DNA of 64,000 bases, taken from assembly GCF_026967805.1 (NCBI RefSeq), contig NZ_JAPVBG010000003.1, positions 682,001 to 746,000 of the forward strand, read 5' to 3'. The notes under the pieces were generated by a model that was given only the letters and a program-made list of their open reading frames with translations, was not told the DNA's origin and did not search any database. Of this stretch, positions 1 to 64,000 are shown in pieces. A program made the position numbers and the translations under genes. This stretch comes from Blastococcus sp. VKM Ac-2987. Its GTDB lineage: Bacteria; Actinomycetota; Actinomycetes; Mycobacteriales; Geodermatophilaceae. How positions within the stretch are numbered: the stretch's first letter is position 1; each line of letters begins with the position of its first letter.

Positions 1-114
1 CGGGCAGTGGTTCGACCATGCGGGGAGTCAACCAGCGCGCGGTCGCCGGCGCAGCGCCTCCGGCGCCGCGTGGCACCCGGCCGGGCCCGCTGTGCGGGTT
101 GGCACGATGTGCCC

Positions 115-990
115 ATGGCGTCGACAGGAGGGCCGCCCGGGGGCGGCGGCACGGCATTCGTCCTCGGTGGTGGGGGAGTGCTGGGCGCGGCCGAGGTCGG
201 CATGCTGCACGCCCTGTTCGAGCGCGGGATCCGCCCCGACCTCGTCGTGGGCACGTCCGTGGGCGCGATCAACGGGGCGCTGGTCGCCGCCGATCCCACG
301 CCCGGCGGGGTGGAGCGGCTGCGCGGCGTGTGGGCGGAGCTCACCTCCCGCGGCGTGTTCGCCGGCTCGATGCTGTCCCGCGTCGGCACCCTGGTGCGCA
401 CCCGCACGCACGTCCACGCGCGGGAGCCCCTGCGCGACCTGCTCACCGAGCACCTGCCGGTGCACACCTTCGGCGAGCTGCAGGTGCCCTTCCAGTGCGT
501 GGCCGCCAGCATCGAGCGGGCCGCGGAGCACTGGTTCACCGACGGCGGGCTGGTCGACGCGGTGCTCGCCTCCTGCGCGGTGCCCGGCCTGCTGCCGCCG
601 GTGGAGCTCGACGGCGAGCACTACCTCGACGGGGGGCTGGTGCACAGCATCCCGGTGGGCCGGGCGGTGGCGCTCGGGGCCGGCACGATCTACGTCCTGC
701 ACGTCGGGCGGATCGACCGACCGCTGCGACCGCCGACCCGGCCGTGGGAGGTCGCGCTGGTCGCCTTCGAGATCGCCCGGCGGCACCGGTTCGCCGCCGA
801 CCTGGCCGCGCTGCCCGACGGGGTGACGGTGCACGTGCTGCCCTCCGGCGAGCAGGCCGCGCCCTCGGCCGGTGACCTGCGAAGCCTGCGCTACCGCGAC
901 TTCTCGGGGGTGACGGACCGGATCGACCGGGCCCACGCCGCCGCCGGCGCGCACCTGGACGGGTCCGGCCCGGCCGTCGGCGGGGCCTGA
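115..990 (+). CDS. Patatin-like phospholipase
   Basis: The 291-residue product is a patatin-family serine hydrolase (acyl hydrolase acting on membrane or storage lipids). Near the N-terminus it has the glycine-rich oxyanion loop GGGGVLGAAE. The nucleophile elbow GTSVG follows, and the catalytic aspartate sits in YLDGG near residue 170, so the Ser-Asp dyad is complete. Length is normal for short bacterial patatins. The ATG at 115 is chosen because the family begins just before the Gly-rich loop; the frame is open further upstream (GTG/ATG from position 7), but that extension is low-complexity Arg/Pro. The stop is one base from the start of the acyltransferase gene, so the two probably form a lipid-remodelling operon. 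The natural substrate cannot be told from sequence. Confidence 0.85.
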   Translation: MASTGGPPGGGGTAFVLGGGGVLGAAEVGMLHALFERGIRPDLVVGTSVGAINGALVAADPTPGGVERLRGVWAELTSRGVFAGSMLSRVGTLVRTRTHVHAREPLRDLLTEHLPVHTFGELQVPFQCVAASIERAAEHWFTDGGLVDAVLASCAVPGLLPPVELDGEHYLDGGLVHSIPVGRAVALGAGTIYVLHVGRIDRPLRPPTRPWEVALVAFEIARRHRFAADLAALPDGVTVHVLPSGEQAAPSAGDLRSLRYRDFSGVTDRIDRAHAAAGAHLDGSGPAVGGA

Positions 991-991
991 G

Positions 992-2071
992 GTGCTGCCA
1001 CCCCGCCGGGTGCGCCGGCTCACCGGGCCGCTGCTGGTGGCCGCGCTGGTGGCGGCGGTCGCCCTGCTGCCGGTCCTGGTGATCGGCGCGGCGGTCGTCT
1101 CCGCGTGGCTGCCGGGGCGCTGGCAGGCGCTCCGGCTGCTGTGCTTCACCCTGGTGTACCTGGCGCTGCAGGTCGTCGGGCTCGCGGCCGCCGGGGTGCT
1201 GTGGGTGCTCGCCGGCTTCGGCCGCCGCGCGCACACCGCGGGGTACCGGGCGGCCCACTACACCGTGCTGCGGCTGCTGCTCGACGTCCTGATGCGGGCG
1301 GCGCGGCGGCTGTTCGCGCTGCGGCTGGTCACCGACGGCGAGTCCTGGTCGCCGCTGGACGACGGCCGCCCCGGCTCGACGAACGCCATGGTGGTCCTCT
1401 CCCGGCACGCCGGCCCCGGTGACTCGTTCCTGCTGGTGCACACGCTCATGGACCGCGACCACCTGCGCCGGCCGCGGATCGTGCTCAAGGACGTGCTGCA
1501 GCTCGACCCGCTCCTCGACGTCTACCTCAACCGGCTGCCCAACCACTTCGTGACGGCGGGGGCCGGCGCGACGGAGGCGATCGCGGACCTCGCCCGGGAC
1601 CTGGGGGAGGAGGACGCGCTGCTGATCTTCCCGGAGGGCGCCAACGCCACCCCGCGCCGCCGGGTGCGGGCCATCCAGCGGCTGCGGGACCGGGGGCTGC
1701 TGCAGGCGGTGCGCCGCGCGGAGGCCATGCAGCACGTCCTGCCCCCGCGCCCGGCCGGGGTGGGAGCGGCGCTGCGGGCGGCGCCGCACGCCGACGTCGT
1801 CTTCGTCGCGCACACCGGGCTGGAGCACCTCAGCACGGTCCGGGACCTGTGGCGGCACCTCCCGACGGACAAGACCCTGCACCTGCGCTGGTGGTTCGTC
1901 CCCGCCGCCGAGGTGCCGCGCGGGGAGACCGAGCGCACCGAGTGGCTGTACCGGTGGTGGCAGACCATCGACGAGTGGGTCGACGTCACGCAGCGGCAGG
2001 AGGACGCCCGGCGGGCGGCCGCGCACCGGGGCCGCCGGTGGCCGGCACCCGGCCACCGGCGGCGCGCCTGA
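992..2071 (+). CDS. 1-acyl-glycerol-3-phosphate acyltransferase-like (PlsC family) membrane protein
   Basis: The 359-residue protein has two or three hydrophobic segments in the first 80 residues, then a PlsC-type acyltransferase domain. The catalytic HX4D box is HAGPGD (about residue 147), and the glycerophosphate-binding FPEG motif is present as FPEGANATP (about residue 216). Family members transfer acyl groups to lysophospholipids at the inner membrane face. The GTG start follows the patatin stop by one base, suggesting translational coupling; together they could release and re-esterify acyl chains, which is inference. The C-terminus is Arg-rich. Confidence 0.8.
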   Translation: MLPPRRVRRLTGPLLVAALVAAVALLPVLVIGAAVVSAWLPGRWQALRLLCFTLVYLALQVVGLAAAGVLWVLAGFGRRAHTAGYRAAHYTVLRLLLDVLMRAARRLFALRLVTDGESWSPLDDGRPGSTNAMVVLSRHAGPGDSFLLVHTLMDRDHLRRPRIVLKDVLQLDPLLDVYLNRLPNHFVTAGAGATEAIADLARDLGEEDALLIFPEGANATPRRRVRAIQRLRDRGLLQAVRRAEAMQHVLPPRPAGVGAALRAAPHADVVFVAHTGLEHLSTVRDLWRHLPTDKTLHLRWWFVPAAEVPRGETERTEWLYRWWQTIDEWVDVTQRQEDARRAAAHRGRRWPAPGHRRRA

Positions 2072-2129
2072 CGGGATGCCGCGCAGCGCCGGCTTGCCTC
2101 CCGGGCGGCGTCGGAGCAGCCTCGGGGGC

Positions 2130-2390
2130 ATGAGCGGCGGCGGCACCACCTTCGGCACCGTGGTCCGGTGGGACGACGAGCGCAGCGGCGCGCTCATCGA
2201 GGCCCCGGACCTGCCCGGCGGGTGCTGGGCCGATGCGGCGGTGGTCGAGCCGGGCACGTCGGCCGCGGGGGAGCTCCGCGCCGGCCAGACCGTCGAGCTC
2301 GACTGGGCGGAGCCCGGTGCGGAGGGGCTGCCCTTCCGGGCGCTGCGGGTGGCGCCGCGCGGCGACCTGCAGCAGACCGTCGGCGGCTGA
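2130..2390 (+). CDS. Small cold-shock-like (OB-fold) protein
   Basis: This 86-residue acidic protein starts with a short Gly/Ser stretch and then reads GTVVRWDDERSGALI, which resembles the first two strands of a cold-shock domain. The spacing and the later RAGQTVELDW strand also fit. The aromatic RNA-binding residues of classical CspA (KWFN, GFGFI) are mostly absent, so nucleic-acid binding is uncertain. The ATG at 2130 is preceded by CAGCCT and exactly seven bases, which fits a leaderless start; no Shine-Dalgarno is visible. It is convergent with the flavin oxidoreductase gene 13 bases downstream. Confidence 0.6.
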   Translation: MSGGGTTFGTVVRWDDERSGALIEAPDLPGGCWADAAVVEPGTSAAGELRAGQTVELDWAEPGAEGLPFRALRVAPRGDLQQTVGG

Positions 2391-2403
2391 CCCCGGGTCG
2401 GGC

Positions 2404-3393
2404 TCAGGCCCGGCCGAACAGCGCGGCCAGCGCCGCGTCGGAGGCGGCCAGCGCGCTCCGGTCGAAGGTGCTGCTGCCGGCCACCAGCTCGGCGGCCTCC
2501 GTCCGGTCGAGCAGCTCGGCGAGGCGTGCCGCGACCTGGGCGGGGGTGCCGGCGATCGCGGCCGCGGCGGTCCGGTCGAGGTACTGCTGCTGGCGGGGTG
2601 TGCGGTCGGCGGCCCGCACGGCGGCGACCGGCTCGAGCGCCGGGAACGATCCGGAGGTGCGGGCCCGGGCCATCGCCCACGCCTCCGGAAGGAGCAGCTC
2701 GGCGGCCTCCGCGGCGGTGTCGGCGACGAGCACGTCGAGGCTGACCGCCACCCGCGGCTCCGCCTGCTGCGCCGACGGCCGGAACGCGCGCCGGTAGCCG
2801 GCCAGGGCCGCCAGGCCCGGCTCGGGATCTCCGCCCACCCCCAGCAGGGGGCCGCCGACGACCACCGGCAGCCCGAGCTCGGCGGCCACCTGCAGGCCCG
2901 TCCCCGTGGCGAGCACGTGCATCGGCACGGGGGCGGCCGGCTGCGGGTGCACGGTGATCTCCGCCGCCCCGGTGAGGAACGCCCGCAGCTCGGCCAGGTC
3001 GGCGGCGAAGTCGCGCTCGGTCTCCCGCAGCGCCCGCCGCACGGGCGGGGTGAAGCCGGGGGAGCGGCCCAGACCGAGGTCCACCCGGCCGGGCGCGAAG
3101 GCGGTGAGCGTGGCGAACTGCTCGGCCACCACGAGCGGCTGGTGGTGCGGCAGCATCACGCCGGCCGAGCCGAGCCGGATGGTCGCCGTCCGGCCGGCGA
3201 GGGCGGCCAGCAGGACCGCCGGGGCGGCGCCCGAGATCCCGGGTACGCCGTGGTGCTCGGCCACCCAGAACCCGTCGAAGCCGAGCCGCTCGGCGTCGAC
3301 GGCGCGGCCGGCGGTGCCGTCCAGCGCGGCGGTGTCGGGTTCCCCGACCCGGGTGCGGGACCGGTCCAGCAGGGAGAGCCGCGCGTCGATCAC
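2404..3393 (-). CDS. LLM-class (luciferase-like) flavin-dependent oxidoreductase
   Basis: The 329-residue product is a bacterial luciferase-like TIM-barrel monooxygenase of the single-component group seen beside many metabolic genes. Supporting stretches are LGFDGFWVAEHHG near residue 45, and VMLPHHQPLVVAEQFATL and GRVDLGLGRSPG around residues 90-120, all typical of the MsnO8-like/alkane-type subfamily. It would use reduced flavin (FMNH2 or F420H2) and O2, or hydride transfer; the substrate is unknown. The GTG start at 3393 is supported by a GGAG five bases upstream and by family length. The gene stands alone, convergent with the cold-shock-like gene. Confidence 0.8.
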   Translation of the reverse strand: MIDARLSLLDRSRTRVGEPDTAALDGTAGRAVDAERLGFDGFWVAEHHGVPGISGAAPAVLLAALAGRTATIRLGSAGVMLPHHQPLVVAEQFATLTAFAPGRVDLGLGRSPGFTPPVRRALRETERDFAADLAELRAFLTGAAEITVHPQPAAPVPMHVLATGTGLQVAAELGLPVVVGGPLLGVGGDPEPGLAALAGYRRAFRPSAQQAEPRVAVSLDVLVADTAAEAAELLLPEAWAMARARTSGSFPALEPVAAVRAADRTPRQQQYLDRTAAAAIAGTPAQVAARLAELLDRTEAAELVAGSSTFDRSALAASDAALAALFGRA

Positions 3394-3745
3394 GACCGCT
3401 CCAGCGCGGGCCGGCCGGAACCTGTTCCGCACCCGGCGGGGACCCCGCCGACGGGCGCCGTCCGCCGCGCCGCACCAGCAGGGGCTAGCATCGTGGCGTA
3501 CCGACCCCGGGCGAGCCCTCGCCCGCGCGGCGACGTCGTCCCTGATCAGCCGGCGCCCCGGTCGTCGACCGGTGGCCGGCCCGCCCCCTCCGGGTGGACC
3601 TCCGGGCCGTCGCCGGCCCGGAGGACCGCGTCGCGTCCCGGAGCGGCAGCGAGCGCTCTCCGGGGACACCGGCCGCCCGACCGCGGGACCGGGGAGGCGG
3701 CATCGCGCTGCGGCAACAGTGCCGGGCGCTGCGAAGGAGGAGCAC
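3394..3745. other. Intergenic region upstream of the SNF2-type helicase gene
   Basis: No protein-coding signal is convincing in these 352 bases. The only recognisable element is TAGCAT at 3486-3491 on the plus strand, a good actinobacterial -10 hexamer. If used for the helicase gene it would give an untranslated leader of about 245 bases. The open frames crossing the region are GC-driven and Arg/Pro-rich. Confidence 0.4.
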
Positions 3746-5872
3746 GTGGCTCGACGAGGCCAGTCCCGGACGGGCACTCGCCGCACCGCTCCGCGGAGCC
3801 AGCGACGCGTCAAGGACGGTGACGTCATCGGCGTGCTGGCCCGCACCGTCCGCGAGGTGGAGGCCGCCGCCCAGCGCGGCCGCGTGACGCCGTCCGTGCG
3901 GACGAAGTTCCAGGCCGTGGCGCTGCTGCTGCGCGAGGAGCGCGCCCGCGTGCGGGAGGACGCGACCGGCAGCGAGTCCTCCCGGACCGAGCAGCTCAAG
4001 CGCCTCGACGGCGTCGCCACCATCCTGGCGACGACCGCCGTGCAGGACGCCGGGCTGCTGGCGCTGCTGGCCGAGGACGCCGTCACCTCCGACGCCGCCC
4101 GCACGCTCCGCCTGGAGCTGCTGAAGGACGCCGGCATCGAGCCGCCCGCCGAGGAGGCCCCGGCGCCCGAGCCCGTGGCCGCCGCCCCCGCCGCCACCGA
4201 GCGCCGGGTCGTGCCCCAGTCGGTGGTCTCCCGGCAGCTGGCCAACCCCTTCCTCGCGCCCGACTTCTCCGCCGCGCCGCAGCGGGTCTCACGACCGCGC
4301 CGGCTGGCCGGCTGGGAGCTGCTCGACCCGCTGCTCAGCTCCTTCGAGCGCGCCGGCGCCGGCGACGCCGCGTGCATGCCGCTGCCCACGCCGTCCTGGC
4401 TGCCCGTGCCGAAGGGCCTCGAGCTGATGCCGCACCAGGCGCAGCTCGTCGCCGCGGCCGCCGCCGGCCACCGGACGTTCCTGCTGGCCGACGAGCCCGG
4501 CCTGGGCAAGACGGCGCAGGCGCTGCTGGCCGCGGAGGCCGCCGACGCGTACCCGCTGCTCGTGGTGGTGCCGAGCGTCGTCAAGACCAACTGGGCGCGG
4601 GAGGCGGGCCTCTGGACCCCGCACCGCCCGGCCACCGTGGTGCAGGGCGACGGCGAGACGATCGACGGCTTCGCCGACATCGTCGTCGTCAACTACGAGG
4701 TGCTCGACCGGCACGCCGGCTGGATCGGCGACTTCGGTTTCCGCGGGATGGTCGTCGACGAGGCGCACTTCATCAAGAACAAGTCCTCGCAGCGCTCGCG
4801 CAACGTGCTCGAGCTCGCCGAGCGCCTCCGGTCCCGCACCGTGCGCCCGCTGCTGATGGCGCTCACCGGCACGCCGCTGATCAACGACATCGACGACTTC
4901 CGGGCCATCTGGCAGTTCCTCGGCTGGGTCGACGACAGCAAGCCCCTGGGCGAGCTGGTCGACGCCCTCGAGGACACCGGCCTGACCCCCGCGGACCCCG
5001 GCTTCTACCCGGCGGCCCGGCGGTGCGTCGTCGACATGGGCATCGTCCGCCGTCGCAAGGTCGACGTCGCCGCCGACATCCCCGCCCGCCGCATCGCCGA
5101 CCTCCCGGTCGAGCTGGACGGGGCCGCCGGCCGGTCGATCCGGGCCGCGGAGCAGGAGCTCGCCCGGCGGATGGTGACCCGGTACGAGACCGTGCTGGCC
5201 AACCGCTCGTCCGACGACGCCGTCGAGGGCATCGACGCCGACCTCGTGCGCCAGGTGGCCCGGTGGGAGCTGAAGGAGGCGACCACCGCGACGGCCGGCG
5301 AGAACGTGTTCGGCATGATGCGCCGCATCGGCCGGGCCAAGGCCGGCCTCGCGGCGGACTACGCGGCGCAGCTGGCCCGCAGCGCCGGCAAGGTCGTCTT
5401 CTTCGCCAAGCACGTCGACGTCCTGGACGCCGCGGAGGAGACCTTCACCCGGCAGGGCGTGCGGTTCTCCTCCATCCGGGGCGACCAGACGCCGACGGTG
5501 CGGCAGAAGAACATCGACGCCTTCGTCGGCGACCCGGACGTCGCCGTCGCGGTGTGCTCGCTGGTCGCGGCCGGGGTGGGCATCAACCTCCAGGTCGCCT
5601 CCAACCTGGTGCTCGCCGAGCTGTCCTGGACCGACGCCGAGCAGACCCAGGCGATCGACCGCAGCCACCGCATCGGCCAGACCGAGCCGGTGACGGCCTG
5701 GCGGATCATCGCCGCGCAGACGATCGACGCCCGGATCGCCGAGCTCATCGACAGCAAGGCCGGGCTCGCCGCCCGGGCGCTCGACGGGTCGGACGAGGAG
5801 GTCCAGTCCTCCGCGGACGTGCAGCTGGAGGCGCTCGTCGCCCTGCTCACCGACGCGCTGGCATCGCGTTAG
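3746..5872 (+). CDS. SNF2-family DEAD/DEAH-box helicase
   Basis: The 708-residue protein is a SWI2/SNF2-type ATPase. An N-terminal 200-residue region is basic, then helical and Ala/Glu-rich. The RecA-like domains follow: Walker A DEPGLGKT (about residue 250), Walker B DEAH (about 340), motif III LTGTPL (about 375), and motif VI in SRSHRIGQ-like form (DRSHRIGQ, about 640). Such proteins translocate on duplex DNA and remodel protein-DNA complexes; the compact layout resembles SMARCAL1-like bacterial members. The GTG at 3746 is chosen because GGAGG lies 6-7 bases upstream and residues before it are low complexity. No nuclease, methylase or other defence partner is adjacent, so it is not an obvious part of a DISARM- or restriction-like system. 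Confidence 0.85.
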   Translation: MARRGQSRTGTRRTAPRSQRRVKDGDVIGVLARTVREVEAAAQRGRVTPSVRTKFQAVALLLREERARVREDATGSESSRTEQLKRLDGVATILATTAVQDAGLLALLAEDAVTSDAARTLRLELLKDAGIEPPAEEAPAPEPVAAAPAATERRVVPQSVVSRQLANPFLAPDFSAAPQRVSRPRRLAGWELLDPLLSSFERAGAGDAACMPLPTPSWLPVPKGLELMPHQAQLVAAAAAGHRTFLLADEPGLGKTAQALLAAEAADAYPLLVVVPSVVKTNWAREAGLWTPHRPATVVQGDGETIDGFADIVVVNYEVLDRHAGWIGDFGFRGMVVDEAHFIKNKSSQRSRNVLELAERLRSRTVRPLLMALTGTPLINDIDDFRAIWQFLGWVDDSKPLGELVDALEDTGLTPADPGFYPAARRCVVDMGIVRRRKVDVAADIPARRIADLPVELDGAAGRSIRAAEQELARRMVTRYETVLANRSSDDAVEGIDADLVRQVARWELKEATTATAGENVFGMMRRIGRAKAGLAADYAAQLARSAGKVVFFAKHVDVLDAAEETFTRQGVRFSSIRGDQTPTVRQKNIDAFVGDPDVAVAVCSLVAAGVGINLQVASNLVLAELSWTDAEQTQAIDRSHRIGQTEPVTAWRIIAAQTIDARIAELIDSKAGLAARALDGSDEEVQSSADVQLEALVALLTDALASR

Positions 5873-5975
5873 GCGCACCGGACCCGCGACGCCTCGGTCG
5901 CGCTGGGCGCACCGTCCGCGCAGGATCGTCCTGGCCGCGACGGGGCGTCGCGGAGTCGGCGGAGAGGGAGTCGGG

Positions 5976-6713
5976 ATGGCGATCAGCGAGGTCGAGCTGC
6001 GGCAGCGGTGGGCGCGGGGGGAGCCGTGCCACGGCCTGTGGAACAGGCTGCCCGGGGCGGTGACCGGTGCGGTGCTGGCGCGGACCGGCGCCGACTTCGT
6101 CGTGGTCGACCTGCAGCACGGGGCCACGGCGGAGGCCGACCTGCCGGGTGCGGCGGCGGCCGTCACGGCGGCGGGCTCGGTGCCCCTGGTCCGCACCCGC
6201 AGCTCGCTGTTCGCCGACGTCGGCCGGCCCCTCGACCTCGGCGCCTGCGGCGTCATCGTGCCCAACGTCCGGGACGCCGACCACGCCCGCGAGGTCGTCG
6301 CCGCCAGCCGGTACGAGCCGCGTGGCCGGCGGTCGATCGGCCGGCTCTTCGGCGGGGCGGACGAGCCGCTGGTCGTCGTGATGGTGGAGGCGGCGTCCAC
6401 GCTCGCAGATCTCGACGCCGTGCTGTCCGTGGAGGGGCTGGACGGGGTCTACATCGGCCCGGGCGATCTCGCGCTGTCCCTGCAGCTGACCGGCGCCGAC
6501 GACCGGGCCGAGCTGCGGGGCGTCCTGTCCTCGATCATCGCCCGGGCCGTCGCGGCGGGGGTCCCCGTGGGGGTCCACGCGCGCAGCGGCGAGGAGGCGG
6601 CCGGCTTCGCCGCCGAGGGCGCCACGATCGTGACGGTCGCCGTGGACGACGCCTCCCTCGCGGAGGCCACGGCGCACCACCTGCGGACCGCGCGGAGCGG
6701 GGTCAACGGCTGA
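5976..6713 (+). CDS. HpcH/HpaI aldolase family protein
   Basis: The 245-residue protein matches class II pyruvate/2-oxo-acid aldolases of the HpcH/HpaI type. An N-terminal WNRLPGAVTGAVLARTGADFVVVDLQHG takes the place of the usual strand ending in D-x-E-H. Metal-ligand candidates MVEAAS (Glu) and GVYIGPGDLALSLQ (Asp) are intact, and the substrate-binding GVIVPNV segment is present. The usual glutamate before the histidine is a glutamine here (DLQHG), as in several actinobacterial members. The reaction would be reversible cleavage of a 4-hydroxy-2-oxo acid to pyruvate or glyoxylate plus an aldehyde. A strong AGAGGGAG precedes the ATG. It stands alone; the substrate is unknown. Confidence 0.8.
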   Translation: MAISEVELRQRWARGEPCHGLWNRLPGAVTGAVLARTGADFVVVDLQHGATAEADLPGAAAAVTAAGSVPLVRTRSSLFADVGRPLDLGACGVIVPNVRDADHAREVVAASRYEPRGRRSIGRLFGGADEPLVVVMVEAASTLADLDAVLSVEGLDGVYIGPGDLALSLQLTGADDRAELRGVLSSIIARAVAAGVPVGVHARSGEEAAGFAAEGATIVTVAVDDASLAEATAHHLRTARSGVNG

Positions 6714-6804
6714 CGCCGCGCGGTCGCGGGGCGGGACTCGATCGGGTCACATCCGGCGCGGATCCGTGTGGCCCGCCGCGGAGCGGGCACGTACTCCTGT
6801 CGTG

Positions 6805-7110
6805 ATGTACCGCGCCGCAGCCGCCCTGCCCTACGACGACCGGGACCGGGTGACCGCCGGTCTCCGTGGGCAGCTCCGCGTGATGGCCGCCGCCGCCGGG
6901 GCCGACCCGGACTGGTCGACGCTGCGGGTGGAGGGACCCGCCCGCGGCGGGGAGCACCGCGGCACGGGTCTGTCGGAGTGGGCGGCGACCGTCGTGGTCT
7001 CCGGCGACCGCTGCCTGCTCGACGACCGTTTGATCGACGCGCTCGTGCCGGCGGCCCCGCGCCGGTCCGCCGCCACCTCGGAGGAGACCTCGCCCCTGCT
7101 CGTGGGCTGA
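6805..7110 (+). CDS. Hypothetical protein, 101 residues
   Basis: I do not recognise this protein. It is a soluble 101-residue chain with a mixed helical N-terminal half (YDDRDRVTAGLRGQLRVMAA) and a segment WAATVVVSGDRCLLDDRLIDALV that could form a strand-helix unit; no catalytic motif is evident. Codon usage is like its neighbours. The start is either ATG 6805 or GTG 6802. No Shine-Dalgarno is visible, and TACTCC lies seven bases before the ATG, close to the pattern of leaderless starts elsewhere in the window. It converges on the alditol-oxidase-like gene 16 bases downstream. Confidence 0.5.
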   Translation: MYRAAAALPYDDRDRVTAGLRGQLRVMAAAAGADPDWSTLRVEGPARGGEHRGTGLSEWAATVVVSGDRCLLDDRLIDALVPAAPRRSAATSEETSPLLVG

Positions 7111-7126
7111 CCGCGCCGGCCCGCCG

Positions 7127-8425
7127 TCAGCCGAAGGCGGCCACGGTCCGGTCGAGGTAGTCGTTGCGGAAGGCCCCGCGCGGGTCCCAGCGGCGGACGA
7201 GCTCCCGGAAGTCCGGCATCCGGGGGTAGCACCCGGCCAGCTCGTCGGCGCCGGTGGTGAAGAGCTTCCCCCAGTGCGGGCGGGCGCCGTACGGGCGCAG
7301 CGCCGCCTCGATCTCGGGCAGCAGCGCCCGCACCCGGTCCTCGTCCGGGAGCCAGGTGAAGTGCAGCGCCAGGACGTCGCCGCCCTGCGCCGGGCTCAGC
7401 CACAGCTCGTCCGCCGCCACGGTGCGCAGCTCGCTGACCTGCAGCAGCGGCGCGATCCTCGGGGCGAGCGCGCGCAGCGCGTCGCAGGCGTGCTGCCCGT
7501 GCCGGCGGGGCACGAAGTACTCGGTCTGCAGCTCGTCGCCGTTGCTGGGCGTGAACCCGGTGCGGAAGTGCGGCAGCCGCTCGTGCCACTCGCCGGGCAG
7601 GCCCAGCTGGTCGGTGAGGTTCTCGACCGGAGTGCCCGGCAGCATGTGCGTCGGCACCGTGGCCGAGCGGGCCCCGAAGAACTCCTCGGGTGCGACGTCG
7701 TGCTCGTCGGTGCGCGCCTTGACCCACACCTGGGTCACCTCGTGCCAGTCGGTGAACACGCTCACGCTGTAGGCCGCGTCCGCCACCGCGTCGAAGTCGG
7801 CGAACAGCCGGTCCCACGTGAGGCCGACGTAGACGTTGGTGCGGACCTGGAACGTCGGCTGGAACCGCAGCCCGATCCGGGTCACGACCCCGAGCGCGCC
7901 GAGGTGGACGACGGCGCCGGCGAACTCCGGGTCCCCGGGCGCGAGGGTCACGAGCTCGCCGTCGGATCGGACCAGCTCCAGGCCCGCCACGGCGGTGCTC
8001 AGCGACCCGTTGCGGTTGCCCGAGCCGTGCGTGCCGGTGGCCGTGGCACCGGCGACGGTGATGTGCGGCAGCGAGGCGAGGTTGTGCAGGGCCCATCCGT
8101 GCTCGGCCAGGCGCGGCACCAGCTCGCTGTACCGGGCGCCGCCGGTCACCCAGGCGATCCCGCCCGCGCCGTCGGGGGACCGCTCGAGCTCGACGTCCCC
8201 GGGCAGCCCGTCGAGGGTCACCAGGTCGGCGGTGCAGTCGGCGATGTCGTTGAAGCAGTGCCGGGAGCCCAGCGCCTTGACCCGCCGGCTCCCGGCCACG
8301 ATCTCCTGGAGCTCCGCGACGCCGGTCGGCCGGTGCAGCCGCGCCGCCCGGTAGACGACGTTCCCCGCCCAGTTCGTCGCCGGCCGCGCCGCGCCCGCGG
8401 GGACAGTGGGCACCGTCTCGTTCAT
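7127..8425 (-). CDS. FAD-linked alditol (xylitol/sorbitol) oxidase-like protein
   Basis: The 432-residue protein belongs to the VAO/PCMH flavoprotein family. The N-terminal FAD-binding domain carries GSRHCFNDIADC. In Streptomyces AldO the equivalent histidine carries the covalent FAD. ASLPHITVAGATATGTHGSG follows, the second FAD-binding loop. The C-terminal half matches the D-arabinono-1,4-lactone oxidase domain, ending with the family-typical RWDPRGAFRNDYLDR. Expected chemistry is oxidation of a polyol such as xylitol or sorbitol to an aldose with H2O2 release. Length agrees with AldO (about 420). The ATG start gives the canonical N-terminal TNWAGNVVY. No transporter or sugar kinase is adjacent. 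Confidence 0.85.
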   Translation of the reverse strand: MNETVPTVPAGAARPATNWAGNVVYRAARLHRPTGVAELQEIVAGSRRVKALGSRHCFNDIADCTADLVTLDGLPGDVELERSPDGAGGIAWVTGGARYSELVPRLAEHGWALHNLASLPHITVAGATATGTHGSGNRNGSLSTAVAGLELVRSDGELVTLAPGDPEFAGAVVHLGALGVVTRIGLRFQPTFQVRTNVYVGLTWDRLFADFDAVADAAYSVSVFTDWHEVTQVWVKARTDEHDVAPEEFFGARSATVPTHMLPGTPVENLTDQLGLPGEWHERLPHFRTGFTPSNGDELQTEYFVPRRHGQHACDALRALAPRIAPLLQVSELRTVAADELWLSPAQGGDVLALHFTWLPDEDRVRALLPEIEAALRPYGARPHWGKLFTTGADELAGCYPRMPDFRELVRRWDPRGAFRNDYLDRTVAAFG

Positions 8426-8630
8426 GGTCCGCTCGCGATCTGCTCGGGGGACGCCACGTGCGTGCCGTCCGTCGGGGTCCTCGACGAGGCCTGACTCTGC
8501 ACCACCGGGCCGCCGGCCCCGACGGGGGAGGAGCCCCGTCCGGCCGTCGGCGACCCGGTCGGCACGTGCATCCGGGTGTGCGGGGGTATGGCCGGGGACA
8601 TCCGATCGGACGACCTCGGGAGGAACCGGC

Positions 8631-8714
8631 ATGGGACTCGTATCCGGACTGATCAAGGCGAACCTGCTGAAGCGGCTGTTCAGCCGGCTGAGCGGCCGTC
8701 GGCGCACGCACTGA
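8631..8714 (+). CDS. 27-residue cationic micro-protein
   Basis: This 27-residue ORF begins with ATG preceded by GGGAGGA at seven-base spacing, one of the best ribosome binding sites in the window, and ends 15 bases before a perfect 18-bp hairpin terminator. The peptide alternates hydrophobic and Lys/Arg residues (GLIKANLLKRLFSRLSGRR), so it would form a short amphipathic, strongly positive helix. I do not recognise a family. It could be a membrane-associated small protein or a peptide that binds RNA or a partner protein. The dedicated expression signals are the evidence that it is real. Confidence 0.6.
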   Translation: MGLVSGLIKANLLKRLFSRLSGRRRTH

Positions 8715-8729
8715 CGGCCTGACGTGATC

Positions 8730-8769
8730 CGGCGGGGCCGGTGCCTGTCCGCAGGCACCGGCCCCGCCG
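8730..8769 (+). terminator. Rho-independent-type hairpin after the micro-protein gene
   Basis: A perfect 18-bp inverted repeat (8730-8747 with 8752-8769) encloses the loop TCCG. It lies between the plus-strand micro-protein gene and the end of the minus-strand NTF2-like gene, so it may stop transcription from both sides. No U-tract follows, as is common for actinobacterial terminators. Confidence 0.8.
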
Positions 8770-8800
8770 TGCGGGCGGGCGGGCGACGCCGGGCCGACTG

Positions 8801-9151
8801 CTAGCTCTCGACGTCCATGCGATGGACCAGGTCCCCGTCGAAGGTGTAGACGTGGCGGACGTCGGAGCGGTCGAGGACGTAGCCCCCGGGGTCGCGGACC
8901 ACCTGCCGGACCGCGACCTCGACCGTGCCGTCCGCCCGCTCGGAGATGCGGGTCGGCTGCACGTGCGGGCGGATCTCGGCCCACTGGCGCTCCCAGTAGC
9001 CGCGGACGGCGTCGTGCCCGGCGACCCGGCCGCCCTGCCAGCCGTTGGGCCAGTCGACGTCCGGCGCCATGGCCGCCAGCACGGCGTCGATGTCGCGCGC
9101 GTTGAAGGCGGCGTAGAGCGCGCGGAGCAGGGTGTGGCGGTCCGCGGTCAT
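8801..9151 (-). CDS. SnoaL/NTF2-like domain protein
   Basis: The 116-residue protein has the alpha+beta cone-fold signature of the NTF2/SnoaL superfamily. The N-terminal helix pair LLRALYAAFNARDIDAVLAAMAPDVDWPNG is typical, followed by AGHDAVRGYWERQWAEI and the curved sheet (VEVAVRQVVRDPGGYVLDRSD, HVYTFDGDLVHRMDV). Members are small-ligand-binding proteins or isomerase/hydrolase-like enzymes; no specific activity can be assigned. The ATG start has AGGAGGG eight bases upstream. It is a single-gene unit. Confidence 0.75.
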   Translation of the reverse strand: MTADRHTLLRALYAAFNARDIDAVLAAMAPDVDWPNGWQGGRVAGHDAVRGYWERQWAEIRPHVQPTRISERADGTVEVAVRQVVRDPGGYVLDRSDVRHVYTFDGDLVHRMDVES

Positions 9152-9306
9152 GGACGTCTGCCCTCCTGGGACGGTGTCGTGGCCCGATGGTGCACCGGCG
9201 AGCGGTGTCCCCGGCGGCCGGACGCTTCAGCGGACGAGGCATGGTGGGGCGATTCGGAGCAGCGACGGCCGAGCAGCAGGTGACCGGGCACGAGGAGGGA
9301 ACGACC

Positions 9307-9648
9307 GTGGCGAGGACGACGAGGACCGATGATGCGGCGAAGCTGCTCGAGAAGATCGCTGCCTGGCCCGAGGAGCAGCGGGCGGTCGGCGAGCGGCTGC
9401 ACGCGCTGGTCGTGGCCGCCGTCCTCGAACTGCGGCCCAGGCTCTACTACGGCCAGCCGGGGTACGCCCGCGGCGGCCCGGTCCTGGTCTTCTTCCGGAA
9501 CGACGACGGGCTGATCTCGTTCGGGCTCACAGAGAAGGCGAACCGGTCGGCGACCGACCCCCTCGTGGAGTCCGCCTGGTTCGTCAACGCGCTGGACGCC
9601 GCTGCGGAGCGGCGGCTCACCGCCGTCGTCCGGACGGCCGCGGGCTGA
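9307..9648 (+). CDS. DUF1801/YdhG-like protein
   Basis: The 113-residue protein resembles the DUF1801 (YdhG/YjbR-like) fold. It has a helical N-terminus (DAAKLLEKIAAWPEEQRAVGERLHALVV), then PRLYYGQPGYARGGPVLVFFRND and LISFGLTEKAN. These proteins are small intracellular alpha/beta domains related to frataxin-like folds, mostly of unknown function. GTG 9307 is chosen because GAGGAGGGA lies about 7 bases upstream; the frame is open earlier, but that stretch lacks family similarity. A perfect hairpin terminator follows the stop. Confidence 0.7.
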   Translation: MARTTRTDDAAKLLEKIAAWPEEQRAVGERLHALVVAAVLELRPRLYYGQPGYARGGPVLVFFRNDDGLISFGLTEKANRSATDPLVESAWFVNALDAAAERRLTAVVRTAAG

Positions 9649-9656
9649 CCCGTCCG

Positions 9657-9694
9657 CCCGAGGGCCGGGCACCTGCGGGTGCCCGGCCCTCGGG
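9657..9694 (+). terminator. Hairpin terminator after the DUF1801-like gene
   Basis: A perfect 17-bp inverted repeat (9657-9673 with 9678-9694) and loop TGCG begin 9 bases after the stop codon. A T followed by five C residues comes next instead of a U-tract. Confidence 0.8.
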
Positions 9695-9878
9695 TCCCCC
9701 GGCGGCGCCGTCCTCCTACCACGCCGGACAACCGTGCGTGGGGTTCGCCGGCCCCACCTTCGTCCGGCGTCGGACGAGAGGCGACATGGCGGGATTCCGG
9801 GGGGCCCGTGCGGTTCCCCGGCGCCACGGTGGTGCCGGGAGGAGGAGACGCGGACGTAGGCGGGGAGGACTGGGGGAG

Positions 9879-10541
9879 TCAGGCGAGGACGCCGGTGAAC
9901 CACAGCGCCCAGGCGAGGAGGCCGAGGGTGAGGACGGCGTTCACCGTGCGCCGCCGCCAGGCGGCCGGCTGGAGGGCGGCGAGCGCGGCGACCAGCAGGA
10001 GCTCGGCGGCGACGGTGACCGGGCCGAGCACTCCCGGCGCGTGCCGGGCCGGGGCGATCTCGCCGGCCATGGCGACCGGACCAGGGGTGCTGATCGCCAC
10101 GCCGTCGGAGAGGTCCACCCCGGTCACGGGGTCGATTCCCGGCAGGTGCGCCGCCTCGCCGTGCCCGCCCCCGTGCCCGCCGTCGGACACCGCGAAGGCG
10201 TCGAAGGCGCTGGTCGTGTGGGCGACGAGGTAGAGCCCGACCAGCGCCACGGTGCCGGCCAGGGCGAGGGTGACGACGCGCGGTCCCGGTCGCAGACCCG
10301 ACCAGCTGCTCAGGAGCAGCCAGGCCGCAAGGCCCAGCTGCGCCAGCCCCACCAGCAGGAAGAACCCGACCGCCAGCTCGCCGGCCTCGAGGTGGTCCAC
10401 CCCGACGACGAGGTGCAGCCCGCCGGCCGCGCCGGCCCCGAGCGCGCCCGCTCCGAGCCACCGGGCGACGGAGCGGTCGCGGCCCGGCGCGGTCGTGGTG
10501 CGGACCGGCGCCGGCTCCGCGGTCGTCGTCGGCGCGCTCAC
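9879..10541 (-). CDS. Integral membrane protein coupled to the multicopper oxidase
   Basis: The 220-residue protein has a Thr/Pro-rich N-terminal tail, then about five transmembrane segments (LGAGALGAGAAGGLHLVVG, AVGFFLLVGLAQLGLAAWLLL, VVTLALAGTVALVGLYLV, VTVAAELLLVAALAAL, LTLGLLAWALWFTGVLA). Between segments three and four is a loop rich in Gly and His (GGHGGGHGEAAH). I do not recognise a named family. Its GTG start overlaps the oxidase stop by four bases (GTGA), so translation is coupled. The His-rich loop could bind copper, and the protein might anchor or feed the oxidase; that is inference from position and composition. Confidence 0.7.
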   Translation of the reverse strand: MSAPTTTAEPAPVRTTTAPGRDRSVARWLGAGALGAGAAGGLHLVVGVDHLEAGELAVGFFLLVGLAQLGLAAWLLLSSWSGLRPGPRVVTLALAGTVALVGLYLVAHTTSAFDAFAVSDGGHGGGHGEAAHLPGIDPVTGVDLSDGVAISTPGPVAMAGEIAPARHAPGVLGPVTVAAELLLVAALAALQPAAWRRRTVNAVLTLGLLAWALWFTGVLA

Positions 10542-12541
10542 GGTGCGCTCGTCGGGGTCGGCGTGGCGCTGGTGGTCGTGGCGGTGGTGGTCGTGGCCGT
10601 GCTGGTGGCCGCCGCCTCCGAGGTGGGGGCGGCGCTGGTGGTCGCGGCCTCCGAGGTCGGGGTGCTGGTGGTCGTGGTCTCCGACGCCGGCGCCGTGGTC
10701 GTGGCCTCGGCGGTCGCCGTGCTCTCCGGCTCCGTCGTGCTCGTCGGCTCGGTGACGGCGGGCTCCGGGGCCGCCGGCTCCTGCGGGACCAGCGGGGGCG
10801 CGGGCAGCGGCTTGGGGGGATCGCTGTTGATCGAGTCGCAGTCGATGTCGTGATGACCCACCTGGTACTGGAACATCATGTCGTGGTCCTCGTGCGACAG
10901 GTTGTGGCAGTGGATCATGTAGCGGCCGTCCTCGTGCTCGAACCGCATGAGCAGCCGGACGGTCTCCTCCTCGCCCACGTAGACGACGTCCTTGGGGCCG
11001 CGCTCCTCGGGCCGCGGCGGCTGGCTGACGCCGGCCACCGTGCGGCTGAGCACCTTGAAGTCGATCAGGTGGATGTGCAGCGGGTGGAACCAGCCGCTCG
11101 AGGTGTTCTCGACGTCCCAGATCTCGATGGCGTCGCGCGGGACGGTGGCGAAGACCCGCTCGTAGTTCGACCTGACGACGTCGTCCCACGTCGTGTCGTT
11201 GATCTTCCACAGCCCGTTGCTCCGGTGCAGCTCCATCCTGCGGACCGCCGACCGGTCGGCGGCCTTGAGCGTCATCACCGGGTGCGCAGCCCCCACCGAG
11301 TTCGGGGACAGGTTGCCGTCGAAGCTGGTGACCCCGCGGCCGACCTCGAACTGCATTACCTTGCCGGTGTGGTCGAAGTCCCGGGCGTTCTTGACGCCGT
11401 CGTTGAGCAGCTGGACCTTGGTGCCCTTGAGGTCCTTGAAGTCGAGGATGAACTCGAGGCGCTCGGCCATGCCGATGGTGAACTCGGTGACGGTCTGGGC
11501 GGCCTGCATGAAGCCGCCGTCGGTCGCGATCACCTTGAACGGCATGCCGTTGCTCATCCGCAGCTTGTAGCCGCGCGCCAGTGAGCCGTTGAGCATCCGG
11601 AACCGGTACTTGCGCGGCTCGACCTTCATGTTCGGCCACGGCACGCCGTTCACCAGGATCACGTCGCCGTAGAGACCCGACTCGTTGTCGTCGTCGAACA
11701 TCAGCTGGCCGGTCGAGGTGAACATGACGTCGCTGAGGATCAGCGGGAACTCGTACTGCGGCTTGCCGTCGGCGGCCTTCTGCCGGTCCCAGCGCGGGAT
11801 GCCCAGGCCGATCTCCAGCTCCTCGTCGACGACGTGGTACTGCGCGGCCAGGCCCATGTACACGTTCTGCGCGGTGTGGTGCACGCCGTGGTCGTGGTAC
11901 CAGAGGGTCCGCGGTGAGCAGCTGTTCGGGTACTGGTAGTTCTTCCACTCGCCCGGGTGGGTCAGGTCGCCGGCGTAGCCGTCGAACTGCGGCTTGGACG
12001 GCGAACCGTGCAGGTGGGTCGACGTCCACGGGATGTAGCCCAGCGTGGGGTGGCGCTTGGGCAGCTCGTTGAGCACCTGCATGACGGTGCGCCGGGGGAT
12101 CTTCCGGCCCGGGTTGTCGGGGTCGGGCTGCAGGTAGGTGCGGATCGTCGGTCCGGGGACGGACTTGTTGTAGCCCCACATCTTCGTCCAGAGGCCGGGG
12201 ACGATCTGCACCTGCACGTTGGTCTGCGTGACGCGGTAGTAGTCGGTGCCCAGGTACTCCGAGCCCAGGATCGGCTCGCCGGGGTAGTGGGCGTTCCCCG
12301 GCACGGGCACGTAGTCGTCCGGCACGTGCCCGAAGACGTTGCTGCGCACGTCGTCCCGGACGGTCGGCGTCAGCACGGGAGGCGCCTTGAAGGCGGCCGC
12401 GTACGGCGTGGGCAACCGGCTCTCGTCGAGGTCGGATGCCGACGCCGCGGACACCACGCCCTGGAGGGGCAGGGCGAGTGCGGCGGTGCCCGCCGCAGAC
12501 AGCTTCAGCACGTCACGTCGGTTCAGGCTGGGCGTTTCCAT
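10538..12541 (-). CDS. Tat-exported multicopper oxidase with low-complexity C-terminal tail
   Basis: The 667-residue protein begins with a twin-arginine signal (LNRRDVLKLSAAGTAALALPL). All four copper-ligand blocks of the CotA/bilirubin-oxidase type are present: STHLHG, WYHDHGVHH, HPLHIHLIDF and HCHNLSHEDHDMM, supplying the type 1, 2 and 3 copper ligands. It should oxidise phenols, metal ions or similar donors with O2 outside the membrane. After the last copper motif, about 100 extra residues are almost pure Thr/Ser/Ala/Pro/Glu, probably a wall-spanning or glycosylated stalk. The ATG has GAGGAG at good spacing, preceded by a small hairpin. The stop overlaps the start of the membrane-protein gene. 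Confidence 0.9.
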   Translation of the reverse strand: METPSLNRRDVLKLSAAGTAALALPLQGVVSAASASDLDESRLPTPYAAAFKAPPVLTPTVRDDVRSNVFGHVPDDYVPVPGNAHYPGEPILGSEYLGTDYYRVTQTNVQVQIVPGLWTKMWGYNKSVPGPTIRTYLQPDPDNPGRKIPRRTVMQVLNELPKRHPTLGYIPWTSTHLHGSPSKPQFDGYAGDLTHPGEWKNYQYPNSCSPRTLWYHDHGVHHTAQNVYMGLAAQYHVVDEELEIGLGIPRWDRQKAADGKPQYEFPLILSDVMFTSTGQLMFDDDNESGLYGDVILVNGVPWPNMKVEPRKYRFRMLNGSLARGYKLRMSNGMPFKVIATDGGFMQAAQTVTEFTIGMAERLEFILDFKDLKGTKVQLLNDGVKNARDFDHTGKVMQFEVGRGVTSFDGNLSPNSVGAAHPVMTLKAADRSAVRRMELHRSNGLWKINDTTWDDVVRSNYERVFATVPRDAIEIWDVENTSSGWFHPLHIHLIDFKVLSRTVAGVSQPPRPEERGPKDVVYVGEEETVRLLMRFEHEDGRYMIHCHNLSHEDHDMMFQYQVGHHDIDCDSINSDPPKPLPAPPLVPQEPAAPEPAVTEPTSTTEPESTATAEATTTAPASETTTTSTPTSEAATTSAAPTSEAAATSTATTTTATTTSATPTPTSAP
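10545..10750 (-). repeat. Degenerate coding repeat for the Thr/Ser/Ala-rich tail
   Basis: The DNA encoding the oxidase tail is built from imperfect repeats of a short unit reading, on the plus strand, around GCTGGTGGTCGTGG. In protein it gives repeats such as TSEAATTS, TSEAAATS and TTTTATTTS. Such tracts are prone to slippage, so tail length may vary between strains. Confidence 0.6.
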
Positions 12542-13058
12542 CGGTACAGCTCCTCGGCAAGTCCCCTTGTGGCAGGGGAAATGCTTCTGGTTCCGCCACA
12601 CGCGCCACAGCCGCACCGAGGGGGTGGGGAACTCCCACCATTTGGGGGGTGCATTACGCGACACGCATTCGGAATGACTGGGTGCGAGCGAGCCATTTCC
12701 CTGCGTTCCCGATCCGCGCGCATCCGGGGCTGACCTGCGCCATCGCCCGGTCCGGCGGCGTCGCCGCGCCGGGCCCGCGCAGCTGCGGGAACCGCTGCGG
12801 CGTTCCTGACTTTCGGTCAGGACGGTCGGACAACGGGTGACGCAACGGTATTGATCGGTGGTGGTGGAATGGCGAGAGGAATGGCTCGGCGCAGCGGCTG
12901 CGACGTCGCCGTCGCCGTGCGTCCCGGGACGTGGCAGGGCGTGCGCAGGGGTGGCCGGAGGCACGCTGCTGGGGGCGCCGCTACCCGGCACCGGGCACCG
13001 GGCAGCGGCGTGCGGGGTCCCGCCGGGGCCGCGGGACCGGGGCGGCGGACCGGCGGGG
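12542..13058. promoter_or_regulatory. Regulatory region upstream of the multicopper oxidase; no gene
   Basis: No credible coding sequence was found in these 517 bases. Three elements are visible. The first is an inverted repeat TCCCCT-N6-AGGGGA at 12562-12579, a few bases upstream of the oxidase ribosome binding site. The second is CCC-N7-GGGGGG at 12634-12649, with an AT-rich centre, about 95 bases before the oxidase start and similar to elements upstream of two other minus-strand genes. The third is a TCCTGAC-N5-GTCAGGA palindrome at 12804-12822, which could be a repressor operator. The part next to 13058 holds GC-rich inverted repeats that may end the upstream operon. Confidence 0.5.
12804..12822. 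promoter_or_regulatory. Palindrome TCCTGAC-N5-GTCAGGA
   Basis: Perfect 7-bp arms surround the centre TTTCG. The size and symmetry fit a dimeric HTH repressor operator, but a short hairpin ending the exopolysaccharide operon is also possible. No cognate regulator gene is adjacent. Confidence 0.4.
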
Positions 13059-14651
13059 TCAGGCGCCGAGGTTGCCGATCAGGACGGTGTCGCCGGCGCG
13101 GTCGGTGACCGGCTCGGTGTGGTCGAGCCCGGTGAAGTCGTTGCCCTCGATGGCGACCCCGCTCGACGTGGGCGACACCCGGATCGCCCGCGCGGTGGAG
13201 GCCCCCGCGGCCTGCTCGAAGGTCGAGCCGGCCACCCGGGCCCCGGAGACGCCGAGGAGGTCGACCGCCCACAGGCTCTCCAGACCGGTGAAGCGGCAGT
13301 TCTCCACCGACAGCGCCGTCACCTCGGTGACCGGGCCGACCACGAGCAGCCGCTTGCCGGGGGCGCCGACGAACGTGCAGTCGGAGAAGCGCGGCCGGTC
13401 GGTGCCGTCCACCACGACGGTCGTCGGTGCCGCCCCCGACGGGGCGGTGAACGTGCACCCGTCGAAGGTCAGGCCGCTGATGTTCGGGCCGCCGACCCGC
13501 AGCGGGCTGTTCACGGCGGCGAGGACGTCGGTGCGGGTGAACGTCACGTCGCGGATCGCGCCCTGGGACGCCGCATCGGTCTGCACCCGGATCTCCTGGG
13601 TGGACGCGTCCTCGGCACCGGACATGTCGACGGTGCAGTCGGTGAAGGTGACCCGCTCGATGGCGCCGCGGCTGTGGGTGTTCTTGACGACGATGCCCCG
13701 GTTGGCGGCCGAGCCGTGGCAGTCGCGGAACGAGCAGTCCGACACCGACGCGTCCATGTCGGTCGTCCCGGGCTCGCCACCGGTGAACTCGAGCAGCGCG
13801 ACCATGAACCGGCTCACCGAGCTCGCCCCGGTGCACCCGTCGAAGCTGCCGCGGACGATGCTGCGGTTGTAGAGCGAGGGCTCGGCCTCCGGGTTGCCGA
13901 TCGGCACGAACTGGTAGCAGTCGTCCCCGGACTCGACGTGGCACCCGGTGCCGAGGAAGTCGGCACCACCGAACACCCGGATCCCGCCCGTGCCGGTCTC
14001 CTGCGCGCTGTTCCGGACGGTGACCTGGTGGATGCGGCCGCGGTCGCCGCTGTACATGATCGCCTGACCGCCGGCGTAGGTGTCGATGGTGAAGTCGCTC
14101 AGCAGCACGTCGTGGCCGTAGAGCCCGATCACCACCCCGGTCCGGGTGTGGTCCCGGGCGCCGATCGTCCCGGTCCCGGTGATCCGCACCCCGCTCGACG
14201 GCACGGCCAGGTCGGCGTTGCGGAGGAAGGCGTCCTGCAGGCCGACGGGCGCCGCCCAGTCCTTCAGCAGCAGCGACCCCCGTGCGAGGTGCAGCTGCGC
14301 GCCCGGGGGCACGGAGAGGCCGGCCGTGCAGCGGTACACCCCGCGGGGCACCACGCCGACGACCCCACGGCGGGCGCTGGCGTCGATCAGCCGCTGCACC
14401 GCCCTCGTGTCGTCGTCCCGGCCGTTGCCCTCCGCGCCGAAGTCGCGCAGGTCCAGTACGTCGTCGTCGTCGCCGCGCAGGGCCAGCGGCGTGGCACCGG
14501 CCGGCGGGGAGGTGGACGAGGAGAGCCCGGCGAGCACCGGGGCGGTGAGTCCGGCGCCGCCGAGCAGCAGGAGCCCGCGCCGGCTCAGCGACGGGCCGGC
14601 CGGCCGCTCGCGGCCGGCGGTGGAGCCGGTGTCGGTGTCGTGCTCGCGCAT
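13059..14651 (-). CDS. Secreted right-handed beta-helix (pectate-lyase-like) protein
   Basis: The 530-residue protein has a Tat-type leader (SLSRRGLLLLGGAGLTAPVLAG). It then has LDLRDFGAEGNGRDDDTRAVQRLID, the entry motif of polygalacturonase/tail-spike-like beta-helix proteins. The rest is a series of parallel-beta coils with repeated patterns such as VTFTDCTVD, LTFDGCTF, RFSDCTFVG and LSVENCRFTG. Related proteins in capsule loci are polysaccharide lyases, hydrolases, epimerases or matrix-binding proteins; catalytic residues cannot be picked out with confidence. It is the last gene of an operon with the sugar-phosphate transferase 59 bases upstream, so it most likely acts on the polymer made by this locus. 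Confidence 0.75.
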   Translation of the reverse strand: MREHDTDTGSTAGRERPAGPSLSRRGLLLLGGAGLTAPVLAGLSSSTSPPAGATPLALRGDDDDVLDLRDFGAEGNGRDDDTRAVQRLIDASARRGVVGVVPRGVYRCTAGLSVPPGAQLHLARGSLLLKDWAAPVGLQDAFLRNADLAVPSSGVRITGTGTIGARDHTRTGVVIGLYGHDVLLSDFTIDTYAGGQAIMYSGDRGRIHQVTVRNSAQETGTGGIRVFGGADFLGTGCHVESGDDCYQFVPIGNPEAEPSLYNRSIVRGSFDGCTGASSVSRFMVALLEFTGGEPGTTDMDASVSDCSFRDCHGSAANRGIVVKNTHSRGAIERVTFTDCTVDMSGAEDASTQEIRVQTDAASQGAIRDVTFTRTDVLAAVNSPLRVGGPNISGLTFDGCTFTAPSGAAPTTVVVDGTDRPRFSDCTFVGAPGKRLLVVGPVTEVTALSVENCRFTGLESLWAVDLLGVSGARVAGSTFEQAAGASTARAIRVSPTSSGVAIEGNDFTGLDHTEPVTDRAGDTVLIGNLGA

Positions 14652-14676
14652 GGGTTTTCTCGTCTCGGGACGCCTC

Positions 14677-14694
14677 CACCGGCCGCGGCCGGTG
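14677..14694. repeat. Perfect 18-bp palindrome between sugar transferase and beta-helix genes
   Basis: CACCGGCCG and its exact reverse complement abut in the 59-base gap between the two genes. In RNA it could form a small hairpin that modulates expression of the downstream gene, or it may be a protein-binding site. Confidence 0.4.
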
Positions 14695-14710
14695 AAGGCA
14701 CAGGGGTGGG

Positions 14711-16228
14711 TCAACTGCTGGTCACCGTGCGGACGGCCGTGTGGAGAGCCTGCCGCTGCACGGCGGCGGTGGTACGGATCAGGATGACGACGTCGCGCCA
14801 GAGCGACCACTGCTCGATGTACGCGTTGTCGAACCGGGCCCGCTCCTCGATGGAGGTGTCCCCGCGCAGGCCGTGGATCTGGGCCCAGCCGGTGAGGCCG
14901 ACGGCCAGCCGGTGGCGGTCGCGGTAGCCGTGCACCGAATCGGCGAACTGGGCGGCGTAGGTGCACTCCTCCGGCCGCGGGCCGACGAGGGACATGTCGC
15001 CGCGCAGGATGTTCCACAGCTGGGGCAGCTCGTCGAGGCTGGTCCGCCGCAGCACGTTCCCGAGGCGCGTCTGCCGCTGCTCGACGTCGACCTGCCGGGC
15101 GTGCATGGTCGTCCGCGTCGAGCCGCTCGTCCGGGGCCCGTCGGCCGGCTGCTGCGCCGCGGGCACCCGCAGGGTGCGGAACTTGAGGATCTCGATCCGC
15201 GCGTCGCCGTGCCCGGTGCGCGGCTGCCGGAACAGGACCGGGCCGGGGCTGCTGATCCGCACCGCCGCGGCGAGCAGCGCCATGACCGGCGAGAGCAGGG
15301 TGAGCGCCACCCCCGAGACGGCGACGTCGATCACCCGCTTCACCCGCCGGGCGCCCCGGCGCAGCGCGGCCCGGCGCACCCGGTGCAGCGGGATGCCCCA
15401 CAGGTCCTCGATGTCCGGGCCGCCCGGGGACATGCCGACGTCGAAGAACCGCGGGACGACGTAGACCTCGACGTCGCGCAGCGCCGCGCTGCGCACCAGG
15501 TCCACGAGCTCGGCCTCGCGGGTGGGGCCGTAGGCGACGACGACCTTGCGCACGCCGTAGGTGTCGAGGACCAGGTCCAGGTCCTCCAGGTGGCCCAGCG
15601 GCTCGCGCTCGTCGAGCGGGCTGCCGTCGGTGAGGAACCCGACGCCGCGGAGGCCGAACTCGGGGTGCTCCTGCATCGTGGCCAGCAGCTGCATCCCCAG
15701 CCGGCCACCCCCGACGACCAGGGTGAGCTCCTCGACGACCCGGTGCCGCCGCGCGCTGCGGACGGCCGCGTAGCCGAGGCCGCGGCCGATCACGACGCAC
15801 GGCACGGCCCATGCCGCGTGCAGCGCCAGGTCACCTGCCGCCGAAGAGGCGAAGGGTGCGACCAGGAGCAGCGCCACGCCCACGCGGGGGAGGAGCCGGG
15901 GGGCCTCGTCGAGGGCGGAGAGGGTGATCCGCGGGCGGTGGGCGCCCGAGCACGCCAGCACGAGGAGGGCGACGACGACGAACGCGGCACCGGCGCGGAC
16001 CGCCCCGCCCGGCCAGGCCATCGGCAGCGCCAGCGCGACGGCGTCCAGGACGAGCAGCCCGGCGCGGACCACGGGTGCGGAGTCGCGGACCTCGCGCTCG
16101 GGCAGGTGCAGATCGGCGGCCGAACCGAGGGCGTCGGGATCCGACGCGGGGCGGACATCGGCGAGGATCCGCCTGAGCGGCTCCGGACGCCGGCTGGTCC
16201 GGCCCTGCTCGTACGACACCTCGGTCAT
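14711..16228 (-). CDS. Exopolysaccharide-initiating sugar-phosphate transferase (polyprenyl glycosylphosphotransferase)
   Basis: The 505-residue protein has the WbaP/CpsE layout. There are four or five N-terminal membrane helices (residues 50-150), a nucleotide-binding-like middle domain (TLVVGGGRLGMQLL), one more helix (about 320), and the C-terminal catalytic bacterial-sugar-transferase domain. That domain holds KRVIDVAVSGVAL, GPVLFRQPRTG, KFRTL, RRTSLDELPQLWNILRGDMSLVGPRP and GLTGWAQIHGLRGDT. It transfers a sugar-1-phosphate to undecaprenyl phosphate, starting repeat-unit synthesis on the cytoplasmic face. The KFRTL segment replaces the usual KFRSM. It is divergent from a sulfotransferase gene and heads the operon with the beta-helix gene. 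Confidence 0.9.
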   Translation of the reverse strand: MTEVSYEQGRTSRRPEPLRRILADVRPASDPDALGSAADLHLPEREVRDSAPVVRAGLLVLDAVALALPMAWPGGAVRAGAAFVVVALLVLACSGAHRPRITLSALDEAPRLLPRVGVALLLVAPFASSAAGDLALHAAWAVPCVVIGRGLGYAAVRSARRHRVVEELTLVVGGGRLGMQLLATMQEHPEFGLRGVGFLTDGSPLDEREPLGHLEDLDLVLDTYGVRKVVVAYGPTREAELVDLVRSAALRDVEVYVVPRFFDVGMSPGGPDIEDLWGIPLHRVRRAALRRGARRVKRVIDVAVSGVALTLLSPVMALLAAAVRISSPGPVLFRQPRTGHGDARIEILKFRTLRVPAAQQPADGPRTSGSTRTTMHARQVDVEQRQTRLGNVLRRTSLDELPQLWNILRGDMSLVGPRPEECTYAAQFADSVHGYRDRHRLAVGLTGWAQIHGLRGDTSIEERARFDNAYIEQWSLWRDVVILIRTTAAVQRQALHTAVRTVTSS

Positions 16229-16308
16229 CCGGCTCCTGTCTCCGTGGTCTGCTGACAGGGTCCGGACTTGCCGGGGCCGGGGACACCGCCACCCGTGGGT
16301 GCGCCGGC

Positions 16309-16323
16309 CCCCCAAATCAGGGG
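16309..16323. promoter_or_regulatory. CCCC-N7-GGGG element between sugar transferase and sulfotransferase genes
   Basis: A C-run and a G-run flank an AT-rich centre (CAAATCA). The element lies about 80 bases upstream of the sugar-transferase start and just upstream of the divergent sulfotransferase. Similar elements lie at comparable distances before the multicopper oxidase and haem peroxidase genes, so a shared regulator is possible. Confidence 0.4.
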
Positions 16324-16357
16324 GTCGCACGCCGGCCGCCGCCGGGGCCGGCGCCGG

Positions 16358-16363
16358 TAGCAT
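16358..16363 (+). promoter_or_regulatory. -10 element TAGCAT of a leaderless sulfotransferase gene
   Basis: TAGCAT is followed by exactly seven bases and then the GTG start at 16371. That is the spacing expected when transcription begins on the first base of the start codon, and no Shine-Dalgarno is present. Confidence 0.6.
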
Positions 16364-16370
16364 CCCGCCG

Positions 16371-17294
16371 GTGGCGGCGGCGGCGAACTTCCTGGTCATC
16401 GGGGCGGCGCGGAGCGGGACGACCGCACTCACCTCCTTCCTCCGCGAGCACCCGGACGTCTTCGTCGCCACTCCGAAGGAGCCGCACTTCCTCGCCTTCC
16501 CCGGTGGCGGCCCGCACTTCGCCGGGGTGGGCGACGACGACCTGGTCAACCGGTCCGCGGTGCGCGGCGAGGAGGCGTGGCGGCGGCTGTTCGAGGGCCG
16601 CTCCGAGGCGCGTCTCGGCGAGGGGTCGGTGACCACGCTGGCCTACCCCGACGCCTCCATCCCCGCCATCGAGCGGTACTGCGCGCCCGGGTGCCGGCTC
16701 GTGGTCTGCCTCCGGGACCCGGTCGACAGGGCGTTCTCCAGCTGGCTGTACCTGCGGTCCCGCGGCCACGACGCCGGGACGTTCGAGGAGTGCCTGGCCG
16801 CCGAGGAGCAGCGCACCCGGGACGGGTGGAGCCACATGTGGCAGCTGGCCCGCCTCAGCCGATACGCCGAGCAGCTCGCGCCGTTCGCCGCCGCCTTCGG
16901 CGACCGCCTGCTCGTCGTCGTCCAGGAGGACTTCGCCGCGGACCCGGCCGGTCAGCTGCGGCGGGTGCTGCAGTTCCTGGAGGTGGACCCGGACGTCGAC
17001 ATCGACCCGACGCGCCGGGTGAATGCGGCGGGCCTGCCGCGCAGCCGGGCGGTCGCCTCCGCGCTGAACGGCCTGCGCCGCTCCCCGTCCTTGCGGCGGC
17101 TGGTCACCGCGGCCGTGCCGGCGCGGCAGCGGGAGCGGATCCGCTCGGCGAACCTGGACCCGATGGCGGTCGACCCCGCGACGCGGGCCCGGCTGGCCGC
17201 CTCCCTCGCCGACGACGTCACCGACCTGCAGGCGCTGCTCGGGCCCCGGCTGTCGAGGTGGCCGACGGCGGCGCACCTGGAGGGACGGGCATGA
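16371..17294 (+). CDS. Sulfotransferase (PAPS-dependent), copy 1 of 3
   Basis: The 307-residue cytoplasmic enzyme starts almost directly with the 5'-phosphosulfate loop GAARSGTTAL. It carries the 3'-phosphate-binding element as LRDPVDRAFSSW. These are the two hallmarks of PAPS-dependent sulfotransferases of the heparan N-sulfotransferase/Stf type. It should transfer sulfate to hydroxyl or amino groups of a carbohydrate. GTG 16371 is chosen because the PAPS loop must lie within the first 20 residues and because of the leaderless promoter pattern. Its stop overlaps the start of the glycosyltransferase gene by four bases (ATGA), so the two are coupled. Confidence 0.85.
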   Translation: MAAAANFLVIGAARSGTTALTSFLREHPDVFVATPKEPHFLAFPGGGPHFAGVGDDDLVNRSAVRGEEAWRRLFEGRSEARLGEGSVTTLAYPDASIPAIERYCAPGCRLVVCLRDPVDRAFSSWLYLRSRGHDAGTFEECLAAEEQRTRDGWSHMWQLARLSRYAEQLAPFAAAFGDRLLVVVQEDFAADPAGQLRRVLQFLEVDPDVDIDPTRRVNAAGLPRSRAVASALNGLRRSPSLRRLVTAAVPARQRERIRSANLDPMAVDPATRARLAASLADDVTDLQALLGPRLSRWPTAAHLEGRA

Positions 17295-18541
17295 GCGGAC
17301 GGGTCAAGGTCCTGCAGCTGACCGGGATCACCGTCGGCGGGTCGGCCGAGCACCTGCTCCAGCTGGCGACCCTGCTGCCCCCGGACCGGTTCGAGACCAC
17401 GATCGCGCTCTCCGGCGGTGGCCCGCTGGACGACGCCGTCCGGGCGAGCGGGCTCCCCGTGCTCGACTACGCCCCCTCCCACGGCGCCGGTCACTTCAAG
17501 CAGGCGACGCCGGACGGGCCGGCGGAGCTCCTCCGCCAGTTCCTGCGGATCCGGGCACACATCCGCCGCTCCGGCTACGACGTGGTGCACACCCACACCT
17601 CGGTGGCCGGCGCCATGGGCCGGGTGGCGGCCTGGTCCGCCGGCACGCCGGTCCGGGTGCACATGCTGCACGCCTACGCCGGGCACGCCGGGGTGCCGCA
17701 GCCCAGGCGCTCGCTGTACCGGACGGCCGAGCGCGTCCTCGGCCTGTTCACCACGCACTACGTCGCCGGCTCGCGGTTCATCCGCGACGTCGGCGTCCGC
17801 TCCCGCCTGTTCCGGCCCCGGGACTGCACGGTGATCCCGTACTCCACCCGGATGGCCGTGGGCGACGCGACCGCGGCCGACCGGTCCCGCCTGCGGGCGG
17901 AGCTGGGCCTGCCCCCGGACGCACCGCTGGTCGCACTGGTCGGTCGGATCGAGGACCAGAAGGGCGTGGACCTGCTGGTCCGGGCGGTCCCCGCGGTGCT
18001 CGCCCGGGTGCCGGGCGCCCACGTCGTCGTCGTCGGTGACGGCACCCGGCGGGCGGCGGTCGAGGCGCTGGCCGGCGAGCTGGGGGTCAGCGACCGCGTG
18101 CACGTCACCGGGTGGCGGCACGACCTCGCCGACGTGATGCGGGGGATCGACGTCCTCGCCCTGCCGTCGCGCTGGGAGGCGTTCGGCATCGTCAACCTGG
18201 AGGCGATGGCGGCGGCCCGGCCCGTGGTCGGCTTCGCCGTCGAGGGGATCCCGGAGGTCGTCGTCGCCGGGGAGACCGGGCTGCTGTCGCCGGCCGGCGA
18301 CGTGGACGTGCTGGCGCGCGACCTGGTGCGCGTGCTGACCGACCCCGAGCTGGCCGCCCGGCTCGGCGCCGCGGGACGGCGGCGCTTCGTCGAGCACTTC
18401 GCGCCGGAGCGGATGGTGCAGGCGCACGTCGAGCTCTACGACCGGCTGCTGGCCCGGCGGCGCGACCGGGTCAGCCGGCGGCGGCCCGTCCTGGACCGGC
18501 TGCGCCGTCCGGGGGGAGCACGCCGCGGACCAGCCGGCTGA
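17291..18541 (+). CDS. Glycosyltransferase family 4
   Basis: The 416-residue protein is a retaining GT-B glycosyltransferase. The N-terminal Rossmann domain contains VVHTHTSVAGAMGR. The C-terminal domain contains VGRIEDQKGVDLLVRAV and the E-x7-E-type nucleotide-sugar motif WEAFGIVNLEAMAAARPVVG. It would add a sugar to the lipid-linked repeat unit. The start overlaps the preceding sulfotransferase stop. The last 71 bases overlap, antisense, the end of the next glycosyltransferase gene; the C-terminal tail is Arg-rich. Confidence 0.85.
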   Translation: MSGRVKVLQLTGITVGGSAEHLLQLATLLPPDRFETTIALSGGGPLDDAVRASGLPVLDYAPSHGAGHFKQATPDGPAELLRQFLRIRAHIRRSGYDVVHTHTSVAGAMGRVAAWSAGTPVRVHMLHAYAGHAGVPQPRRSLYRTAERVLGLFTTHYVAGSRFIRDVGVRSRLFRPRDCTVIPYSTRMAVGDATAADRSRLRAELGLPPDAPLVALVGRIEDQKGVDLLVRAVPAVLARVPGAHVVVVGDGTRRAAVEALAGELGVSDRVHVTGWRHDLADVMRGIDVLALPSRWEAFGIVNLEAMAAARPVVGFAVEGIPEVVVAGETGLLSPAGDVDVLARDLVRVLTDPELAARLGAAGRRRFVEHFAPERMVQAHVELYDRLLARRRDRVSRRRPVLDRLRRPGGARRGPAG

Positions 18542-19685
18542 AGGTGCGGCCGAGGTCCTCGGCCCGGTAGTGGGCGCGGATGAGGGCGGCGCCCGCGGCG
18601 CCCATCGCCGCGCGCCCGTCCGGGGACAGCGCCGCCAGCTCGGTGATCCGTTCCCGGACCGACGCCGGGTCCCCGGTCCGGGCCAGCAGGCCGTCCCGGC
18701 CGGGCTCGAAGACCGGTGGCCGCCCCGAGCAGTCGGTGAAGACCGTCGGGCAGCCGGCGGCCATCGCCTCCATGACCGCGAGCGGCAGCGCGGGGCCCTC
18801 CCACCGGGCGGTGTGCACGTACCCGTCGGCCGCGGCGAGCAGCCGGGCGACGTCGTCCCGCCAGCCGAGGAAGGTGACGGTGCCCGCCAGGCCGAGCTCG
18901 CGGACCTGCCGGCGCAGGGACGTCGCGTAGTCCTGTGTCCGCCGGGCAGCGACGGAGTCCCCGGCCGAGCCCACCAGGGCCACCCGCACCGGTGCGGGCA
19001 GGCCGGCGAGCGCCGCCAGCAGCACGTCCTGGCCCTTCTGCGGGTCCAGCCGGCCCACGTTGAGCAGCAGCAGGTCGTCCTCACCGGCCCCCATCTCCGC
19101 CCGGAGCCGGGCCCGCTCCGCGGCGGCCGGCCGGGCCGGGGGAGCGACCACGATGCCGTTGGGGAGGACGACGGTCCGCTCGGCCGGCACGCCGAAGCCG
19201 GTCATCTCGTCGCGCACGACGGCGGAGGTGCAGACGGCCAGCGTCGTCGCCCGGGCGACCACGGCCCGGTAGCTGCGCCGCTTGAGGGCGGCCAGCGGCC
19301 GCGGCCCCCAGAAGTGGTGCTGGTTCTGCACCATGAGCACCCCGGGGACACCGGCGCGGGCCGCGGCGAGCAGCGCCGGGGCGCGGTCCCGCTGGTTGAC
19401 CCCGATGACGCAGCGCCCGCCCTCGCGGCGCACCCGGTCGGCCAGGGCCGGGACCAGGCGGGGGTCCCAGGGCCGCTCGAGCCGCTCCTCCAGCACGGTC
19501 GCGACGCCGAGGGCGGCCATGTCGGGCAGGACGCTCGGGCCCGCGCGGGGGACCGGGCCGTGCACCAGGGTCAGCTCGAAGCCGTCGGCACGCAGCGCCC
19601 GCGCGAACTCCAGCGCCATCTTGGCCGCGCCCGTGCGGTCGGGCAGCCGCAGGGTCATGACCAGCCGGCCGGCGGAGCCGGTCAC
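18471..19685 (-). CDS. Glycosyltransferase family 4
   Basis: The 404-residue GT-B enzyme has an N-terminal DRTGAAKMALEFARALRADG acceptor-side element. The C-terminal domain has LNVGRLDPQKGQDVLLAAL and the donor-binding WEGPALPLAVMEAMAAGCPTV. It is probably the second elongating transferase of the repeat unit. The GTG start overlaps the upstream sulfotransferase stop (GTGA), and its 3' end overlaps the convergent glycosyltransferase gene by 71 bases. MTLRLPD, nine residues in, is an alternative start. Confidence 0.85.
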   Translation of the reverse strand: MTGSAGRLVMTLRLPDRTGAAKMALEFARALRADGFELTLVHGPVPRAGPSVLPDMAALGVATVLEERLERPWDPRLVPALADRVRREGGRCVIGVNQRDRAPALLAAARAGVPGVLMVQNQHHFWGPRPLAALKRRSYRAVVARATTLAVCTSAVVRDEMTGFGVPAERTVVLPNGIVVAPPARPAAAERARLRAEMGAGEDDLLLLNVGRLDPQKGQDVLLAALAGLPAPVRVALVGSAGDSVAARRTQDYATSLRRQVRELGLAGTVTFLGWRDDVARLLAAADGYVHTARWEGPALPLAVMEAMAAGCPTVFTDCSGRPPVFEPGRDGLLARTGDPASVRERITELAALSPDGRAAMGAAGAALIRAHYRAEDLGRTFSRLVRGVLPPDGAAGPGRAAAG

Positions 19686-20608
19686 GGGGCGCCGCCCGCC
19701 GGCCGGTCCGGCGACCGCCACGCGGCCACGTCCAGACCGGTGAGCTGCTCGAGCAGGTCCAGGTCCGGGGCGAAGCGTGCGACCAGCGCGCGCCGGGTCT
19801 CCGGGCGGTAGCCGATCCGCACGATGTTCCCGGCGACGATCCGCCGCCGCAGCGCCCGGCGCACCGACGTCGGGACGACGGGGGCGAGCAGCTTCTTGAG
19901 TGGGTGGTGCGTGCTGACCACCCGGCCGAGGAACCGGCTGCGCGGCTCCCCGGAGCGGTGCGGATCCGGCGCGACCGTGCGGGGGACCGGCGGCACCCCG
20001 AGGTGGGCGTACACCCGGGCGAGCACGGCGTCGGGGTCGGCGGTCAGGTCCTCGTGCCGCAGCACCAGCAGCTGCTCCCGCGGGAAGACCTCCAGCACCC
20101 GCTGCAGCTGCTCGCCGTACCGGCTCATCGCCGTGTAGTGCCAGATGTGGTGCCACCCCGCGGCGATCCGGCGCTCCTCGTCCCGCAGCGCCTCCTCGAA
20201 GGTCGGGCACGGCTCCCACCCGCGGGTGCGCATGAAGCCGTAGGCCGACAGCGCCCGGTCCACCGGGTCGCGCAGGACGCACACCAGCCGCGCGTCGGGG
20301 GCCATCTCGCGGATGCGGGCCGCCGCCTCCGGCGAGTACATCGTCGAGACCGACGCCTCCCCGCGGAGCTGGCCGGGCCGGGCGTCCCGGTACAACCGCA
20401 GGTAGGCGTCCCGGTCGGGCACCGCGAGCCGGTTGATCGTCTGCCGGTCACCGGGCCCGGTGAACGCCGGCGTCGTCCCGGCCAGCGCGAAGTAGTGCGG
20501 CTCCTTGGGCTCGGTGAGGAACAGCCCGGGGTGCTCGGCGAGGTACTGGTACAGCGCCGTCGTGCCCGATCGTGCTGCGCCGATGACGAGGAACTGCGGT
20601 CCGGGCAT
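19682..20608 (-). CDS. Sulfotransferase (PAPS-dependent), copy 2 of 3
   Basis: The 308-residue enzyme has the PAPS loop GAARSGTTAL at residues 9-18 and the 3'-phosphate site LRDPVDRALSAY. TEPKEPHYF follows the first helix, as in copy 1 (ATPKEPHFL), so these two are close relatives and clearly share an origin. It sits between a flippase and a glycosyltransferase in one minus-strand operon (Wzy, Wzx, sulfotransferase, GT4), with a 3-base gap upstream and a 4-base overlap downstream. That places sulfation in repeat-unit assembly before export. Confidence 0.87.
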   Translation of the reverse strand: MPGPQFLVIGAARSGTTALYQYLAEHPGLFLTEPKEPHYFALAGTTPAFTGPGDRQTINRLAVPDRDAYLRLYRDARPGQLRGEASVSTMYSPEAAARIREMAPDARLVCVLRDPVDRALSAYGFMRTRGWEPCPTFEEALRDEERRIAAGWHHIWHYTAMSRYGEQLQRVLEVFPREQLLVLRHEDLTADPDAVLARVYAHLGVPPVPRTVAPDPHRSGEPRSRFLGRVVSTHHPLKKLLAPVVPTSVRRALRRRIVAGNIVRIGYRPETRRALVARFAPDLDLLEQLTGLDVAAWRSPDRPAGGAP

Positions 20609-20611
20609 GCC

Positions 20612-22009
20612 TCACCTCCTGGTCGGGTGCGCGGTCGTGCGGATGCCGAGCGACCGGGAGGCCGCCCGGGCGAGGTGCAGGTTGCGCGCGCTCATGGCCA
20701 CCGCGGCGGCCGCGGCCACGCCGGTGCCGCCCCAGGCCGAGCCCCACCAGACCGCCAGCCCCGCGAAGGCCGCCGCCGCGGCCAGGGCGCTGACGGCGAC
20801 GGTGCGCTGCCGGCCGGCGTGGGAGAGCACGACCGAGCACGGCCCGGTCCAGGCGTTGACGACGACGCCGGCGCTCATCACCAGCGCCGGGACGAGGGCG
20901 GCCGCGTACGGCGGCCCGAACAGCGCCGGCAGCAGCAGGGAGCCGGTCGCGGCGAGCAGGACGACCGCCGCCGCGGTCGCGGCGGTCGACCAGACCGCGA
21001 ACCGCCGGACCGGCTCCTGCAGCGCGGTCAGCCGGCCGGCGCCCGAGGCGGCGGCGATCCGCGGGGCGAGGGTGCGCACGCCGATGGCGGTCGGTACGGC
21101 GACCAGCACCGCGATCCGCACTGCCACCGCGAAGACGGCCACCTCCTCGACCGGCGCGACCACGGCGAGCAGCCAGACGCCGGACTGCGGCAGGGTGACC
21201 GACGCCAGGGTGGCGAGGGCGAACGCGCGGCCCGAGCGCAGCAGCCGCCACGGCGACCCGCTGCCGGCCGCGCTCCCGATCGCCCCCGAGGGCGCCTCCC
21301 GGGCCGGCCCGTCGTCGGGCACCCGGCGGGCCGCGTGCCGGCCGGCGGCGTCCGGACCGGTGTCGCGGGCCAGGAGCAGCAGGGCGGCGAGGACGACCGC
21401 CGTCTCGACGGCGACCGTCCACGCCACGGCGGCCCGCGCCGACAGGGTGGCGGCGGCGCCGGCCGCCCCGAGCAGGAGCACCCCGACGAGGACCACCCGG
21501 CGGACGTGCTCGCCGAACACCAGGGCCAGCCCGAACCGGGCCCGGGCCCGCAGCACGTTGACCAGCACCGGGCCCAGGGCCGCCGCCGGCAGCCAGAGCG
21601 CCACCAGCAGCACCAGCGGCCGGTAGGCCGCGGGCGGGGTGCCGGCCGCGGCGGTCGCCGGCCCGATCGCCCACTGCCAGAGCGCGGCGGTGACCAGCAC
21701 GCCGACGGTCTGCGCGAGCACCAGCCGGCGCAGCAGGGCCGCGTGCGTGCGCCGCGCGCGCTGGGCGACGGCGACCGTGGCCACCTGGGTCAACCCGAAC
21801 TGGGCGAGGACCGCCAGGAAGGCCAGCCAGCTCAGCGCCCAGGACAGCGCGCCGAACTCGGCCGTCGGCAGCACGCGCGCGCCGACCACCGCGACGAGCA
21901 GGGCGCTGACGACGGCGGCCAGCTGGCCGACCGCGACCAGCACCGTGTCCCGGCGGAGTGCGCGGTGCTCGGCGGCGGGCCCGCGGTCGTCGGTGAGCGG
22001 GGAGGTCAC
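20612..22009 (-). CDS. Wzx-like polysaccharide flippase (MOP superfamily)
   Basis: The 465-residue protein has about twelve to fourteen hydrophobic segments in the arrangement of polysaccharide-type MOP exporters. It opens with RDTVLVAVGQLAAVVSALLVAVVGARVLPTAEFGALSWA, a typical Wzx entry. The central cytoplasmic loop (about residues 215-255) is charged and variable. It should flip the lipid-linked repeat unit to the outer face of the membrane. The GTG start overlaps the Wzy-like stop by four bases (GTGA). Confidence 0.82.
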   Translation of the reverse strand: MTSPLTDDRGPAAEHRALRRDTVLVAVGQLAAVVSALLVAVVGARVLPTAEFGALSWALSWLAFLAVLAQFGLTQVATVAVAQRARRTHAALLRRLVLAQTVGVLVTAALWQWAIGPATAAAGTPPAAYRPLVLLVALWLPAAALGPVLVNVLRARARFGLALVFGEHVRRVVLVGVLLLGAAGAAATLSARAAVAWTVAVETAVVLAALLLLARDTGPDAAGRHAARRVPDDGPAREAPSGAIGSAAGSGSPWRLLRSGRAFALATLASVTLPQSGVWLLAVVAPVEEVAVFAVAVRIAVLVAVPTAIGVRTLAPRIAAASGAGRLTALQEPVRRFAVWSTAATAAAVVLLAATGSLLLPALFGPPYAAALVPALVMSAGVVVNAWTGPCSVVLSHAGRQRTVAVSALAAAAAFAGLAVWWGSAWGGTGVAAAAAVAMSARNLHLARAASRSLGIRTTAHPTRR

Positions 22010-23415
22010 CGGGCGGGCGCCGTCGGTTCGGCCCGGGCGTCGCCGGCCCCCTCCGGCTGCGGGTGCGCCGGGGAGGTCTCCCCGTCCCCGCGCTCCCGCC
22101 GGAGGAAGAGGTTGACCAGCACGGTGAAGGCGATGATCGGCAACCCGATGGCCACCCACTTCGGTGCCGACGTCGCCCACACGCCCCCGGGGAACACCCG
22201 GATCAGGAAGACCAGGCTGAAGCCCCAGACCAGCGGATCGCGCAGGAACCGGCGGAACGCGAACTGACCGGCCCGGGCGACCAGACCGCTGAGCAGCCCG
22301 CCGAGGACCACGCCGGGGTGGCCGAGGTTCACGTACCAGTCGCCCACCGGGGTGGCCGGGAAGCCGTTGTTGCGGTCGATGTAGGTCTGGGCCAGCTGCA
22401 CCGCGGGGGAGACGAACGGGTCCTGCGGGCCGACCAGCAGCGAGGGCGCCGCGGCGACCGACCCGTCGACGAAGTCGGCGCCACCGGTGAAGTCGAACCG
22501 GTCGGGCCAGTCGTCGAGGTAGAGCAGCAGCGCGTCGTAGAAGGTGTTGTTCGTGGCGACCGCGACCTGGCGGACGGTGCCCTGCCCCTCGATCGTCGGC
22601 GCCAGGTCCCCCCACAGCACGGTGTCGCGGGCGGCGCGCAGCGTGAAGGCCAGCGCCAGCGCGAGCACCGGCACCAGCAGGAACCGGAGGCGCCAGCGCG
22701 GGTCGCGCAACCACTGCCCGTCGGGGCGGCGGGCGGCCCGGCGCCCGGTCCGGCCGAAGATCAGCCCGCCGGCGAGGAGGGCGACGGCGGAGAGCACCGG
22801 GACGTCGCGGGCCCCCCACGTCCAGCTGAGGTAGCCGTTGAGGACGACGAGCCCGAGGACGAGCAGCCGCTGCGGCCCGGCCCGGCGCACCGAGAAGAAG
22901 GCGGCGACACCGAGGAGCGCGGCGAGCAGGGGGATGCTCCGCAGCGCCCGGCTGTCGGCGATGTCACGGTCGACCTTCGACGCCTGCAGCAGACCGGCGG
23001 GACCGCCGTACCGGACCCACAGCGCCGCGGTCGCGACCGTGGCGGCGGCGGTCAGCACGACGGCGAGGACCACCAGCGTCCGCGCGGGCAGCGGGCCGCG
23101 GGGCTGCGGGAACAGCAGCGACGCGGGGCGGACGAGCGGGGTCAGGAAGCGGGCACCGGCCCACAGCGCCAGCAGGAACAGCACGACGACCGCCTGGCCG
23201 CGGAGCAGGAGGAGCTCGGTGTCCCGCTCGGCGAACAGCAGCGTGGGGAACGGGCTGTCCAGACCCAGGGCCAGCACCAGCGGCCGCCACAGCAGTTGCA
23301 GCGCCAGGTAGTAGAGGACCAGCGCCATCGCGTCCAGCGGATGACGGACGAGATCGCGGTAGACCAGCGCCCACACGGCGACGGACGCGGTCACCGCGAG
23401 GAGGGGCACGATCAC
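22006..23415 (-). CDS. Wzy-like O-antigen/exopolysaccharide polymerase
   Basis: The 469-residue membrane protein has ten or more predicted helices and a large periplasmic loop (about residues 270-370, containing DRFDFTGGADFVDGS and QTYIDRNNGFPATPVGDWYVNLG). That loop resembles the catalytic loop of Wzy/O-antigen polymerase proteins such as the oligosaccharide repeat-unit polymerase family. Sequence identity within this family is low, so the call rests on topology and on position directly upstream of the flippase. The start is GTG 23415. A -10 TAGCCT lies at 23494-23499 on this strand, giving a leader of about 70 bases. Confidence 0.72.
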   Translation of the reverse strand: MIVPLLAVTASVAVWALVYRDLVRHPLDAMALVLYYLALQLLWRPLVLALGLDSPFPTLLFAERDTELLLLRGQAVVVLFLLALWAGARFLTPLVRPASLLFPQPRGPLPARTLVVLAVVLTAAATVATAALWVRYGGPAGLLQASKVDRDIADSRALRSIPLLAALLGVAAFFSVRRAGPQRLLVLGLVVLNGYLSWTWGARDVPVLSAVALLAGGLIFGRTGRRAARRPDGQWLRDPRWRLRFLLVPVLALALAFTLRAARDTVLWGDLAPTIEGQGTVRQVAVATNNTFYDALLLYLDDWPDRFDFTGGADFVDGSVAAAPSLLVGPQDPFVSPAVQLAQTYIDRNNGFPATPVGDWYVNLGHPGVVLGGLLSGLVARAGQFAFRRFLRDPLVWGFSLVFLIRVFPGGVWATSAPKWVAIGLPIIAFTVLVNLFLRRERGDGETSPAHPQPEGAGDARAEPTAPAR

Positions 23416-23493
23416 GACCGCGCTCCCGCGTCCTGCGAGGGGCCCACCGCATCCTCCGACCGTCGCCGTCCCTCGACGGCGGCACGAGGCGCG

Positions 23494-23499
23494 AGGCTA
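23494..23499 (-). promoter_or_regulatory. -10 element TAGCCT of the Wzy-Wzx-sulfotransferase-GT4 operon
   Basis: On the minus strand TAGCCT matches TANNNT and lies about 80 bases before the Wzy-like start codon. No -35 consensus stands out. Confidence 0.4.
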
Positions 23500-23554
23500 A
23501 CCCAGCGGAGCCGCATTGCGGCCATCAGCGGTTCCGCGACCCGGTCCGCGCCCC

Positions 23555-23560
23555 TAGCAT
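23555..23560 (+). promoter_or_regulatory. -10 element TAGCAT of a second leaderless sulfotransferase gene
   Basis: The string CCTAGCAT is followed by seven bases and the ATG at 23568, the same arrangement as before sulfotransferase copy 1. There is no ribosome binding site. Confidence 0.6.
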
Positions 23561-23567
23561 CCCTCGG

Positions 23568-24446
23568 ATGCGCCCGGGCCCGAAGCTGATGATCGTCGGT
23601 GCGCCCAAGAGCGGGTCCACCGCGCTGTTCCGCTATCTCGCCGAGCACCCGGACGTGCACGGTCACGTGCACCGGGAGATGCCCTTCTTCGGCCGCGACG
23701 ACGAGTTCGCCCGCGGCTGGGAGCACGCCGTCGAGAAGTACTTCCCGCCGGAGGCGGAGCACGCGCCGCTGGTCGCCAAGCACACGATGGCGATGTACGA
23801 CCCGAGCGCGGTGCGCCGCATCGTCGACACCACCCCGGCGGTGGTGGTCGCCGTCCTCCGCAACCCCGTGCCGCGCGCGTACTCGCACTTCCACTACGCC
23901 CGGCTGCGGGGCTGGGAGGACGCGCCCACCTTCGAGGAGGGGCTGGCGCGGGAGGCACACCGGACGGTCAGCGCACCGCCCCGGGCCCGGGACCTGCAGT
24001 ACGTCGGCAACGGGATGTACGCCCCGCACGTTCGGGCGCTGCGCGAGCTCGTGCCGCCCGAGCGGCTGCGCATCCACCTCGCCGACGACCTGCGCGAGGG
24101 CGCCGCCCGGATCTGCGCCGAGCTGTTCGAGCTGGCCGGGCTGGCGCCCTACGAGCCGGACGTGACGAGGAGCCACAACGAGGGGCGGTCGGCCCGGTCG
24201 GCGCGCTTCGCCCGGGCCTTCCTCGCGGCGCAGCGGCCCGGCAGCCCGGTCCGCCGGCTGGTCGCGCGGGTCCCGAGCCGCACGCTCTACCGCGTCCGCC
24301 ACGTGGTCAACCGGCTCAACGAGGGCCCGGCGTCGATCCCGCCCATGGCCCCGGCGACCGCCGCCCGGCTGCGCGCGGTGTTCGCCGGACCCAACGCCGC
24401 CCTCGAGGGCGAGCTCGGGCGGTCCCTGGGCGCGTGGGAATCGTGA
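23568..24446 (+). CDS. Sulfotransferase (PAPS-dependent), copy 3 of 3
   Basis: The 292-residue enzyme has the PAPS loop GAPKSGSTAL at residues 11-20 and the 3'-phosphate element LRNPVPRAYSHFHY. It is more distant from copies 1 and 2, with Lys in the loop (PKSGS) as in classical heparan-sulfate sulfotransferases, and different residues after the first helix (HREMPFFGRDDEF). It therefore likely modifies a different position or sugar. It is divergent from the Wzy-like gene and 48 bases upstream of the Wzz-like gene, and is probably transcribed from the leaderless promoter just before it. Confidence 0.85.
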   Translation: MRPGPKLMIVGAPKSGSTALFRYLAEHPDVHGHVHREMPFFGRDDEFARGWEHAVEKYFPPEAEHAPLVAKHTMAMYDPSAVRRIVDTTPAVVVAVLRNPVPRAYSHFHYARLRGWEDAPTFEEGLAREAHRTVSAPPRARDLQYVGNGMYAPHVRALRELVPPERLRIHLADDLREGAARICAELFELAGLAPYEPDVTRSHNEGRSARSARFARAFLAAQRPGSPVRRLVARVPSRTLYRVRHVVNRLNEGPASIPPMAPATAARLRAVFAGPNAALEGELGRSLGAWES

Positions 24447-24462
24447 TGCGAGGAAGCTCCCG

Positions 24463-24487
24463 GGAACGCGGTCCGTGCCGGTACGTT
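24463..24487 (+). promoter_or_regulatory. Candidate promoter of the Wzz-like gene (GGAAC-N16-CGTT / TACGTT-N7-GTG)
   Basis: GGAAC at 24463-24467 and CGTT at 24484-24487 are 16 bases apart, as in ECF (SigE-type) envelope-stress promoters. The overlapping TACGTT at 24482-24487 lies exactly seven bases before the GTG at 24495, as in a leaderless gene. Both readings put the start of transcription at or very near the start codon. Confidence 0.45.
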
Positions 24488-24494
24488 CTCCGCC

Positions 24495-25412
24495 GTGCTC
24501 GAGACTGCACCTGACGTGACGGCGCACGCACCCGCGGACCGCGCCGGTGGCGTGCACCGGCAGGATCCCGCCCAGCCCGGAGCGGTGGAGTACCTTGCCG
24601 CCCTCCGCCGCTACTGGTGGCTCGCGCTGGCCACCTTCCTCGTCGTGCTGGTGGTGGCCGTCGCGTCGCTGTTCGTCGTCGGCCCGGTGTACCGGGCGCA
24701 GGCGGAGGTGCTGGTCCGCACGGAGGACAGCCGCCAGCTCTTCCCGCGGACCGGCGGCACCTCGGCCGGCGCCCTGATCCGGTCCCCGGCTGCCGAGCTC
24801 GTGTACGTGGGCAGCGACGTCTTCCAGGAGCTCGCCGCCGAGGCCGCGGGGGACGAGGCCGAGGTCGAGGTGCGCGGCACCGCCGACTCCAGCGCGCTGG
24901 TCTTCGTCGCCGAGGCCGGGAGCCCCGAGGGTGCGCGGGAGGCGGCGCAGACCTGGGCCGAGACCTACGTGGCGGTCCGCCACGCGAGCGACGTCGCGGA
25001 GACCGCGGCGCTGCGGGACCTGCTGATCGCCGACCGGGACGCCCTGCGGGCGCGGCAGCAGGAGATCCTCCAGCCGGTCGCCGCGCTGGACGAGGCGGTG
25101 GCCGTGGAGACCGACCCGGTCGAGCTCTCCCGGCTGCTCAACCAGCGGCTGGCCATCCAGCGGACGCTCAGCTCCGAGCTCGACCCCGTGGAGACGGAGC
25201 TGCGCCGGCTGAACACCCAGATCGCCGGCCTGGACGTCGACCTGCGCGTGCTGGAGAACGCCCAGGCGCTCGCGTACGTCAGCAGCGCGGCCGAGCTGCC
25301 CGAGGAGCGGGCGAACGGGTCGTTCCGGCAGAGCCTGCTGGTCGGCGTCGTCGCCGGCCTGGTCCTCGCCGGCGGCGCGGTCGCCGCGGCGCAGGCGTGG
25401 CGCCGCCGCTGA
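24495..25412 (+). CDS. Wzz-like chain-length/co-polymerase protein without kinase domain
   Basis: The 305-residue protein has one membrane helix at about residues 42-65. An extracytoplasmic domain beginning PVYRAQAEVLVRTEDS follows, then a coiled-coil-prone middle (about 150-260) and a second helix at about 283-300. This is the Wzz/PCP topology. Actinobacterial homologues often continue into a BY-kinase, but this one ends with RRR right after the second helix, and no kinase gene is nearby. It should set polymer length together with the Wzy-like polymerase. It converges on the decarboxylase gene, and an 8-bp inverted repeat (25406-25413 with 25436-25443) spans both stops. Confidence 0.75.
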   Translation: MLETAPDVTAHAPADRAGGVHRQDPAQPGAVEYLAALRRYWWLALATFLVVLVVAVASLFVVGPVYRAQAEVLVRTEDSRQLFPRTGGTSAGALIRSPAAELVYVGSDVFQELAAEAAGDEAEVEVRGTADSSALVFVAEAGSPEGAREAAQTWAETYVAVRHASDVAETAALRDLLIADRDALRARQQEILQPVAALDEAVAVETDPVELSRLLNQRLAIQRTLSSELDPVETELRRLNTQIAGLDVDLRVLENAQALAYVSSAAELPEERANGSFRQSLLVGVVAGLVLAGGAVAAAQAWRRR

Positions 25413-25436
25413 GCGACGGGTGGGCGGCCTCCTGCC

Positions 25437-26390
25437 TCAGCGGGCGGTGCGCACCACGTCCGGGTGGGTGGAGAACCAGTCGATGGTGCGCTTGAGGCCC
25501 TCGTCGAGGGCGACCTGCGGCTCCCAGCCCAGCGTCCGGCGGGCGAGGGTGATGTCGGGCTGGCGGACCGTCGGGTCGTCCTCGGGGCGGGGGATGAACT
25601 CGATCGTCGAGGTGGAGCCGGTCAGCTCCTGAATCCGCCGGGCCAGGTCGATGACCGGGAACTCGTGCGGGTTGCCGATGTTCATCGGGCCCGGCTCCGA
25701 CGACAGCAGGAAGCGGACGAGCCCCTCGACGAGGTCGCTGACGTAGCAGACGGACCGGGTCTGGCTGCCGTCCCCGGCCACGGTCATCGGCTCGCCGGCC
25801 AGGGCCTGCCGGATGAACGTGGGGATGGCCCGGCCGTCGCGCGGGCGCATGCGCGGGCCGTAGGTGTTGAAGATCCGCACGATCGCGGTGTCCACGCCGT
25901 GGGTGCGCCGGTAGGCCGACGTCAGCGCCTCCGCGAACCGCTTGGCCTCGTCGTACACCCCGCGCGGGCCCACCGGGTTCACGTTGCCCCAGTAGGTCTC
26001 CGGCTGCGGGTGGACCAGCGGGTCGCCGTAGGTCTCGGACGTGGAGGCCAGCAGGAAGCGGGCGTTCTTCTCCTTGGCCAGGCCGAGCGAGTGCAGCGTG
26101 CCGATCGAGCCGACCTTCATCGTGTGGATCGGCAGCTCGGCGTAGTCGATCGGGGAGGCGGGGGAGGCGAAGTGCAGGACGTGGTCGACCGGCCCCGGCA
26201 CGTGGACGTAGTCGGTGACGTCGGCCCGGATCAGCCGGAAGCCCGGGTGCTCCAGCAGGTGCGCCACGTTGGCCGGCGTCCCGGTGAGGAAGTTGTCCAG
26301 GCAGACCACCTCGACGTCCCGGTCGAGCAGCGCCTCGCACAGGTGCGACCCGAGGAAGCCGGCCCCGCCGGTCACGACAGCACGAGACAT
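25437..26390 (-). CDS. UDP-glucuronate decarboxylase-like (UDP-xylose synthase) SDR enzyme
   Basis: The 317-residue extended short-chain dehydrogenase has the NAD-binding [15 protein letters not shown] and the catalytic triad STSETYGDP with YDEAKRFAE (Y-x3-K). The UXS-type segments [25 protein letters not shown] and [10 protein letters not shown] are present. These are diagnostic for UDP-glucuronate decarboxylase, which makes UDP-xylose, rather than for 4-epimerases. It supplies a pentose donor for the neighbouring polymer. The ATG has GAGAGGA upstream, and TACGGT at 26433-26438 (minus) is a good -10. Confidence 0.85.
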
Positions 26391-26520
26391 CGAAGGTCCT
26401 CTCCGACTGCAGCAGATGATCCGTGGGCGGGCACCGTAGCCCGTCCGGCCGCCTCGTGGGCGACCTGGTGCGGCGGACGGTGATCACGGCGGGAAGGCCC
26501 ACCTCGAGCGACGGTGGACC

Positions 26521-28236
26521 TCAGGGGGTGAGGAGGTTGTCCGAGCCGACCGGGGAGGTCGCCTCCGGGTTGATCTCCTCCTCGGGCTCCAGCGGGAGGG
26601 GGCCGGTCTCCTCGACCTCGTCCTCGGGCTGGACGATCCGGGAGCGGGGGTCGAGCGCGTCGGCGAGCAGGATCAGGTCGCCGATCGTCTTCTTCTCCTG
26701 CCACTGGAACGCGGGCTTGAGGTTGAAGTAGGACTCGGGGTCCAGCGCCATGATGCCGAGGATGGTCTCGGCGACGATCCGGCCGCCGACCGGGCCGAGC
26801 TTGCGGCCCCTGGCGAGCAGCTCGGCCTCCTTGAGCACGTAGTACCAGAGCGGCGCCTTGCCCTCCCAGCCCGGCTGCTTGAGCCCGAGCTCCGCATTGG
26901 TCAGCGGGGTGATCCCCATGGCGGTGGCGACGTCCTGCCCGCACGGCAGCCCGAGCCGCTTGCCGCGCAGCAGGTTGCGCTCGGCGAGGGCGACGATCGC
27001 CTTGGCGGTGGGGGCGACCACGGTGGAGGGCAGCGTGAACAGCGGCAGGGACAGCTGGGTGTCGATCAGCCGGGCCATGTTGCGGTCGTCCGGCGGCTCG
27101 AGGCCGGGGATGTCGAAGAAGTAGTTCCAGTCGCACCACAGGTCGTGCGGGATCGGCCGGTTGCCGCGGAGGTCCTCGAAGCCGTCCGCGCCGAAGATCG
27201 GCACCGTGTGGCCGTCCTGCATCTCGTACTCGGCGCGGATCATGCTGTGGCCGAAGCGGTACGCGGCGCCCGAGTACTCGATCGGCATGTACGGGTTGTC
27301 GGGGTGCTCGGGCCGGTAGAAGGTGCCGGTGAACGTGATGGTGCCGTCGCGCTTGATCAGGCTGCTGACGACGTCCCGGCCGACGATGCGCGGCAGGTAG
27401 TCGTTGACGATCAGCCACTGGTAGTGCCAGCGGGTCTGCCGGCGGGCCTGGGCGTAGGTCATGCCCTGGTCCATGAACCGGTTGTGCAGCCGGATGAAGA
27501 CGGTGTGCAACTGGGCGACGATGAGGTTCTCGTCGTTCCGCGGGTCGCCGAGGTAGGCGGCACCGACGTCGTCGCGCGGCAGGTCGACCAGGTCGTCGTG
27601 CGCCCAGACCCGCAGGTAGCCGTAGCGCTCCGGGTCGTACAGCTCGGGGCTGCCCTTGATGCCCTTGCCGTAGACGCTCCCCAGGTCGAACCACGGGGTG
27701 TCGTAGTTCCGCATGGCCATCGGGTCCTGCAGCCGGTGGGTGAGCGGCGTCTTGTCCAGGGTCATGTCGTGGTCGACGAACTGGCCGAAGTAGATGTAGC
27801 CGGCCGGCATGCCCGGGTTGTCGAAGGCGACGTCGCTGTCCTTGACGTCGGTCAGCGGCGCCTTGCCGTCGTTCATGCTCGCCGCGAGCCACAGCAGCAG
27901 CCCGTCGGTCGGGGCGAAGGGCGGCAGGTCCTTGAACATCAGCCCGAAGCGGGCCTCCAGCGTCCGGTCCACCCGGGCCGCGATCTCCGCGCCCCGCGGG
28001 TCGCCGACGGCGTGCGCGGCGGTCTCGGCGGGTGCGTCGGGGGCCGCGGTCGGTTCCGTCCCGGCCAGCGCCTCGGCGCGCGCCGTGCCGGCGAGGCCGC
28101 CGACGACGGGCACGGCCGCCATGGCGAGCGCCCCGGCGAGAAAGCCCCGCCGGGCCACCTCCCGCGATGCGCCCGCCCCGCTGAACGGGCAGCCGCCCGC
28201 GGCCCGGGAGTCCGGCTCCACCCTCATCGCCTCCAC
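26521..28236 (-). CDS. Secreted animal-type haem peroxidase
   Basis: The 571-residue protein has a Tat-type leader (VARRGFLAGALAMAAVPVVGG, ending near ARA). It then has an animal/dual-oxidase-like peroxidase domain: FGQFVDHDMTLDKTPL with the distal histidine, VFIRLHNRFM, and YRFGHSMIRAEYEM with the proximal histidine. It should use H2O2 to oxidise halides or organics outside the cell. An N-terminal GCPFSG before the leader is unusual. GTG 28236 is preferred because GGAGAG lies at good spacing; ATG 28227 is the alternative. A CCCC-N7-GGGG element lies about 95 bases upstream. The gene is not obviously part of the polysaccharide operon. Confidence 0.85.
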   Translation of the reverse strand: MEAMRVEPDSRAAGGCPFSGAGASREVARRGFLAGALAMAAVPVVGGLAGTARAEALAGTEPTAAPDAPAETAAHAVGDPRGAEIAARVDRTLEARFGLMFKDLPPFAPTDGLLLWLAASMNDGKAPLTDVKDSDVAFDNPGMPAGYIYFGQFVDHDMTLDKTPLTHRLQDPMAMRNYDTPWFDLGSVYGKGIKGSPELYDPERYGYLRVWAHDDLVDLPRDDVGAAYLGDPRNDENLIVAQLHTVFIRLHNRFMDQGMTYAQARRQTRWHYQWLIVNDYLPRIVGRDVVSSLIKRDGTITFTGTFYRPEHPDNPYMPIEYSGAAYRFGHSMIRAEYEMQDGHTVPIFGADGFEDLRGNRPIPHDLWCDWNYFFDIPGLEPPDDRNMARLIDTQLSLPLFTLPSTVVAPTAKAIVALAERNLLRGKRLGLPCGQDVATAMGITPLTNAELGLKQPGWEGKAPLWYYVLKEAELLARGRKLGPVGGRIVAETILGIMALDPESYFNLKPAFQWQEKKTIGDLILLADALDPRSRIVQPEDEVEETGPLPLEPEEEINPEATSPVGSDNLLTP

Positions 28237-28323
28237 GCGTGCTCTCCGGCCCTGCGGCCCGTGACGGGAGCAGCCTCGCGATCGGGAGGACGGCGCGGCA
28301 GACGTGTCCGTGGGGTCGGCGGA

Positions 28324-28338
28324 CCCCTAGTTCTGGGG
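28324..28338. promoter_or_regulatory. CCCC-N7-GGGG element upstream of the haem peroxidase gene
   Basis: ACCCC and GGGGG arms flank TAGTTCT. It lies about 90-100 bases before the peroxidase start, the same placement as the related elements before the multicopper oxidase and the sugar transferase. Confidence 0.4.
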
Positions 28339-28471
28339 GCGTCGGAGGGGTGGCCGGACGGGGTGCCTGGTTCCCGCGCCCGGCAACGGGTGTACTCGCG
28401 GGAGACGGGCGCCGTCGTGTCCTCCCGGACGACCGCGGCGGAGGCGGCCCCGGCCGAGGAGAGGAGATCCG

Positions 28472-29035
28472 GTGCAGGTCAGGGTCACCGACCCTGCCGA
28501 GCAGCACCGCTACGAGGGACGCGTCGACGGGGAACTGGCCGCGATCGCGGAGTACATCCGCACGCCGGAGCAGGTCGTCCTCACCCACACCGAGGTGCTG
28601 GCCGGGCACGAGGGGCGGGGGATCGCGTCGGAACCGGTCCGCCGGGCGCTGGACGACGTGCGACGCCAGGAGCTTGAGGTGCTGCCGCTGTGCCCCTTCG
28701 TCGCCGGCTGGATGGCGCGGCACCCGGAGGGCCACGGCGACCTGGAGTACCGCTCGCGCACCGCGCTCACCGCCGCGACGGACGGAGCGGCGGGCGCGCC
28801 GGAGGCGGGCCGGGTGCCCGGCCCGCCTCCGGCCCCGGTCAGCGCCGGATCAGCTCGCCGAACCGCCGGCAGCTCTCGTCGATCGCCTGCTGGGCGGCGG
28901 GGGAGACGGCGCCCATGTCGAAGAAGCCGTGGATCATGCCGTCGTAGCGCTGCACGGAGGCCTCGACGCCCGCGGCGCGCAGCGCCTCGCCGTAGGCCTC
29001 GCCCTCGTCGCGCAGCGGGTCGTACTCGGCGGTGA
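28472..29035 (+). CDS. YjdJ-type GNAT acetyltransferase with run-on C-terminus
   Basis: The first 95 residues form the short GNAT module of the YjdJ type: RYEGRVDGELAAIAEYIR, LTHTEVLAGHEGRGIASEPVRRALD, then LPLCPFVAGWMARHPE. The acetyl-CoA loop is GHEGRGIAS, and the Cys-Pro-Phe near the end is typical. The normal protein would end near residue 100. Here the frame stays open through a 16-bp hairpin and 197 bases antisense to the esterase gene, giving an Arg-rich tail to 187 residues. The other two forward frames also lack a nearby stop, so a small indel alone does not explain it. GAGGAGAGGAG precedes the GTG start. Confidence 0.65.
   Translation: MQVRVTDPAEQHRYEGRVDGELAAIAEYIRTPEQVVLTHTEVLAGHEGRGIASEPVRRALDDVRRQELEVLPLCPFVAGWMARHPEGHGDLEYRSRTALTAATDGAAGAPEAGRVPGPPPAPVSAGSARRTAGSSRRSPAGRRGRRRPCRRSRGSCRRSAARRPRRPRRAAPRRRPRPRRAAGRTRR
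28799..28832. terminator. Bidirectional hairpin between GNAT and esterase genes
   Basis: A perfect 16-bp inverted repeat (28799-28814 with 28817-28832) lies directly before the esterase stop codon at 28839. It also lies where the GNAT domain should end, so it likely terminates both genes even though the GNAT frame reads through it. Confidence 0.7.
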
Positions 29036-29774
29036 CGACCACCGCCGGGGGCAGCCCGGAGAGGTCCGAGCCGTGCAGCGGGGACAGCCGCGGGTCCTTG
29101 GCGTCGTCCCAGGCCCCGGCGTAGTGGCCGTAGAACCAGTCCATCGTGTCCTTCTCGAGGAAGTAGCCCTTGGCGTTCTCGACGCGGGAGGGGTACTCGC
29201 CCTCGGCGTCGACGGCCGGGTAGATGAGGAACTGGCCGGCCAGCGGGGTGCCGTCGGCGCGCAGCGTCTGGGCCACCACCGCGGCCAGGTTCCCGCCGGC
29301 GCTGTCGCCGGCGAGCCCCAGCCGGTCGTCCCCGCCCAGCTCACCGAGGTGGCCGGCGACCCAGCGGGCCGCGGCCACCGCGTCGTCGGCGGCCGCCGGG
29401 AAGGGGTGCTCGGGGGCCAGCCGGTAGTCGACGGCGACGACCACCGCGCTGCTGCCCCGGCAGATGTGCCGGGCCATGTTGTCGTGGGTGTCGAGGTCGC
29501 CGATCACCCATCCGCCGCCGTGGAAGAAGACCACGGTCGGGAAGGGGCCGTCGCCCTCCGGCCGGTAGACCCGGGCCCGGAGGTCGCCGCCGGCGCCGGG
29601 AACGGTGCGGTCCTCCGTGCTCGCCACGGGGGCCAGCTGCTCGGGGGTGCGGGCGCCGTGGGTGAGCTGGAGGTACAGCGCCCGGCCGGCCTCGGGGCTG
29701 CCCTCGTACATGGGGGGCATCCCGGCGTCGTCCAGCATGGTCAGCAGTGCGGCGATGTGCGGGTCTACCGGCAC
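28839..29774 (-). CDS. Alpha/beta hydrolase of the hormone-sensitive-lipase family
   Basis: The 311-residue esterase has the HSL-type oxyanion motif FFHGGGWVIGD, the nucleophile elbow GDSAGGNLAA, the acid residue in EYDPLRDEGEAY and the histidine in DGMIHGFFDM. The catalytic triad is complete. Substrates are short acyl esters. It lies 67 bases downstream of the Baeyer-Villiger monooxygenase gene on the same strand, so the pair could oxidise a ketone to an ester and hydrolyse it, a known pairing for ketone catabolism. Confidence 0.88.
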   Translation of the reverse strand: MPVDPHIAALLTMLDDAGMPPMYEGSPEAGRALYLQLTHGARTPEQLAPVASTEDRTVPGAGGDLRARVYRPEGDGPFPTVVFFHGGGWVIGDLDTHDNMARHICRGSSAVVVAVDYRLAPEHPFPAAADDAVAAARWVAGHLGELGGDDRLGLAGDSAGGNLAAVVAQTLRADGTPLAGQFLIYPAVDAEGEYPSRVENAKGYFLEKDTMDWFYGHYAGAWDDAKDPRLSPLHGSDLSGLPPAVVVTAEYDPLRDEGEAYGEALRAAGVEASVQRYDGMIHGFFDMGAVSPAAQQAIDESCRRFGELIRR

Positions 29775-29841
29775 GGGGATCTCCTGGGTCTGGGAGGGGT
29801 GGGGGACGACGGGTGGTGCACGCCCGTCGGTGGATCGTGGC

Positions 29842-31341
29842 TCAGCGGTAGCGCAGCGTCCCGTCGTCGAGGTCGGCGGCGGGCAGCGTCGTCCGTTCCT
29901 GGGCGTACTCGAGCAGGTGCGTCCACGGCTCGCGGTCGCCCTGCTTGAACATCAGGTGCATCGAGCGCGTGACGTAGCCCGGGTTGAAGTTCTCCGCGTC
30001 GGCCCACGGCAGCAGCGGCATGTCGGCGTCCTCCGGGCGGAGCTCGGGCACCACCGTCCCGGCACCCCGCTCGTCCGCGTGGGCCAGCAGCCGGCAGACG
30101 AACTCGCTGACCAGGTCGGCCCGCAGCGTCCAGCTGTGCCGGAAGTAGCCGAACACGTAGGCCATGTTCGGCACCCCGCTGATCATCACGCCGCGCCAGG
30201 TGACCCGGCTGGAGAAGTCGACCGGTTCGCCGTCGACGGTGAACGCGACGCCGCCGAAGACGCTGAGGTCGAAGCCGGTCGCGGTGACGACGACGTCGGC
30301 CGGCAGCTCCTCACCGGAGGCCAGTGCGATCCCGGTCGCGGTGAACCGCTCGATCGTGTCGGTGACCACCGAGGCCGTGCCCTCGCGCAGCGCGGCGAAC
30401 AGGTCGCCGTCGGGGATGAGGGCGAGGCGCTGCTGCCACGGCCGGTAGGTCGGGTTGAAGTGCCGGTCGATGTCGAAGCCCTCGGGCAGCTGCTCGCGCA
30501 TCGCGTCGAGCAGCATGGTGCGGAGCTCGTCCGGCGACTCGAACGACATCCGGGTGATCTCGTCACCCTCCGCGATGTAGGCCCGGCGCAGGATCTCGTG
30601 CGTCCACTCGTCCGGGACGTCGAGCAGCCGCAGCGTCTCCGCCAGCTCATGGGTCTTCGGGCGGGCGAAGAAGAACGTCGGCGACCGCTGCAGCATCGTC
30701 ACGTGCTCCGCGGTCTGCGCGATGGCCGGGATGAGGGTCGCCGCCGTCGCGCCGGAGCCGATCACCACCACGCGCTTGCCGGTCAGGTCCAGGTCGTCGG
30801 GCCACTGCTGCGGGTGGACGACGAGCCCGCCGAACCGGTCCATGCCTTCCCACTGCGGCCGGTAGGGCCGGCCGTGGTCGTAGTAGCCCTGGCACATCCA
30901 CAGGAAGCCGGTCGTGAAACGCAGCTCCTCGCCGGTGTCCTCCCGGGTGACCTCGACCGTCCAGAGCCGGTCCTCCGACGACCAGCTCGCGGCGCTCACC
31001 CGGTGCCGGAAGCGGATCCGCTCGCGCAGCCCGTCCTCGTCGATGACCTCGTCGAGGTAGGAGAGGATCTCCTGCGACGTGGCGATCGACGCCCCGCGCC
31101 ACGGCTTGAACCGGTAGCCGAAGGTGAACAGGTCGCTGTCGGACCGGACGCCGGGATAGCGGTGGGTCCACCACGTGCCGCCGCGGTCCTCGAGCGCGTC
31201 GAGGACGGCGAAGGACTTCCCGGGGAACCGCTCCTGCAGGTGGTGCGCCGCACCGATCCCCGAGATCCCGGCGCCCACGATCAGGACGTCGACGTGCTCG
31301 GTCGCCGTCTCCGTCGTACCGGTCTGCTCCAGCAGTGTCAT
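29842..31341 (-). CDS. ethA: EthA-like Baeyer-Villiger flavin monooxygenase
   Basis: The 499-residue enzyme has two dinucleotide-binding motifs, IVGAGISGIGAAHHL (FAD) and VVIGSGATAATLIPA (NADPH). The Baeyer-Villiger fingerprint FGGLVVHPQQWP lies between them. The overall sequence strongly resembles mycobacterial EthA: RYPGVRSDSDLFTFGYRF, GATAATLIPAIAQ, VTMLQRSPTFF, VVTDTIERFTATGI. It should insert oxygen next to a carbonyl or oxidise sulfur or thioamides, using NADPH and O2. It is divergent from an AraC-type regulator, 111 bases away, and upstream of the esterase. In mycobacteria the regulator is TetR-type (EthR), so control differs here. Confidence 0.88.
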   Translation of the reverse strand: MTLLEQTGTTETATEHVDVLIVGAGISGIGAAHHLQERFPGKSFAVLDALEDRGGTWWTHRYPGVRSDSDLFTFGYRFKPWRGASIATSQEILSYLDEVIDEDGLRERIRFRHRVSAASWSSEDRLWTVEVTREDTGEELRFTTGFLWMCQGYYDHGRPYRPQWEGMDRFGGLVVHPQQWPDDLDLTGKRVVVIGSGATAATLIPAIAQTAEHVTMLQRSPTFFFARPKTHELAETLRLLDVPDEWTHEILRRAYIAEGDEITRMSFESPDELRTMLLDAMREQLPEGFDIDRHFNPTYRPWQQRLALIPDGDLFAALREGTASVVTDTIERFTATGIALASGEELPADVVVTATGFDLSVFGGVAFTVDGEPVDFSSRVTWRGVMISGVPNMAYVFGYFRHSWTLRADLVSEFVCRLLAHADERGAGTVVPELRPEDADMPLLPWADAENFNPGYVTRSMHLMFKQGDREPWTHLLEYAQERTTLPAADLDDGTLRYR

Positions 31342-31402
31342 GGTGTGCGACCTCGCCCTCCGCGCCGTGTGCGTCCTGGCGGACGGTAGGTGGCCGACGC
31401 GG

Positions 31403-31440
31403 TTGTGAGCCATGACACAATTGGACATCCATTGAGAAAT
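31403..31440. promoter_or_regulatory. Imperfect palindrome in the monooxygenase/AraC divergent promoter
   Basis: CAATTGGACATCCATTG is an imperfect inverted repeat in the most AT-rich part of the 111-base divergent region, with TGTG-N8-CACA just before it. It is a plausible operator for the adjacent AraC-family regulator. Confidence 0.35.
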
Positions 31441-31452
31441 CCGGCCAAACCC

Positions 31453-32469
31453 ATGCACGCCTCGATCCGGGGCACGGGCAGCGTCGCGCTCCTCTGCGCC
31501 TTCGCCGCCGAGCACGGCCTGCCCGTGGAGCGGGCGCTGCACGCCACCGGCATCAGCGAAGCCGCGCTGAGCGATCCCGCCGCGGAGATCACCGCGGCGC
31601 AGGAGGTGCGCCTGGTCGCCACCCTCACCGGCGAGCTGCCCGAGCACCTCGGCCTGGTGGCCGGTCCGCGCTACCGGCTGACCACCTACGGCATCTGGGG
31701 CTTCGCCCTGCTGTCGAGCCGGACGTTCCGCGAGAGCCACGAGGTGGGGATGCGCTTCCTCGACCTCACGTACGCGCTGACCCGGATCAGCGCGGAGGAG
31801 CGCGACGGCGAGCTGCTGATGCTCTTCGACGACCTGGACCTGCCCGAGCCGGTGCGCCGGTTCGTCCTGCTGCGCGACACGTCGGCGACGGTGGAGATCT
31901 GGCGGGAGACGCTCGGCCGGGCGGTCGTGCCCCGGCGGGTCGCCCTGCGGATGCCGGCGCCGCCGGACCCCGCGCCGTACGAGGCCGCCTTCGGGGTGCG
32001 GCCCACCTTCGGGGCGAGCCGTTCGGTCCTGGCCTTCGACGCCGGGCTGCTCGACGAACCGCTGCCGCACGCGGCTCCGCTGACCGCGGCCTCGTGCGCC
32101 GCCCAGTGCCGCGAGCTGCTGGAGCGGCGCCACGCGCGGTCGGGGATCAGCGGCCGGGTGCGCGACGTCCTGCTCCGCGAGCCGTGGCGGATGCCGGCCC
32201 AGGCGGAGGTGGCCGCGGCGCTGCACCTGAGCGTGCGGACGCTGCGCCGCCACCTCGACGACGAGGGGACCAGCTACCGCGCGGTCGTGGACCAGACGCG
32301 CGAGCACCTCGCGGAGGAGCTGCTGCTCACGGCCGGCCTGAGCGTCGAGCAGGTCGCCGAGCGGATCGGCTACGCGGAGGCGTCGAGCTTCGTGCACGCC
32401 TTCCGGCGCTGGAAGGGCCTCACCCCCGGCCGCTGGGCCCAGGCCGCCCGGGCCGGGACCACCCGCTGA
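31453..32469 (+). CDS. AraC-family transcriptional regulator
   Basis: The 338-residue protein has an N-terminal arabinose-binding-like (PF12625-type) effector domain, seen as RYRLTTYGIWGFALLSSRTFRESHEVGMRFLDLTY. The C-terminal AraC double helix-turn-helix follows (AEVAAALHLSVRTLRRHLDDEG, then SVEQVAERIGYAEASSFVHAFRRWKGLTPGRW). Regulators of this group often control divergent oxygenase or lipid-catabolic genes. ATG 31453 fits the family N-terminus; the frame is open 63 bases upstream. It converges on the YihY gene with a 9-base gap. Confidence 0.88.
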   Translation: MHASIRGTGSVALLCAFAAEHGLPVERALHATGISEAALSDPAAEITAAQEVRLVATLTGELPEHLGLVAGPRYRLTTYGIWGFALLSSRTFRESHEVGMRFLDLTYALTRISAEERDGELLMLFDDLDLPEPVRRFVLLRDTSATVEIWRETLGRAVVPRRVALRMPAPPDPAPYEAAFGVRPTFGASRSVLAFDAGLLDEPLPHAAPLTAASCAAQCRELLERRHARSGISGRVRDVLLREPWRMPAQAEVAAALHLSVRTLRRHLDDEGTSYRAVVDQTREHLAEELLLTAGLSVEQVAERIGYAEASSFVHAFRRWKGLTPGRWAQAARAGTTR

Positions 32470-32478
32470 GCCCCCGGT

Positions 32479-33471
32479 TCAGCGGTCCTCCGGGTACGGC
32501 GGTGCGCTGTCGGCCACGACGGCGCCCCGCTCGCCGAGCGGCTGGTCCGGGCCGACCGTGGAGTCGCGGGTGGTCTGGCGCTCGGTCTCGGCGTTGATCG
32601 CCGCGCCGACGATGATCAGGAAGACCGTCACCCACAGCCACAGCATGCTGATCGCCACCCCGGCGAGGGAGCCGTACGTCGTGCGGTAGCTGCCCAGCTG
32701 CTCGACGTAGGTGAAGAGCCCGAGCGTGGTCGCCAGCCACAGCACCGTCGCGATCGCCGAGCCGGCGGAGATCCAGCGCAGCCGGGCCCCCTTCCGGTCG
32801 GGGGCGAACCGGTACAGACCGGCGAGCACCGTGGCCATGAGCAGCGCGAGCATCCCCCAGGTCAGCACCGGCGCGCCGGCCCGGACGGGGCCGGGCGCCC
32901 CCGCGAGCCACCGCGAGACCGCCCCCGACCCGGCGATGACGCCCCCGAGGACGGCGGCCCCGGCCAGCACGAGCAGGAGGGCGAGCCCGGCGCGGCGCAG
33001 GAAACTGCGGGTCTCGGTCTCGTGGTAGGCCAGCGTCAGCCCGTCGATCAGGTAGGTCATGGCCGTCGTCGCGGTCCACAGCGCCACGACCAGGCCGGTC
33101 AGCCCGCGCCAGGTGAGCACCTGCCCCGACGCGGTCGTGATCGTCGTGAGCTGGTCGGCCACCATCGGCTCCAGCTCGCTGGGCAGCATCTCGGTCACGT
33201 CCGAGAGCTGGGCCAGTGCCTGCTCCGGGGTGTTGACGGCGCCGTAGACCGAGATCGCCGTCACCAGCACCGGGGCGATCGACAGGAGCGCGAAGAAGGC
33301 GACCCCGGCGCTCTGCACCATGAGCCGGTCGCTCAGCACGTGCCGCGCCACCCGCCGGAGGACCGAGCGCCAGGACCGGGCCGACAGGCCGCCGGGGGAG
33401 CGCGCGTCGTACGACGGGGCATCGCGCCCAGCCGTGGCCGCCGCACGCGCACCCCCGTCGCCCGAGGTCAT
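32479..33471 (-). CDS. YihY/virulence factor BrkB family membrane protein
   Basis: The 330-residue protein has a soluble N-terminus of about 40 residues and six membrane helices. Family landmarks are QSAGVAFFALLSIAPVLVTAISVYG, GLTGLVVALWTATTAMTYLIDGL and GSYRTTYGSLAGVAISMLWLWVTVFLIIVGAAINAE. The molecular function is not settled. The ATG overlaps the stop of the decayed DUF6544-type gene (ATGA), suggesting they once formed an operon. Confidence 0.85.
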   Translation of the reverse strand: MTSGDGGARAAATAGRDAPSYDARSPGGLSARSWRSVLRRVARHVLSDRLMVQSAGVAFFALLSIAPVLVTAISVYGAVNTPEQALAQLSDVTEMLPSELEPMVADQLTTITTASGQVLTWRGLTGLVVALWTATTAMTYLIDGLTLAYHETETRSFLRRAGLALLLVLAGAAVLGGVIAGSGAVSRWLAGAPGPVRAGAPVLTWGMLALLMATVLAGLYRFAPDRKGARLRWISAGSAIATVLWLATTLGLFTYVEQLGSYRTTYGSLAGVAISMLWLWVTVFLIIVGAAINAETERQTTRDSTVGPDQPLGERGAVVADSAPPYPEDR

Positions 33472-34135
33472 GGCTCATCACACCTGCGGTTCCGCCCTCC
33501 CGCAACACCGCCGGTGCCGCTCGGACCGACCCGGTCGGCGCGAGCGGGCGGCAGGACCGGGTCCAGCCCGACCAGCCGCAGCTCGGCATAGCGGTACGGC
33601 CCGTCGGGCAGGTGCCAGAAGGCGGCGCCCACGGTCATCCGCGGCCGGCCGTCGACGACGGTCCAGCCGTCCACCGGGGTGCTCCAGAGCGCCCGGACCC
33701 GGCCACCGGGCAGGTCGGCCCACCGGTCGGAGCTGCGGACGTCGCGCGGCCGGCCGGCGTCGTCGAGGAGGACCTCCGCCCTCAGGTGTCCCAGCCCCAC
33801 ATGGGCAGCACGCGGGCGGCCACCAGCCGCATGCGGAACAGCCGTCCGACCTCGACGGCGGAGTCGTACTGCCACGCGTCAAGCGGCAGTCACGGGCCGC
33901 CGGGACGGAGCCGGAACCGGCCCCGGAGGTGGGCGCGGAACGACCAGGTGCGCGGCCGACCGACCACCCCCATGGCCCGCAGGTACCGGGCTGCCGCGGC
34001 AGGCAGGCCGGCGAGGTCGGCCTCGGTCACCGGTCCGGCCGCGGACGGCCCGGTGGGCAGCCCGGCCTCGGCGACCCCGCGGGTGGACCCCCGGGGCGGC
34101 CGCGCGGCGCCGGCCGGGACGTCAGGCGTGGACAT
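33468..34135 (-). pseudogene. Decayed DUF6544-type gene (nonsense mutation plus internal deletion)
   Basis: Three pieces of one protein are visible. The N-terminal piece (34135-33893) reads AAARYLRAMGVVGRPRTWSF up to RPGGP and then meets TGA at 33890-33892. Without changing frame, the next codons read LPLDAWQYDSAVEVGRLFRM up to a second TGA at 33782-33784. Related proteins have a tryptophan (GGPWLPLDAWQYD) where the first TGA lies, so TGG to TGA is likely. A third piece in another frame (AEVLLDDAGRPRDV, then WSTPVDGW and FWHLPDGPYRYAELRL) matches the C-terminal part; over 100 codons between are missing. The remnant starts inside the end of the upstream membrane-protein gene and ends on the YihY start codon. 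Family membership is from memory. Confidence 0.7.
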
Positions 34136-35033
34136 CGGCATCCCCGGCCTCCGCGCTCGGGACCCGGGAGGGCACGGCCCGGACCAGGCGGACCAGCAGC
34201 CGGGTGCCCAGCGCGCCCAGGACGCCGAAGCCGGCGATCGGCCCGATCACCTCCGCGGCGGTGAACGAGATCCCGGCCGCGGCCTGCAGCACGGTGCTCA
34301 GGGCGATGGTCGGCAGCAGCAGGGCGATGGTGACCAGCAGCGGCGCGGCCAGGAGGTAGCCCATCGGCTCCCGGCGTCGCACCAGCATCCCGGCCAGCGC
34401 GGCGGCCGGGGCGACGACGGCCAGGTCGAGGGAGAAGGTGACGGGCGTCGTGTAGACGTCGAGGAGGTCGGGGGCGCCCCCGCGCAGCAGGGCGGTGACC
34501 AGCGGCTGGAGCCAGACGACGGCGGTCACGGCGGCCGACGCCAGCAGGAGGCGCGAGAGGGAGCGGTGCGGGAAGTCCGGTGCCGCGGCGACCGCGGCAA
34601 GGGCCGCCCGGTCCATCCCGGCGACGGCGGCACCGAGTCCGAACAGGCTGGTGGACAGGAGGGTGACGTAGGCGAGGTACAGGGGGTTGTACGCGACCCC
34701 CAGCGCGTAGTTGGCGTAGACGTACAGCAGGTAGCCCAGCGATCCGGCGAGCAGCAGCGTCCCGCGAGGTGAGTGCCTGCGGTGTTCCAGCCAGGCGGTG
34801 ACCACCAGCGGGATGCCCAGGCCGAGGACCACCGCGTCCACAGCGGTGTTGCCGGCTGCGGTGAAGACCGTGTCGTAGCGGTACAGCCCGCTCCCGGCCA
34901 GCTCCGCGGTCTGACCGCGCGGTGTCACGACGGGAACCGGCTGACCGGACGGGCGGCGGAGCAGGCCGGTGGCCGCCACCGCCGCACCGATGGCGGCCAC
35001 CAGTCCGGGCAGCCGGCGCAGTGCTCGCTCCAC
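34122..35033 (-). CDS. Integral membrane protein of unknown function
   Basis: The 303-residue protein has about eight transmembrane segments (for example VDAVVLGLGIPLVVTAWL, LLLAGSLGYLLYVYANYALG, LLVTIALLLPTIALSTVL). A short extracytoplasmic stretch RRPSGQPVPVVTPRGQTAEL follows the first helix. I do not recognise a family. Its promoter region carries CCTAGCGT on this strand and two degenerate DosR-like boxes, so it may belong to the dormancy regulon; that is inference. Its 3' end overlaps the start of the decayed DUF6544-type gene. Confidence 0.65.
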   Translation of the reverse strand: MERALRRLPGLVAAIGAAVAATGLLRRPSGQPVPVVTPRGQTAELAGSGLYRYDTVFTAAGNTAVDAVVLGLGIPLVVTAWLEHRRHSPRGTLLLAGSLGYLLYVYANYALGVAYNPLYLAYVTLLSTSLFGLGAAVAGMDRAALAAVAAAPDFPHRSLSRLLLASAAVTAVVWLQPLVTALLRGGAPDLLDVYTTPVTFSLDLAVVAPAAALAGMLVRRREPMGYLLAAPLLVTIALLLPTIALSTVLQAAAGISFTAAEVIGPIAGFGVLGALGTRLLVRLVRAVPSRVPSAEAGDADVHA

Positions 35034-35435
35034 GCGGCCTCCTCTCCGTCGGGGGCGGCCCGCGGTCGGGCCGGCGCGGACCCGACGCTAGGGAGCCGGC
35101 CGGTGTCAGCAGCACCGCCGAACGACTCCCCGGGGGAGGGACCAAGGCACCTGGCCGCCCGCGTGCGCGGGCCCGGACGGCGGCTGCCCGACGGCACCCG
35201 GCCACCGCGGGGCAGCTCCTGGCCGGCTGCCGCCGCTCCGAACACCACCGTGGTCCGCGCACGTCGTACGCCGGGCGCCGGGTAGCCGCCTCCGGCGGGG
35301 GAGTCGGGCCCTTCGACCCTCCCCGGCGCGCGGGGGACGACGTCACCGTGGCCGCATGGCCACAGCACTGCAGACGGTCGGCGCCCTGCGCGGCGCCGGT
35401 CCGGCGTCCAGGCCGGTGGTAGCCGCCGGAGCCGC
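35034..35435. promoter_or_regulatory. Divergent promoter region with DosR-like boxes; no gene
   Basis: These 402 bases separate the membrane-protein gene from the GNAT/acyl-CoA-synthetase gene. A minus-strand -10 CCTAGCGT lies at 35085-35092. Going upstream from it are CCGCC-GAAC-GACTC (35115-35128) and GGGAC-CAAG-GCACC (35138-35151), both degenerate versions of the GGGNC-N4-GNCCC box. Towards the other gene is GGGCC-CTTC-GACCC (35306-35319). A 35-codon open frame (35356-35463) ending on the alternative GTG at 35460 has no ribosome binding site and is not called. Confidence 0.5.
35306..35319. promoter_or_regulatory. DosR-like box upstream of the GNAT/acyl-CoA-synthetase gene
   Basis: GGGCC-CTTC-GACCC fits GGGNC-N4-GNCCC at every fixed position and lies about 120 bases before the start codon. 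Confidence 0.5.
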
Positions 35436-38183
35436 GTGCCGCCGCCCGGTCGCCGAGCGGTGAGAACCGCCGAGAACGGCCCGACCTCGCCGGCTCCGGA
35501 GCCGCCGGCCGCCCCGGTGCGGGCCGCGGTGCCGCCCGCCACGGCCCGGCACGTGCCGACGCGTCCGGTCCGCGTGCTCCTGCGCTCGGGCGTGCCCGCC
35601 CTGATCGCCCCGCTCGGCCCGGCGGACGCCGGGGAGCTGCTGGACCTGCACGAGAGCCTGTCCGACCGCGACCGGTACCTGCGCTTCGCCACGGTGCACC
35701 CCGGCGATCTCCCGGCCTACATCGCCCAGTCCCTCGCTCCCGCGCACGGCGGGTCGACGCTCGGTGCACGCGTCCGCGGCCGCCTCGTCGGAGCGGTGCA
35801 GCTGCTGCCGGTCGGGGGTGATCTCGCCGAGGTGGCCGCGGTCGTCGACGCCCACGACCGGCACGAGGGGGTGGCGACGGTGCTGCTGGAAGAGCTGGCC
35901 GCGGTCGCGCAGCGGATGGGCGTGCACCGGTTCCAGGCCTACGTGCTCGCGGAGAACGGGCCGATGGTGCGGGTGCTCACCGATCTGGGGATGCCGCTCG
36001 AGCTCCGCCGGAACGGCGCCGATCTGTCGCTGGAGGTCGTGCTCGAGCCCGGCGACCGGTACCGCGCCGCCAGCGAGGACCGGTACCGCAGAGCCACCGC
36101 GGCCAGCCTCGAGCCGGTGTTCCGCCCGGCCGGCATCGCCGTCGTCGGCGCCGGCCGCGGCGAGGCGTCCGTGGGCCGCGCGGTGCTGCGCGGGCTGCGC
36201 GCCGCGGGGTTCTCCGGCGCGGTGCACGCCGTGAACCCGGCCGCCGACGAGCTGGAGGGGTTCCCCTGCCGCAGGTCCGTCCGGGACGTCCCCGGACCGG
36301 TCGACCTGGCCGTGCTCGCCGTGCCGGCCGCCGGCATCGCCGCCGCGGTGGAGGAGTGCGGCGAGGCCGGTGTGCGCGGGCTGGTGGTCCTCTCCGGGGG
36401 TTTCCCGGCGGTCCCCGGACTGGCCGGCCGCGTGCGGGATCTGGTCGACCGGTACGGCATGCGGATGGTGGGCCCGAACAGCGTCGGCGTCGCCGCGCCG
36501 GGGGAGCCCGCGCACCTGGACGCCACGTTCGCCGGCCGCACGCCTCCGGCGGGCGACGTCGGCCTGGTCGCGCAGTCCGGCGGGGTCGTCATCGCCGCGG
36601 CGGCCGGGTGGCAGCGGATGGGCCTGGGCCTGTCGACCATGGCCGCCATCGGTGACGCCCACGACGTGGGCGCCCGCGACCTGCTGGCCCGGTTCGACGA
36701 GGATCCAGGGACCCGCATCGCCGTCCTCTACGCCGAGAACGAACCCGATCTCCGCGGGCTCGCTCGCACCGCCGCCCACCTCGCCCGTCGGATGCCCGTC
36801 CTGGCGCTGGCGTCGGGCACCTCGGCCGCAGGCGCCCGTGCCGCTGCCTCCCACACCGCCCGGGCGGCCACGCCGTACGCCGTCCGCGAGGCCGCCTACG
36901 CCGGCGCGGGCATCCAGAGCGTCCCCGACCTCACCACCCTCACCGCGGCGGTGGCGTTGCTGCGCGGTCAGCCGCTGCCCCGGGCCGGCACCGTCGCCGT
37001 GCTGACCAACATCGGTGGTGGCGGCGTGCTGACCGCCGACGCCTGCGTGGCCGAGGGGCTGCCCGTCGAGCCGCTGCCCGGCGATCTCCGGGACCGGCTG
37101 AGCGCGGTGCTCCCGTCGCTGGCCGCGACCGGCAATCCCGTCGACGCCGGGGCCGCGGTCTCCGCCGACGCCTTCGCCGCGGCGTTGCGCTGCCTGCTGG
37201 CGGATCCGCGCGTGGGTGCGGTGGTCACGGTCACGGCGCCGACCGGGGTCAGCCATCCGGCGGAGGGCGTGGCTGCGGCGGTCGCGGCGGCCGGCAGCCC
37301 CGTTCCCGTGGTCGACGTCCGTCTCGCCGGGGACGGCATCCTGCACCGCCTCCCCGTCCGGGGTGGACCGGAGGACCGCTTCCTGCTGTCGGTGACCGAG
37401 CCGGCGCTGGCGGCCCGGGCCCTGGCCGTGGCGTGGCGCCGGGCGAGCTGGCTGACCCGCCCCGAGGACGGGCCGGTCCCGCCGCCGGACGTCGACGTCG
37501 TGGCCGCCCGGGCCGTCCTCGCCGGCGTGCTGGCCCGGTCGGCGGACGGTGGCTGGCTGCTGCCCCACGAGGCGGTGGCGCTCTGCACCGCGGCCGGGAT
37601 CCCGGCGGTGCCCACCCGTTGGGCGGGCACCCCGGCCGTCGCGGCGGCCGCTGCCGTGGAGCTGGCCGGGCCGGTCGCGGTCAAGGGGGTGGTACGGGGC
37701 GTGGTGCACAAGGGCGACGCCGGGCTGCTGCGCCTGCCCGTGACGGACCCGGAGGAGGTGGCGGGCGTGGTGGCGGAGTGGCGGCACCGGGCTCGGGGGG
37801 ACTGGCTCGGCGCCGTGGTGCAGCCGCTCGCGCCGGCCGGCGACGAGATCCTCGTGGGAGCGGTCCGCGACGCCGCGGCCGGTGCGGTGGTGGTGCTCGG
37901 TCCCGGTGGCCGGGCGACGGATGCGCTGGGCCACCGGGTGCACCGCCTGGCGCCGGTCGCCGACGCCGACGTCGCCGAGATGCTCGCCGGTACCGGGCTG
38001 TTCGCCACGGCGCACGGCCGGACGCTGGCGGCCGGCGCCGTGGCCGACTGCCTCCGCCGGGTGGCCTGGCTGGCCGACGCGCTGCCGGAGATCGCCGAGC
38101 TGGACGTCAACCCGCTGGTGGTCACCCCCACCGGTGCCCGGGCGCTGGACGTGCGCGCGCGGATCTGCCCGTTGCCGGGCTGA
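35436..38183 (+). CDS. GNAT / NDP-forming acyl-CoA synthetase-like fusion (protein lysine acetyltransferase type)
   Basis: The 915-residue protein joins a GNAT acetyltransferase (about residues 45-195, with DRHEGVATVLLEELAAVAQ as the acetyl-CoA loop) to three acyl-CoA-synthetase modules. These are a CoA-binding domain (PAGIAVVGAGRGEASVGRAVLRGL), ligase-CoA domains with SHTARAATPYAVREAAY and GGGGVLTADACVAEGL, and a C-terminal ATP-grasp domain from about residue 690. Pat/PatZ enzymes with these parts acetylate acyl-CoA synthetases and other proteins, but in enterobacteria the GNAT is C-terminal and the catalytic His of the synthetase part is lost. Here the GNAT is N-terminal and the His in the SHT motif is kept. 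GTG 35436 has GGAG at 4-5 bases; GTG 35460 is an alternative. It converges on the universal stress gene. Confidence 0.85.
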   Translation: MPPPGRRAVRTAENGPTSPAPEPPAAPVRAAVPPATARHVPTRPVRVLLRSGVPALIAPLGPADAGELLDLHESLSDRDRYLRFATVHPGDLPAYIAQSLAPAHGGSTLGARVRGRLVGAVQLLPVGGDLAEVAAVVDAHDRHEGVATVLLEELAAVAQRMGVHRFQAYVLAENGPMVRVLTDLGMPLELRRNGADLSLEVVLEPGDRYRAASEDRYRRATAASLEPVFRPAGIAVVGAGRGEASVGRAVLRGLRAAGFSGAVHAVNPAADELEGFPCRRSVRDVPGPVDLAVLAVPAAGIAAAVEECGEAGVRGLVVLSGGFPAVPGLAGRVRDLVDRYGMRMVGPNSVGVAAPGEPAHLDATFAGRTPPAGDVGLVAQSGGVVIAAAAGWQRMGLGLSTMAAIGDAHDVGARDLLARFDEDPGTRIAVLYAENEPDLRGLARTAAHLARRMPVLALASGTSAAGARAAASHTARAATPYAVREAAYAGAGIQSVPDLTTLTAAVALLRGQPLPRAGTVAVLTNIGGGGVLTADACVAEGLPVEPLPGDLRDRLSAVLPSLAATGNPVDAGAAVSADAFAAALRCLLADPRVGAVVTVTAPTGVSHPAEGVAAAVAAAGSPVPVVDVRLAGDGILHRLPVRGGPEDRFLLSVTEPALAARALAVAWRRASWLTRPEDGPVPPPDVDVVAARAVLAGVLARSADGGWLLPHEAVALCTAAGIPAVPTRWAGTPAVAAAAAVELAGPVAVKGVVRGVVHKGDAGLLRLPVTDPEEVAGVVAEWRHRARGDWLGAVVQPLAPAGDEILVGAVRDAAAGAVVVLGPGGRATDALGHRVHRLAPVADADVAEMLAGTGLFATAHGRTLAAGAVADCLRRVAWLADALPEIAELDVNPLVVTPTGARALDVRARICPLPG

Positions 38184-38192
38184 AGCCCGCGC

Positions 38193-39113
38193 TCAGACCA
38201 CGGTCGCGGTCGGCGTCCGGGCCGGTTCCCCGACCGGGACCACCTGCACGGGGCAGAGCGCCCGGTGGAGGACGGCGTTGGTGGTCGACCGCAGGCTGCC
38301 GAGCACGCCGCCCCGCCGGTCGCGGCGGCCGACCACGAGCAGCTCGGCGGTGAGGCCGGCCGAGAGCAACACCTCGGCGGCGCCCGCGCGCTCGACCACC
38401 TGCCGCACCGGCACCCGGGGGTACCGCGCCGTCCACGGCTGCAGGAGGTCGGCCAGCAGCTCCTCCTCGCGGCGCTGGGCCGCGTCCACGCCGACCAGCG
38501 GGTCCAGCGCGACGTGGGCCGGTCCCGGGACCGGATGCCGCCAGGTGTGCACGGCCACGAGCGCGCACGCCCGGTCGGCCGCCGCGCGGAACGCCGCCTC
38601 CAGCACGGCTCCGTCCGCGCCGTCCGCCACGCCCACGACGACACCGGCACGGCCGCGGACCGACACTGCCGGCCGTCGGGGGACGACGAGCACCGGGCAG
38701 GCGCAGCCCCGCGCCACGGCGGCGGCCGTGGACCCGAGGATCACGTCCTCCAGGGAGCCGCTGCTGCGCGAGCCCAGGCACACCAGCTGCGCCGATCGCC
38801 CGGCGGCCAGCAGGACATCGGGGGCGCGTCCCTCCACCAGACGCGACCGCACGGTGAGCCCGGGCACGCTGCGCCGCAGCTCGTCCACCGCCGTCTCGAG
38901 CACCAGCTCGGCCATGACGTGCAGCGCGGCACGCCCGTCGAAACCCTCGGGCGCCGGCACCCTGCTCCCCACCGGCCACGGGAAGGCCAGCACCAGCTCC
39001 AGGGGCGCGCTGCGGCGGACCGCCTCCGCCGCGGCGAGCTGGACGGCGGCCGAGGCGTCGGCCGACCCGTCCACGCCCACCACGACCGGCGGCGTCACGG
39101 CCGGCCGGGTCAC
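38193..39113 (-). CDS. Tandem universal stress protein, copy 1 of 4
   Basis: The 306-residue protein has two USP domains. Each opens with a VVVGVD/VVVGVAD strand. The first ends with CLGSRSSGSLEDVILGST and CPVLVVP, a G-x2-G-x9-G-type ATP site with a degenerate second glycine. The second ends VVGRRDRRGGVLGSLRSTTNAVLHRALCPVQVVP. Length is that of mycobacterial dormancy USPs such as Rv2623. The GTG start overlaps the stop of the PEP synthase gene by four bases, so the two are co-translated. Confidence 0.88.
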   Translation of the reverse strand: MTRPAVTPPVVVGVDGSADASAAVQLAAAEAVRRSAPLELVLAFPWPVGSRVPAPEGFDGRAALHVMAELVLETAVDELRRSVPGLTVRSRLVEGRAPDVLLAAGRSAQLVCLGSRSSGSLEDVILGSTAAAVARGCACPVLVVPRRPAVSVRGRAGVVVGVADGADGAVLEAAFRAAADRACALVAVHTWRHPVPGPAHVALDPLVGVDAAQRREEELLADLLQPWTARYPRVPVRQVVERAGAAEVLLSAGLTAELLVVGRRDRRGGVLGSLRSTTNAVLHRALCPVQVVPVGEPARTPTATVV

Positions 39114-41452
39114 GGGGACACCGCCGCGGTCCGCCGGGCGGCCTCGAGCAGGACCCGCCGCTCCGCGGTGGCCAGGGCCCGGCGCGTGGCCGGGACCGCG
39201 GCCGGTTCCACCGAGACCGAGGTGATGCCGGCCCGCACCAGGTGCTCGACGTACTCCGGCCTCCGGGACGGGGCCTGACCGCACAGCGACGACGGCACGC
39301 CCATCCGCCGGGCGGTCGAGACGACCGAGTCGATGACGGCCAGCACCGCGGGGTCGGCCTCGTCGAACAGGTCGGCCAGGTCGGCGGAGTCGCGGTCGAC
39401 CCCCAGGACCAGCTGGGTCAGGTCGTTGCTGCCGATCGAGACACCGCCGACGCCCAGGCCGATGTACTCCGGCAGCCAGTGCGCCACCGAGGGCACCTCC
39501 GCCATGACCCACCGGCGCAGGCCCCGCTGGCGCCCGAGGGGGCTGTCGTCGATCAGCTGCAGGCACGCCTCCAGCTCCCACCGGGTGCGCACGAACGGCA
39601 CCATGACCGCCACCCCGGGGAACTCCTCGCGGACCCGCGCCAGCGCCGCCAGCTCCAGCCGGAGCAGGGAGGGGTCGTGGACGTAGCGGATGCAGCCGCG
39701 GAGGCCGATCATCGGGTTGTCCTCGACCGGCTCGTGGATCTCCCCGCCGGTGAGCCCGCGGAACTCGTTCGTGCGGAGATCGGCGGTGCGGTAGACCACG
39801 GGCCGGGGGGCGAAGGCGCGGGCGATGGTCCGCAGCGAGCCCGCCAGGGCGTCCACCACCTGGTCCGACTCCCCGCGCGCGATCATCTCCGACGGGTGCC
39901 GGCCGCCGAGCGCCCGCGTCAGGAGGAGCTCCGCCCGCAGGAGGCCCACGCCGTCCACCGGCAGCGCGGCCGCGGCCTGCGCCTGCCCGGGGTCGGCGAG
40001 GTTCACGTGCAGTCCCGTGCCGGTGATCTCCGCCGCGGTCGCGGAGGTCGCACCCGGCGCAGCGGCCGTGCCGGGAGCGGGTGCCGCCGGGGCGGCGGGC
40101 GTCCGCCGGCCGGGGAGCACGTCGCCGGTGTCGCCGTCGACGGTCACCTCCATCCCGTCGGACAGCGTCGTCGTCCCGGTCCGGGTGCCGACGACCGCGG
40201 GCACACCGAGCTCCCGCGCGACGATCGCGGCGTGGCAGGTGACCCCGCCGCTGTCGGTGACCACCGCGGCCGCGCGGCGCATCGCGGGCATCCAGTCCGG
40301 GTTCGTGAGCGGGGCCACCAGGACCTCGCCGTCCCGCAGCCGGCTGCCGTCGGCGGGGGACTGCAGGACGCGGACCCGACCGGACGCCCGGCCCGGTGAG
40401 GCAGCGAGGCCGTGCAGGAGGCGCTCTCCGGCGGGCTCCGCGGCGGCCGGGGCCGGAGCGACCTGCCCGAGGGTCGTGACCGGCCGTGCCTGGACCAGCC
40501 AGAACCTCTCGTCGTCCGCCGCCCACTCCACGTCCTGAGGTCGCCCGTGCAGGTCCTGGACCCGCAGGGCGAGACCGGCGACGGCCACGGCCTCCGCCTC
40601 CGAGAGGACCGGAGGCCCACCGGCCACGACCGGCGCGGTGCGGTCGCCGCCGTCCGGACCGCGGACCACCTGCACCCGCTGGGTGCCGCGGTGCACGGTG
40701 AGCAGCCGCGGGCCGTCCGCGTCCAGCACGTAGGTGTCGGGCTCCACCTCGCCGCTCACCACCACCTCGCCCTGGCCCCAGGCGGCTTCGACGACCACCC
40801 GGTCGCGGCGGCCGGTGACGGGGTCGGCGGTGAAAGCCACGCCCGCGCGCCGCGCGGTCACCATCAGCTGGACCACCACGGCCAGGTCGGGGACGTCCGG
40901 ATCGCCCCGCTCCGCCCGGTAGGCGACCGACCGGGGCGCGAACACCGACGCCCAGCAGTCGACGACCGCGGCGAGCACGGCGTCGACCCCGGAGACGTTG
41001 GTGAAGCTGGCGTTCATCCCGGCGAAGGAGGCCTCGCCGCTGTCCTCGCCCACGGCCGACGACCGCACGGCGACCGGGGGGGCCTGCCCCAGGGCGGCGT
41101 AGGCGGTGCGCAGCTCCGCCACCAGTGCCGGCGGCGGCCCGGCCCGGCGCACCAGCTGCTGGACGTCACGGCAGGCCGCCGCCAGCCGGTCGCGGACGGC
41201 GGCCGGAGCACCCGGGCGGGCCGCCGCCAGCGCCTCGCGGTGCCGCCGGTCGAGCTCCTCGGGCAGCCCGGCCGCGGCGACGGCCGCCCGGAGCGCGGCG
41301 GCCGTCACGACCAGGCCGTCCGGCACCGGTAGCCCGGCGTGGAGCAGCTCACCGAGGTTGGCGCCCTTGCCGCCGACCCGGTCGACGTCCGACAGGCGGA
41401 CGTCGCCCAGCCGGGTGACCAGCGCGGTCCGTTCCGGCGCGTGCGCGGTCAT
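39110..41452 (-). CDS. ppsA: Phosphoenolpyruvate synthase
   Basis: The 780-residue enzyme has the three PpsA/PPDK domains. The first is an N-terminal ATP-grasp-like domain (VGGKGANLGELLHAGLPVPDGLVVT, then PVAVRSSAVGEDSGEASFAGMN). The second is the phospho-histidine swivelling domain with GGVTCHAAIVAREL. The third is a C-terminal PEP-binding TIM barrel (VDGVGLLRAELL, NPMIGLRGCIRY, SIGSNDLTQLVLGVDRD, and the acid/base Cys in SLCGQAPS). It converts pyruvate and ATP to PEP, AMP and phosphate, feeding gluconeogenesis. An Ala/Pro-rich linker (about residues 485-515) separates the second and third domains. It is the first gene of an operon with a universal stress protein, and two DosR-like boxes lie 136-200 bases upstream. 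Confidence 0.9.
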   Translation of the reverse strand: MTAHAPERTALVTRLGDVRLSDVDRVGGKGANLGELLHAGLPVPDGLVVTAAALRAAVAAAGLPEELDRRHREALAAARPGAPAAVRDRLAAACRDVQQLVRRAGPPPALVAELRTAYAALGQAPPVAVRSSAVGEDSGEASFAGMNASFTNVSGVDAVLAAVVDCWASVFAPRSVAYRAERGDPDVPDLAVVVQLMVTARRAGVAFTADPVTGRRDRVVVEAAWGQGEVVVSGEVEPDTYVLDADGPRLLTVHRGTQRVQVVRGPDGGDRTAPVVAGGPPVLSEAEAVAVAGLALRVQDLHGRPQDVEWAADDERFWLVQARPVTTLGQVAPAPAAAEPAGERLLHGLAASPGRASGRVRVLQSPADGSRLRDGEVLVAPLTNPDWMPAMRRAAAVVTDSGGVTCHAAIVARELGVPAVVGTRTGTTTLSDGMEVTVDGDTGDVLPGRRTPAAPAAPAPGTAAAPGATSATAAEITGTGLHVNLADPGQAQAAAALPVDGVGLLRAELLLTRALGGRHPSEMIARGESDQVVDALAGSLRTIARAFAPRPVVYRTADLRTNEFRGLTGGEIHEPVEDNPMIGLRGCIRYVHDPSLLRLELAALARVREEFPGVAVMVPFVRTRWELEACLQLIDDSPLGRQRGLRRWVMAEVPSVAHWLPEYIGLGVGGVSIGSNDLTQLVLGVDRDSADLADLFDEADPAVLAVIDSVVSTARRMGVPSSLCGQAPSRRPEYVEHLVRAGITSVSVEPAAVPATRRALATAERRVLLEAARRTAAVSP

Positions 41453-41587
41453 CGCCGGGGCCCGCGGGGGTACCCGGCCGCCGGGGCGCGCAGCTGTCCT
41501 GACATGGCTGCTCCTCTCGAGGGTGCTCGGGGGCCAGCCTGGTGCGGTCGCGCCCGCGCGGCCGGGGTCCCCGGTCCCCGGCCGGCA

Positions 41588-41601
41588 CGGACCTTCGGCC
41601 T
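41588..41601. promoter_or_regulatory. DosR-like box upstream of ppsA (degenerate)
   Basis: CGGAC-CTTC-GGCCT matches GGGNC-N4-GNCCC except at the two outermost positions. Confidence 0.4.
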
Positions 41602-41640
41602 GCTCGTGCCCGACGCGCGCCTCGGGCCCCACGGGCACGC

Positions 41641-41654
41641 GGGACCTCCGGCCC
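41641..41654. promoter_or_regulatory. DosR-like box upstream of ppsA
   Basis: GGGAC-CTCC-GGCCC fits the box at every fixed position. It is 53 bases from the degenerate box at 41588 and lies in front of the minus-strand ppsA operon. Confidence 0.5.
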
Positions 41655-41690
41655 TGCGGTGCCCGCCACCCCCGGGACGACGCTGCCCCG

Positions 41691-42139
41691 GTGGCGGACG
41701 CGGTGGCGCACCGGTGGGCGGGGGAGGGCAGCCGGCTGCTGGCCGTCGCACGGGACGGGGCGCTGCTGGGGCTCGTCGAGCTGGACGACGCGGTGCGGCC
41801 GGAGGCGGCCGCCGCCATCGCAGCCTGCCACCGGGCGGGCATCCGCCCGGTGCTCGTCACCGGCGATCACGCGGGCACGGCCGAGGCCGTCGCCCGCGCA
41901 GCGGGCCTCGTCGACGACCAGCACCCGCTCGAGGGCAACGTGCTGGCGCGCGTGGAACCGGATGGGTGCCTCTCGCCGCGGCCGCCAACCTGCTGCTGCT
42001 CGTCGCCGGGGTCTACCTCCCGGGGCTGACCGGTCTCCTGCGGACCACCCCGCTGGCGCTCGGCGAGTTCGCCGCGGCCGGTGCGGTACCGGCGCTCCTC
42101 GTCCTGCTGGGCCGTCACCTGCGTGTGCGGGTCGGCTGA
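41691..42139 (+). pseudogene. Remnant of a P-type cation ATPase
   Basis: Two disconnected parts of a P-type ATPase survive between ppsA and the alcohol dehydrogenase. From 41691 to about 41960 one frame reads RLLAVARDGALLGLVELDD, VRPEAAAAIAACHRAGIRPV and LVTGDHAGTAEAVARAAGL. That is the P-domain segment with the conserved TGD. About 41965 the homology jumps to another frame reading AAANLLLLVAGVYLPGLTGLL and PLALGEFAAAGAVPALLVLL to a stop at 42139, the last membrane helices. The phosphorylation motif DKTGT, the TGDGVND hinge and the central helices are missing, so it cannot transport. An intact P-type ATPase lies at 56.8-59.3 kb. Confidence 0.75.
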
Positions 42140-42151
42140 CGGGGTCCCCGA

Positions 42152-42165
42152 CGGACCTTCGTCCC
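42152..42165. promoter_or_regulatory. DosR-like box upstream of the alcohol dehydrogenase
   Basis: CGGAC-CTTC-GTCCC has one mismatch to GGGNC-N4-GNCCC and lies 83 bases before the ATG at 42248. Confidence 0.5.
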
Positions 42166-42247
42166 TCCGGCGACGGACGAGCGGACGTGTCCCGGAGCAG
42201 GTGCGGCGGCTGGACTGGCCGCACCCCCTGACGACGAGGAGACGAAC

Positions 42248-43288
42248 ATGTTGGCGCTCGCTTACCACGGTCCCGGCACGCGGTCCTGGGAGGAGGTGCC
42301 GGACCCCCGCATCGAGGACCCCGAGGACGCCCTGGTCAGGGTGGACGCCTTCACCATCTGCGGCACCGACCTGCACATCCTGCGGGGGGACGTCCCCGAG
42401 GTGACCAGCGGCCGCATCCTGGGCCACGAGGCGGTCGGCACCGTCCAGGAGGTCGGTGCGGGTGTGCGCACCGTCCGCGCGGGCGACCGGGTGCTCATCT
42501 CCTGCATCACCGCCTGCGGTCGCTGCCGCTTCTGCCGCGAGGCTCGCTACGGCCAGTGCCGCGGCGGAGGCGGCTGGGTGCTGGGGCACACCATCGACGG
42601 CGTGCAGGCCGAGGCGGTGCGGGTCCCGTTCGCCGACGGCTCCGTGCACCGGCTCCCGGACGACGTCTCCGACGAGGCCGCGTTGATGCTCGCCGACATC
42701 TTCCCGACCTCCTACGAGGTGGGTGCGCTCAACGGCGGCGTCCGGCCCGGTGACACGGTGGTCGTCGTCGGCGCCGGGCCGATCGGCCTGGCGGCGGTCA
42801 TGACCGCCGGTCTCTACAGCCCCGAGCGGATCGTCGTCGTGGACCCGGTGGAGAGCCGGCGGGACGCGGCGCTCGCCTTCGGGGCGGACGTGGCCCTGTC
42901 GCCGGAGGACGCGGTGGGCGACGCCGTGCGGGGCCTCACCGACGGCCTGGGCGCCGACGTCACCATCGAGGCCGTCGGGCTCCCCGCCACCTTCGACATG
43001 GCGGTGGAGCTGGTGCGGCCCGGTGGCCGGGTGGCGAACGTCGGCGTGCACGGCCGGCCGACGACGCTGCACCTCGAGGACCTGTGGATCAGGGACGTCA
43101 CGATCACCACCGGGCTGGTGGACACCTCGTCGACCCCGATGCTCCTGCGGATGCTGCGGGCCGGCCGGCTGGACGCGGGGCGCATGCTCACCCACCGGTT
43201 CGGCTTCGACGAGGTGCCCCGGGCCTACGACGTGTTCGACGACCCGGTCAGCTCGAAGGCGCTCAAGGTCGTCGTCGCGCGGAGGTAG
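42248..43288 (+). CDS. Zinc-dependent medium-chain alcohol dehydrogenase
   Basis: The 346-residue protein has the catalytic zinc ligands in FTICGTDLHI (Cys) and GHEAVG (His). The four structural-zinc cysteines are present in CGRCRFCREARYGQC, and the NAD(P)-binding motif is VVVVGAGPIGLAAV. It resembles the threonine/secondary-alcohol dehydrogenase branch that recurs beside dormancy genes in actinobacteria. It likely reoxidises NADH by reducing an aldehyde when oxygen is short, which is inference from context. A perfect hairpin terminator follows. Confidence 0.88.
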   Translation: MLALAYHGPGTRSWEEVPDPRIEDPEDALVRVDAFTICGTDLHILRGDVPEVTSGRILGHEAVGTVQEVGAGVRTVRAGDRVLISCITACGRCRFCREARYGQCRGGGGWVLGHTIDGVQAEAVRVPFADGSVHRLPDDVSDEAALMLADIFPTSYEVGALNGGVRPGDTVVVVGAGPIGLAAVMTAGLYSPERIVVVDPVESRRDAALAFGADVALSPEDAVGDAVRGLTDGLGADVTIEAVGLPATFDMAVELVRPGGRVANVGVHGRPTTLHLEDLWIRDVTITTGLVDTSSTPMLLRMLRAGRLDAGRMLTHRFGFDEVPRAYDVFDDPVSSKALKVVVARR

Positions 43289-43291
43289 CAG

Positions 43292-43334
43292 GGAGGGGTG
43301 GCCGCCGGACGGTCGGTCCGGCGGCCACCCCTCC
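43292..43334. terminator. Bidirectional hairpin terminator
   Basis: A perfect 18-bp inverted repeat (43292-43309 with 43317-43334) and 7-base loop lie between the alcohol dehydrogenase stop (43288) and the stop of the convergent nitroreductase gene (43340). Confidence 0.85.
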
Positions 43335-43339
43335 GGTGC

Positions 43340-44350
43340 TCAGGACGCCGGACCGGACGGCCAGGGCCGGTCCAGCGGCTCGATCGTGTCGGCGAGCGGG
43401 CGCCGGCCGGTGCGCGGGACGGGGAGAGCGCTCATGGGCGCCCAGCCGAGGCGCACGATGACCTGCGGCTCCCCGCCGTCGCCGAGGAGGCCACGCAGCT
43501 GGGCGCGCGTCCCGGGCACCTCCAGGGGCTGGCTGATCGGATCGGTCGCCAGGCCCTGGCGCGTCGCGGTGAGCAGCACCGCGCTGAGCGCCTCGCCCGC
43601 CCGCAGCTGGTCGACGGCGCCGTCGGTCGGCGTGCCCAGGACCGCCAGCACCGTGCCGTCGGTCTCCTCCTCGCCGAGCGTGTTCTGGCGCTGCTCGGCG
43701 GCACCGAAGTGGCGGACCGGGACGGTGCCGTCCGGCCCGTCCGGGACGTTCGCGGCCGGGACCCCCTCCCGGGCCCCCCGGGCGCGACCGGTCCACGTCG
43801 CCGTCTCCTGCGCGAGGCCGGGGGTGAGTGCCTGCTCGACCGCCGCGTGCTCGACGAGGCGGGCCACGAGGTCCCGCGGGGCGGAGCCCTCGAGCACCTG
43901 CAGGAGGCCACCCTGTGCTGCCGCGGCGTCGCGCAGCTCGTCGAGGAACTCCGGCGGCACGGGCCAGGTGGAGAACACCCGCCGGTCGCTGCGCCGCCGC
44001 TCGACGGCCTGGGCCAGCGCGAGGTCCTGAGGGGTCGGGCGGCCCGGCATCGGCTCGACGGCGGCGAGGTGCGCCGGCTGGCGCGGATCGGGCATGCGGT
44101 GGACGGTGGTGCCGATGCCGGCGGCCAGCAGCGCCACCCGCAGGTGGTGGAGGGCCGCACCGCAGCTCAGCCGCAGGTCCCGGCCATCGGGGTCCGTGGC
44201 CGGCAGCGCGCGGGCCGGATCCGCGAACAGGTGGATGGAGCCGTCGCCGATCCGCCAGGTCCACGGTTGGGAGTTGTGGACCGACGGTGCCAGGTTGGCG
44301 AACGACACGGCGGCTCGGGCCGTCGATCGGTCCAGACGGGTGGTCAGCAC
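43340..44350 (-). CDS. Acg-family nitroreductase-like FMN protein
   Basis: The 336-residue protein matches the Acg (Rv2032) family of DosR-controlled nitroreductase homologues. It has the FMN-site motif APSVHNSQPWTWRI near residue 20, then DPDGRDLRLSCGAALHHLRVAL, ERRRSDRRVFSTWPVPPE, and a second half with LGTPTDGAVDQLRAGEALSAVLLTAT. In mycobacteria these proteins lack the classical reductase activity and may sequester FMN. The GTG start has GAGGAG seven bases upstream. It is 23 bases downstream of a flavodoxin-domain gene on the same strand, probably one transcript. Confidence 0.87.
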   Translation of the reverse strand: MLTTRLDRSTARAAVSFANLAPSVHNSQPWTWRIGDGSIHLFADPARALPATDPDGRDLRLSCGAALHHLRVALLAAGIGTTVHRMPDPRQPAHLAAVEPMPGRPTPQDLALAQAVERRRSDRRVFSTWPVPPEFLDELRDAAAAQGGLLQVLEGSAPRDLVARLVEHAAVEQALTPGLAQETATWTGRARGAREGVPAANVPDGPDGTVPVRHFGAAEQRQNTLGEEETDGTVLAVLGTPTDGAVDQLRAGEALSAVLLTATRQGLATDPISQPLEVPGTRAQLRGLLGDGGEPQVIVRLGWAPMSALPVPRTGRRPLADTIEPLDRPWPSGPAS

Positions 44351-44373
44351 GGCATCTCCTCGGATCAGCTGGG

Positions 44374-44943
44374 TCAGGGGTGGGCGTCGGCCGGCGGAGT
44401 CGCCGGCGGGCTCGGCGTGGGGCGGGCGTGCGGGAGCGCGGCGGCGACCGAGCGGGCCCACTGACGGACCGCCGGCCAGTCGCGGTGGTCGCCCGGGGCG
44501 GTGCCGGTCAGGCGGTAGAACACCCGTCCCCACAGCGGGGCCCGGGACAGGTCCACGACGCCGGCGAACATGCGGTGGTCGCGCGGTGCGAAGGCCGGCG
44601 GGAAGCCCTGCTGGATGCGCCGTAGCTCGCTCCCCGTCATGAACCGCATCCGCCGGCTGCCGTACGGGTCGGCCAAACCGCCCACGCTGAAGCACCAGAC
44701 CGGCAGGCCGGTGCCCGCCGCGCGGCCGAGGAACTCCAGAGCGGGGGCCAGCCAGGCCATGTCGTGCACGGCGCTGCCGACGACCAGGGCGTCGAAGGCG
44801 CGCGGGTCCAGGTCCGGCCCCGCCGGGCGGCACGTCGTCCGGCAGCCGTGCCCGGTCAGCTCGGCCGCGATCGCCTCGGCCACCTCGACCGTGGACCCCG
44901 CCGCCGTCGCGTAGGCGACGGCGACCCGTGTCGATGCATCCAT
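44374..44943 (-). CDS. Flavodoxin-domain protein, copy 1 of 2
   Basis: The 189-residue protein has a flavodoxin-like fold with [21 protein letters not shown] as the FMN phosphate loop. [21 protein letters not shown] and [20 protein letters not shown] follow, as in the flavodoxin-5/HemG-like group. It probably carries electrons or reduces a quinone or protoporphyrinogen-type substrate. A strong DosR-like box at 45047 lies about 105 bases before its ATG, in the region shared with the divergent response-regulator gene. The C-terminus is Pro/Ala/Thr-rich. Confidence 0.82.
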
Positions 44944-45046
44944 GGCGTCACGCTGCCGGGGCAGCCGCCCTCCGGGGGAGGGGCGGAGGTCACCGGGCGG
45001 GCGCTGCCGGGTCCCTGCCACCGTCGCCGATCGGAGGCGGCAGGTC

Positions 45047-45060
45047 GGGACCTTCGGCCC
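45047..45060. promoter_or_regulatory. DosR-like box in front of the response regulator gene
   Basis: GGGAC-CTTC-GGCCC fits GGGNC-N4-GNCCC fully. Its centre is 43-44 bases before the transcription start predicted from the -10 at 45084, the position expected for a DosR-type activator, and suggests autoregulation. Confidence 0.65.
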
Positions 45061-45081
45061 TGCGCCTCCCGCCGCCTCGTT

Positions 45082-45089
45082 CCTAGCGT
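45082..45089 (+). promoter_or_regulatory. -10 element CCTAGCGT of the response regulator gene
   Basis: TAGCGT matches TANNNT. The extended string CCTAGCGT recurs, on the minus strand, before the CBS/BON gene and before the membrane-protein gene at 34.1 kb. Confidence 0.55.
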
Positions 45090-45165
45090 TCACCCGGACG
45101 GAGGCGCCGCCGGTGCCGCCGGACGGCCGTGCCCGGGGACGGGCGGAGACCTCCAGGATGGACCC

Positions 45166-45840
45166 GTGAGCACCGAACAGCCGAGCCCGATCAAGGTCTT
45201 CCTGCTCGACGACCACGAGGTGGTCCGCCGGGGCGTCGCCGACGTCCTGGAGAGCTCCGGCGAGATCACCGTGATCGGCGAGGGCAAGAACGCCTCGGAG
45301 GCGCTGGCCCGCGTGCCGGCGCTGCAGCCGGACGTCGCCGTCCTCGACGTGCGGCTGCCCGACGGCGACGGCGTGACGGTCTGCCGGGAGCTGCGTTCCC
45401 GCATGCCCGACCTCAAGGTGATCATGCTGACCAGCTACAGCGACGACGAGGCGCTGTTCGAGGCGATCATGGCGGGGGCCTCGGGCTACCTGCTCAAGCA
45501 GATCCTCGGCCAGGACCTCGTCAGTGCCGTCCGCACCGTGGCCCAGGGTGGGTCGCTGCTCGACCCGACCGCGACCACGGCCGTCCTGGAACGCATGCGC
45601 CGCGCCGCCGAGCCCGCCGGCCCGCTCGCCAAGCTCAGCGACCAGGAGCGGACCGTGCTCGAGCTGATCGGTGAGGGGCTGACGAACCGGCAGATCGGGG
45701 AGCGCATGTTCCTCGCCGAGAAGACGGTGAAGAACTACGTGTCGCACCTGCTCGCCAAGCTCGGCTTCGAGCGTCGCACCCAGGCCGCCGTGCTGGCCGC
45801 GGAGCTGCGCAGCGCGCCGTCGGGCAGCCGTCCCCGCTGA
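45166..45840 (+). CDS. dosR: DosR/DevR-like response regulator (NarL/FixJ family)
   Basis: The 224-residue protein has a receiver domain with acidic pair Asp15/Asp16, phospho-acceptor Asp61 in [21 protein letters not shown], and Lys111 in GYLLKQ. The C-terminal LuxR-type HTH reads [44 protein letters not shown]. Long stretches ([44 protein letters not shown]) are almost identical to M. tuberculosis DosR, including the Thr/Ser-type dimerisation helix region. It should activate hypoxia/NO/CO-responsive genes through GGGAC-N4-GTCCC boxes. It faces its presumed kinase gene, with stops 15 bases apart. Confidence 0.9.
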
Positions 45841-45855
45841 CCGCGACCGCCCCGC

Positions 45856-49159
<3,304 letters not shown>

Positions 49160-49194
49160 GGTGGGTCCTCCCGTCGGGGCGGTGGCCGGGGCGT

Positions 49195-49860
49195 TCACGA
49201 GGAGGCGTTCACGTCGACCGGCGCGCCGCGGTGACCGTCGGCGTCACCGGGCAGCACCTGGGCACCGACCACGCCGGGGACCGTCCGGGCGAGCGCGTGC
49301 AGGGCCCGCTGCTCCACCGCGGCGGAAGGCTCCGGGGTCCCGGCGGTGCGCCGCACCGTGGCGATCCCCTCGACCACGGTCACCTCCCAGTCGCCGAGGT
49401 CGCCGGTGTAGCCCTCGATCAGGCGCAGCAGGTCGCGCCGGATCTCGTCATCGGGTCGCACGAGGGCGCGCAGCAGGTCGCGCCGGCTCACGATGCCGGC
49501 CAGGCGGCCGTCCTCCAGCACCGGCACGCTGCGGAGCCGGTCGTCGACGAACAGCCGGGCGACGTCGGAGACGTCCCCGCCGGCGTCCACGGTCCGCACG
49601 CCCCGGGTCATGACGCCGCGCACCAGGAGTGGCGGCGTCGGGTCGGCCGGTCCGTCGCGGCGAAGGTGGAGCCGGGGATCGGCGGGCAGCCGGTCCCGGA
49701 GCACGTCGGCCTCGGCGACGATGCCCACCAGCCGGTCGTTCCCGTCGACCACCGGCAGCGCGGCGTACCCGTGCTCGGCCATCACCTCGGCGGCGTACTT
49801 CGTCGACGTGTCGGGGCCCACGGTGACCACCTCGCGGGTCATGACGTCGCGTACCTGCAC
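49195..49860 (-). CDS. CBS-pair and BON domain protein (hypoxic response protein-like)
   Basis: The 221-residue protein has two CBS motifs (VQVRDVMTREVVTVGPDTSTKYAAEVM and LVRGVMTRGVRTVDAGGDVSDVARLF). A C-terminal BON domain follows (LIEGYTGDLGDWEVTVVEGIATV). CBS pairs bind adenine nucleotides; Hrp1 of the mycobacterial DosR regulon is a CBS protein, though without BON. The GTG start has AGGGAG upstream. Its promoter has the -10 CCTAGCGT (49904-49911, minus), and two DosR-like boxes lie 47 and 68 bases further up. Confidence 0.85.
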   Translation of the reverse strand: MQVRDVMTREVVTVGPDTSTKYAAEVMAEHGYAALPVVDGNDRLVGIVAEADVLRDRLPADPRLHLRRDGPADPTPPLLVRGVMTRGVRTVDAGGDVSDVARLFVDDRLRSVPVLEDGRLAGIVSRRDLLRALVRPDDEIRRDLLRLIEGYTGDLGDWEVTVVEGIATVRRTAGTPEPSAAVEQRALHALARTVPGVVGAQVLPGDADGHRGAPVDVNASS

Positions 49861-49903
49861 GATGCGCTCCCTGGTCGGGCTCTGCCTGTCCGGTCGGACG
49901 CCG

Positions 49904-49911
49904 ACGCTAGG
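49904..49911 (-). promoter_or_regulatory. -10 element CCTAGCGT of the CBS-USP-flavodoxin operon
   Basis: Read on the minus strand, the string is the same eight bases as in front of the response regulator gene. A half-site (GGGTC on the plus strand at 49933) sits where a proximal box would be expected. Confidence 0.5.
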
Positions 49912-49955
49912 AGGGGCGGGCGCGTCGTCGCAGGGTCGCCCGGGTGGGTTCCGCC

Positions 49956-49969
49956 GGGACGTTGGTCCC
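49956..49969. promoter_or_regulatory. DosR-like box, perfect palindrome arms
   Basis: CGGGAC-GTTG-GTCCCG has perfect 6-bp arms, the best box in the window. It lies between the divergent CBS/BON and USP genes. Confidence 0.65.
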
Positions 49970-49976
49970 GGATCGC

Positions 49977-49990
49977 GGGACTGGAGACCC
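49977..49990. promoter_or_regulatory. DosR-like box, second of a tandem pair
   Basis: GGGAC-TGGA-GACCC fits the box and is centred 21 bases, two helical turns, from the first. For the plus-strand USP gene it lies 24 bases before GATCGT (50015-50020), a possible -10. Confidence 0.55.
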
Positions 49991-50068
49991 GGCGACGCGG
50001 TGGCGGACCGGGCCGATCGTGGGCTTGAGCCCGGCACCGGCCGGGCCGGTCAGCACCGGGGAGTTGCC

Positions 50069-51085
50069 GTGGGCGTAGCAGGGGACCGGGGCGTCGGCGG
50101 TCCGGTGCCGCCGGACCGCGTGGTCGTGGGCGTGGACGGCTCCGGGCCCTCCCGGGCCGCTCTGGCGCACGCGCTCGTGGCGGCGGCGCGCCGCGGTGGC
50201 CGCGTGGAGATCGTCACCTGCTACGTCGTCGAGCTCCACCAGCTGGGCGGGGTGCCGGTCGTCCTCCCCGACCTGGCGGGCACCCGGGAGGACGCCGCCG
50301 CCCGGGCGCGGGCGCTGGTGGACGAGCTGCGAGGAGACGGCTCGCTCGCGCACGTGCCCGGCCTGCCGGAGGTCGAGGTGGTGGTTAGCGCGGTGCCGGG
50401 CCCGGCTGCGCAGGCGCTCGTCGACCGCTCGCGGGACGCCGACCTGCTGGTGGTCGGCAGCCGCGGACGCGGCGGCGCGCGCAGCGCTCTGCTGGGTTCG
50501 GTGGCGCTGCACTGCGCCACCCACGCCGCCTGCCCGGTGGTGGTCGTGCACGCAGGTGCCGGCTCCGACCGGATGCGCGTCGTCGTCGGTGACGACGGGT
50601 CCCCGGGAGCGCGCGCAGCCCTGGTCGCGGCGGTCGACGAGGGGGCCCGCGCCGGGACGGACGTGGAGGTGGTGGTGGCCTACGCGATCGAGGACTTCTG
50701 GCTCGACCTGACCACGGTCGTCGTGCCCCCGACGCAGCAGATCCGCGACGAGCTCCGCGACCGCACCGAGCGGACGGTCGCCGGGATCCTCGCCGACCGG
50801 GCCGCGGCGGGCCGCCCGGTGCCGGCGGTGCGCACCTCCGTCGTGCCCGGGCATGCGGCCGACGTGCTGGTCGACCGTGCCGGCGCCGACGGTCTGCTGG
50901 TGGTCGGCAGCCGGGGCGGGGGGATGCTGCGCGGGCTGCTCCTGGGCTCGGTGGCGCTGCACTGCGCCATCCACGCGCCCGGTGCCGTCATGGTGGTCCA
51001 CCCGCGGGAGGAACGGGGCGGGCCGCACCCTCCGGCCACGCGCGCGCCCGAGGAGGGCCGCCCGGCGCCCTCCGTGCCGGCATGA
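50069..51085 (+). CDS. Tandem universal stress protein, copy 3 of 4
   Basis: The 338-residue protein has two complete USP domains (VVVGVDGSGPSRAALAHAL and VVVGDDGSPGARAALVAAV). ATP motifs are intact in both (VVGSRGRGGARSALLGSVALH and VVGSRGGGMLRGLLLGSVALH). It should bind ATP as Rv2623 does. The C-terminal 25 residues are Pro/Glu-rich. GTG 50069 is chosen because GGGGAG lies five bases upstream. The stop overlaps the start of the SRPBCC gene (ATGA). Confidence 0.88.
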   Translation: MGVAGDRGVGGPVPPDRVVVGVDGSGPSRAALAHALVAAARRGGRVEIVTCYVVELHQLGGVPVVLPDLAGTREDAAARARALVDELRGDGSLAHVPGLPEVEVVVSAVPGPAAQALVDRSRDADLLVVGSRGRGGARSALLGSVALHCATHAACPVVVVHAGAGSDRMRVVVGDDGSPGARAALVAAVDEGARAGTDVEVVVAYAIEDFWLDLTTVVVPPTQQIRDELRDRTERTVAGILADRAAAGRPVPAVRTSVVPGHAADVLVDRAGADGLLVVGSRGGGMLRGLLLGSVALHCAIHAPGAVMVVHPREERGGPHPPATRAPEEGRPAPSVPA

Positions 51086-51972
51086 GGCCGCTCACCTCCC
51101 TCCGGCGCTCGGCCCGCGTCCTCCGGCAGCATCACCCGGCTGTCCGGGACGGCGGCCCGGCCGTCGGCGCCCGCACCGGGACGGCGGCCGGCGCGATCCG
51201 GGTCCTGCTGGCCCTGCTCACCTCACCCGGCCTGCGCGCCCGCCGGGCGGTGCGTGGCGCCACGACCGCCGAGGTGGCCGCCCCGATGCCCGGCGACGAG
51301 CTGGTGCCTGCGCCCGTACTCGGCTACACGCGCGCGGTCACGCTCGAGGCGCCCGTCGAGGACGTGTGGCCCTGGCTGGCCCAGATAGGGCAGGGCCGCG
51401 GCGGCTTCTACAGCTACGACGGGCTGGAGAACCTGGTCGGCTGCCGGGTGCGCAGCGCCACCACCCTGCTGCCCGAAGACTTGCGGTTGCGCACCGGGGA
51501 CCTGGTGCGGCTGGGGCCCGACGGGCATCCCTGCTTCCGGGTCGAGCGGGCCGAGGCGCCGGCCACCCTGGTCCTGGTCAGCGCCGACCCCCGGCCGCCG
51601 CACGCCGCCGGCTCCGTCCGGACCGATCGCACGGTGGCCACCTGGCAGTGGTCGCTGCGCCCGGCGCGGGAGGGCCGGGCCACCCGGGTCGTCGTCCGGC
51701 AGCGGCTCGTCCACCCGCGGTCGCAGTCGCTGCTTTGGCGCGTCGTCGAGCCGCTGAACTACGTCATGGAGCAGCGGATGCTGTCCGGTCTCGAGGCCCG
51801 GGCACGGCGCGGTGGCAGCGCTCGACCGGCCGGGCGTGGCCGGCCCCGCCCGGGACGGTTCCGCCGGGGGCCGAAGGTCCCCGCGACGGCGGGACGTCGG
51901 CCCGCGGCCCCGCCGGCCGCGGCCGGTGAGGCTGTCGATGCCAGGACGGGCGAGAACGAGGAGACCCGGTGA
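51082..51972 (+). CDS. SRPBCC-fold protein
   Basis: The 296-residue protein has a basic N-terminus with one hydrophobic segment. An SRPBCC (START-like) ligand-binding domain follows, from GYTRAVTLEAPVEDVWPWLAQIGQGRGGFYSYDGLENLVGCRV to about residue 235 (VVEPLNYVMEQRMLSGL). The last 55 residues are Arg/Pro/Ala low complexity. Ligand and role are unknown. It is translationally coupled to USP genes on both sides (ATGA before, GTGA after), and a DosR-like box lies inside its 3' end. Confidence 0.75.
   Translation: MRPLTSLRRSARVLRQHHPAVRDGGPAVGARTGTAAGAIRVLLALLTSPGLRARRAVRGATTAEVAAPMPGDELVPAPVLGYTRAVTLEAPVEDVWPWLAQIGQGRGGFYSYDGLENLVGCRVRSATTLLPEDLRLRTGDLVRLGPDGHPCFRVERAEAPATLVLVSADPRPPHAAGSVRTDRTVATWQWSLRPAREGRATRVVVRQRLVHPRSQSLLWRVVEPLNYVMEQRMLSGLEARARRGGSARPAGRGRPRPGRFRRGPKVPATAGRRPAAPPAAAGEAVDARTGENEETR
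51868..51881. promoter_or_regulatory. DosR-like box inside the end of the SRPBCC gene
   Basis: GGGCC-GAAG-GTCCC fits the box and lies 87 bases before the start of USP copy 4, in the low-complexity tail of the upstream gene. No TANNNT element is found at the expected distance. Confidence 0.45.
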
Positions 51973-52949
51973 CCGACGTGAGCGCGCAGGGACCACCTTC
52001 CGACGCCAGCGGCCGGCCGCGGCTGGTGGTGGGGATCGACGGGTCGGAGCATTCCCGGTCGGCCCTGGCGTGGGCCCTGGCCGAGGCCACCCGCCGCTCG
52101 GCTACGGTCGACGTCGTCACCACCTTCCAGGTCGACTTCTACTGGAGCGAGGCCTATCCGCTGGACGCGGAGCGCATCGACAGCGTCCGCGCCGAGACCG
52201 AGGCCCGGTCCCGTGCCTTCCTGGACGAGGTCCGGGCGGCGCCCGAGGTGGCGGGGGTGCCCGGCGCCACCGACGTCCCCGTCACGGTGCACGTGCTCGA
52301 CGGTGCGCCGGCCGAGCAGCTGGTCCACCGGTCCGCGGCGGCGGATCTCCTGGTCGTGGGCAGCCGGGGACGGGGCGCGGTGCGCAGCACCGTGCTCGGC
52401 TCGGTGGCGCTGCACTGCTCGGTGCACGCCCACTGCCCGGTCGTGGTCGTGCGGCCGGGGCAGCGGGCGGTGGACGGGCCCGTCGTGGTCGGGGTGGACG
52501 ACTCGCCCGCCGGGCGGACCGCCCTGCACCACGCCGCCGGCGAGGCGCGGCGGCGCGACCGCCGGCTCGACGTGGTCGTCGCCCGGGTCCCGGCCGACAC
52601 CTGGAGCGAGCTGTCCGCAATGAGCGGCCCTTCGGCCGAGGAGCTGTGCGCGGACGCCGTGCGCTCCGGGCAGCGGCTGGTCGACGAGGTCCTCGGCGGC
52701 GCGCCGGACGTGGACGTGCGGGTCGTCGCCGACGTCGGTCCGGCCGACCGGGTGCTCGTGCAGCAGGCGGAGGGCGCCTCGCTGCTCGTCGTGGGCAGCC
52801 GCAGCCGCAGCCGGCTCGCGGGCATGGTGCTCGGGTCGGTCGCGCTGCGCACCGTCGTGCACGCACCCTGCCCCATCATGGTGGTGCACCCGCCACGCAC
52901 GGGGACGCCGGGCCGGCCCGCCGTGGCCGCGGCCGCGCCCCAGGGCTGA
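51969..52949 (+). CDS. Tandem universal stress protein, copy 4 of 4
   Basis: The 326-residue protein has two USP domains. The first is LVVGIDGSEHSRSALAWALAEA ending VVGSRGRGAVRSTVLGSVALH. The second is VVVGVDDSPAGRTALHHAAGEA ending VVGSRSRSRLAGMVLGSVALR. It resembles copy 3 more than copies 1 and 2 in the segment before CPVVVV, suggesting a local duplication around the SRPBCC gene. The GTG start overlaps the SRPBCC stop, and an alcohol dehydrogenase gene follows 16 bases after its stop. Confidence 0.88.
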   Translation: MTDVSAQGPPSDASGRPRLVVGIDGSEHSRSALAWALAEATRRSATVDVVTTFQVDFYWSEAYPLDAERIDSVRAETEARSRAFLDEVRAAPEVAGVPGATDVPVTVHVLDGAPAEQLVHRSAAADLLVVGSRGRGAVRSTVLGSVALHCSVHAHCPVVVVRPGQRAVDGPVVVGVDDSPAGRTALHHAAGEARRRDRRLDVVVARVPADTWSELSAMSGPSAEELCADAVRSGQRLVDEVLGGAPDVDVRVVADVGPADRVLVQQAEGASLLVVGSRSRSRLAGMVLGSVALRTVVHAPCPIMVVHPPRTGTPGRPAVAAAAPQG

Positions 52950-52965
52950 GCCGGCGGCATCCGGG

Positions 52966-53964
52966 ATGCAGGCGTGGACGGTCGCCGCACCGGCGCCGAT
53001 CGACGCCGGGCCGTTGCGCCGGGTGGAGCGGGCCCTGCCCGAGCCCGGGCCCGGCCAGGTGCGCGTGGCGGTGAGCTGCTGCGGTGTCTGCCGCACGGAC
53101 CTGCACCTGGCCGAGGGCGACCTCGCCCAGCGCCGGCCGGGCGTCGTCCCGGGGCACGAGGTGGTCGGACGGGTGGACGCCCTCGGTCCCGGGGCCGGTC
53201 GCTTCGCGATCGGGGACCGGATCGGCGTCCCGTGGCTGGGCGGCACCGACGGCACGTGCCGGTTCTGCCGGCGCGGCCAGGAGAACCTGTGCACGTCGCC
53301 GTCGTTCACCGGCTGGGACCTCGACGGCGGGTACGCCGAGGCGTGCCTGGTGGACGAGCGGTTCGCCCACCGGCTCCCGGACGAGCTACCGGACGAGCAG
53401 GCCGCCCCGCTGCTGTGCGCCGGGATCATCGGCTACCGCGCCCTCCGCTGCGCCGCGGTCCCGCCCGGCGGCCGGCTGGGCATCTACGGCTTCGGCGGCA
53501 GCGCGCACCTGACCGCCCAGGTGGCGCTCGGCCAGGGACTGCGGGTGCACGTGCTGACCCGCGGCGAGCACAACCGCCGCCTGGCGAGGGCACTCGGTGC
53601 GGACTCGGTCGGGGACGCGACCGACGCCCCGCCCGAGCCGCTCGACGGCGCGATCCTCTTCGCGCCGGCCGGGGAGCTGGTGCCGGTCGCCCTGCGGGCC
53701 CTCGACCGCGGCGCCACCCTGGCGGTCGCCGGCATCTGGCTCTCCCGCATCCCCGGGCTGGACTACGCCCGGGAGTTGTTCGAGGAGCGGCGGCTGCGCA
53801 GCGTCACCGCCAGCACCCGGCGTGACGGCGAGGAGTTCATGCGGCTGGCGGCCCGCCTCGGCATCGCCGCGACCACGGTGGCGTACCCGATGGCGGACGC
53901 CCCTCGAGCGCTCGCCGACCTGGCGCACGGGCGGTTCGGCGGGGCGGCCGTGCTGCACGCCTGA
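52966..53964 (+). CDS. Zinc-dependent alcohol dehydrogenase (AdhA-like)
   Basis: The 332-residue protein has the catalytic zinc ligands in SCCGVCRTDLHLAEGD and GHEVVG, and the cofactor-binding GIYGFGGSAHLTAQVA with the AdhA-type GFGGSAH. The structural zinc site reads GTDGTCRFCRRGQENLC. The first cysteine of the usual C-G-x-C-x2-C-x7-C is replaced, leaving three cysteines and a nearby Asp. It probably reduces aldehydes with NAD(P)H. It ends the USP-SRPBCC-USP-ADH gene string, which is likely one transcript under the 49.98 kb boxes. Confidence 0.85.
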   Translation: MQAWTVAAPAPIDAGPLRRVERALPEPGPGQVRVAVSCCGVCRTDLHLAEGDLAQRRPGVVPGHEVVGRVDALGPGAGRFAIGDRIGVPWLGGTDGTCRFCRRGQENLCTSPSFTGWDLDGGYAEACLVDERFAHRLPDELPDEQAAPLLCAGIIGYRALRCAAVPPGGRLGIYGFGGSAHLTAQVALGQGLRVHVLTRGEHNRRLARALGADSVGDATDAPPEPLDGAILFAPAGELVPVALRALDRGATLAVAGIWLSRIPGLDYARELFEERRLRSVTASTRRDGEEFMRLAARLGIAATTVAYPMADAPRALADLAHGRFGGAAVLHA

Positions 53965-54023
53965 GCGGCAGCCCCCCGGCAGCCACCGGGAGGACCGGGG
54001 GACGACGGTGGTGCCGGCGGTGG

Positions 54024-54896
54024 TCAGCGGGCGGCGAGGGGCGGTACGACCCGCCCCAGGTGCAGCAGGTGCTGCGGATGCGCGTCCCAGGTCAGCGCGG
54101 AGCGGACCTGCAGGCGGACGACCGGCACCTCGACCACCTGCGGCAGCGGATCGCCCGCCCAGCCGTGGGTGGCGGCCACCAGGAGGACACGCCGCAGGGC
54201 CTCGCCGGACCGCAGCCAGGCGAGCTCGTCGTCCCGGTCGGTGACCAGCAGCGCCAGGGTCCGGCCGGTGCCCGATCCGTCCCCGGTGGGCCGGGCGACC
54301 CCGGACTCCGGCTGCCGCGTGGTCCAGAGCACCTGCCCGGCGCGGGCTGCCGGGTCGGCGTGCTGCGCACGGTCCGCCTCGCGCACCAGGTGCACGAGCA
54401 GCCGGAGGTGGTCCTCCCGCAGCACCGGCAGGAGCGTCGCCCCCTCGGCGGCCGCGGCCCGGACGAGCGCCCGCACCAGGTCCTCGGGCGCCCGCTCGGC
54501 GGACAGGTGCCCCCGAGCGGGCTGCCCGGCGGTGACGGCCGGTGCGAGGGCGGCGAGCTCCGCGTCGGGGAGGCCGCGCACGGGCGTCACCGTGGCCAGC
54601 AGGTCGGGGTCGCCGGGGCGGGGCAGCCGGTGCACCTCGACGGCGAGGCCGGTGGCGGCCAGTGACACCCGCACGCCGAGCAGCGCGGAACCGGCGCTCT
54701 GGGCGAGGCCCCGCCCGTGGCGGTCCGGCGTCGCCGGCCGGCGGGAATGGTCGGCGCACACCTCGAGCACCCCGGCACGCAGCGCGAGCCGCCACGGTGG
54801 GGCGTCGGGCACGGACGGCGCACGGAGCACCGACCCGACCGCGTCCTCCAGCGCGCGGGCGACCGTCCGCGGGTCCAGAGCAGGGTCAGCGGCCAC
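54024..54896 (-). CDS. Divergent Acg-family nitroreductase-like protein
   Basis: The 290-residue protein aligns with the 43.3 kb Acg-type protein along its length: LRAPSVPDAPPWRLALRAGVLEV, HGRGLAQSAGSALLGVRVSL, then WLRSGEALRRVLLVAATHGW near the end. The FMN-site HNSQPW is replaced by PDAPPW, and the RDLRLSCGAAL block by RGLAQSAGSAL, so flavin binding may be altered or lost. GTG 54896 is chosen because GGAGGAG lies five bases upstream; ATG 54929 would add 11 residues. Its upstream region carries a cluster of DosR-like boxes. Confidence 0.75.
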   Translation of the reverse strand: MAADPALDPRTVARALEDAVGSVLRAPSVPDAPPWRLALRAGVLEVCADHSRRPATPDRHGRGLAQSAGSALLGVRVSLAATGLAVEVHRLPRPGDPDLLATVTPVRGLPDAELAALAPAVTAGQPARGHLSAERAPEDLVRALVRAAAAEGATLLPVLREDHLRLLVHLVREADRAQHADPAARAGQVLWTTRQPESGVARPTGDGSGTGRTLALLVTDRDDELAWLRSGEALRRVLLVAATHGWAGDPLPQVVEVPVVRLQVRSALTWDAHPQHLLHLGRVVPPLAAR

Positions 54897-54976
54897 GCGA
54901 ACTCCTCCGACGGCGATCCCTCCCATCATCGGCCGCGCGGCTCCTGCGGCCCCGGGGACGGCGGACCCCACCGGTC

Positions 54977-55012
54977 CCGACGAACGTCCCGTCGTGCCGG
55001 GACCACCGGCCG
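54977..55012. promoter_or_regulatory. Two DosR-like boxes facing the divergent nitroreductase
   Basis: CCGAC-GAAC-GTCCC (54977-54990) and GGGAC-CACC-GGCCG (54999-55012) are each one or two bases from the consensus, with centres 22 bases apart. Confidence 0.45.
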
Positions 55013-55032
55013 CGCCTCCGGCCTGCCCGGGC

Positions 55033-55074
55033 GGGCCTTCGGTCCGTCGCGGGACGGACGTTCGCCCGTCCCGC
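55033..55074. promoter_or_regulatory. DosR-like box and extended palindrome facing the DUF4389 gene
   Basis: GGGCC-TTCG-GTCCG (55033-55046) is followed by GCGGGACG-N10-CGTCCCGC (55049-55074). The latter has perfect 8-bp arms and contains CGGAC-GTTC-GCCCG in its centre. Together with the pair at 54977-55012, four box-like elements lie within 100 bases. Confidence 0.5.
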
Positions 55075-55145
55075 CGCTGAGGGTTGGGGTCCACGCTCGG
55101 TGGATCGCCGCGCACCACGGCTTGCGGCGGACGGAGGAGGCCCCG

Positions 55146-56738
55146 ATGACCGAGCACCGCGAGCCCTATCCGGTCCGGGTGGACGGGATCCTGGACCCGC
55201 CCCTCTCGCGCTGGCTGTGGCTGGTCAAGTGGCTGCTGCTGCTCCCGCACTACGTCGTCCTGGCGTTCCTGTGGGTCGCCTTCGTCGTCCTGACGGTGGG
55301 GGCCTTCGTCGCGATCCTGGTCACCGGCCGGTACCCACGTGCGGTCTTCGACTTCAACGTCGGGGTGCTGCGCTGGTCCTGGCGGGTGCACTACTACGGC
55401 TACGCGGCCCTCGGCACCGACCGGTACCCGCCGTTCAGCCTGGCCGACGACCCGGACTACCCCGCCCGCCTGGACGTGCCCCGTCCCGAGCGGCTCTCCC
55501 GCGGGCTGGTGCTCGTCAAGAGCTGGCTGCTCGCGCTGCCGCACTACGTCGTGCTTGCGCTCTTCGTCGGCGGCGGCGTCTGGTTCGGCACGGCGGGCAC
55601 GGCCGGGGGTGCCTGGGACGACGGATGGGCCGCCGGCGGCCTGGTGGCCCTGCTCGTCCTGGTCGCGGGCGTCGTGCTGCTGTTCACCGGCCGGTACCCG
55701 GCGCCGGTGCACGAGTTCGTGGTCGGCATGGACCGGTGGGCTCTGCGGGTGGCCGCCTACGCCGCCCTGATGACCGACCGCTATCCGCCGTTCCGCCTGG
55801 ACATGGGCGGCACCGATCCGGGGCATGCGCCGGTTCCCCCACCGGTGGCCACCGGCCCGTCGACCGGGACGTCCGCCGGAGAGCCGCAGGGGGCCACCAC
55901 CACCGGGACGGCGCCGGCGGGGACGTCCCGCAGCCACTGGACCGGCGGCCGGATCGTCTCCGTGGTCGCCGGGGCGCTGCTGCTCACGCTCTCCACGGGG
56001 TTGCTCTTCGGCGGGGGCGGCCTGCTGTGGGCCGACCAGACCCAGCGCGAGGACGGCGTGCTGCTCAGCGGCGACGTCGCCGTCGACGTCGACGGGTACG
56101 CCGTGGCCAGCGACGACATCGAGCTCGACGTGGACGGCGGGCAGTGGGTGCTCGACGACTTCCTCGGGACCGCCCGGGTCATCGCCACCCCGGCCGACGC
56201 CGGCGACCAGCTGTTCCTCGGCGTGGGCCGGTCCTCCGACGTCGCCGGCTACCTGGCGGGCGTGCGGCACTCCCGGATGGACGGGATCGGTCCGCGCGAC
56301 GAGGGGTGGCAGGGCGGCGGTGGCGGGATGGACGAGGGCCGGCTCCAGGAGCGGCCCGGTGTCGCCCCCGGCACCCCGCCCGGCGCGGCGGACGTCTGGG
56401 TCGCCTCCACCTCGGGTCCCGGTACGCAGGTGCTGGACTGGCGACCCACGGACGGGGACTGGACGGTGGTGCTCATGCGGGCCGACGGCGCGGCCGGGAT
56501 CGACGCGGACGTCCGGGCCGGCGCCACCGTCCCGGGTCTGACCGGACTGGCCGCCGGACTCCTCGTGGCCGGCGGCGTGCTGTTCGCGGCCGGTGCGCTG
56601 CTGGTGGTCCTCGCCGTGCACCGCGCCCGGCTGACGCCCCCCGACGCCGGCACCGGAGCGGTTCCGCCCGCACCCGCACCGCCGGCTCCCGGTGGCACGG
56701 CGCCCGTGCTCAGCGGCGGCGCGGCACCACGCGGCTGA
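55146..56738 (+). CDS. DUF4389-type membrane protein
   Basis: The 530-residue protein has two copies of a DUF4389-like unit. Copy 1 has RWLWLVKWLLLLPHYVVLAFLWV and ILVTGRYPRAVFDFNVGVLRW. Copy 2 has VKSWLLALPHYVVLALFVGG and LFTGRYPAPVHEFVVGMDRW. Each unit is followed by TDRYPPF. A Pro/Thr linker and a further helix at about residue 275 lead to an extracytoplasmic beta-rich region with LDVDGGQWVLDDFLGTARVIA and VWVAST, then a last helix and a Pro-rich tail. Function is unknown. GGAGGAGG precedes the ATG, and the promoter carries several DosR-like boxes. Confidence 0.8.
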   Translation: MTEHREPYPVRVDGILDPPLSRWLWLVKWLLLLPHYVVLAFLWVAFVVLTVGAFVAILVTGRYPRAVFDFNVGVLRWSWRVHYYGYAALGTDRYPPFSLADDPDYPARLDVPRPERLSRGLVLVKSWLLALPHYVVLALFVGGGVWFGTAGTAGGAWDDGWAAGGLVALLVLVAGVVLLFTGRYPAPVHEFVVGMDRWALRVAAYAALMTDRYPPFRLDMGGTDPGHAPVPPPVATGPSTGTSAGEPQGATTTGTAPAGTSRSHWTGGRIVSVVAGALLLTLSTGLLFGGGGLLWADQTQREDGVLLSGDVAVDVDGYAVASDDIELDVDGGQWVLDDFLGTARVIATPADAGDQLFLGVGRSSDVAGYLAGVRHSRMDGIGPRDEGWQGGGGGMDEGRLQERPGVAPGTPPGAADVWVASTSGPGTQVLDWRPTDGDWTVVLMRADGAAGIDADVRAGATVPGLTGLAAGLLVAGGVLFAAGALLVVLAVHRARLTPPDAGTGAVPPAPAPPAPGGTAPVLSGGAAPRG

Positions 56739-56754
56739 CCTCGCCGGCCGGCAG

Positions 56755-59343
56755 TCACCCCGACGGGCGCCGGCGCCGGGCGGCGAGTCGCTTCGCCGCG
56801 GCGTCGGCGAGCAGCACCACGGGGATCGCGGCCGCGGCGACGGCGAGGCCGGCCGGCGGCGGGACCCGCTGCCCGAGCAGGTCGGCGATCGGCGGGACGG
56901 CCAGCATCGCCACGAGCACGAACAACTCGACGGCGACCGCCCAGACCAGCAGCCGGTTGGTCCGCCAGGCCACCCGCCAGGCCGGGCGGCTGGTGCTCCG
57001 GCAGGCGAAGGCATTGGCGAACTGGCCGAAGACGACGGCCGCGAACGCGGCTCCGGAGGCGGCGGCCAGGGTGCCCGGGGCCACGTCGGCCCCGTAGCTC
57101 CACCCGGACGGCACGAGCACCGCGAGGAAGGCCGCCATGGCGATGGTCGCCTCCACCGGCCCCAGCACGAGCAGCGCCCGGCGCAGCAGGCTCCGGTCGA
57201 CCAGCCGGCGGCGGGGCGGCGGGCCCTCCAGCACCCGGGGTGACGCCGGTTCGGCGCCCAGGGCCAGGGCGGGGAGCAGGTCGGTGGCGATGTCCAGGCT
57301 GAGCACCTGGAGCACGCCGAGCGCGAGCGGCACCGAGCCGCCGGTGACCGTGAAGACGACGAAGGGCGTCAGCTCGGCCACGTTGTCGGTCAGGTGGTAG
57401 GTCAGGAAGCGGCGGATGTTGGCGAACGTCGCCCGGCCCTGGCGGACGGCGTCGACGATCGTGGCGAAGTGGTCGTCGAGCAGCACGAGGTCGGCCGCCT
57501 GGCGCGCCACGTCGGTCCCGCCGACACCCATGGCCACGCCGATGTCCGCGGCCCGCAGCGCCGGTCCGTCGTTGACGCCGTCCCCGGTCATGGCGACGAC
57601 GTGCCCCCGGGCCTGCAGCGCGCGGGCGATCCGCAGCTTGTCCTCGGGTGCGACCCGGCAGACCACGGTGCCGTCGGCGTCGAGCAGCTCACCGAGCGCC
57701 GCCTCGTCGGCCGGGAGCTCCCGGCCCTCGAGGAGGCGGCCGGTCGGCCGCCACAGGCCGGTCTGCCGCGCGATCGCCTCGGCCGTCGCCCCGGAGTCGC
57801 CGGTGATCATCGCGACCGCGATGCCGGCCTCGCGGCAGCGGGCCAGCGCCTCGTCGACGCCGGGCCGGGGCGGGTCCTCCAGCCCGACCAGGCCGAGCAG
57901 CTCGAGGTCCCGCTCGGCGGCGTCGGCGTCGGCGTCCTCGGGCAGGGGCCCGCTGCGTCGGGCGACGGCGAGCACCCGCAGCCCGTCGGCGGCCAGGCGG
58001 GCCGCCTCCTCGGCGGCTCCGGCGGGGTCGGTGCACCGGGCCAGCACGCTGTCCGGTGCGCCCTTGAGCGAGAGCACCCCGTCCTCCCAGACCGACATCC
58101 GCCGACGTCGCGGGTCGAAGGGGAAGCGCCGGGCGCCCGGGGGAGTGCCGGCGACCGTGCCGGGGAGGTCCACCCGGCGGGCCAGCGCGTCGAGGGCGGC
58201 CTCCATCGGGTCGCCGATCGCGATCCAGTCACCCTCCTCCTCCCGCTGCGCCCGGCCGGTGGAGCAGACGACCGCGGTCCGGGCCAGCTCACGCGTGGCC
58301 CGGACGGCGTCCGCGGTGCCGTGCACCTGCGCCGTCGGCTCGTAGCCGGTGCCCTCCACGGCGACCTCGCCGGCGGGTGTCCAGACGCGGACCACCGCCA
58401 TGCGGTTCTGGGTGAGCGTGCCGGTCTTGTCGGTGCAGATGAAGGTCGTCGATCCGAGCGTCTCCACCGACTCCAGCCGGCGGACCAGGGCGTGCCGGCC
58501 GGCGAGCAGCTGGGCGCTGCGGGCCAGGGAGAGGGTGACCGTGGGCAGCAGCCCCTCGGGGACCAGCGCCACGGTGACCCCGACCGCGAACAGGAAGCCC
58601 TCGCCCGCGGGCAGGCCGAGCAGGGACCCGGCCGCGAAGCAGACCGTGCCGATGCCCACCGCCAGCACCGTCACCGTGCGCACGACCCGGTGGAGTTCCC
58701 GGGCCAGCGGCGTCCTGGCGCGCTCGACCGTGCGGGTCAGCGTCGCGATCGACGCCAGCCTGGTGTCGCCGGCGATCGCGGTGACGACGGCCGAGGCCTC
58801 ACCTTCCACGACGAAGCACCCGGCGGACAGCGGGTCGCCGGGGCCCTTGCCCACGGGCTCGCTCTCGCCGGTCAGGAGTGCCTCGTCCACGCGCAGCCCG
58901 TGCGAGTCGAGCACTCGCAGATCGGCGGCCACCCGGTCACCGGCCTCCTGGAGGACGAGGTCGTCGACGACGAGGTCGACGGCGTCCACCTGCTGCCGGC
59001 GGCCGTCCCGGACGACGGTCACCCGGTGCGGCACCAGATCGCGCAGGGCCTCCGCGGCGCGGTCGGCGCGGTACTCCTGCACGAAGGCGAAGACACCGTT
59101 CAGGACGACGACCACCCCGATGGCGACGCCCAGCTGCGGCATCCCGCCGATGAAGGCCAGAGCCGCCGCCGCCCAGAGCAGGAGCGCGAAGAAGTGCACC
59201 AGCTGGGCGGCGAGCAGCCTCACCGGTGAAGGCGGCCCCTCCACCGGCAGGCGGTTGCCACCCTCGGGCCGGCGCCGGGCCGCCTCGGCCTCCGTGAGGC
59301 CGGCCAGGGACGTGCCCGCCCCGGCCGTGACGTCCCCGGTCAC
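56755..59343 (-). CDS. CtpF-like P-type cation-transporting ATPase (P2 type)
   Basis: The 862-residue ATPase is complete. It has the N-terminal cation-ATPase region (LTEAEAARRRPEGGNRL), actuator-domain LLTGESEPV, and membrane helix 4 with VALVPEGLLPTVTLSLARSAQ (PEGL, as in Ca2+/Na+/K+ P2 pumps). The phosphorylation site is CTDKTGTLTQN, the nucleotide-domain KGAPDSVL, and the hinge MTGDGVNDGPALR; six C-terminal helices follow. M. tuberculosis CtpF, a Ca2+ exporter, is in the DosR regulon. The ion cannot be fixed from sequence. The GTG start overlaps the stop of the 2TM-domain gene (GTGA), and the stop is 16 bases from that of the convergent DUF4389 gene. Confidence 0.9.
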   Translation of the reverse strand: MTGDVTAGAGTSLAGLTEAEAARRRPEGGNRLPVEGPPSPVRLLAAQLVHFFALLLWAAAALAFIGGMPQLGVAIGVVVVLNGVFAFVQEYRADRAAEALRDLVPHRVTVVRDGRRQQVDAVDLVVDDLVLQEAGDRVAADLRVLDSHGLRVDEALLTGESEPVGKGPGDPLSAGCFVVEGEASAVVTAIAGDTRLASIATLTRTVERARTPLARELHRVVRTVTVLAVGIGTVCFAAGSLLGLPAGEGFLFAVGVTVALVPEGLLPTVTLSLARSAQLLAGRHALVRRLESVETLGSTTFICTDKTGTLTQNRMAVVRVWTPAGEVAVEGTGYEPTAQVHGTADAVRATRELARTAVVCSTGRAQREEEGDWIAIGDPMEAALDALARRVDLPGTVAGTPPGARRFPFDPRRRRMSVWEDGVLSLKGAPDSVLARCTDPAGAAEEAARLAADGLRVLAVARRSGPLPEDADADAAERDLELLGLVGLEDPPRPGVDEALARCREAGIAVAMITGDSGATAEAIARQTGLWRPTGRLLEGRELPADEAALGELLDADGTVVCRVAPEDKLRIARALQARGHVVAMTGDGVNDGPALRAADIGVAMGVGGTDVARQAADLVLLDDHFATIVDAVRQGRATFANIRRFLTYHLTDNVAELTPFVVFTVTGGSVPLALGVLQVLSLDIATDLLPALALGAEPASPRVLEGPPPRRRLVDRSLLRRALLVLGPVEATIAMAAFLAVLVPSGWSYGADVAPGTLAAASGAAFAAVVFGQFANAFACRSTSRPAWRVAWRTNRLLVWAVAVELFVLVAMLAVPPIADLLGQRVPPPAGLAVAAAAIPVVLLADAAAKRLAARRRRPSG

Positions 59344-59585
59344 CCCCGGTCCCGGACGGCCTCGTCGCGGCGGGCGTACGCGGCGCGCCGGTGCACCCGG
59401 AGCGCCGTGCCCCAGACCGCCAGCGGGACCAGCGGCCACGGGAACCAGGCCCCCGTGGCGAGGGCACCGACCAGCCAGGCCACCACGAGCACGGTGTTGA
59501 CCAGGGCGTAGGCGAGCAGGTGCTCGGCGAACCGGCGACGTCGGCGCAGGACGTCGGGGGCAGGGACGGACCCCTGGGCGGGCAT
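59340..59585 (-). CDS. Small 2TM-domain protein
   Basis: The 81-residue protein has the arrangement RRRRRFAEHLLAYALVNTVLVVAWLVGAL, FPWPLVPLAVWGTALRVH and a charged tail, as in the 2TM (PF13239-like) family: two membrane helices with basic flanks. It overlaps the P-type ATPase start by four bases and may be an accessory subunit or simply co-regulated. A DosR-like box lies 83 bases upstream of its ATG. Confidence 0.72.
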   Translation of the reverse strand: MPAQGSVPAPDVLRRRRRFAEHLLAYALVNTVLVVAWLVGALATGAWFPWPLVPLAVWGTALRVHRRAAYARRDEAVRDRG

Positions 59586-59667
59586 GGGTGCTCCGGATCG
59601 CGGGATGCGGCGGGGGCCGGGTCCCCGGCCGCCCCTCAGCCTCGGTGGCCCGGTGTGGCCCGCACCG

Positions 59668-59681
59668 GGTCCGGAAGTCCC
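59668..59681. promoter_or_regulatory. DosR-like box upstream of the 2TM/P-type ATPase operon
   Basis: Read on the minus strand it is GGGAC-TTCC-GGACC, one base from GGGNC-N4-GNCCC and close to the mycobacterial core. GAGGCT lies 24 bases further down as a weak -10. Confidence 0.5.
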
Positions 59682-59779
59682 TACCTGGGGGCCGAGAGGC
59701 CCGCACCGTCGCCGACCTTCGGCACTCACCCGCTCCGCGGTGGCCGACCTGGTCGTCCGTCGGCTGCGGCGGGACCGGC

Positions 59780-59944
59780 GGGCTGTGGTCGGCCACGTCC
59801 ATCGCCGGCGCACCGGTCACCGGGGTCGTCCCCGTGGCGGTGCGCGAGTCGGGGGACCTGACGGTGTCCTTCCTCGCGCTCTCCTACGCGGGCCTGCAGG
59901 GCCGGCTCGACGAGCTCACTGCGGACGGAGTGCGTCGAGGGTGA
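59780..59944 (+). pseudogene. C-terminal remnant of a WS/DGAT (triacylglycerol synthase)
   Basis: A 55-codon stretch reads IAGAPVTGVVPVAVRESGDL and then TVSFLALSYAG up to a stop at 59944. It matches the C-terminal end of actinobacterial wax-ester synthase/diacylglycerol acyltransferases (V-x-x-V-V-P-V-A-V-x-E-S-G-x-L-T-V then L-S-Y-A-G). The HHxxxDG active site and the rest of the roughly 460-residue enzyme are absent. Its last 29 bases overlap the deacetylase gene. Tgs1 is a DosR-regulon enzyme in M. tuberculosis, so a decayed copy at the edge of this island is in context. Confidence 0.55.
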
Positions 59945-60836
59945 CGAACCCGTACCCGGCCGCGCGGATCCGCTCGATCACGTCCGGTAGGGCATCGGCG
60001 TCCAGGGTGCTGCGGTCGTCGGGATGGCCCCCGACGTGCATGAGGACGATCGCGCCGGGCCGCAGGGCCCCGTCGACCCGGTCCACGACGGACTGCACGC
60101 TGCGGCCACCGCTGGTGCCCTGCCAGCCGAGGGTGTCGACGGTCCACCGCACGGCCACGTAACCCAGGTCGTTGACGGCGGCGATGGTGCGGGCGTCCCG
60201 GTCCCCGAACGGGAAGCGGAACAGCGGCCGCGGATCGGCACCGGCTGCACGCAGGGTGCGCTCCGCGCCCAGGACCTCGTCCCTGATCGCCCCGTCGGAG
60301 AGCTGGGGGAGGTGCGGGTGGCTGGTCGAGTGGTTGCCGACGCGGTGACCGGCGGCACGGATGGCCGCGACGGCAGCCGGCTCGCCGGCCGCCCAGCGGC
60401 CGGTCAGGAAGAAGGTCGCGGGGACCCGCTCGGCGGCCAGCGTGCCGAGGATCGAGGAGAGCCCCGCGCTGTCGGCTCCGGCGTCGAAGGTCAGCGCCAC
60501 CACGGGCCGGTCGGTGGGGATCGTGGTGACGTCCTGGCCGCGCAGGGTCGCCGGCACCGCCGGTACCGGGACGGTGGACGGCGGGGAGACGGTGGTGGGC
60601 GGGCCGGGCCGCGGCGCTGTCGGTGCAACGGGGACCGGTGTCTCCGGTACCGGGGACGGCGGGCCCGCTGACGACGGGAGCGTGGACGAGGTCGCCGGCC
60701 CGGACCCCGACGCGTCGCCGTCCCCACGGCCGCCGGAACCGCCTCCGAGCCCGAGGACGACGGCCACCACCAGGCCGACCAGCGCGACGGCGCCGACGGC
60801 GGCGCCGAGCCACCTGTTCCGGTTCCCCACGACCAC
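59916..60836 (-). CDS. Membrane-anchored polysaccharide deacetylase (NodB homology)
   Basis: The 306-residue protein has a single N-terminal signal-anchor (LGAAVGAVALVGLVVAVVLGL), a Pro/Thr/Ser linker of about 75 residues, and a CE4 domain. The metal and catalytic motifs are VVALTFDAGAD (motif 1), NHSTSHPHLPQL (motif 2, both histidines) and FRFPFGDRD (motif 3). It should remove acetyl groups from peptidoglycan or an envelope polysaccharide outside the cell. GTG 60836 is preferred because GGGAGG lies upstream; GTG 60908 would add 24 residues. Confidence 0.85.
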   Translation of the reverse strand: MVVGNRNRWLGAAVGAVALVGLVVAVVLGLGGGSGGRGDGDASGSGPATSSTLPSSAGPPSPVPETPVPVAPTAPRPGPPTTVSPPSTVPVPAVPATLRGQDVTTIPTDRPVVALTFDAGADSAGLSSILGTLAAERVPATFFLTGRWAAGEPAAVAAIRAAGHRVGNHSTSHPHLPQLSDGAIRDEVLGAERTLRAAGADPRPLFRFPFGDRDARTIAAVNDLGYVAVRWTVDTLGWQGTSGGRSVQSVVDRVDGALRPGAIVLMHVGGHPDDRSTLDADALPDVIERIRAAGYGFVTLDALRPQ

Positions 60837-60914
60837 GGCCCACCTCCCGTCCCGGTCCAGCTCAGCGCGCGGAGCGCCCGGGAGGGAGCGGCGGACGGCA
60901 CCCGGCACCGGGAC

Positions 60915-61541
60915 CTAGGGCACCGGTTGCCGGGACCGGCGCCGGGCCGGGACCCCGAACGCCAGGTTCAGCACGGCCGCGACGGCCGCACCGGCCGCGG
61001 CCCCGCCCACCACGTCCAGCGGCGCGTGCCCGCCGAGGTAGACGCGGGCCGACGAGTTGAGCACCGCCAGGACCACCACCGTCACCTGCCACCTCCGCGA
61101 CAGGTAGGGGAGGAGGAGCACGACGATGCCGAACGCGATGACGGCGTGCCCCGACGGGAACGAGTCACCGGCCGACGGCACGTCACGCAGCACGGCACCG
61201 GGGATCGTCGTCCCGGGGCGCTCCCGGTGGACCAGCTCCTTGAGCACGGCCCGTTCCACCAGCAGTTTCAGCGGCACCAGCAGCACGAGGGCGACGGCCA
61301 GTCGCCGGTGCCCCCGCAGCAGCGCACCGGCCGCGACCAGCAGCGGCATGCCGAGCACCCCGAGCAGCTGGAAGTACCACAGCGGCCACTCCCAGACGTC
61401 GGATCCTCCGTTGACCAGGTGGAACACGCGTCGTTCGAACGCCCCGACGGCCCCGGGGGCCACCGCCCACGCGCACAGGGCGGTGAGCGCGGCGGCGCAT
61501 GCGGCCGTCGCGGCATCGCCCCACCGGCGCCGGACGCGCAC
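60915..61541 (-). CDS. PAP2-family membrane phosphatase
   Basis: The 208-residue protein has five or six membrane helices and the three PAP2 signature motifs: KELVHRERP, PSGHAVIAFG and SSARVYLGGHAPLDVVGG. It dephosphorylates a lipid phosphate such as undecaprenyl pyrophosphate or phosphatidic acid on the outer membrane face. GTG 61541 lies just beyond the stop of the upstream flippase-like gene; an in-frame CTG two codons earlier cannot be excluded. It is in a minus-strand operon with the two flippase-like genes. Confidence 0.83.
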   Translation of the reverse strand: MRVRRRWGDAATAACAAALTALCAWAVAPGAVGAFERRVFHLVNGGSDVWEWPLWYFQLLGVLGMPLLVAAGALLRGHRRLAVALVLLVPLKLLVERAVLKELVHRERPGTTIPGAVLRDVPSAGDSFPSGHAVIAFGIVVLLLPYLSRRWQVTVVVLAVLNSSARVYLGGHAPLDVVGGAAAGAAVAAVLNLAFGVPARRRSRQPVP

Positions 61542-61543
61542 GC

Positions 61544-62617
61544 TCAGCCCCGCGCCGCGCCGGGGAGCACGCGTCCCGCACCCCGGCGCCACAGCACCCA
61601 CGCCAGCGCCCCCAGCGGGATGGGGAGGAACCAGGTGAGCAGGCGGAACACGAGCACGGTGCCGGCCGCAGCGGCGCCGTCCACGCCGATGGCGACGAGG
61701 CCTGCGACGTAGCTGAGCTCCGCCACCCCCAGCGCTCCGGGCGTGATCGGCACCATCGTCACCAGCCGGGTCACGGAGAACACGGCCAGCACGGCGAGCC
61801 ACGACGCGTCGGCGCCCTGCCCGTCGACCGCGCGCAGGCAGCCGAGCAGGAGCACGAACAGCGCCGTGTGGCTGACCAGCGCGGCGGCCGTCAGCTGCGG
61901 CCACCGGTGGCGCACCAGATCGAGGGACGCCTGCCGGAAGCCCTCCGTCTGCACCACCCAGCCGGTGGGTGCCCGGCGGCCCCACCGGCGCAGCGCCCGA
62001 CCGGCGATCCGCTGGGCGGCGCCGGCCAGTGCCGCGGCTGCGCGGCGCGAGGTGAGGGCGAGGACCAGCGCCGTGATGGCGAGCACGAGCAGACCGCTGC
62101 CGAGTGCCGCGGCCGCCGTGAGGGCCGGCGTCGTGTCGTGGACCAGCACGAGCCCGCCGAGGGCCACGGCCGGCATCGCGAGCTTCACCAGGTTGTTCCA
62201 GACGCCGGTCAGGGTGACCGCCCGGGCGATGGCGGCGGGCGCGATCCCGAAGGAGTGGTACATGGCGGCGGTCGTGCCCACCCCGAAGGCGAACCCCACC
62301 GGCACCGTGTTGGCGATGGCTGTGGACGCCTGGTCGGCCAGCACGGCCCGCCACAGCCGCAGCCCCGGCACGGCGGCCACCCACAGCGGCGCGTACGAGA
62401 GCACGTTGACCACCGCCAGCACGGCGATGGCAGCGCTCTCCCCCCAGGTGAGGGACCGCACGAGCGCCCAGGCCTCGCCGTAGTCGGCGATGCGGGGCAG
62501 GACACCGGCGAAGACGGCCACCACGACGGCCACCGTGAGCAGGGTGCGTGCCCCCCGGCTGGTCAGCACCACCCGAGCCCGGTCGGAGCGAGGACGGTCG
62601 AGCTGCACCACGTTCAC
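61544..62617 (-). CDS. LPG-synthase/UPF0104-type flippase-like membrane protein
   Basis: The 357-residue protein has about eight membrane helices. The UPF0104/lysylphosphatidylglycerol-synthase transmembrane signature is seen as VPVGFAFGVGTTAAMYHSFG, VTRLVTMVPITPGALGVAELSYVAGL and VLVFRLLTWFLPIPLGALAWVLWRR. It lacks the C-terminal aminoacyltransferase domain of MprF, so it is likely a lipid or glycolipid flippase component. Its GTG start overlaps the stop of the upstream kinase-flippase gene (GTGA). Confidence 0.82.
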   Translation of the reverse strand: MNVVQLDRPRSDRARVVLTSRGARTLLTVAVVVAVFAGVLPRIADYGEAWALVRSLTWGESAAIAVLAVVNVLSYAPLWVAAVPGLRLWRAVLADQASTAIANTVPVGFAFGVGTTAAMYHSFGIAPAAIARAVTLTGVWNNLVKLAMPAVALGGLVLVHDTTPALTAAAALGSGLLVLAITALVLALTSRRAAAALAGAAQRIAGRALRRWGRRAPTGWVVQTEGFRQASLDLVRHRWPQLTAAALVSHTALFVLLLGCLRAVDGQGADASWLAVLAVFSVTRLVTMVPITPGALGVAELSYVAGLVAIGVDGAAAAGTVLVFRLLTWFLPIPLGALAWVLWRRGAGRVLPGAARG

Positions 62618-64000
62618 GGGCCGAGGCGGTGGTCGAATTGTGCGGTGAGGGCCGCACCGGCCGCCGCGGGGAGCCAGAACGTGAGCAGCCGGAAGAGCAG
62701 CACGCCGGCGCAGGCGCTCGCCAGCGGTGCACCGAGCGCCGTCAGCGCCAGCAGGAGCGCCACGTCGGCGGCCCCGGGGGCGGCCGTGACGGGCACCAGC
62801 GACCACAGCAGGTGCAGCGCGCCGTAGACCGTGGCCGTGGCCAGTAGCGCCACCTGGCCGCCCACGCTGTGCAGCGCCGCGGCCAGCACCGCCGCCTCGA
62901 GGAACACACCGGTCACCGTCCACGCCACCTGGGCGCCGCGTCGCCACACCGGCCCCTCGGTGCGCTGCCGGCGGGGGGCGAGCAGCTCGCGGAGGGCCCG
63001 GCCGACGTCCTCCCGGACCAGGGACGGCGCCCCCCTGCCGCGGGAACGGCGCAGGGCGAGCCACTGGCCCGTCAGCACGAGCGCCCAGGAACCCAGGCCC
63101 ACGAGGACGGCGGGGACGAGGGCCTCGGGAGTGCGCCAGCCGGTCAGCCGTCCCTCGACGAGCGCCAGCACCAGCGTCGTCCCGGCGACGACGACGGCGG
63201 CCACCGCGGCTCCGGCGGTGAACCGGGCCAGGGCCGCGACCGCGGCGTCGGGCAGGACGCCGGCACGCTCCAGGAAGCGGGCGGCCGCGCGCCGCCAGCC
63301 GTCGCCACCGTGCAGCAGGGTCGCGGCGTCGGCCACCATCCCGGCGCCGTACGTGCGGCCGAGAGCGATCCGGCGGTCCACGGTCAGCAGCGCGCCGGCG
63401 GCCATGGCGGCGCGGGCCAGGACGGCGAGGGCGAGCGCCGCGCCGAGCCACCGCCAGCCACCGCGCTCGACCGCCTCCGCCAGCGGGGCGGCCCCGGCGA
63501 GCAGCGGCACGCCCACCAGCGCGCCGATCGACCCCAGGACGACGGCGGCCCTCGCCGGCCGCCCCGGTGGCGGGAACTCCGGACGGTGCGGATCGGGCAG
63601 ACCCAGCTGCGCCCGCACCTCGCTGCGCAGCAGGTCGAGCAGGTCGGGCCGGGCGCGCAGCCGTCGGCGGGTGTCCGCCGAGAGGCTGAGGGGGGCGAGC
63701 GCCGGCAGGGCCGCCGCGACGTGCTCCGCTCCCAGCCGGGCCACGGCCGCGTCGACGACGACGCGGGGTTCGGCCATCAGCGCGAGGGAGGCCATGAGCT
63801 CGGCGACGTCACCGGCGAGGGAGTCGTCCGAGGCGCCGGTCAGTGCGTTGCCGAAGTCGACGATCCAGGGCCGGCCGTCCTGGTCCACCAGCACGCTGGC
63901 CGCGACGAGGTCGTTGTGGGCCACCCGTGCGTTGCGCAGCAGGCCGACCTGCTCCCAGACGCCGGCCAGCAGGTCTGCGGTGACGGCCGCGGGTGGCAGC
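62614..64000 (-). CDS. Kinase-like domain fused to flippase-like membrane protein (5' end outside window)
   Basis: Only the last 461 codons are present; the start lies beyond 64000. The visible N-terminal part is a kinase/APH-fold active site: ARVAHNDLVAASVLVDQDGRPWIVDFGNAL, with HND as catalytic loop and DFG as metal motif. About 130 further soluble residues follow. Then come about eight membrane helices of the UPF0104/LPG-synthase type, ending VPVTAAPGAADVALLLALTALGA and LLFRLLTFWLPAAAGAAL. The same fusion plan is known in actinobacterial membrane proteins of uncharacterised function. It may couple phosphorylation or nucleotide sensing to lipid transport. It is translationally coupled to the next flippase-like gene. 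Confidence 0.78.
   Translation of the reverse strand, partial: LPPAAVTADLLAGVWEQVGLLRNARVAHNDLVAASVLVDQDGRPWIVDFGNALTGASDDSLAGDVAELMASLALMAEPRVVVDAAVARLGAEHVAAALPALAPLSLSADTRRRLRARPDLLDLLRSEVRAQLGLPDPHRPEFPPPGRPARAAVVLGSIGALVGVPLLAGAAPLAEAVERGGWRWLGAALALAVLARAAMAAGALLTVDRRIALGRTYGAGMVADAATLLHGGDGWRRAAARFLERAGVLPDAAVAALARFTAGAAVAAVVVAGTTLVLALVEGRLTGWRTPEALVPAVLVGLGSWALVLTGQWLALRRSRGRGAPSLVREDVGRALRELLAPRRQRTEGPVWRRGAQVAWTVTGVFLEAAVLAAALHSVGGQVALLATATVYGALHLLWSLVPVTAAPGAADVALLLALTALGAPLASACAGVLLFRLLTFWLPAAAGAALTAQFDHRLGP

Follow-up and report, generated by a model that had tools for sequence, protein, structure and literature searches.

A conserved locus with three sulfotransferases in Blastococcus and Geodermatophilus probably directs synthesis of a sulfated exopolysaccharide

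Most reports of sulfated sugar polymers concern animals, algae and cyanobacteria. A polysaccharide locus of the actinobacterium Blastococcus sp. VKM Ac-2987, in which three sulfotransferase genes are interspersed among those for glycosyltransferases and polymer assembly, raises the question of whether such a polymer is made here as well. Within the window (the whole 64,000-nucleotide stretch of DNA that was analyzed), every element that the original prediction had placed between positions 13059 and 26390 was recovered, from Pfam, NCBIfam and phmmer matches or, for the Wzy-like protein, from topology and place. The conserved block extends past these limits, to a multicopper oxidase gene on one side and a haem peroxidase gene on the other. 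Gene frames were fixed by third-position GC and Pfam matches; the start codons in the coordinates below are our choice.

10538..12541, minus strand: multicopper oxidase with Tat signal (Pfam Cu-oxidase_2/_3 and TAT_signal); flanking gene
13059..14651, minus strand: beta-helix protein with Tat-like signal (PF12708, E = 1.8e-9; PF13229, E = 1.6e-6)
14711..16228, minus strand: PGT, initiating polyprenyl-phosphate glycosylphosphotransferase (PF02397, E = 1e-57)
16371..17294, plus strand: STA, sulfotransferase A (PF13469, E = 4e-15, on the longer open frame)
17291..18541, plus strand: GT4a, GT4 glycosyltransferase (PF00534, E = 9.5e-41, on the longer open frame)
18471..19685, minus strand: GT4b, GT4 glycosyltransferase (PF00534, E = 6.4e-27, on the longer open frame)
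19682..20608, minus strand: STB, sulfotransferase B (PF13469, E = 4.5e-22)
20612..22009, minus strand: Wzx-like flippase (PF01943, 28.4 bits, cut-off 28.2)
22006..23415, minus strand: Wzy-like polytopic protein, presumed repeat-unit polymerase (topology and place beside wzx)
23568..24446, plus strand: STC, sulfotransferase C (PF13469, E = 1.8e-7; PF00685, E = 3.2e-6)
24495..25412, plus strand: Wzz-like chain-length protein (PF02706, 25.9 bits, cut-off 25.5)
25437..26390, minus strand: UXS, UDP-glucuronate decarboxylase (UDP-xylose synthase)-like (phmmer to 4gll, E = 4.4e-103)
26521..28236, minus strand: haem peroxidase (PF03098, E = 5.2e-19), which travels with the block

A sulfated exopolysaccharide, which the block probably makes by a Wzx/Wzy route, is the reading supported by these genes and the one that best accounts for them, for the retention of the block together with its three sulfotransferases, and for the genome's PAPS genes. 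As to the substrate, the order of steps, the number of sulfates, the identity of the sugars and the placing of sulfation before flipping, we infer the following scheme. PGT would load the first sugar onto undecaprenyl phosphate, and the two GT4 enzymes would add further sugars to give a repeat unit of about three; UDP-xylose would come from UXS, making xylose, or a sugar made from xylose, a likely constituent. The three soluble, cytosolic PAPS-dependent sulfotransferases would sulfate the lipid-linked repeat unit at up to three sites, whereupon Wzx would flip it. Polymerization by the Wzy-like protein would follow under Wzz, with the beta-helix protein, once secreted, trimming or modifying the polymer outside.

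We found the block, with orthologs of all three sulfotransferases, in five further genomes (three of Blastococcus and two of Geodermatophilus), making six loci in all. The two GT4 enzymes and the initiating transferase were confirmed by PF00534 and PF02397, respectively; PGT scores above the TIGR03025 cut-off (338.8 bits versus 295.55), as expected of an initiating phosphoglycosyltransferase, and its best solved relative is 8t53 (E = 4.1e-30). A complete Wzx/Wzy set had also been predicted, and for PGT and the Wzx-like and Wzz-like proteins this holds by model matches, with the Wzy-like member assigned from topology and place. The Wzx-like protein narrowly passed PF01943 and has about 11 hydrophobic segments, in keeping with a flippase, and fell short of the NCBIfam WZX_like model (E = 0.63). 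The Wzz-like protein likewise passed PF02706 narrowly, which places it with the Wzz/PCP proteins, and has two hydrophobic segments; no kinase domain was matched in it, and NCBIfam models stayed under their cut-offs. The Wzy-like protein shows about nine hydrophobic segments, with residues 260–393 forming a long hydrophilic region; a Pfam search gave no credible match, the NCBIfam polymerase model TIGR04370 matched weakly (E = 0.17), and an AlphaFold model from a five-sequence alignment was poor (mean pLDDT 41), so that it is from the topology and the place beside wzx that we infer a Wzy polymerase. The weakness of this assignment favors an alternative, to our minds unlikely, in which the enzymes sulfate a short glycoconjugate (a glycolipid, or a glycan on a protein or cell-wall polymer) and 'Wzy' is a ligase-like transferase; the sulfated lipo-oligosaccharides of rhizobia and mycobacteria, described in the account of synechan as known products of bacterial sulfotransferases (PMC8205485), speak for it too. 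However, the exopolysaccharide-type PGT and the Wzx-like and Wzz-like proteins point to a polymer, and a Wzz-like gene is present in all six loci. Against the proposed pathway we counted the narrow Wzx and Wzz scores, the identification of Wzy by topology and place, the poor AlphaFold models and a locus without UXS.

The UDP-xylose synthase-like enzyme foreseen in the original prediction was recovered by its phmmer match to 4gll (UDP-glucuronic acid decarboxylase 1), which lies clearly above its matches to sugar-nucleotide enzymes that share the fold (E = 9.4e-39 for the best other family) and places it in this predicted class; none of the 25 NCBIfam models listed reached its cut-off. Copies in genomes G019, G052 and G054 are 90–94% identical to that of the window, and a paralog on contig C1 of the window's own genome is 72% identical. 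The locus of G020 has no UXS gene, and a 71% paralog lies elsewhere in that genome. We rejected UXS as proof of xylose, in view of the second copy in the same genome, the G020 locus and the matches in 97 of the 112 family genomes. The beta-helix protein is predicted to be secreted, as had been claimed, given its PF12708 and PF13229 matches and a Tat-like signal with an SRRGLLLL motif (recognized by eye); it may act on the polymer as a lyase, hydrolase or epimerase.

The three proteins STA, STB and STC lie inside the locus and match PF13469/PF00685, in accord with their designation as PAPS sulfotransferases, and a Sulfotransfer_3 search of the whole 4.6 Mb Blastococcus genome found none beyond them. 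The predicted coupling of two of them to glycosyltransferase genes is seen as four-base stop-start overlaps, the start of GT4a overlapping the stop of STA (ATGA) and that of GT4b the stop of STB (GTGA); by sequence reading, the STA/GT4a overlap is kept in all six loci. STA and STB are indeed close relatives (43% identical in the window), while STC is 32% identical to STA and 27–32% to STB orthologs, and the difference in the PAPS loop is real (GAARSGTTAL in STA/STB versus GAPKSGSTAL in STC). The presumed 5′ PAPS-loop and 3′ motif residues are conserved in 15 of 15 sulfotransferases from five genomes, as is a glutamate (residue 37 in STA) that is presumably catalytic; we take this role and the motif names from heparan sulfate sulfotransferases. 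Against solved structures, the STB profile matched 3rnl (E = 8.8e-68) and heparan sulfate 3-O-sulfotransferase 3A1 (E = 6e-18), and the STC profile 3rnl (E = 3.6e-20) and the NDST 1nst (E = 6.8e-12); 3rnl, named just 'Sulfotransferase' with no substrate given, is a full-length sequence relative of both profiles. The presence of heparan sulfate sulfotransferases among these relatives was counted in favor of the pathway. Family HMM matches, PAPS-site motifs and the conserved glutamate together mark STA, STB and STC as putative PAPS-dependent carbohydrate sulfotransferases, and the two diverged enzyme types make at least two sulfated positions plausible, as originally suggested. An AlphaFold model of STC from a five-sequence alignment was poor (mean pLDDT 49).

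A second alternative, which we hold to be less probable still, is that the locus makes an exopolysaccharide and at least one sulfotransferase acts elsewhere, for example on a phenolic substrate of the neighboring oxidases, or is inactive. It draws on the multicopper oxidase and peroxidase adjoining the block, and on the related sulfotransferases of genome G107, whose neighborhood (the sole non-block one examined in a close relative) contains no other homolog of the window locus and no polysaccharide genes recognized by eye. Set against it are the overlaps of two sulfotransferase genes with glycosyltransferase genes, the PAPS motifs conserved throughout, and constraint on all three sulfotransferases: their dN/dS is 0.19–0.41 (12 comparisons) versus 0.20–0.40 for GT4a, Wzx and the Wzy-like gene, a strength of constraint close to that on GT4a and the Wzy-like gene. 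The multicopper oxidase adjoins the block in five of the six loci (the window, G019, G020, G052 and CPCC 205250) and a search of the 11 kb next to the G054 block (L084) did not find it. The haem peroxidase is no more than about 2 kb from the block in any of the six, is 86–91% identical in G019, G020, G052 and G054, and has homologs in 24 of 107 other family genomes. Given these homologs elsewhere and the failure to find the oxidase beside the G054 block, we left both as travelling neighbors and not as pathway parts.

The sulfotransferases also stay with the locus. Sulfotransferase searches led us to these loci, so that each contains one or more sulfotransferases by construction; that all three lie inside the polymer locus in six of six does not follow from this, and neither does the recovery, by an independent beta-helix search of 112 family genomes, of the same five block-bearing genomes, window included. 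At E = 1e-15 the latter search matched six of the 112, namely the five with the locus and G042, which keeps a C-terminal beta-helix piece beside a UXS gene and has no PGT-to-Wzz gene in the 20 kb examined. In a sulfotransferase tree, STA, STB and STC each form a clade of six with support 100/100. The tree of 51 sulfotransferases was built from A3-profile matches 180 residues or longer (51 rows from 65 matches), a limit by which some sulfotransferases of the loci drop out; the tree program gave long-branch warnings, and we used only the three clades of six. Two stretches (L046 and L049) were compared by BLAST, and two others (L090 and L091) entered the tree search. That the block is a chance neighborhood or a decaying island without common function is highly improbable. 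For it speak the patchy occurrence (the beta-helix search and the loci examined place the block in 5 of 112 family genomes), the remnant in G042, and six genes of the window, from outside the block, that matched nothing in those stretches of the relatives that were compared; against it, the two genera share gene order and strand, with dN/dS far below 1.

A sulfated exopolysaccharide also calls for PAPS, and the synthesis genes to which the original prediction pointed are present in the genome: ATP sulfurylase (CysD, CysN) and APS kinase, the latter on a different contig from the locus, with a CysQ-like gene besides. The APS kinase, however, is near-universal in the family (a match in 111 of 112 genomes at E = 0.001, strong matches in 108), so that its presence is not specific evidence for sulfation, and we rejected it as such against the 71 of 112 genomes with a Sulfotransfer_3 match. 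The CysQ-like gene scores under the CysQ cut-off (80 versus 228.8 bits). CysH carries CC and CxxC, which we take to mark APS reductases; an APS-reductase model gives it 211 bits and a PAPS-reductase model 152, both under cut-off. It is probably of APS type, an assignment that is not firm since the protein passes a general NCBIfam model named phosphoadenylyl-sulfate reductase. The non-specific APS kinase, the CysQ-like gene under cut-off and the STB relatives of G107 without recognized polysaccharide genes were counted against the pathway, as was the wide spread of such relatives across the order, where the STB profile matches 49 of 397 genomes at E = 1e-40.

The principle itself is already known. 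In the published account of synechan, the xss cluster of Synechocystis sp. PCC 6803 groups Wzx, Wzy, PCP, a priming transferase, glycosyltransferases and sulfotransferases of distinct subfamilies, much as the window does with a presumed Wzy; its product was analyzed chemically and contains sulfate (PMC8205485). The xss cluster has two sulfotransferases and eight glycosyltransferases, against three sulfotransferases, two GT4 enzymes and one PGT in the window (PMC8205485), where we recognized neither an OPX protein nor a regulator among the block genes. Deletion of one of the two synechan sulfotransferases is described as leaving bloom formation and exopolysaccharide yield not visibly changed (PMC8205485). 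Closer in taxonomy, the wps-1 cluster of Actinoplanes missouriensis, as reported in 2026, likewise has predicted Wzx, Wzy and Wzz and two sulfotransferases, with the next locus-tag number, AMIS_7390, belonging to the sulfate adenylyltransferase/APS kinase family, and a sulfated polysaccharide is given as its predicted product (PMC13390465). It differs from the window in having GT2, GT26, GH26 and a methyltransferase in place of GT4, PGT, UXS, beta-helix and three sulfotransferases (PMC13390465). The comparison of both clusters with the window is one of gene content. A literature search of titles and abstract openings returned no report of a sulfated exopolysaccharide or sulfotransferase polymer locus for Blastococcus or Geodermatophilus.

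We tentatively entertain a broader proposal, more doubtful than the pathway itself: that Blastococcus and Geodermatophilus secrete a polymer of short repeats (about three sugars), each bearing as many as three sulfates, which would give it a charge density like that of heparin, and that several different Wzx/Wzy clusters of the family recruited sulfotransferases. If so, sulfated matrices would be common in desert, stone and soil actinobacteria rather than in cyanobacteria and marine bacteria. A sulfated product of the window locus would in itself add a terrestrial source of highly charged polymers, along with several small carbohydrate sulfotransferases, and would hint at the matrix chemistry of bacteria living in soil and on rock. 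The wps-1 report leaves actinomycete production of sulfated polysaccharides open (PMC13390465); with three sulfotransferases in one small, conserved system, and with named strains in these genera (Geodermatophilus ruber DSM 45317 and G. sabuli I12A-02694 carry the block), the question reduces to a simple chemical test.

The statement that such polymers are uncommon in actinobacteria needs a caveat, since 71 of 112 family genomes have Sulfotransfer_3 matches, some in other exopolysaccharide clusters, and the Actinoplanes cluster is published. Among 115 strong APS-kinase matches (listed at E = 1e-50 or stronger), 11 lie within 20 kb of a Sulfotransfer_3 match, none of them at a window-type locus; 76 of the 115 are in sulfotransferase-bearing genomes, where, with an assumed genome size of 4.3 Mb, 0.92 would be expected that near by chance in a count that ignores kinship (the genomes are related, the matches are partly orthologous, and L092–L094 look like one region). 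This nearness supports the family theme, not the window locus. Two further loci, L093 (in G019) and L045 (in G058), resemble that of the window, with its Wzx-like and presumed Wzy proteins, in combining Wzx-type and Wzy_C proteins with Sulfotransfer_3 genes, L093 also having a PGT, but their gene sets differ from the window's: L093 has a WecG-type GT26 and adjoining CysD, CysN and APS kinase genes, and its sulfotransferase in the tree falls outside the three clades of the window-type locus.

Because many reading frames are open at the GC content of the window (68-80% in 2 kb steps; 64 kb on contig 6, the whole genome being 4.6 Mb), we called genes using third-position GC together with family hits. 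The polysaccharide block of the original prediction proved to be real, with eleven genes spanning 13059-26390. These are arranged around two divergent junctions, one separating the initiating phosphoglycosyltransferase (PGT) and β-helix protein genes on the minus strand from the sulfotransferase STA and glycosyltransferase GT4a on the plus strand, and the other separating Wzy-Wzx-STB-GT4b (minus) from STC-Wzz (plus); the UDP-xylose-synthase-like gene (UXS) is on the minus strand. As had been proposed, two sulfotransferases are joined to glycosyltransferase genes, the STA/GT4a and STB/GT4b pairs each overlapping by four bases. A multicopper oxidase with a Tat signal (10538-12541) and a haem peroxidase (26521-28236) flank the block on either side. 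Near the block, the peroxidase recurs in 6/6 and the oxidase in 5/6 of the loci compared below, and the two could possibly serve in oxidative modification of the matrix.

STA, STB and STC each score above the Pfam Sulfotransfer_3 cut-off, and a search for this family alone found no further member elsewhere in the genome. The predicted pattern of two close kin and a third enzyme with another PAPS loop is what we observe: STA and STB share 43% identity and the 5′ loop GAARSGTTAL, whereas STC is 32% identical to STA and has GAPKSGSTAL. An invariant LR.PV.RA.S stretch and an invariant glutamate (residue 37 of STA) are shared by 15/15 proteins from five genomes. Profile searches gave 3rnl as the closest solved structure, followed by heparan sulfate 3-O- and N-sulfotransferases. 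A hydropathy scan found no membrane segment in any of the three, and we therefore take them to be cytosolic. In a tree of 51 sulfotransferases they form separate clades of six, each with 100/100 support; STA and STB fall inside a broader group of lower certainty (91/92) that also takes in proteins from two Nocardioidaceae and one Rhodopirellula; STC is set off from the rest by a long branch.

We compared six loci, namely those of the window, two further Blastococcus genomes (G019 and G020), Geodermatophilus ruber (G052), G. sabuli (G054) and Blastococcus sp. CPCC 205250. Genes for STA, STB, STC, PGT, both GT4 enzymes, Wzx, the Wzy-like protein and the Wzz-like protein occur in all six; UXS is missing from the G020 locus. 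As the loci were located by sulfotransferase searches, at least one sulfotransferase per locus was given in advance. Queries independent of the sulfotransferases agree with the distribution of the block: the β-helix protein is matched in 6/112 family genomes (the window's, G019, G020, G052 and G054, plus a fragment in G042), and peroxidase matches of at least 86% are found in the same five genomes. In G042 (L086 10009-11592), the C-terminal β-helix piece adjoins a UXS gene 87% like that of the window, with no other locus gene in the 20 kb examined; this is a remnant of the locus from which the intervening genes are missing. The two Sulfotransfer_3 matches of G042 lie ~2 Mb from it. The G019 Wzx match is broken in two, its parts lying in different frames of a single stretch (L040 9590-10764), through an assembly gap, a frameshift or a real break. 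CPCC 205250 has two β-helix genes. G. sabuli has two each of the β-helix and GT4b genes, the copies of each pair being consecutive (L043 2864-6182 and 10125-12481), and its repeat unit may thus be longer or of another kind.

Pairwise dN/dS values between the window and up to four genomes (GT4b and CPCC 205250 left out), which are rough given the extreme third-position GC, were 0.26-0.41 for STA, 0.19-0.35 for STB and 0.31-0.33 for STC. Those of the other genes were 0.20-0.37 (GT4a), 0.22-0.37 (Wzy-like), 0.26-0.40 (Wzx), 0.34-0.48 (PGT), 0.40-0.50 (β-helix protein) and 0.13-0.24 (UXS).

At least one Sulfotransfer_3 match (E 1e-5) occurs in 71/112 genomes of the family. Against a link of these enzymes to a polymer speak the presence of STB-profile relatives in 49/397 genomes of the order (E 1e-40) and one such relative in genome G107, around which no polysaccharide genes were recognised by eye or by BLAST against the window proteins. 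Some family Sulfotransfer_3 genes sit in other polysaccharide clusters (L093 and L045), listed here together with a Nocardioidaceae contig (L076):

L093 147-18143 (G019): PGT, WecG-type GT26, Polysacc_synt, Wzy_C and ParA/GNVR proteins; two sulfotransferases, adjoining CysD, CysN and APS kinase
L045 (genome G058): Polysacc_synt and Wzy_C proteins; two sulfotransferases
L076 3825-13515 (Nocardioidaceae MAG): PGT, Wzz, two sulfotransferases and an inositol-phosphatase-family gene that by eye looks CysQ-like

L093 represents a second, different exopolysaccharide cluster in relatives, with sulfotransferases beside cysD/cysN and APS kinase; L092 and L094 carry similar gene runs. L093-like neighbours, including a PGT-like gene, also surround the APS kinase of the window's genome (L008), in which no Sulfotransfer_3 gene was found outside the window locus. 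Of 115 strong APS-kinase hits, 11 have a sulfotransferase less than 20 kb away, where 0.92 would be expected, a count drawn from related genomes and including no window-type locus among the 11.

Sulfotransferases in Wzx/Wzy clusters, as here, are reported for synechan, the Synechocystis xss-cluster polymer in which sulfate was found (PMC8205485), and the wps-1 cluster in Actinoplanes missouriensis is a predicted case (PMC13390465); hence, the locus type is already known. This locus is distinctive in its three sulfotransferases, dedicated UXS copy, β-helix protein and conservation across two genera, and its value is that an open question becomes directly testable. In wps-1, normal sporangia reportedly require both sulfotransferase genes, deletion of a neighbouring sulfate adenylyltransferase/APS-kinase-family gene also disturbs sporangia, and the authors state that sulfated polysaccharide production awaits verification (PMC13390465). 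For the sulfated capsule of Vibrio KMM 8419, whose structure is solved, an ABC-type route is proposed (PMC11641403).

The gene-family assignments and their conservation are observed directly; for the acceptor, step order, sugar identity and sulfate number, we infer the following as the most likely route. PGT, GT4a and GT4b would assemble a repeat unit of ~3 sugars on undecaprenyl phosphate, and STA, STB and STC would sulfate it in the cytosol. Wzx would then flip the sulfated unit and the Wzy-like protein polymerise it under the control of Wzz, with release of a polymer that the β-helix protein may cut or modify outside. UXS suggests xylose as a constituent; one strong UDP-glucose-dehydrogenase-family match lies elsewhere in the genome. 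In synechan, eight glycosyltransferase and two sulfotransferase genes are reported to accompany a product in which sugars and sulfates stand at 8:2 on a molar basis (PMC8205485), by analogy with which three sugars and three sulfates would be a reasonable guess here. One of the two synechan sulfotransferase deletions reportedly had almost no effect on bloom or on EPS yield (PMC8205485); thus, gene count need not equal function.

PAPS synthesis genes, which the original prediction would have sought elsewhere in the genome, are present: CysD, CysN and CysQ-like genes in one row, and a single APS kinase on a contig other than the window's. CysD, CysN and APS kinase exceed curated NCBIfam cut-offs; the CysQ model gives 80 bits, below its cut-off of 228.8. 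A CysH gene, preceded by one that by eye looks sulfite-reductase-like, encodes CC and CxxC cysteine pairs, a signature we take to be that of APS reductases. It scores 211 bits with the APS-reductase model versus 152 with the PAPS-reductase model, both below cut-offs, and passes a general NCBIfam model named phosphoadenylyl-sulfate reductase. If it is indeed of the APS type, assimilation would use APS, leaving PAPS free for sulfation. APS kinase is matched in 111/112 family genomes and is therefore no specific sign of sulfation. The copy in the window's genome (L008 6406-7482) carries an N-terminal extension of ~170 residues that matches no Pfam family.
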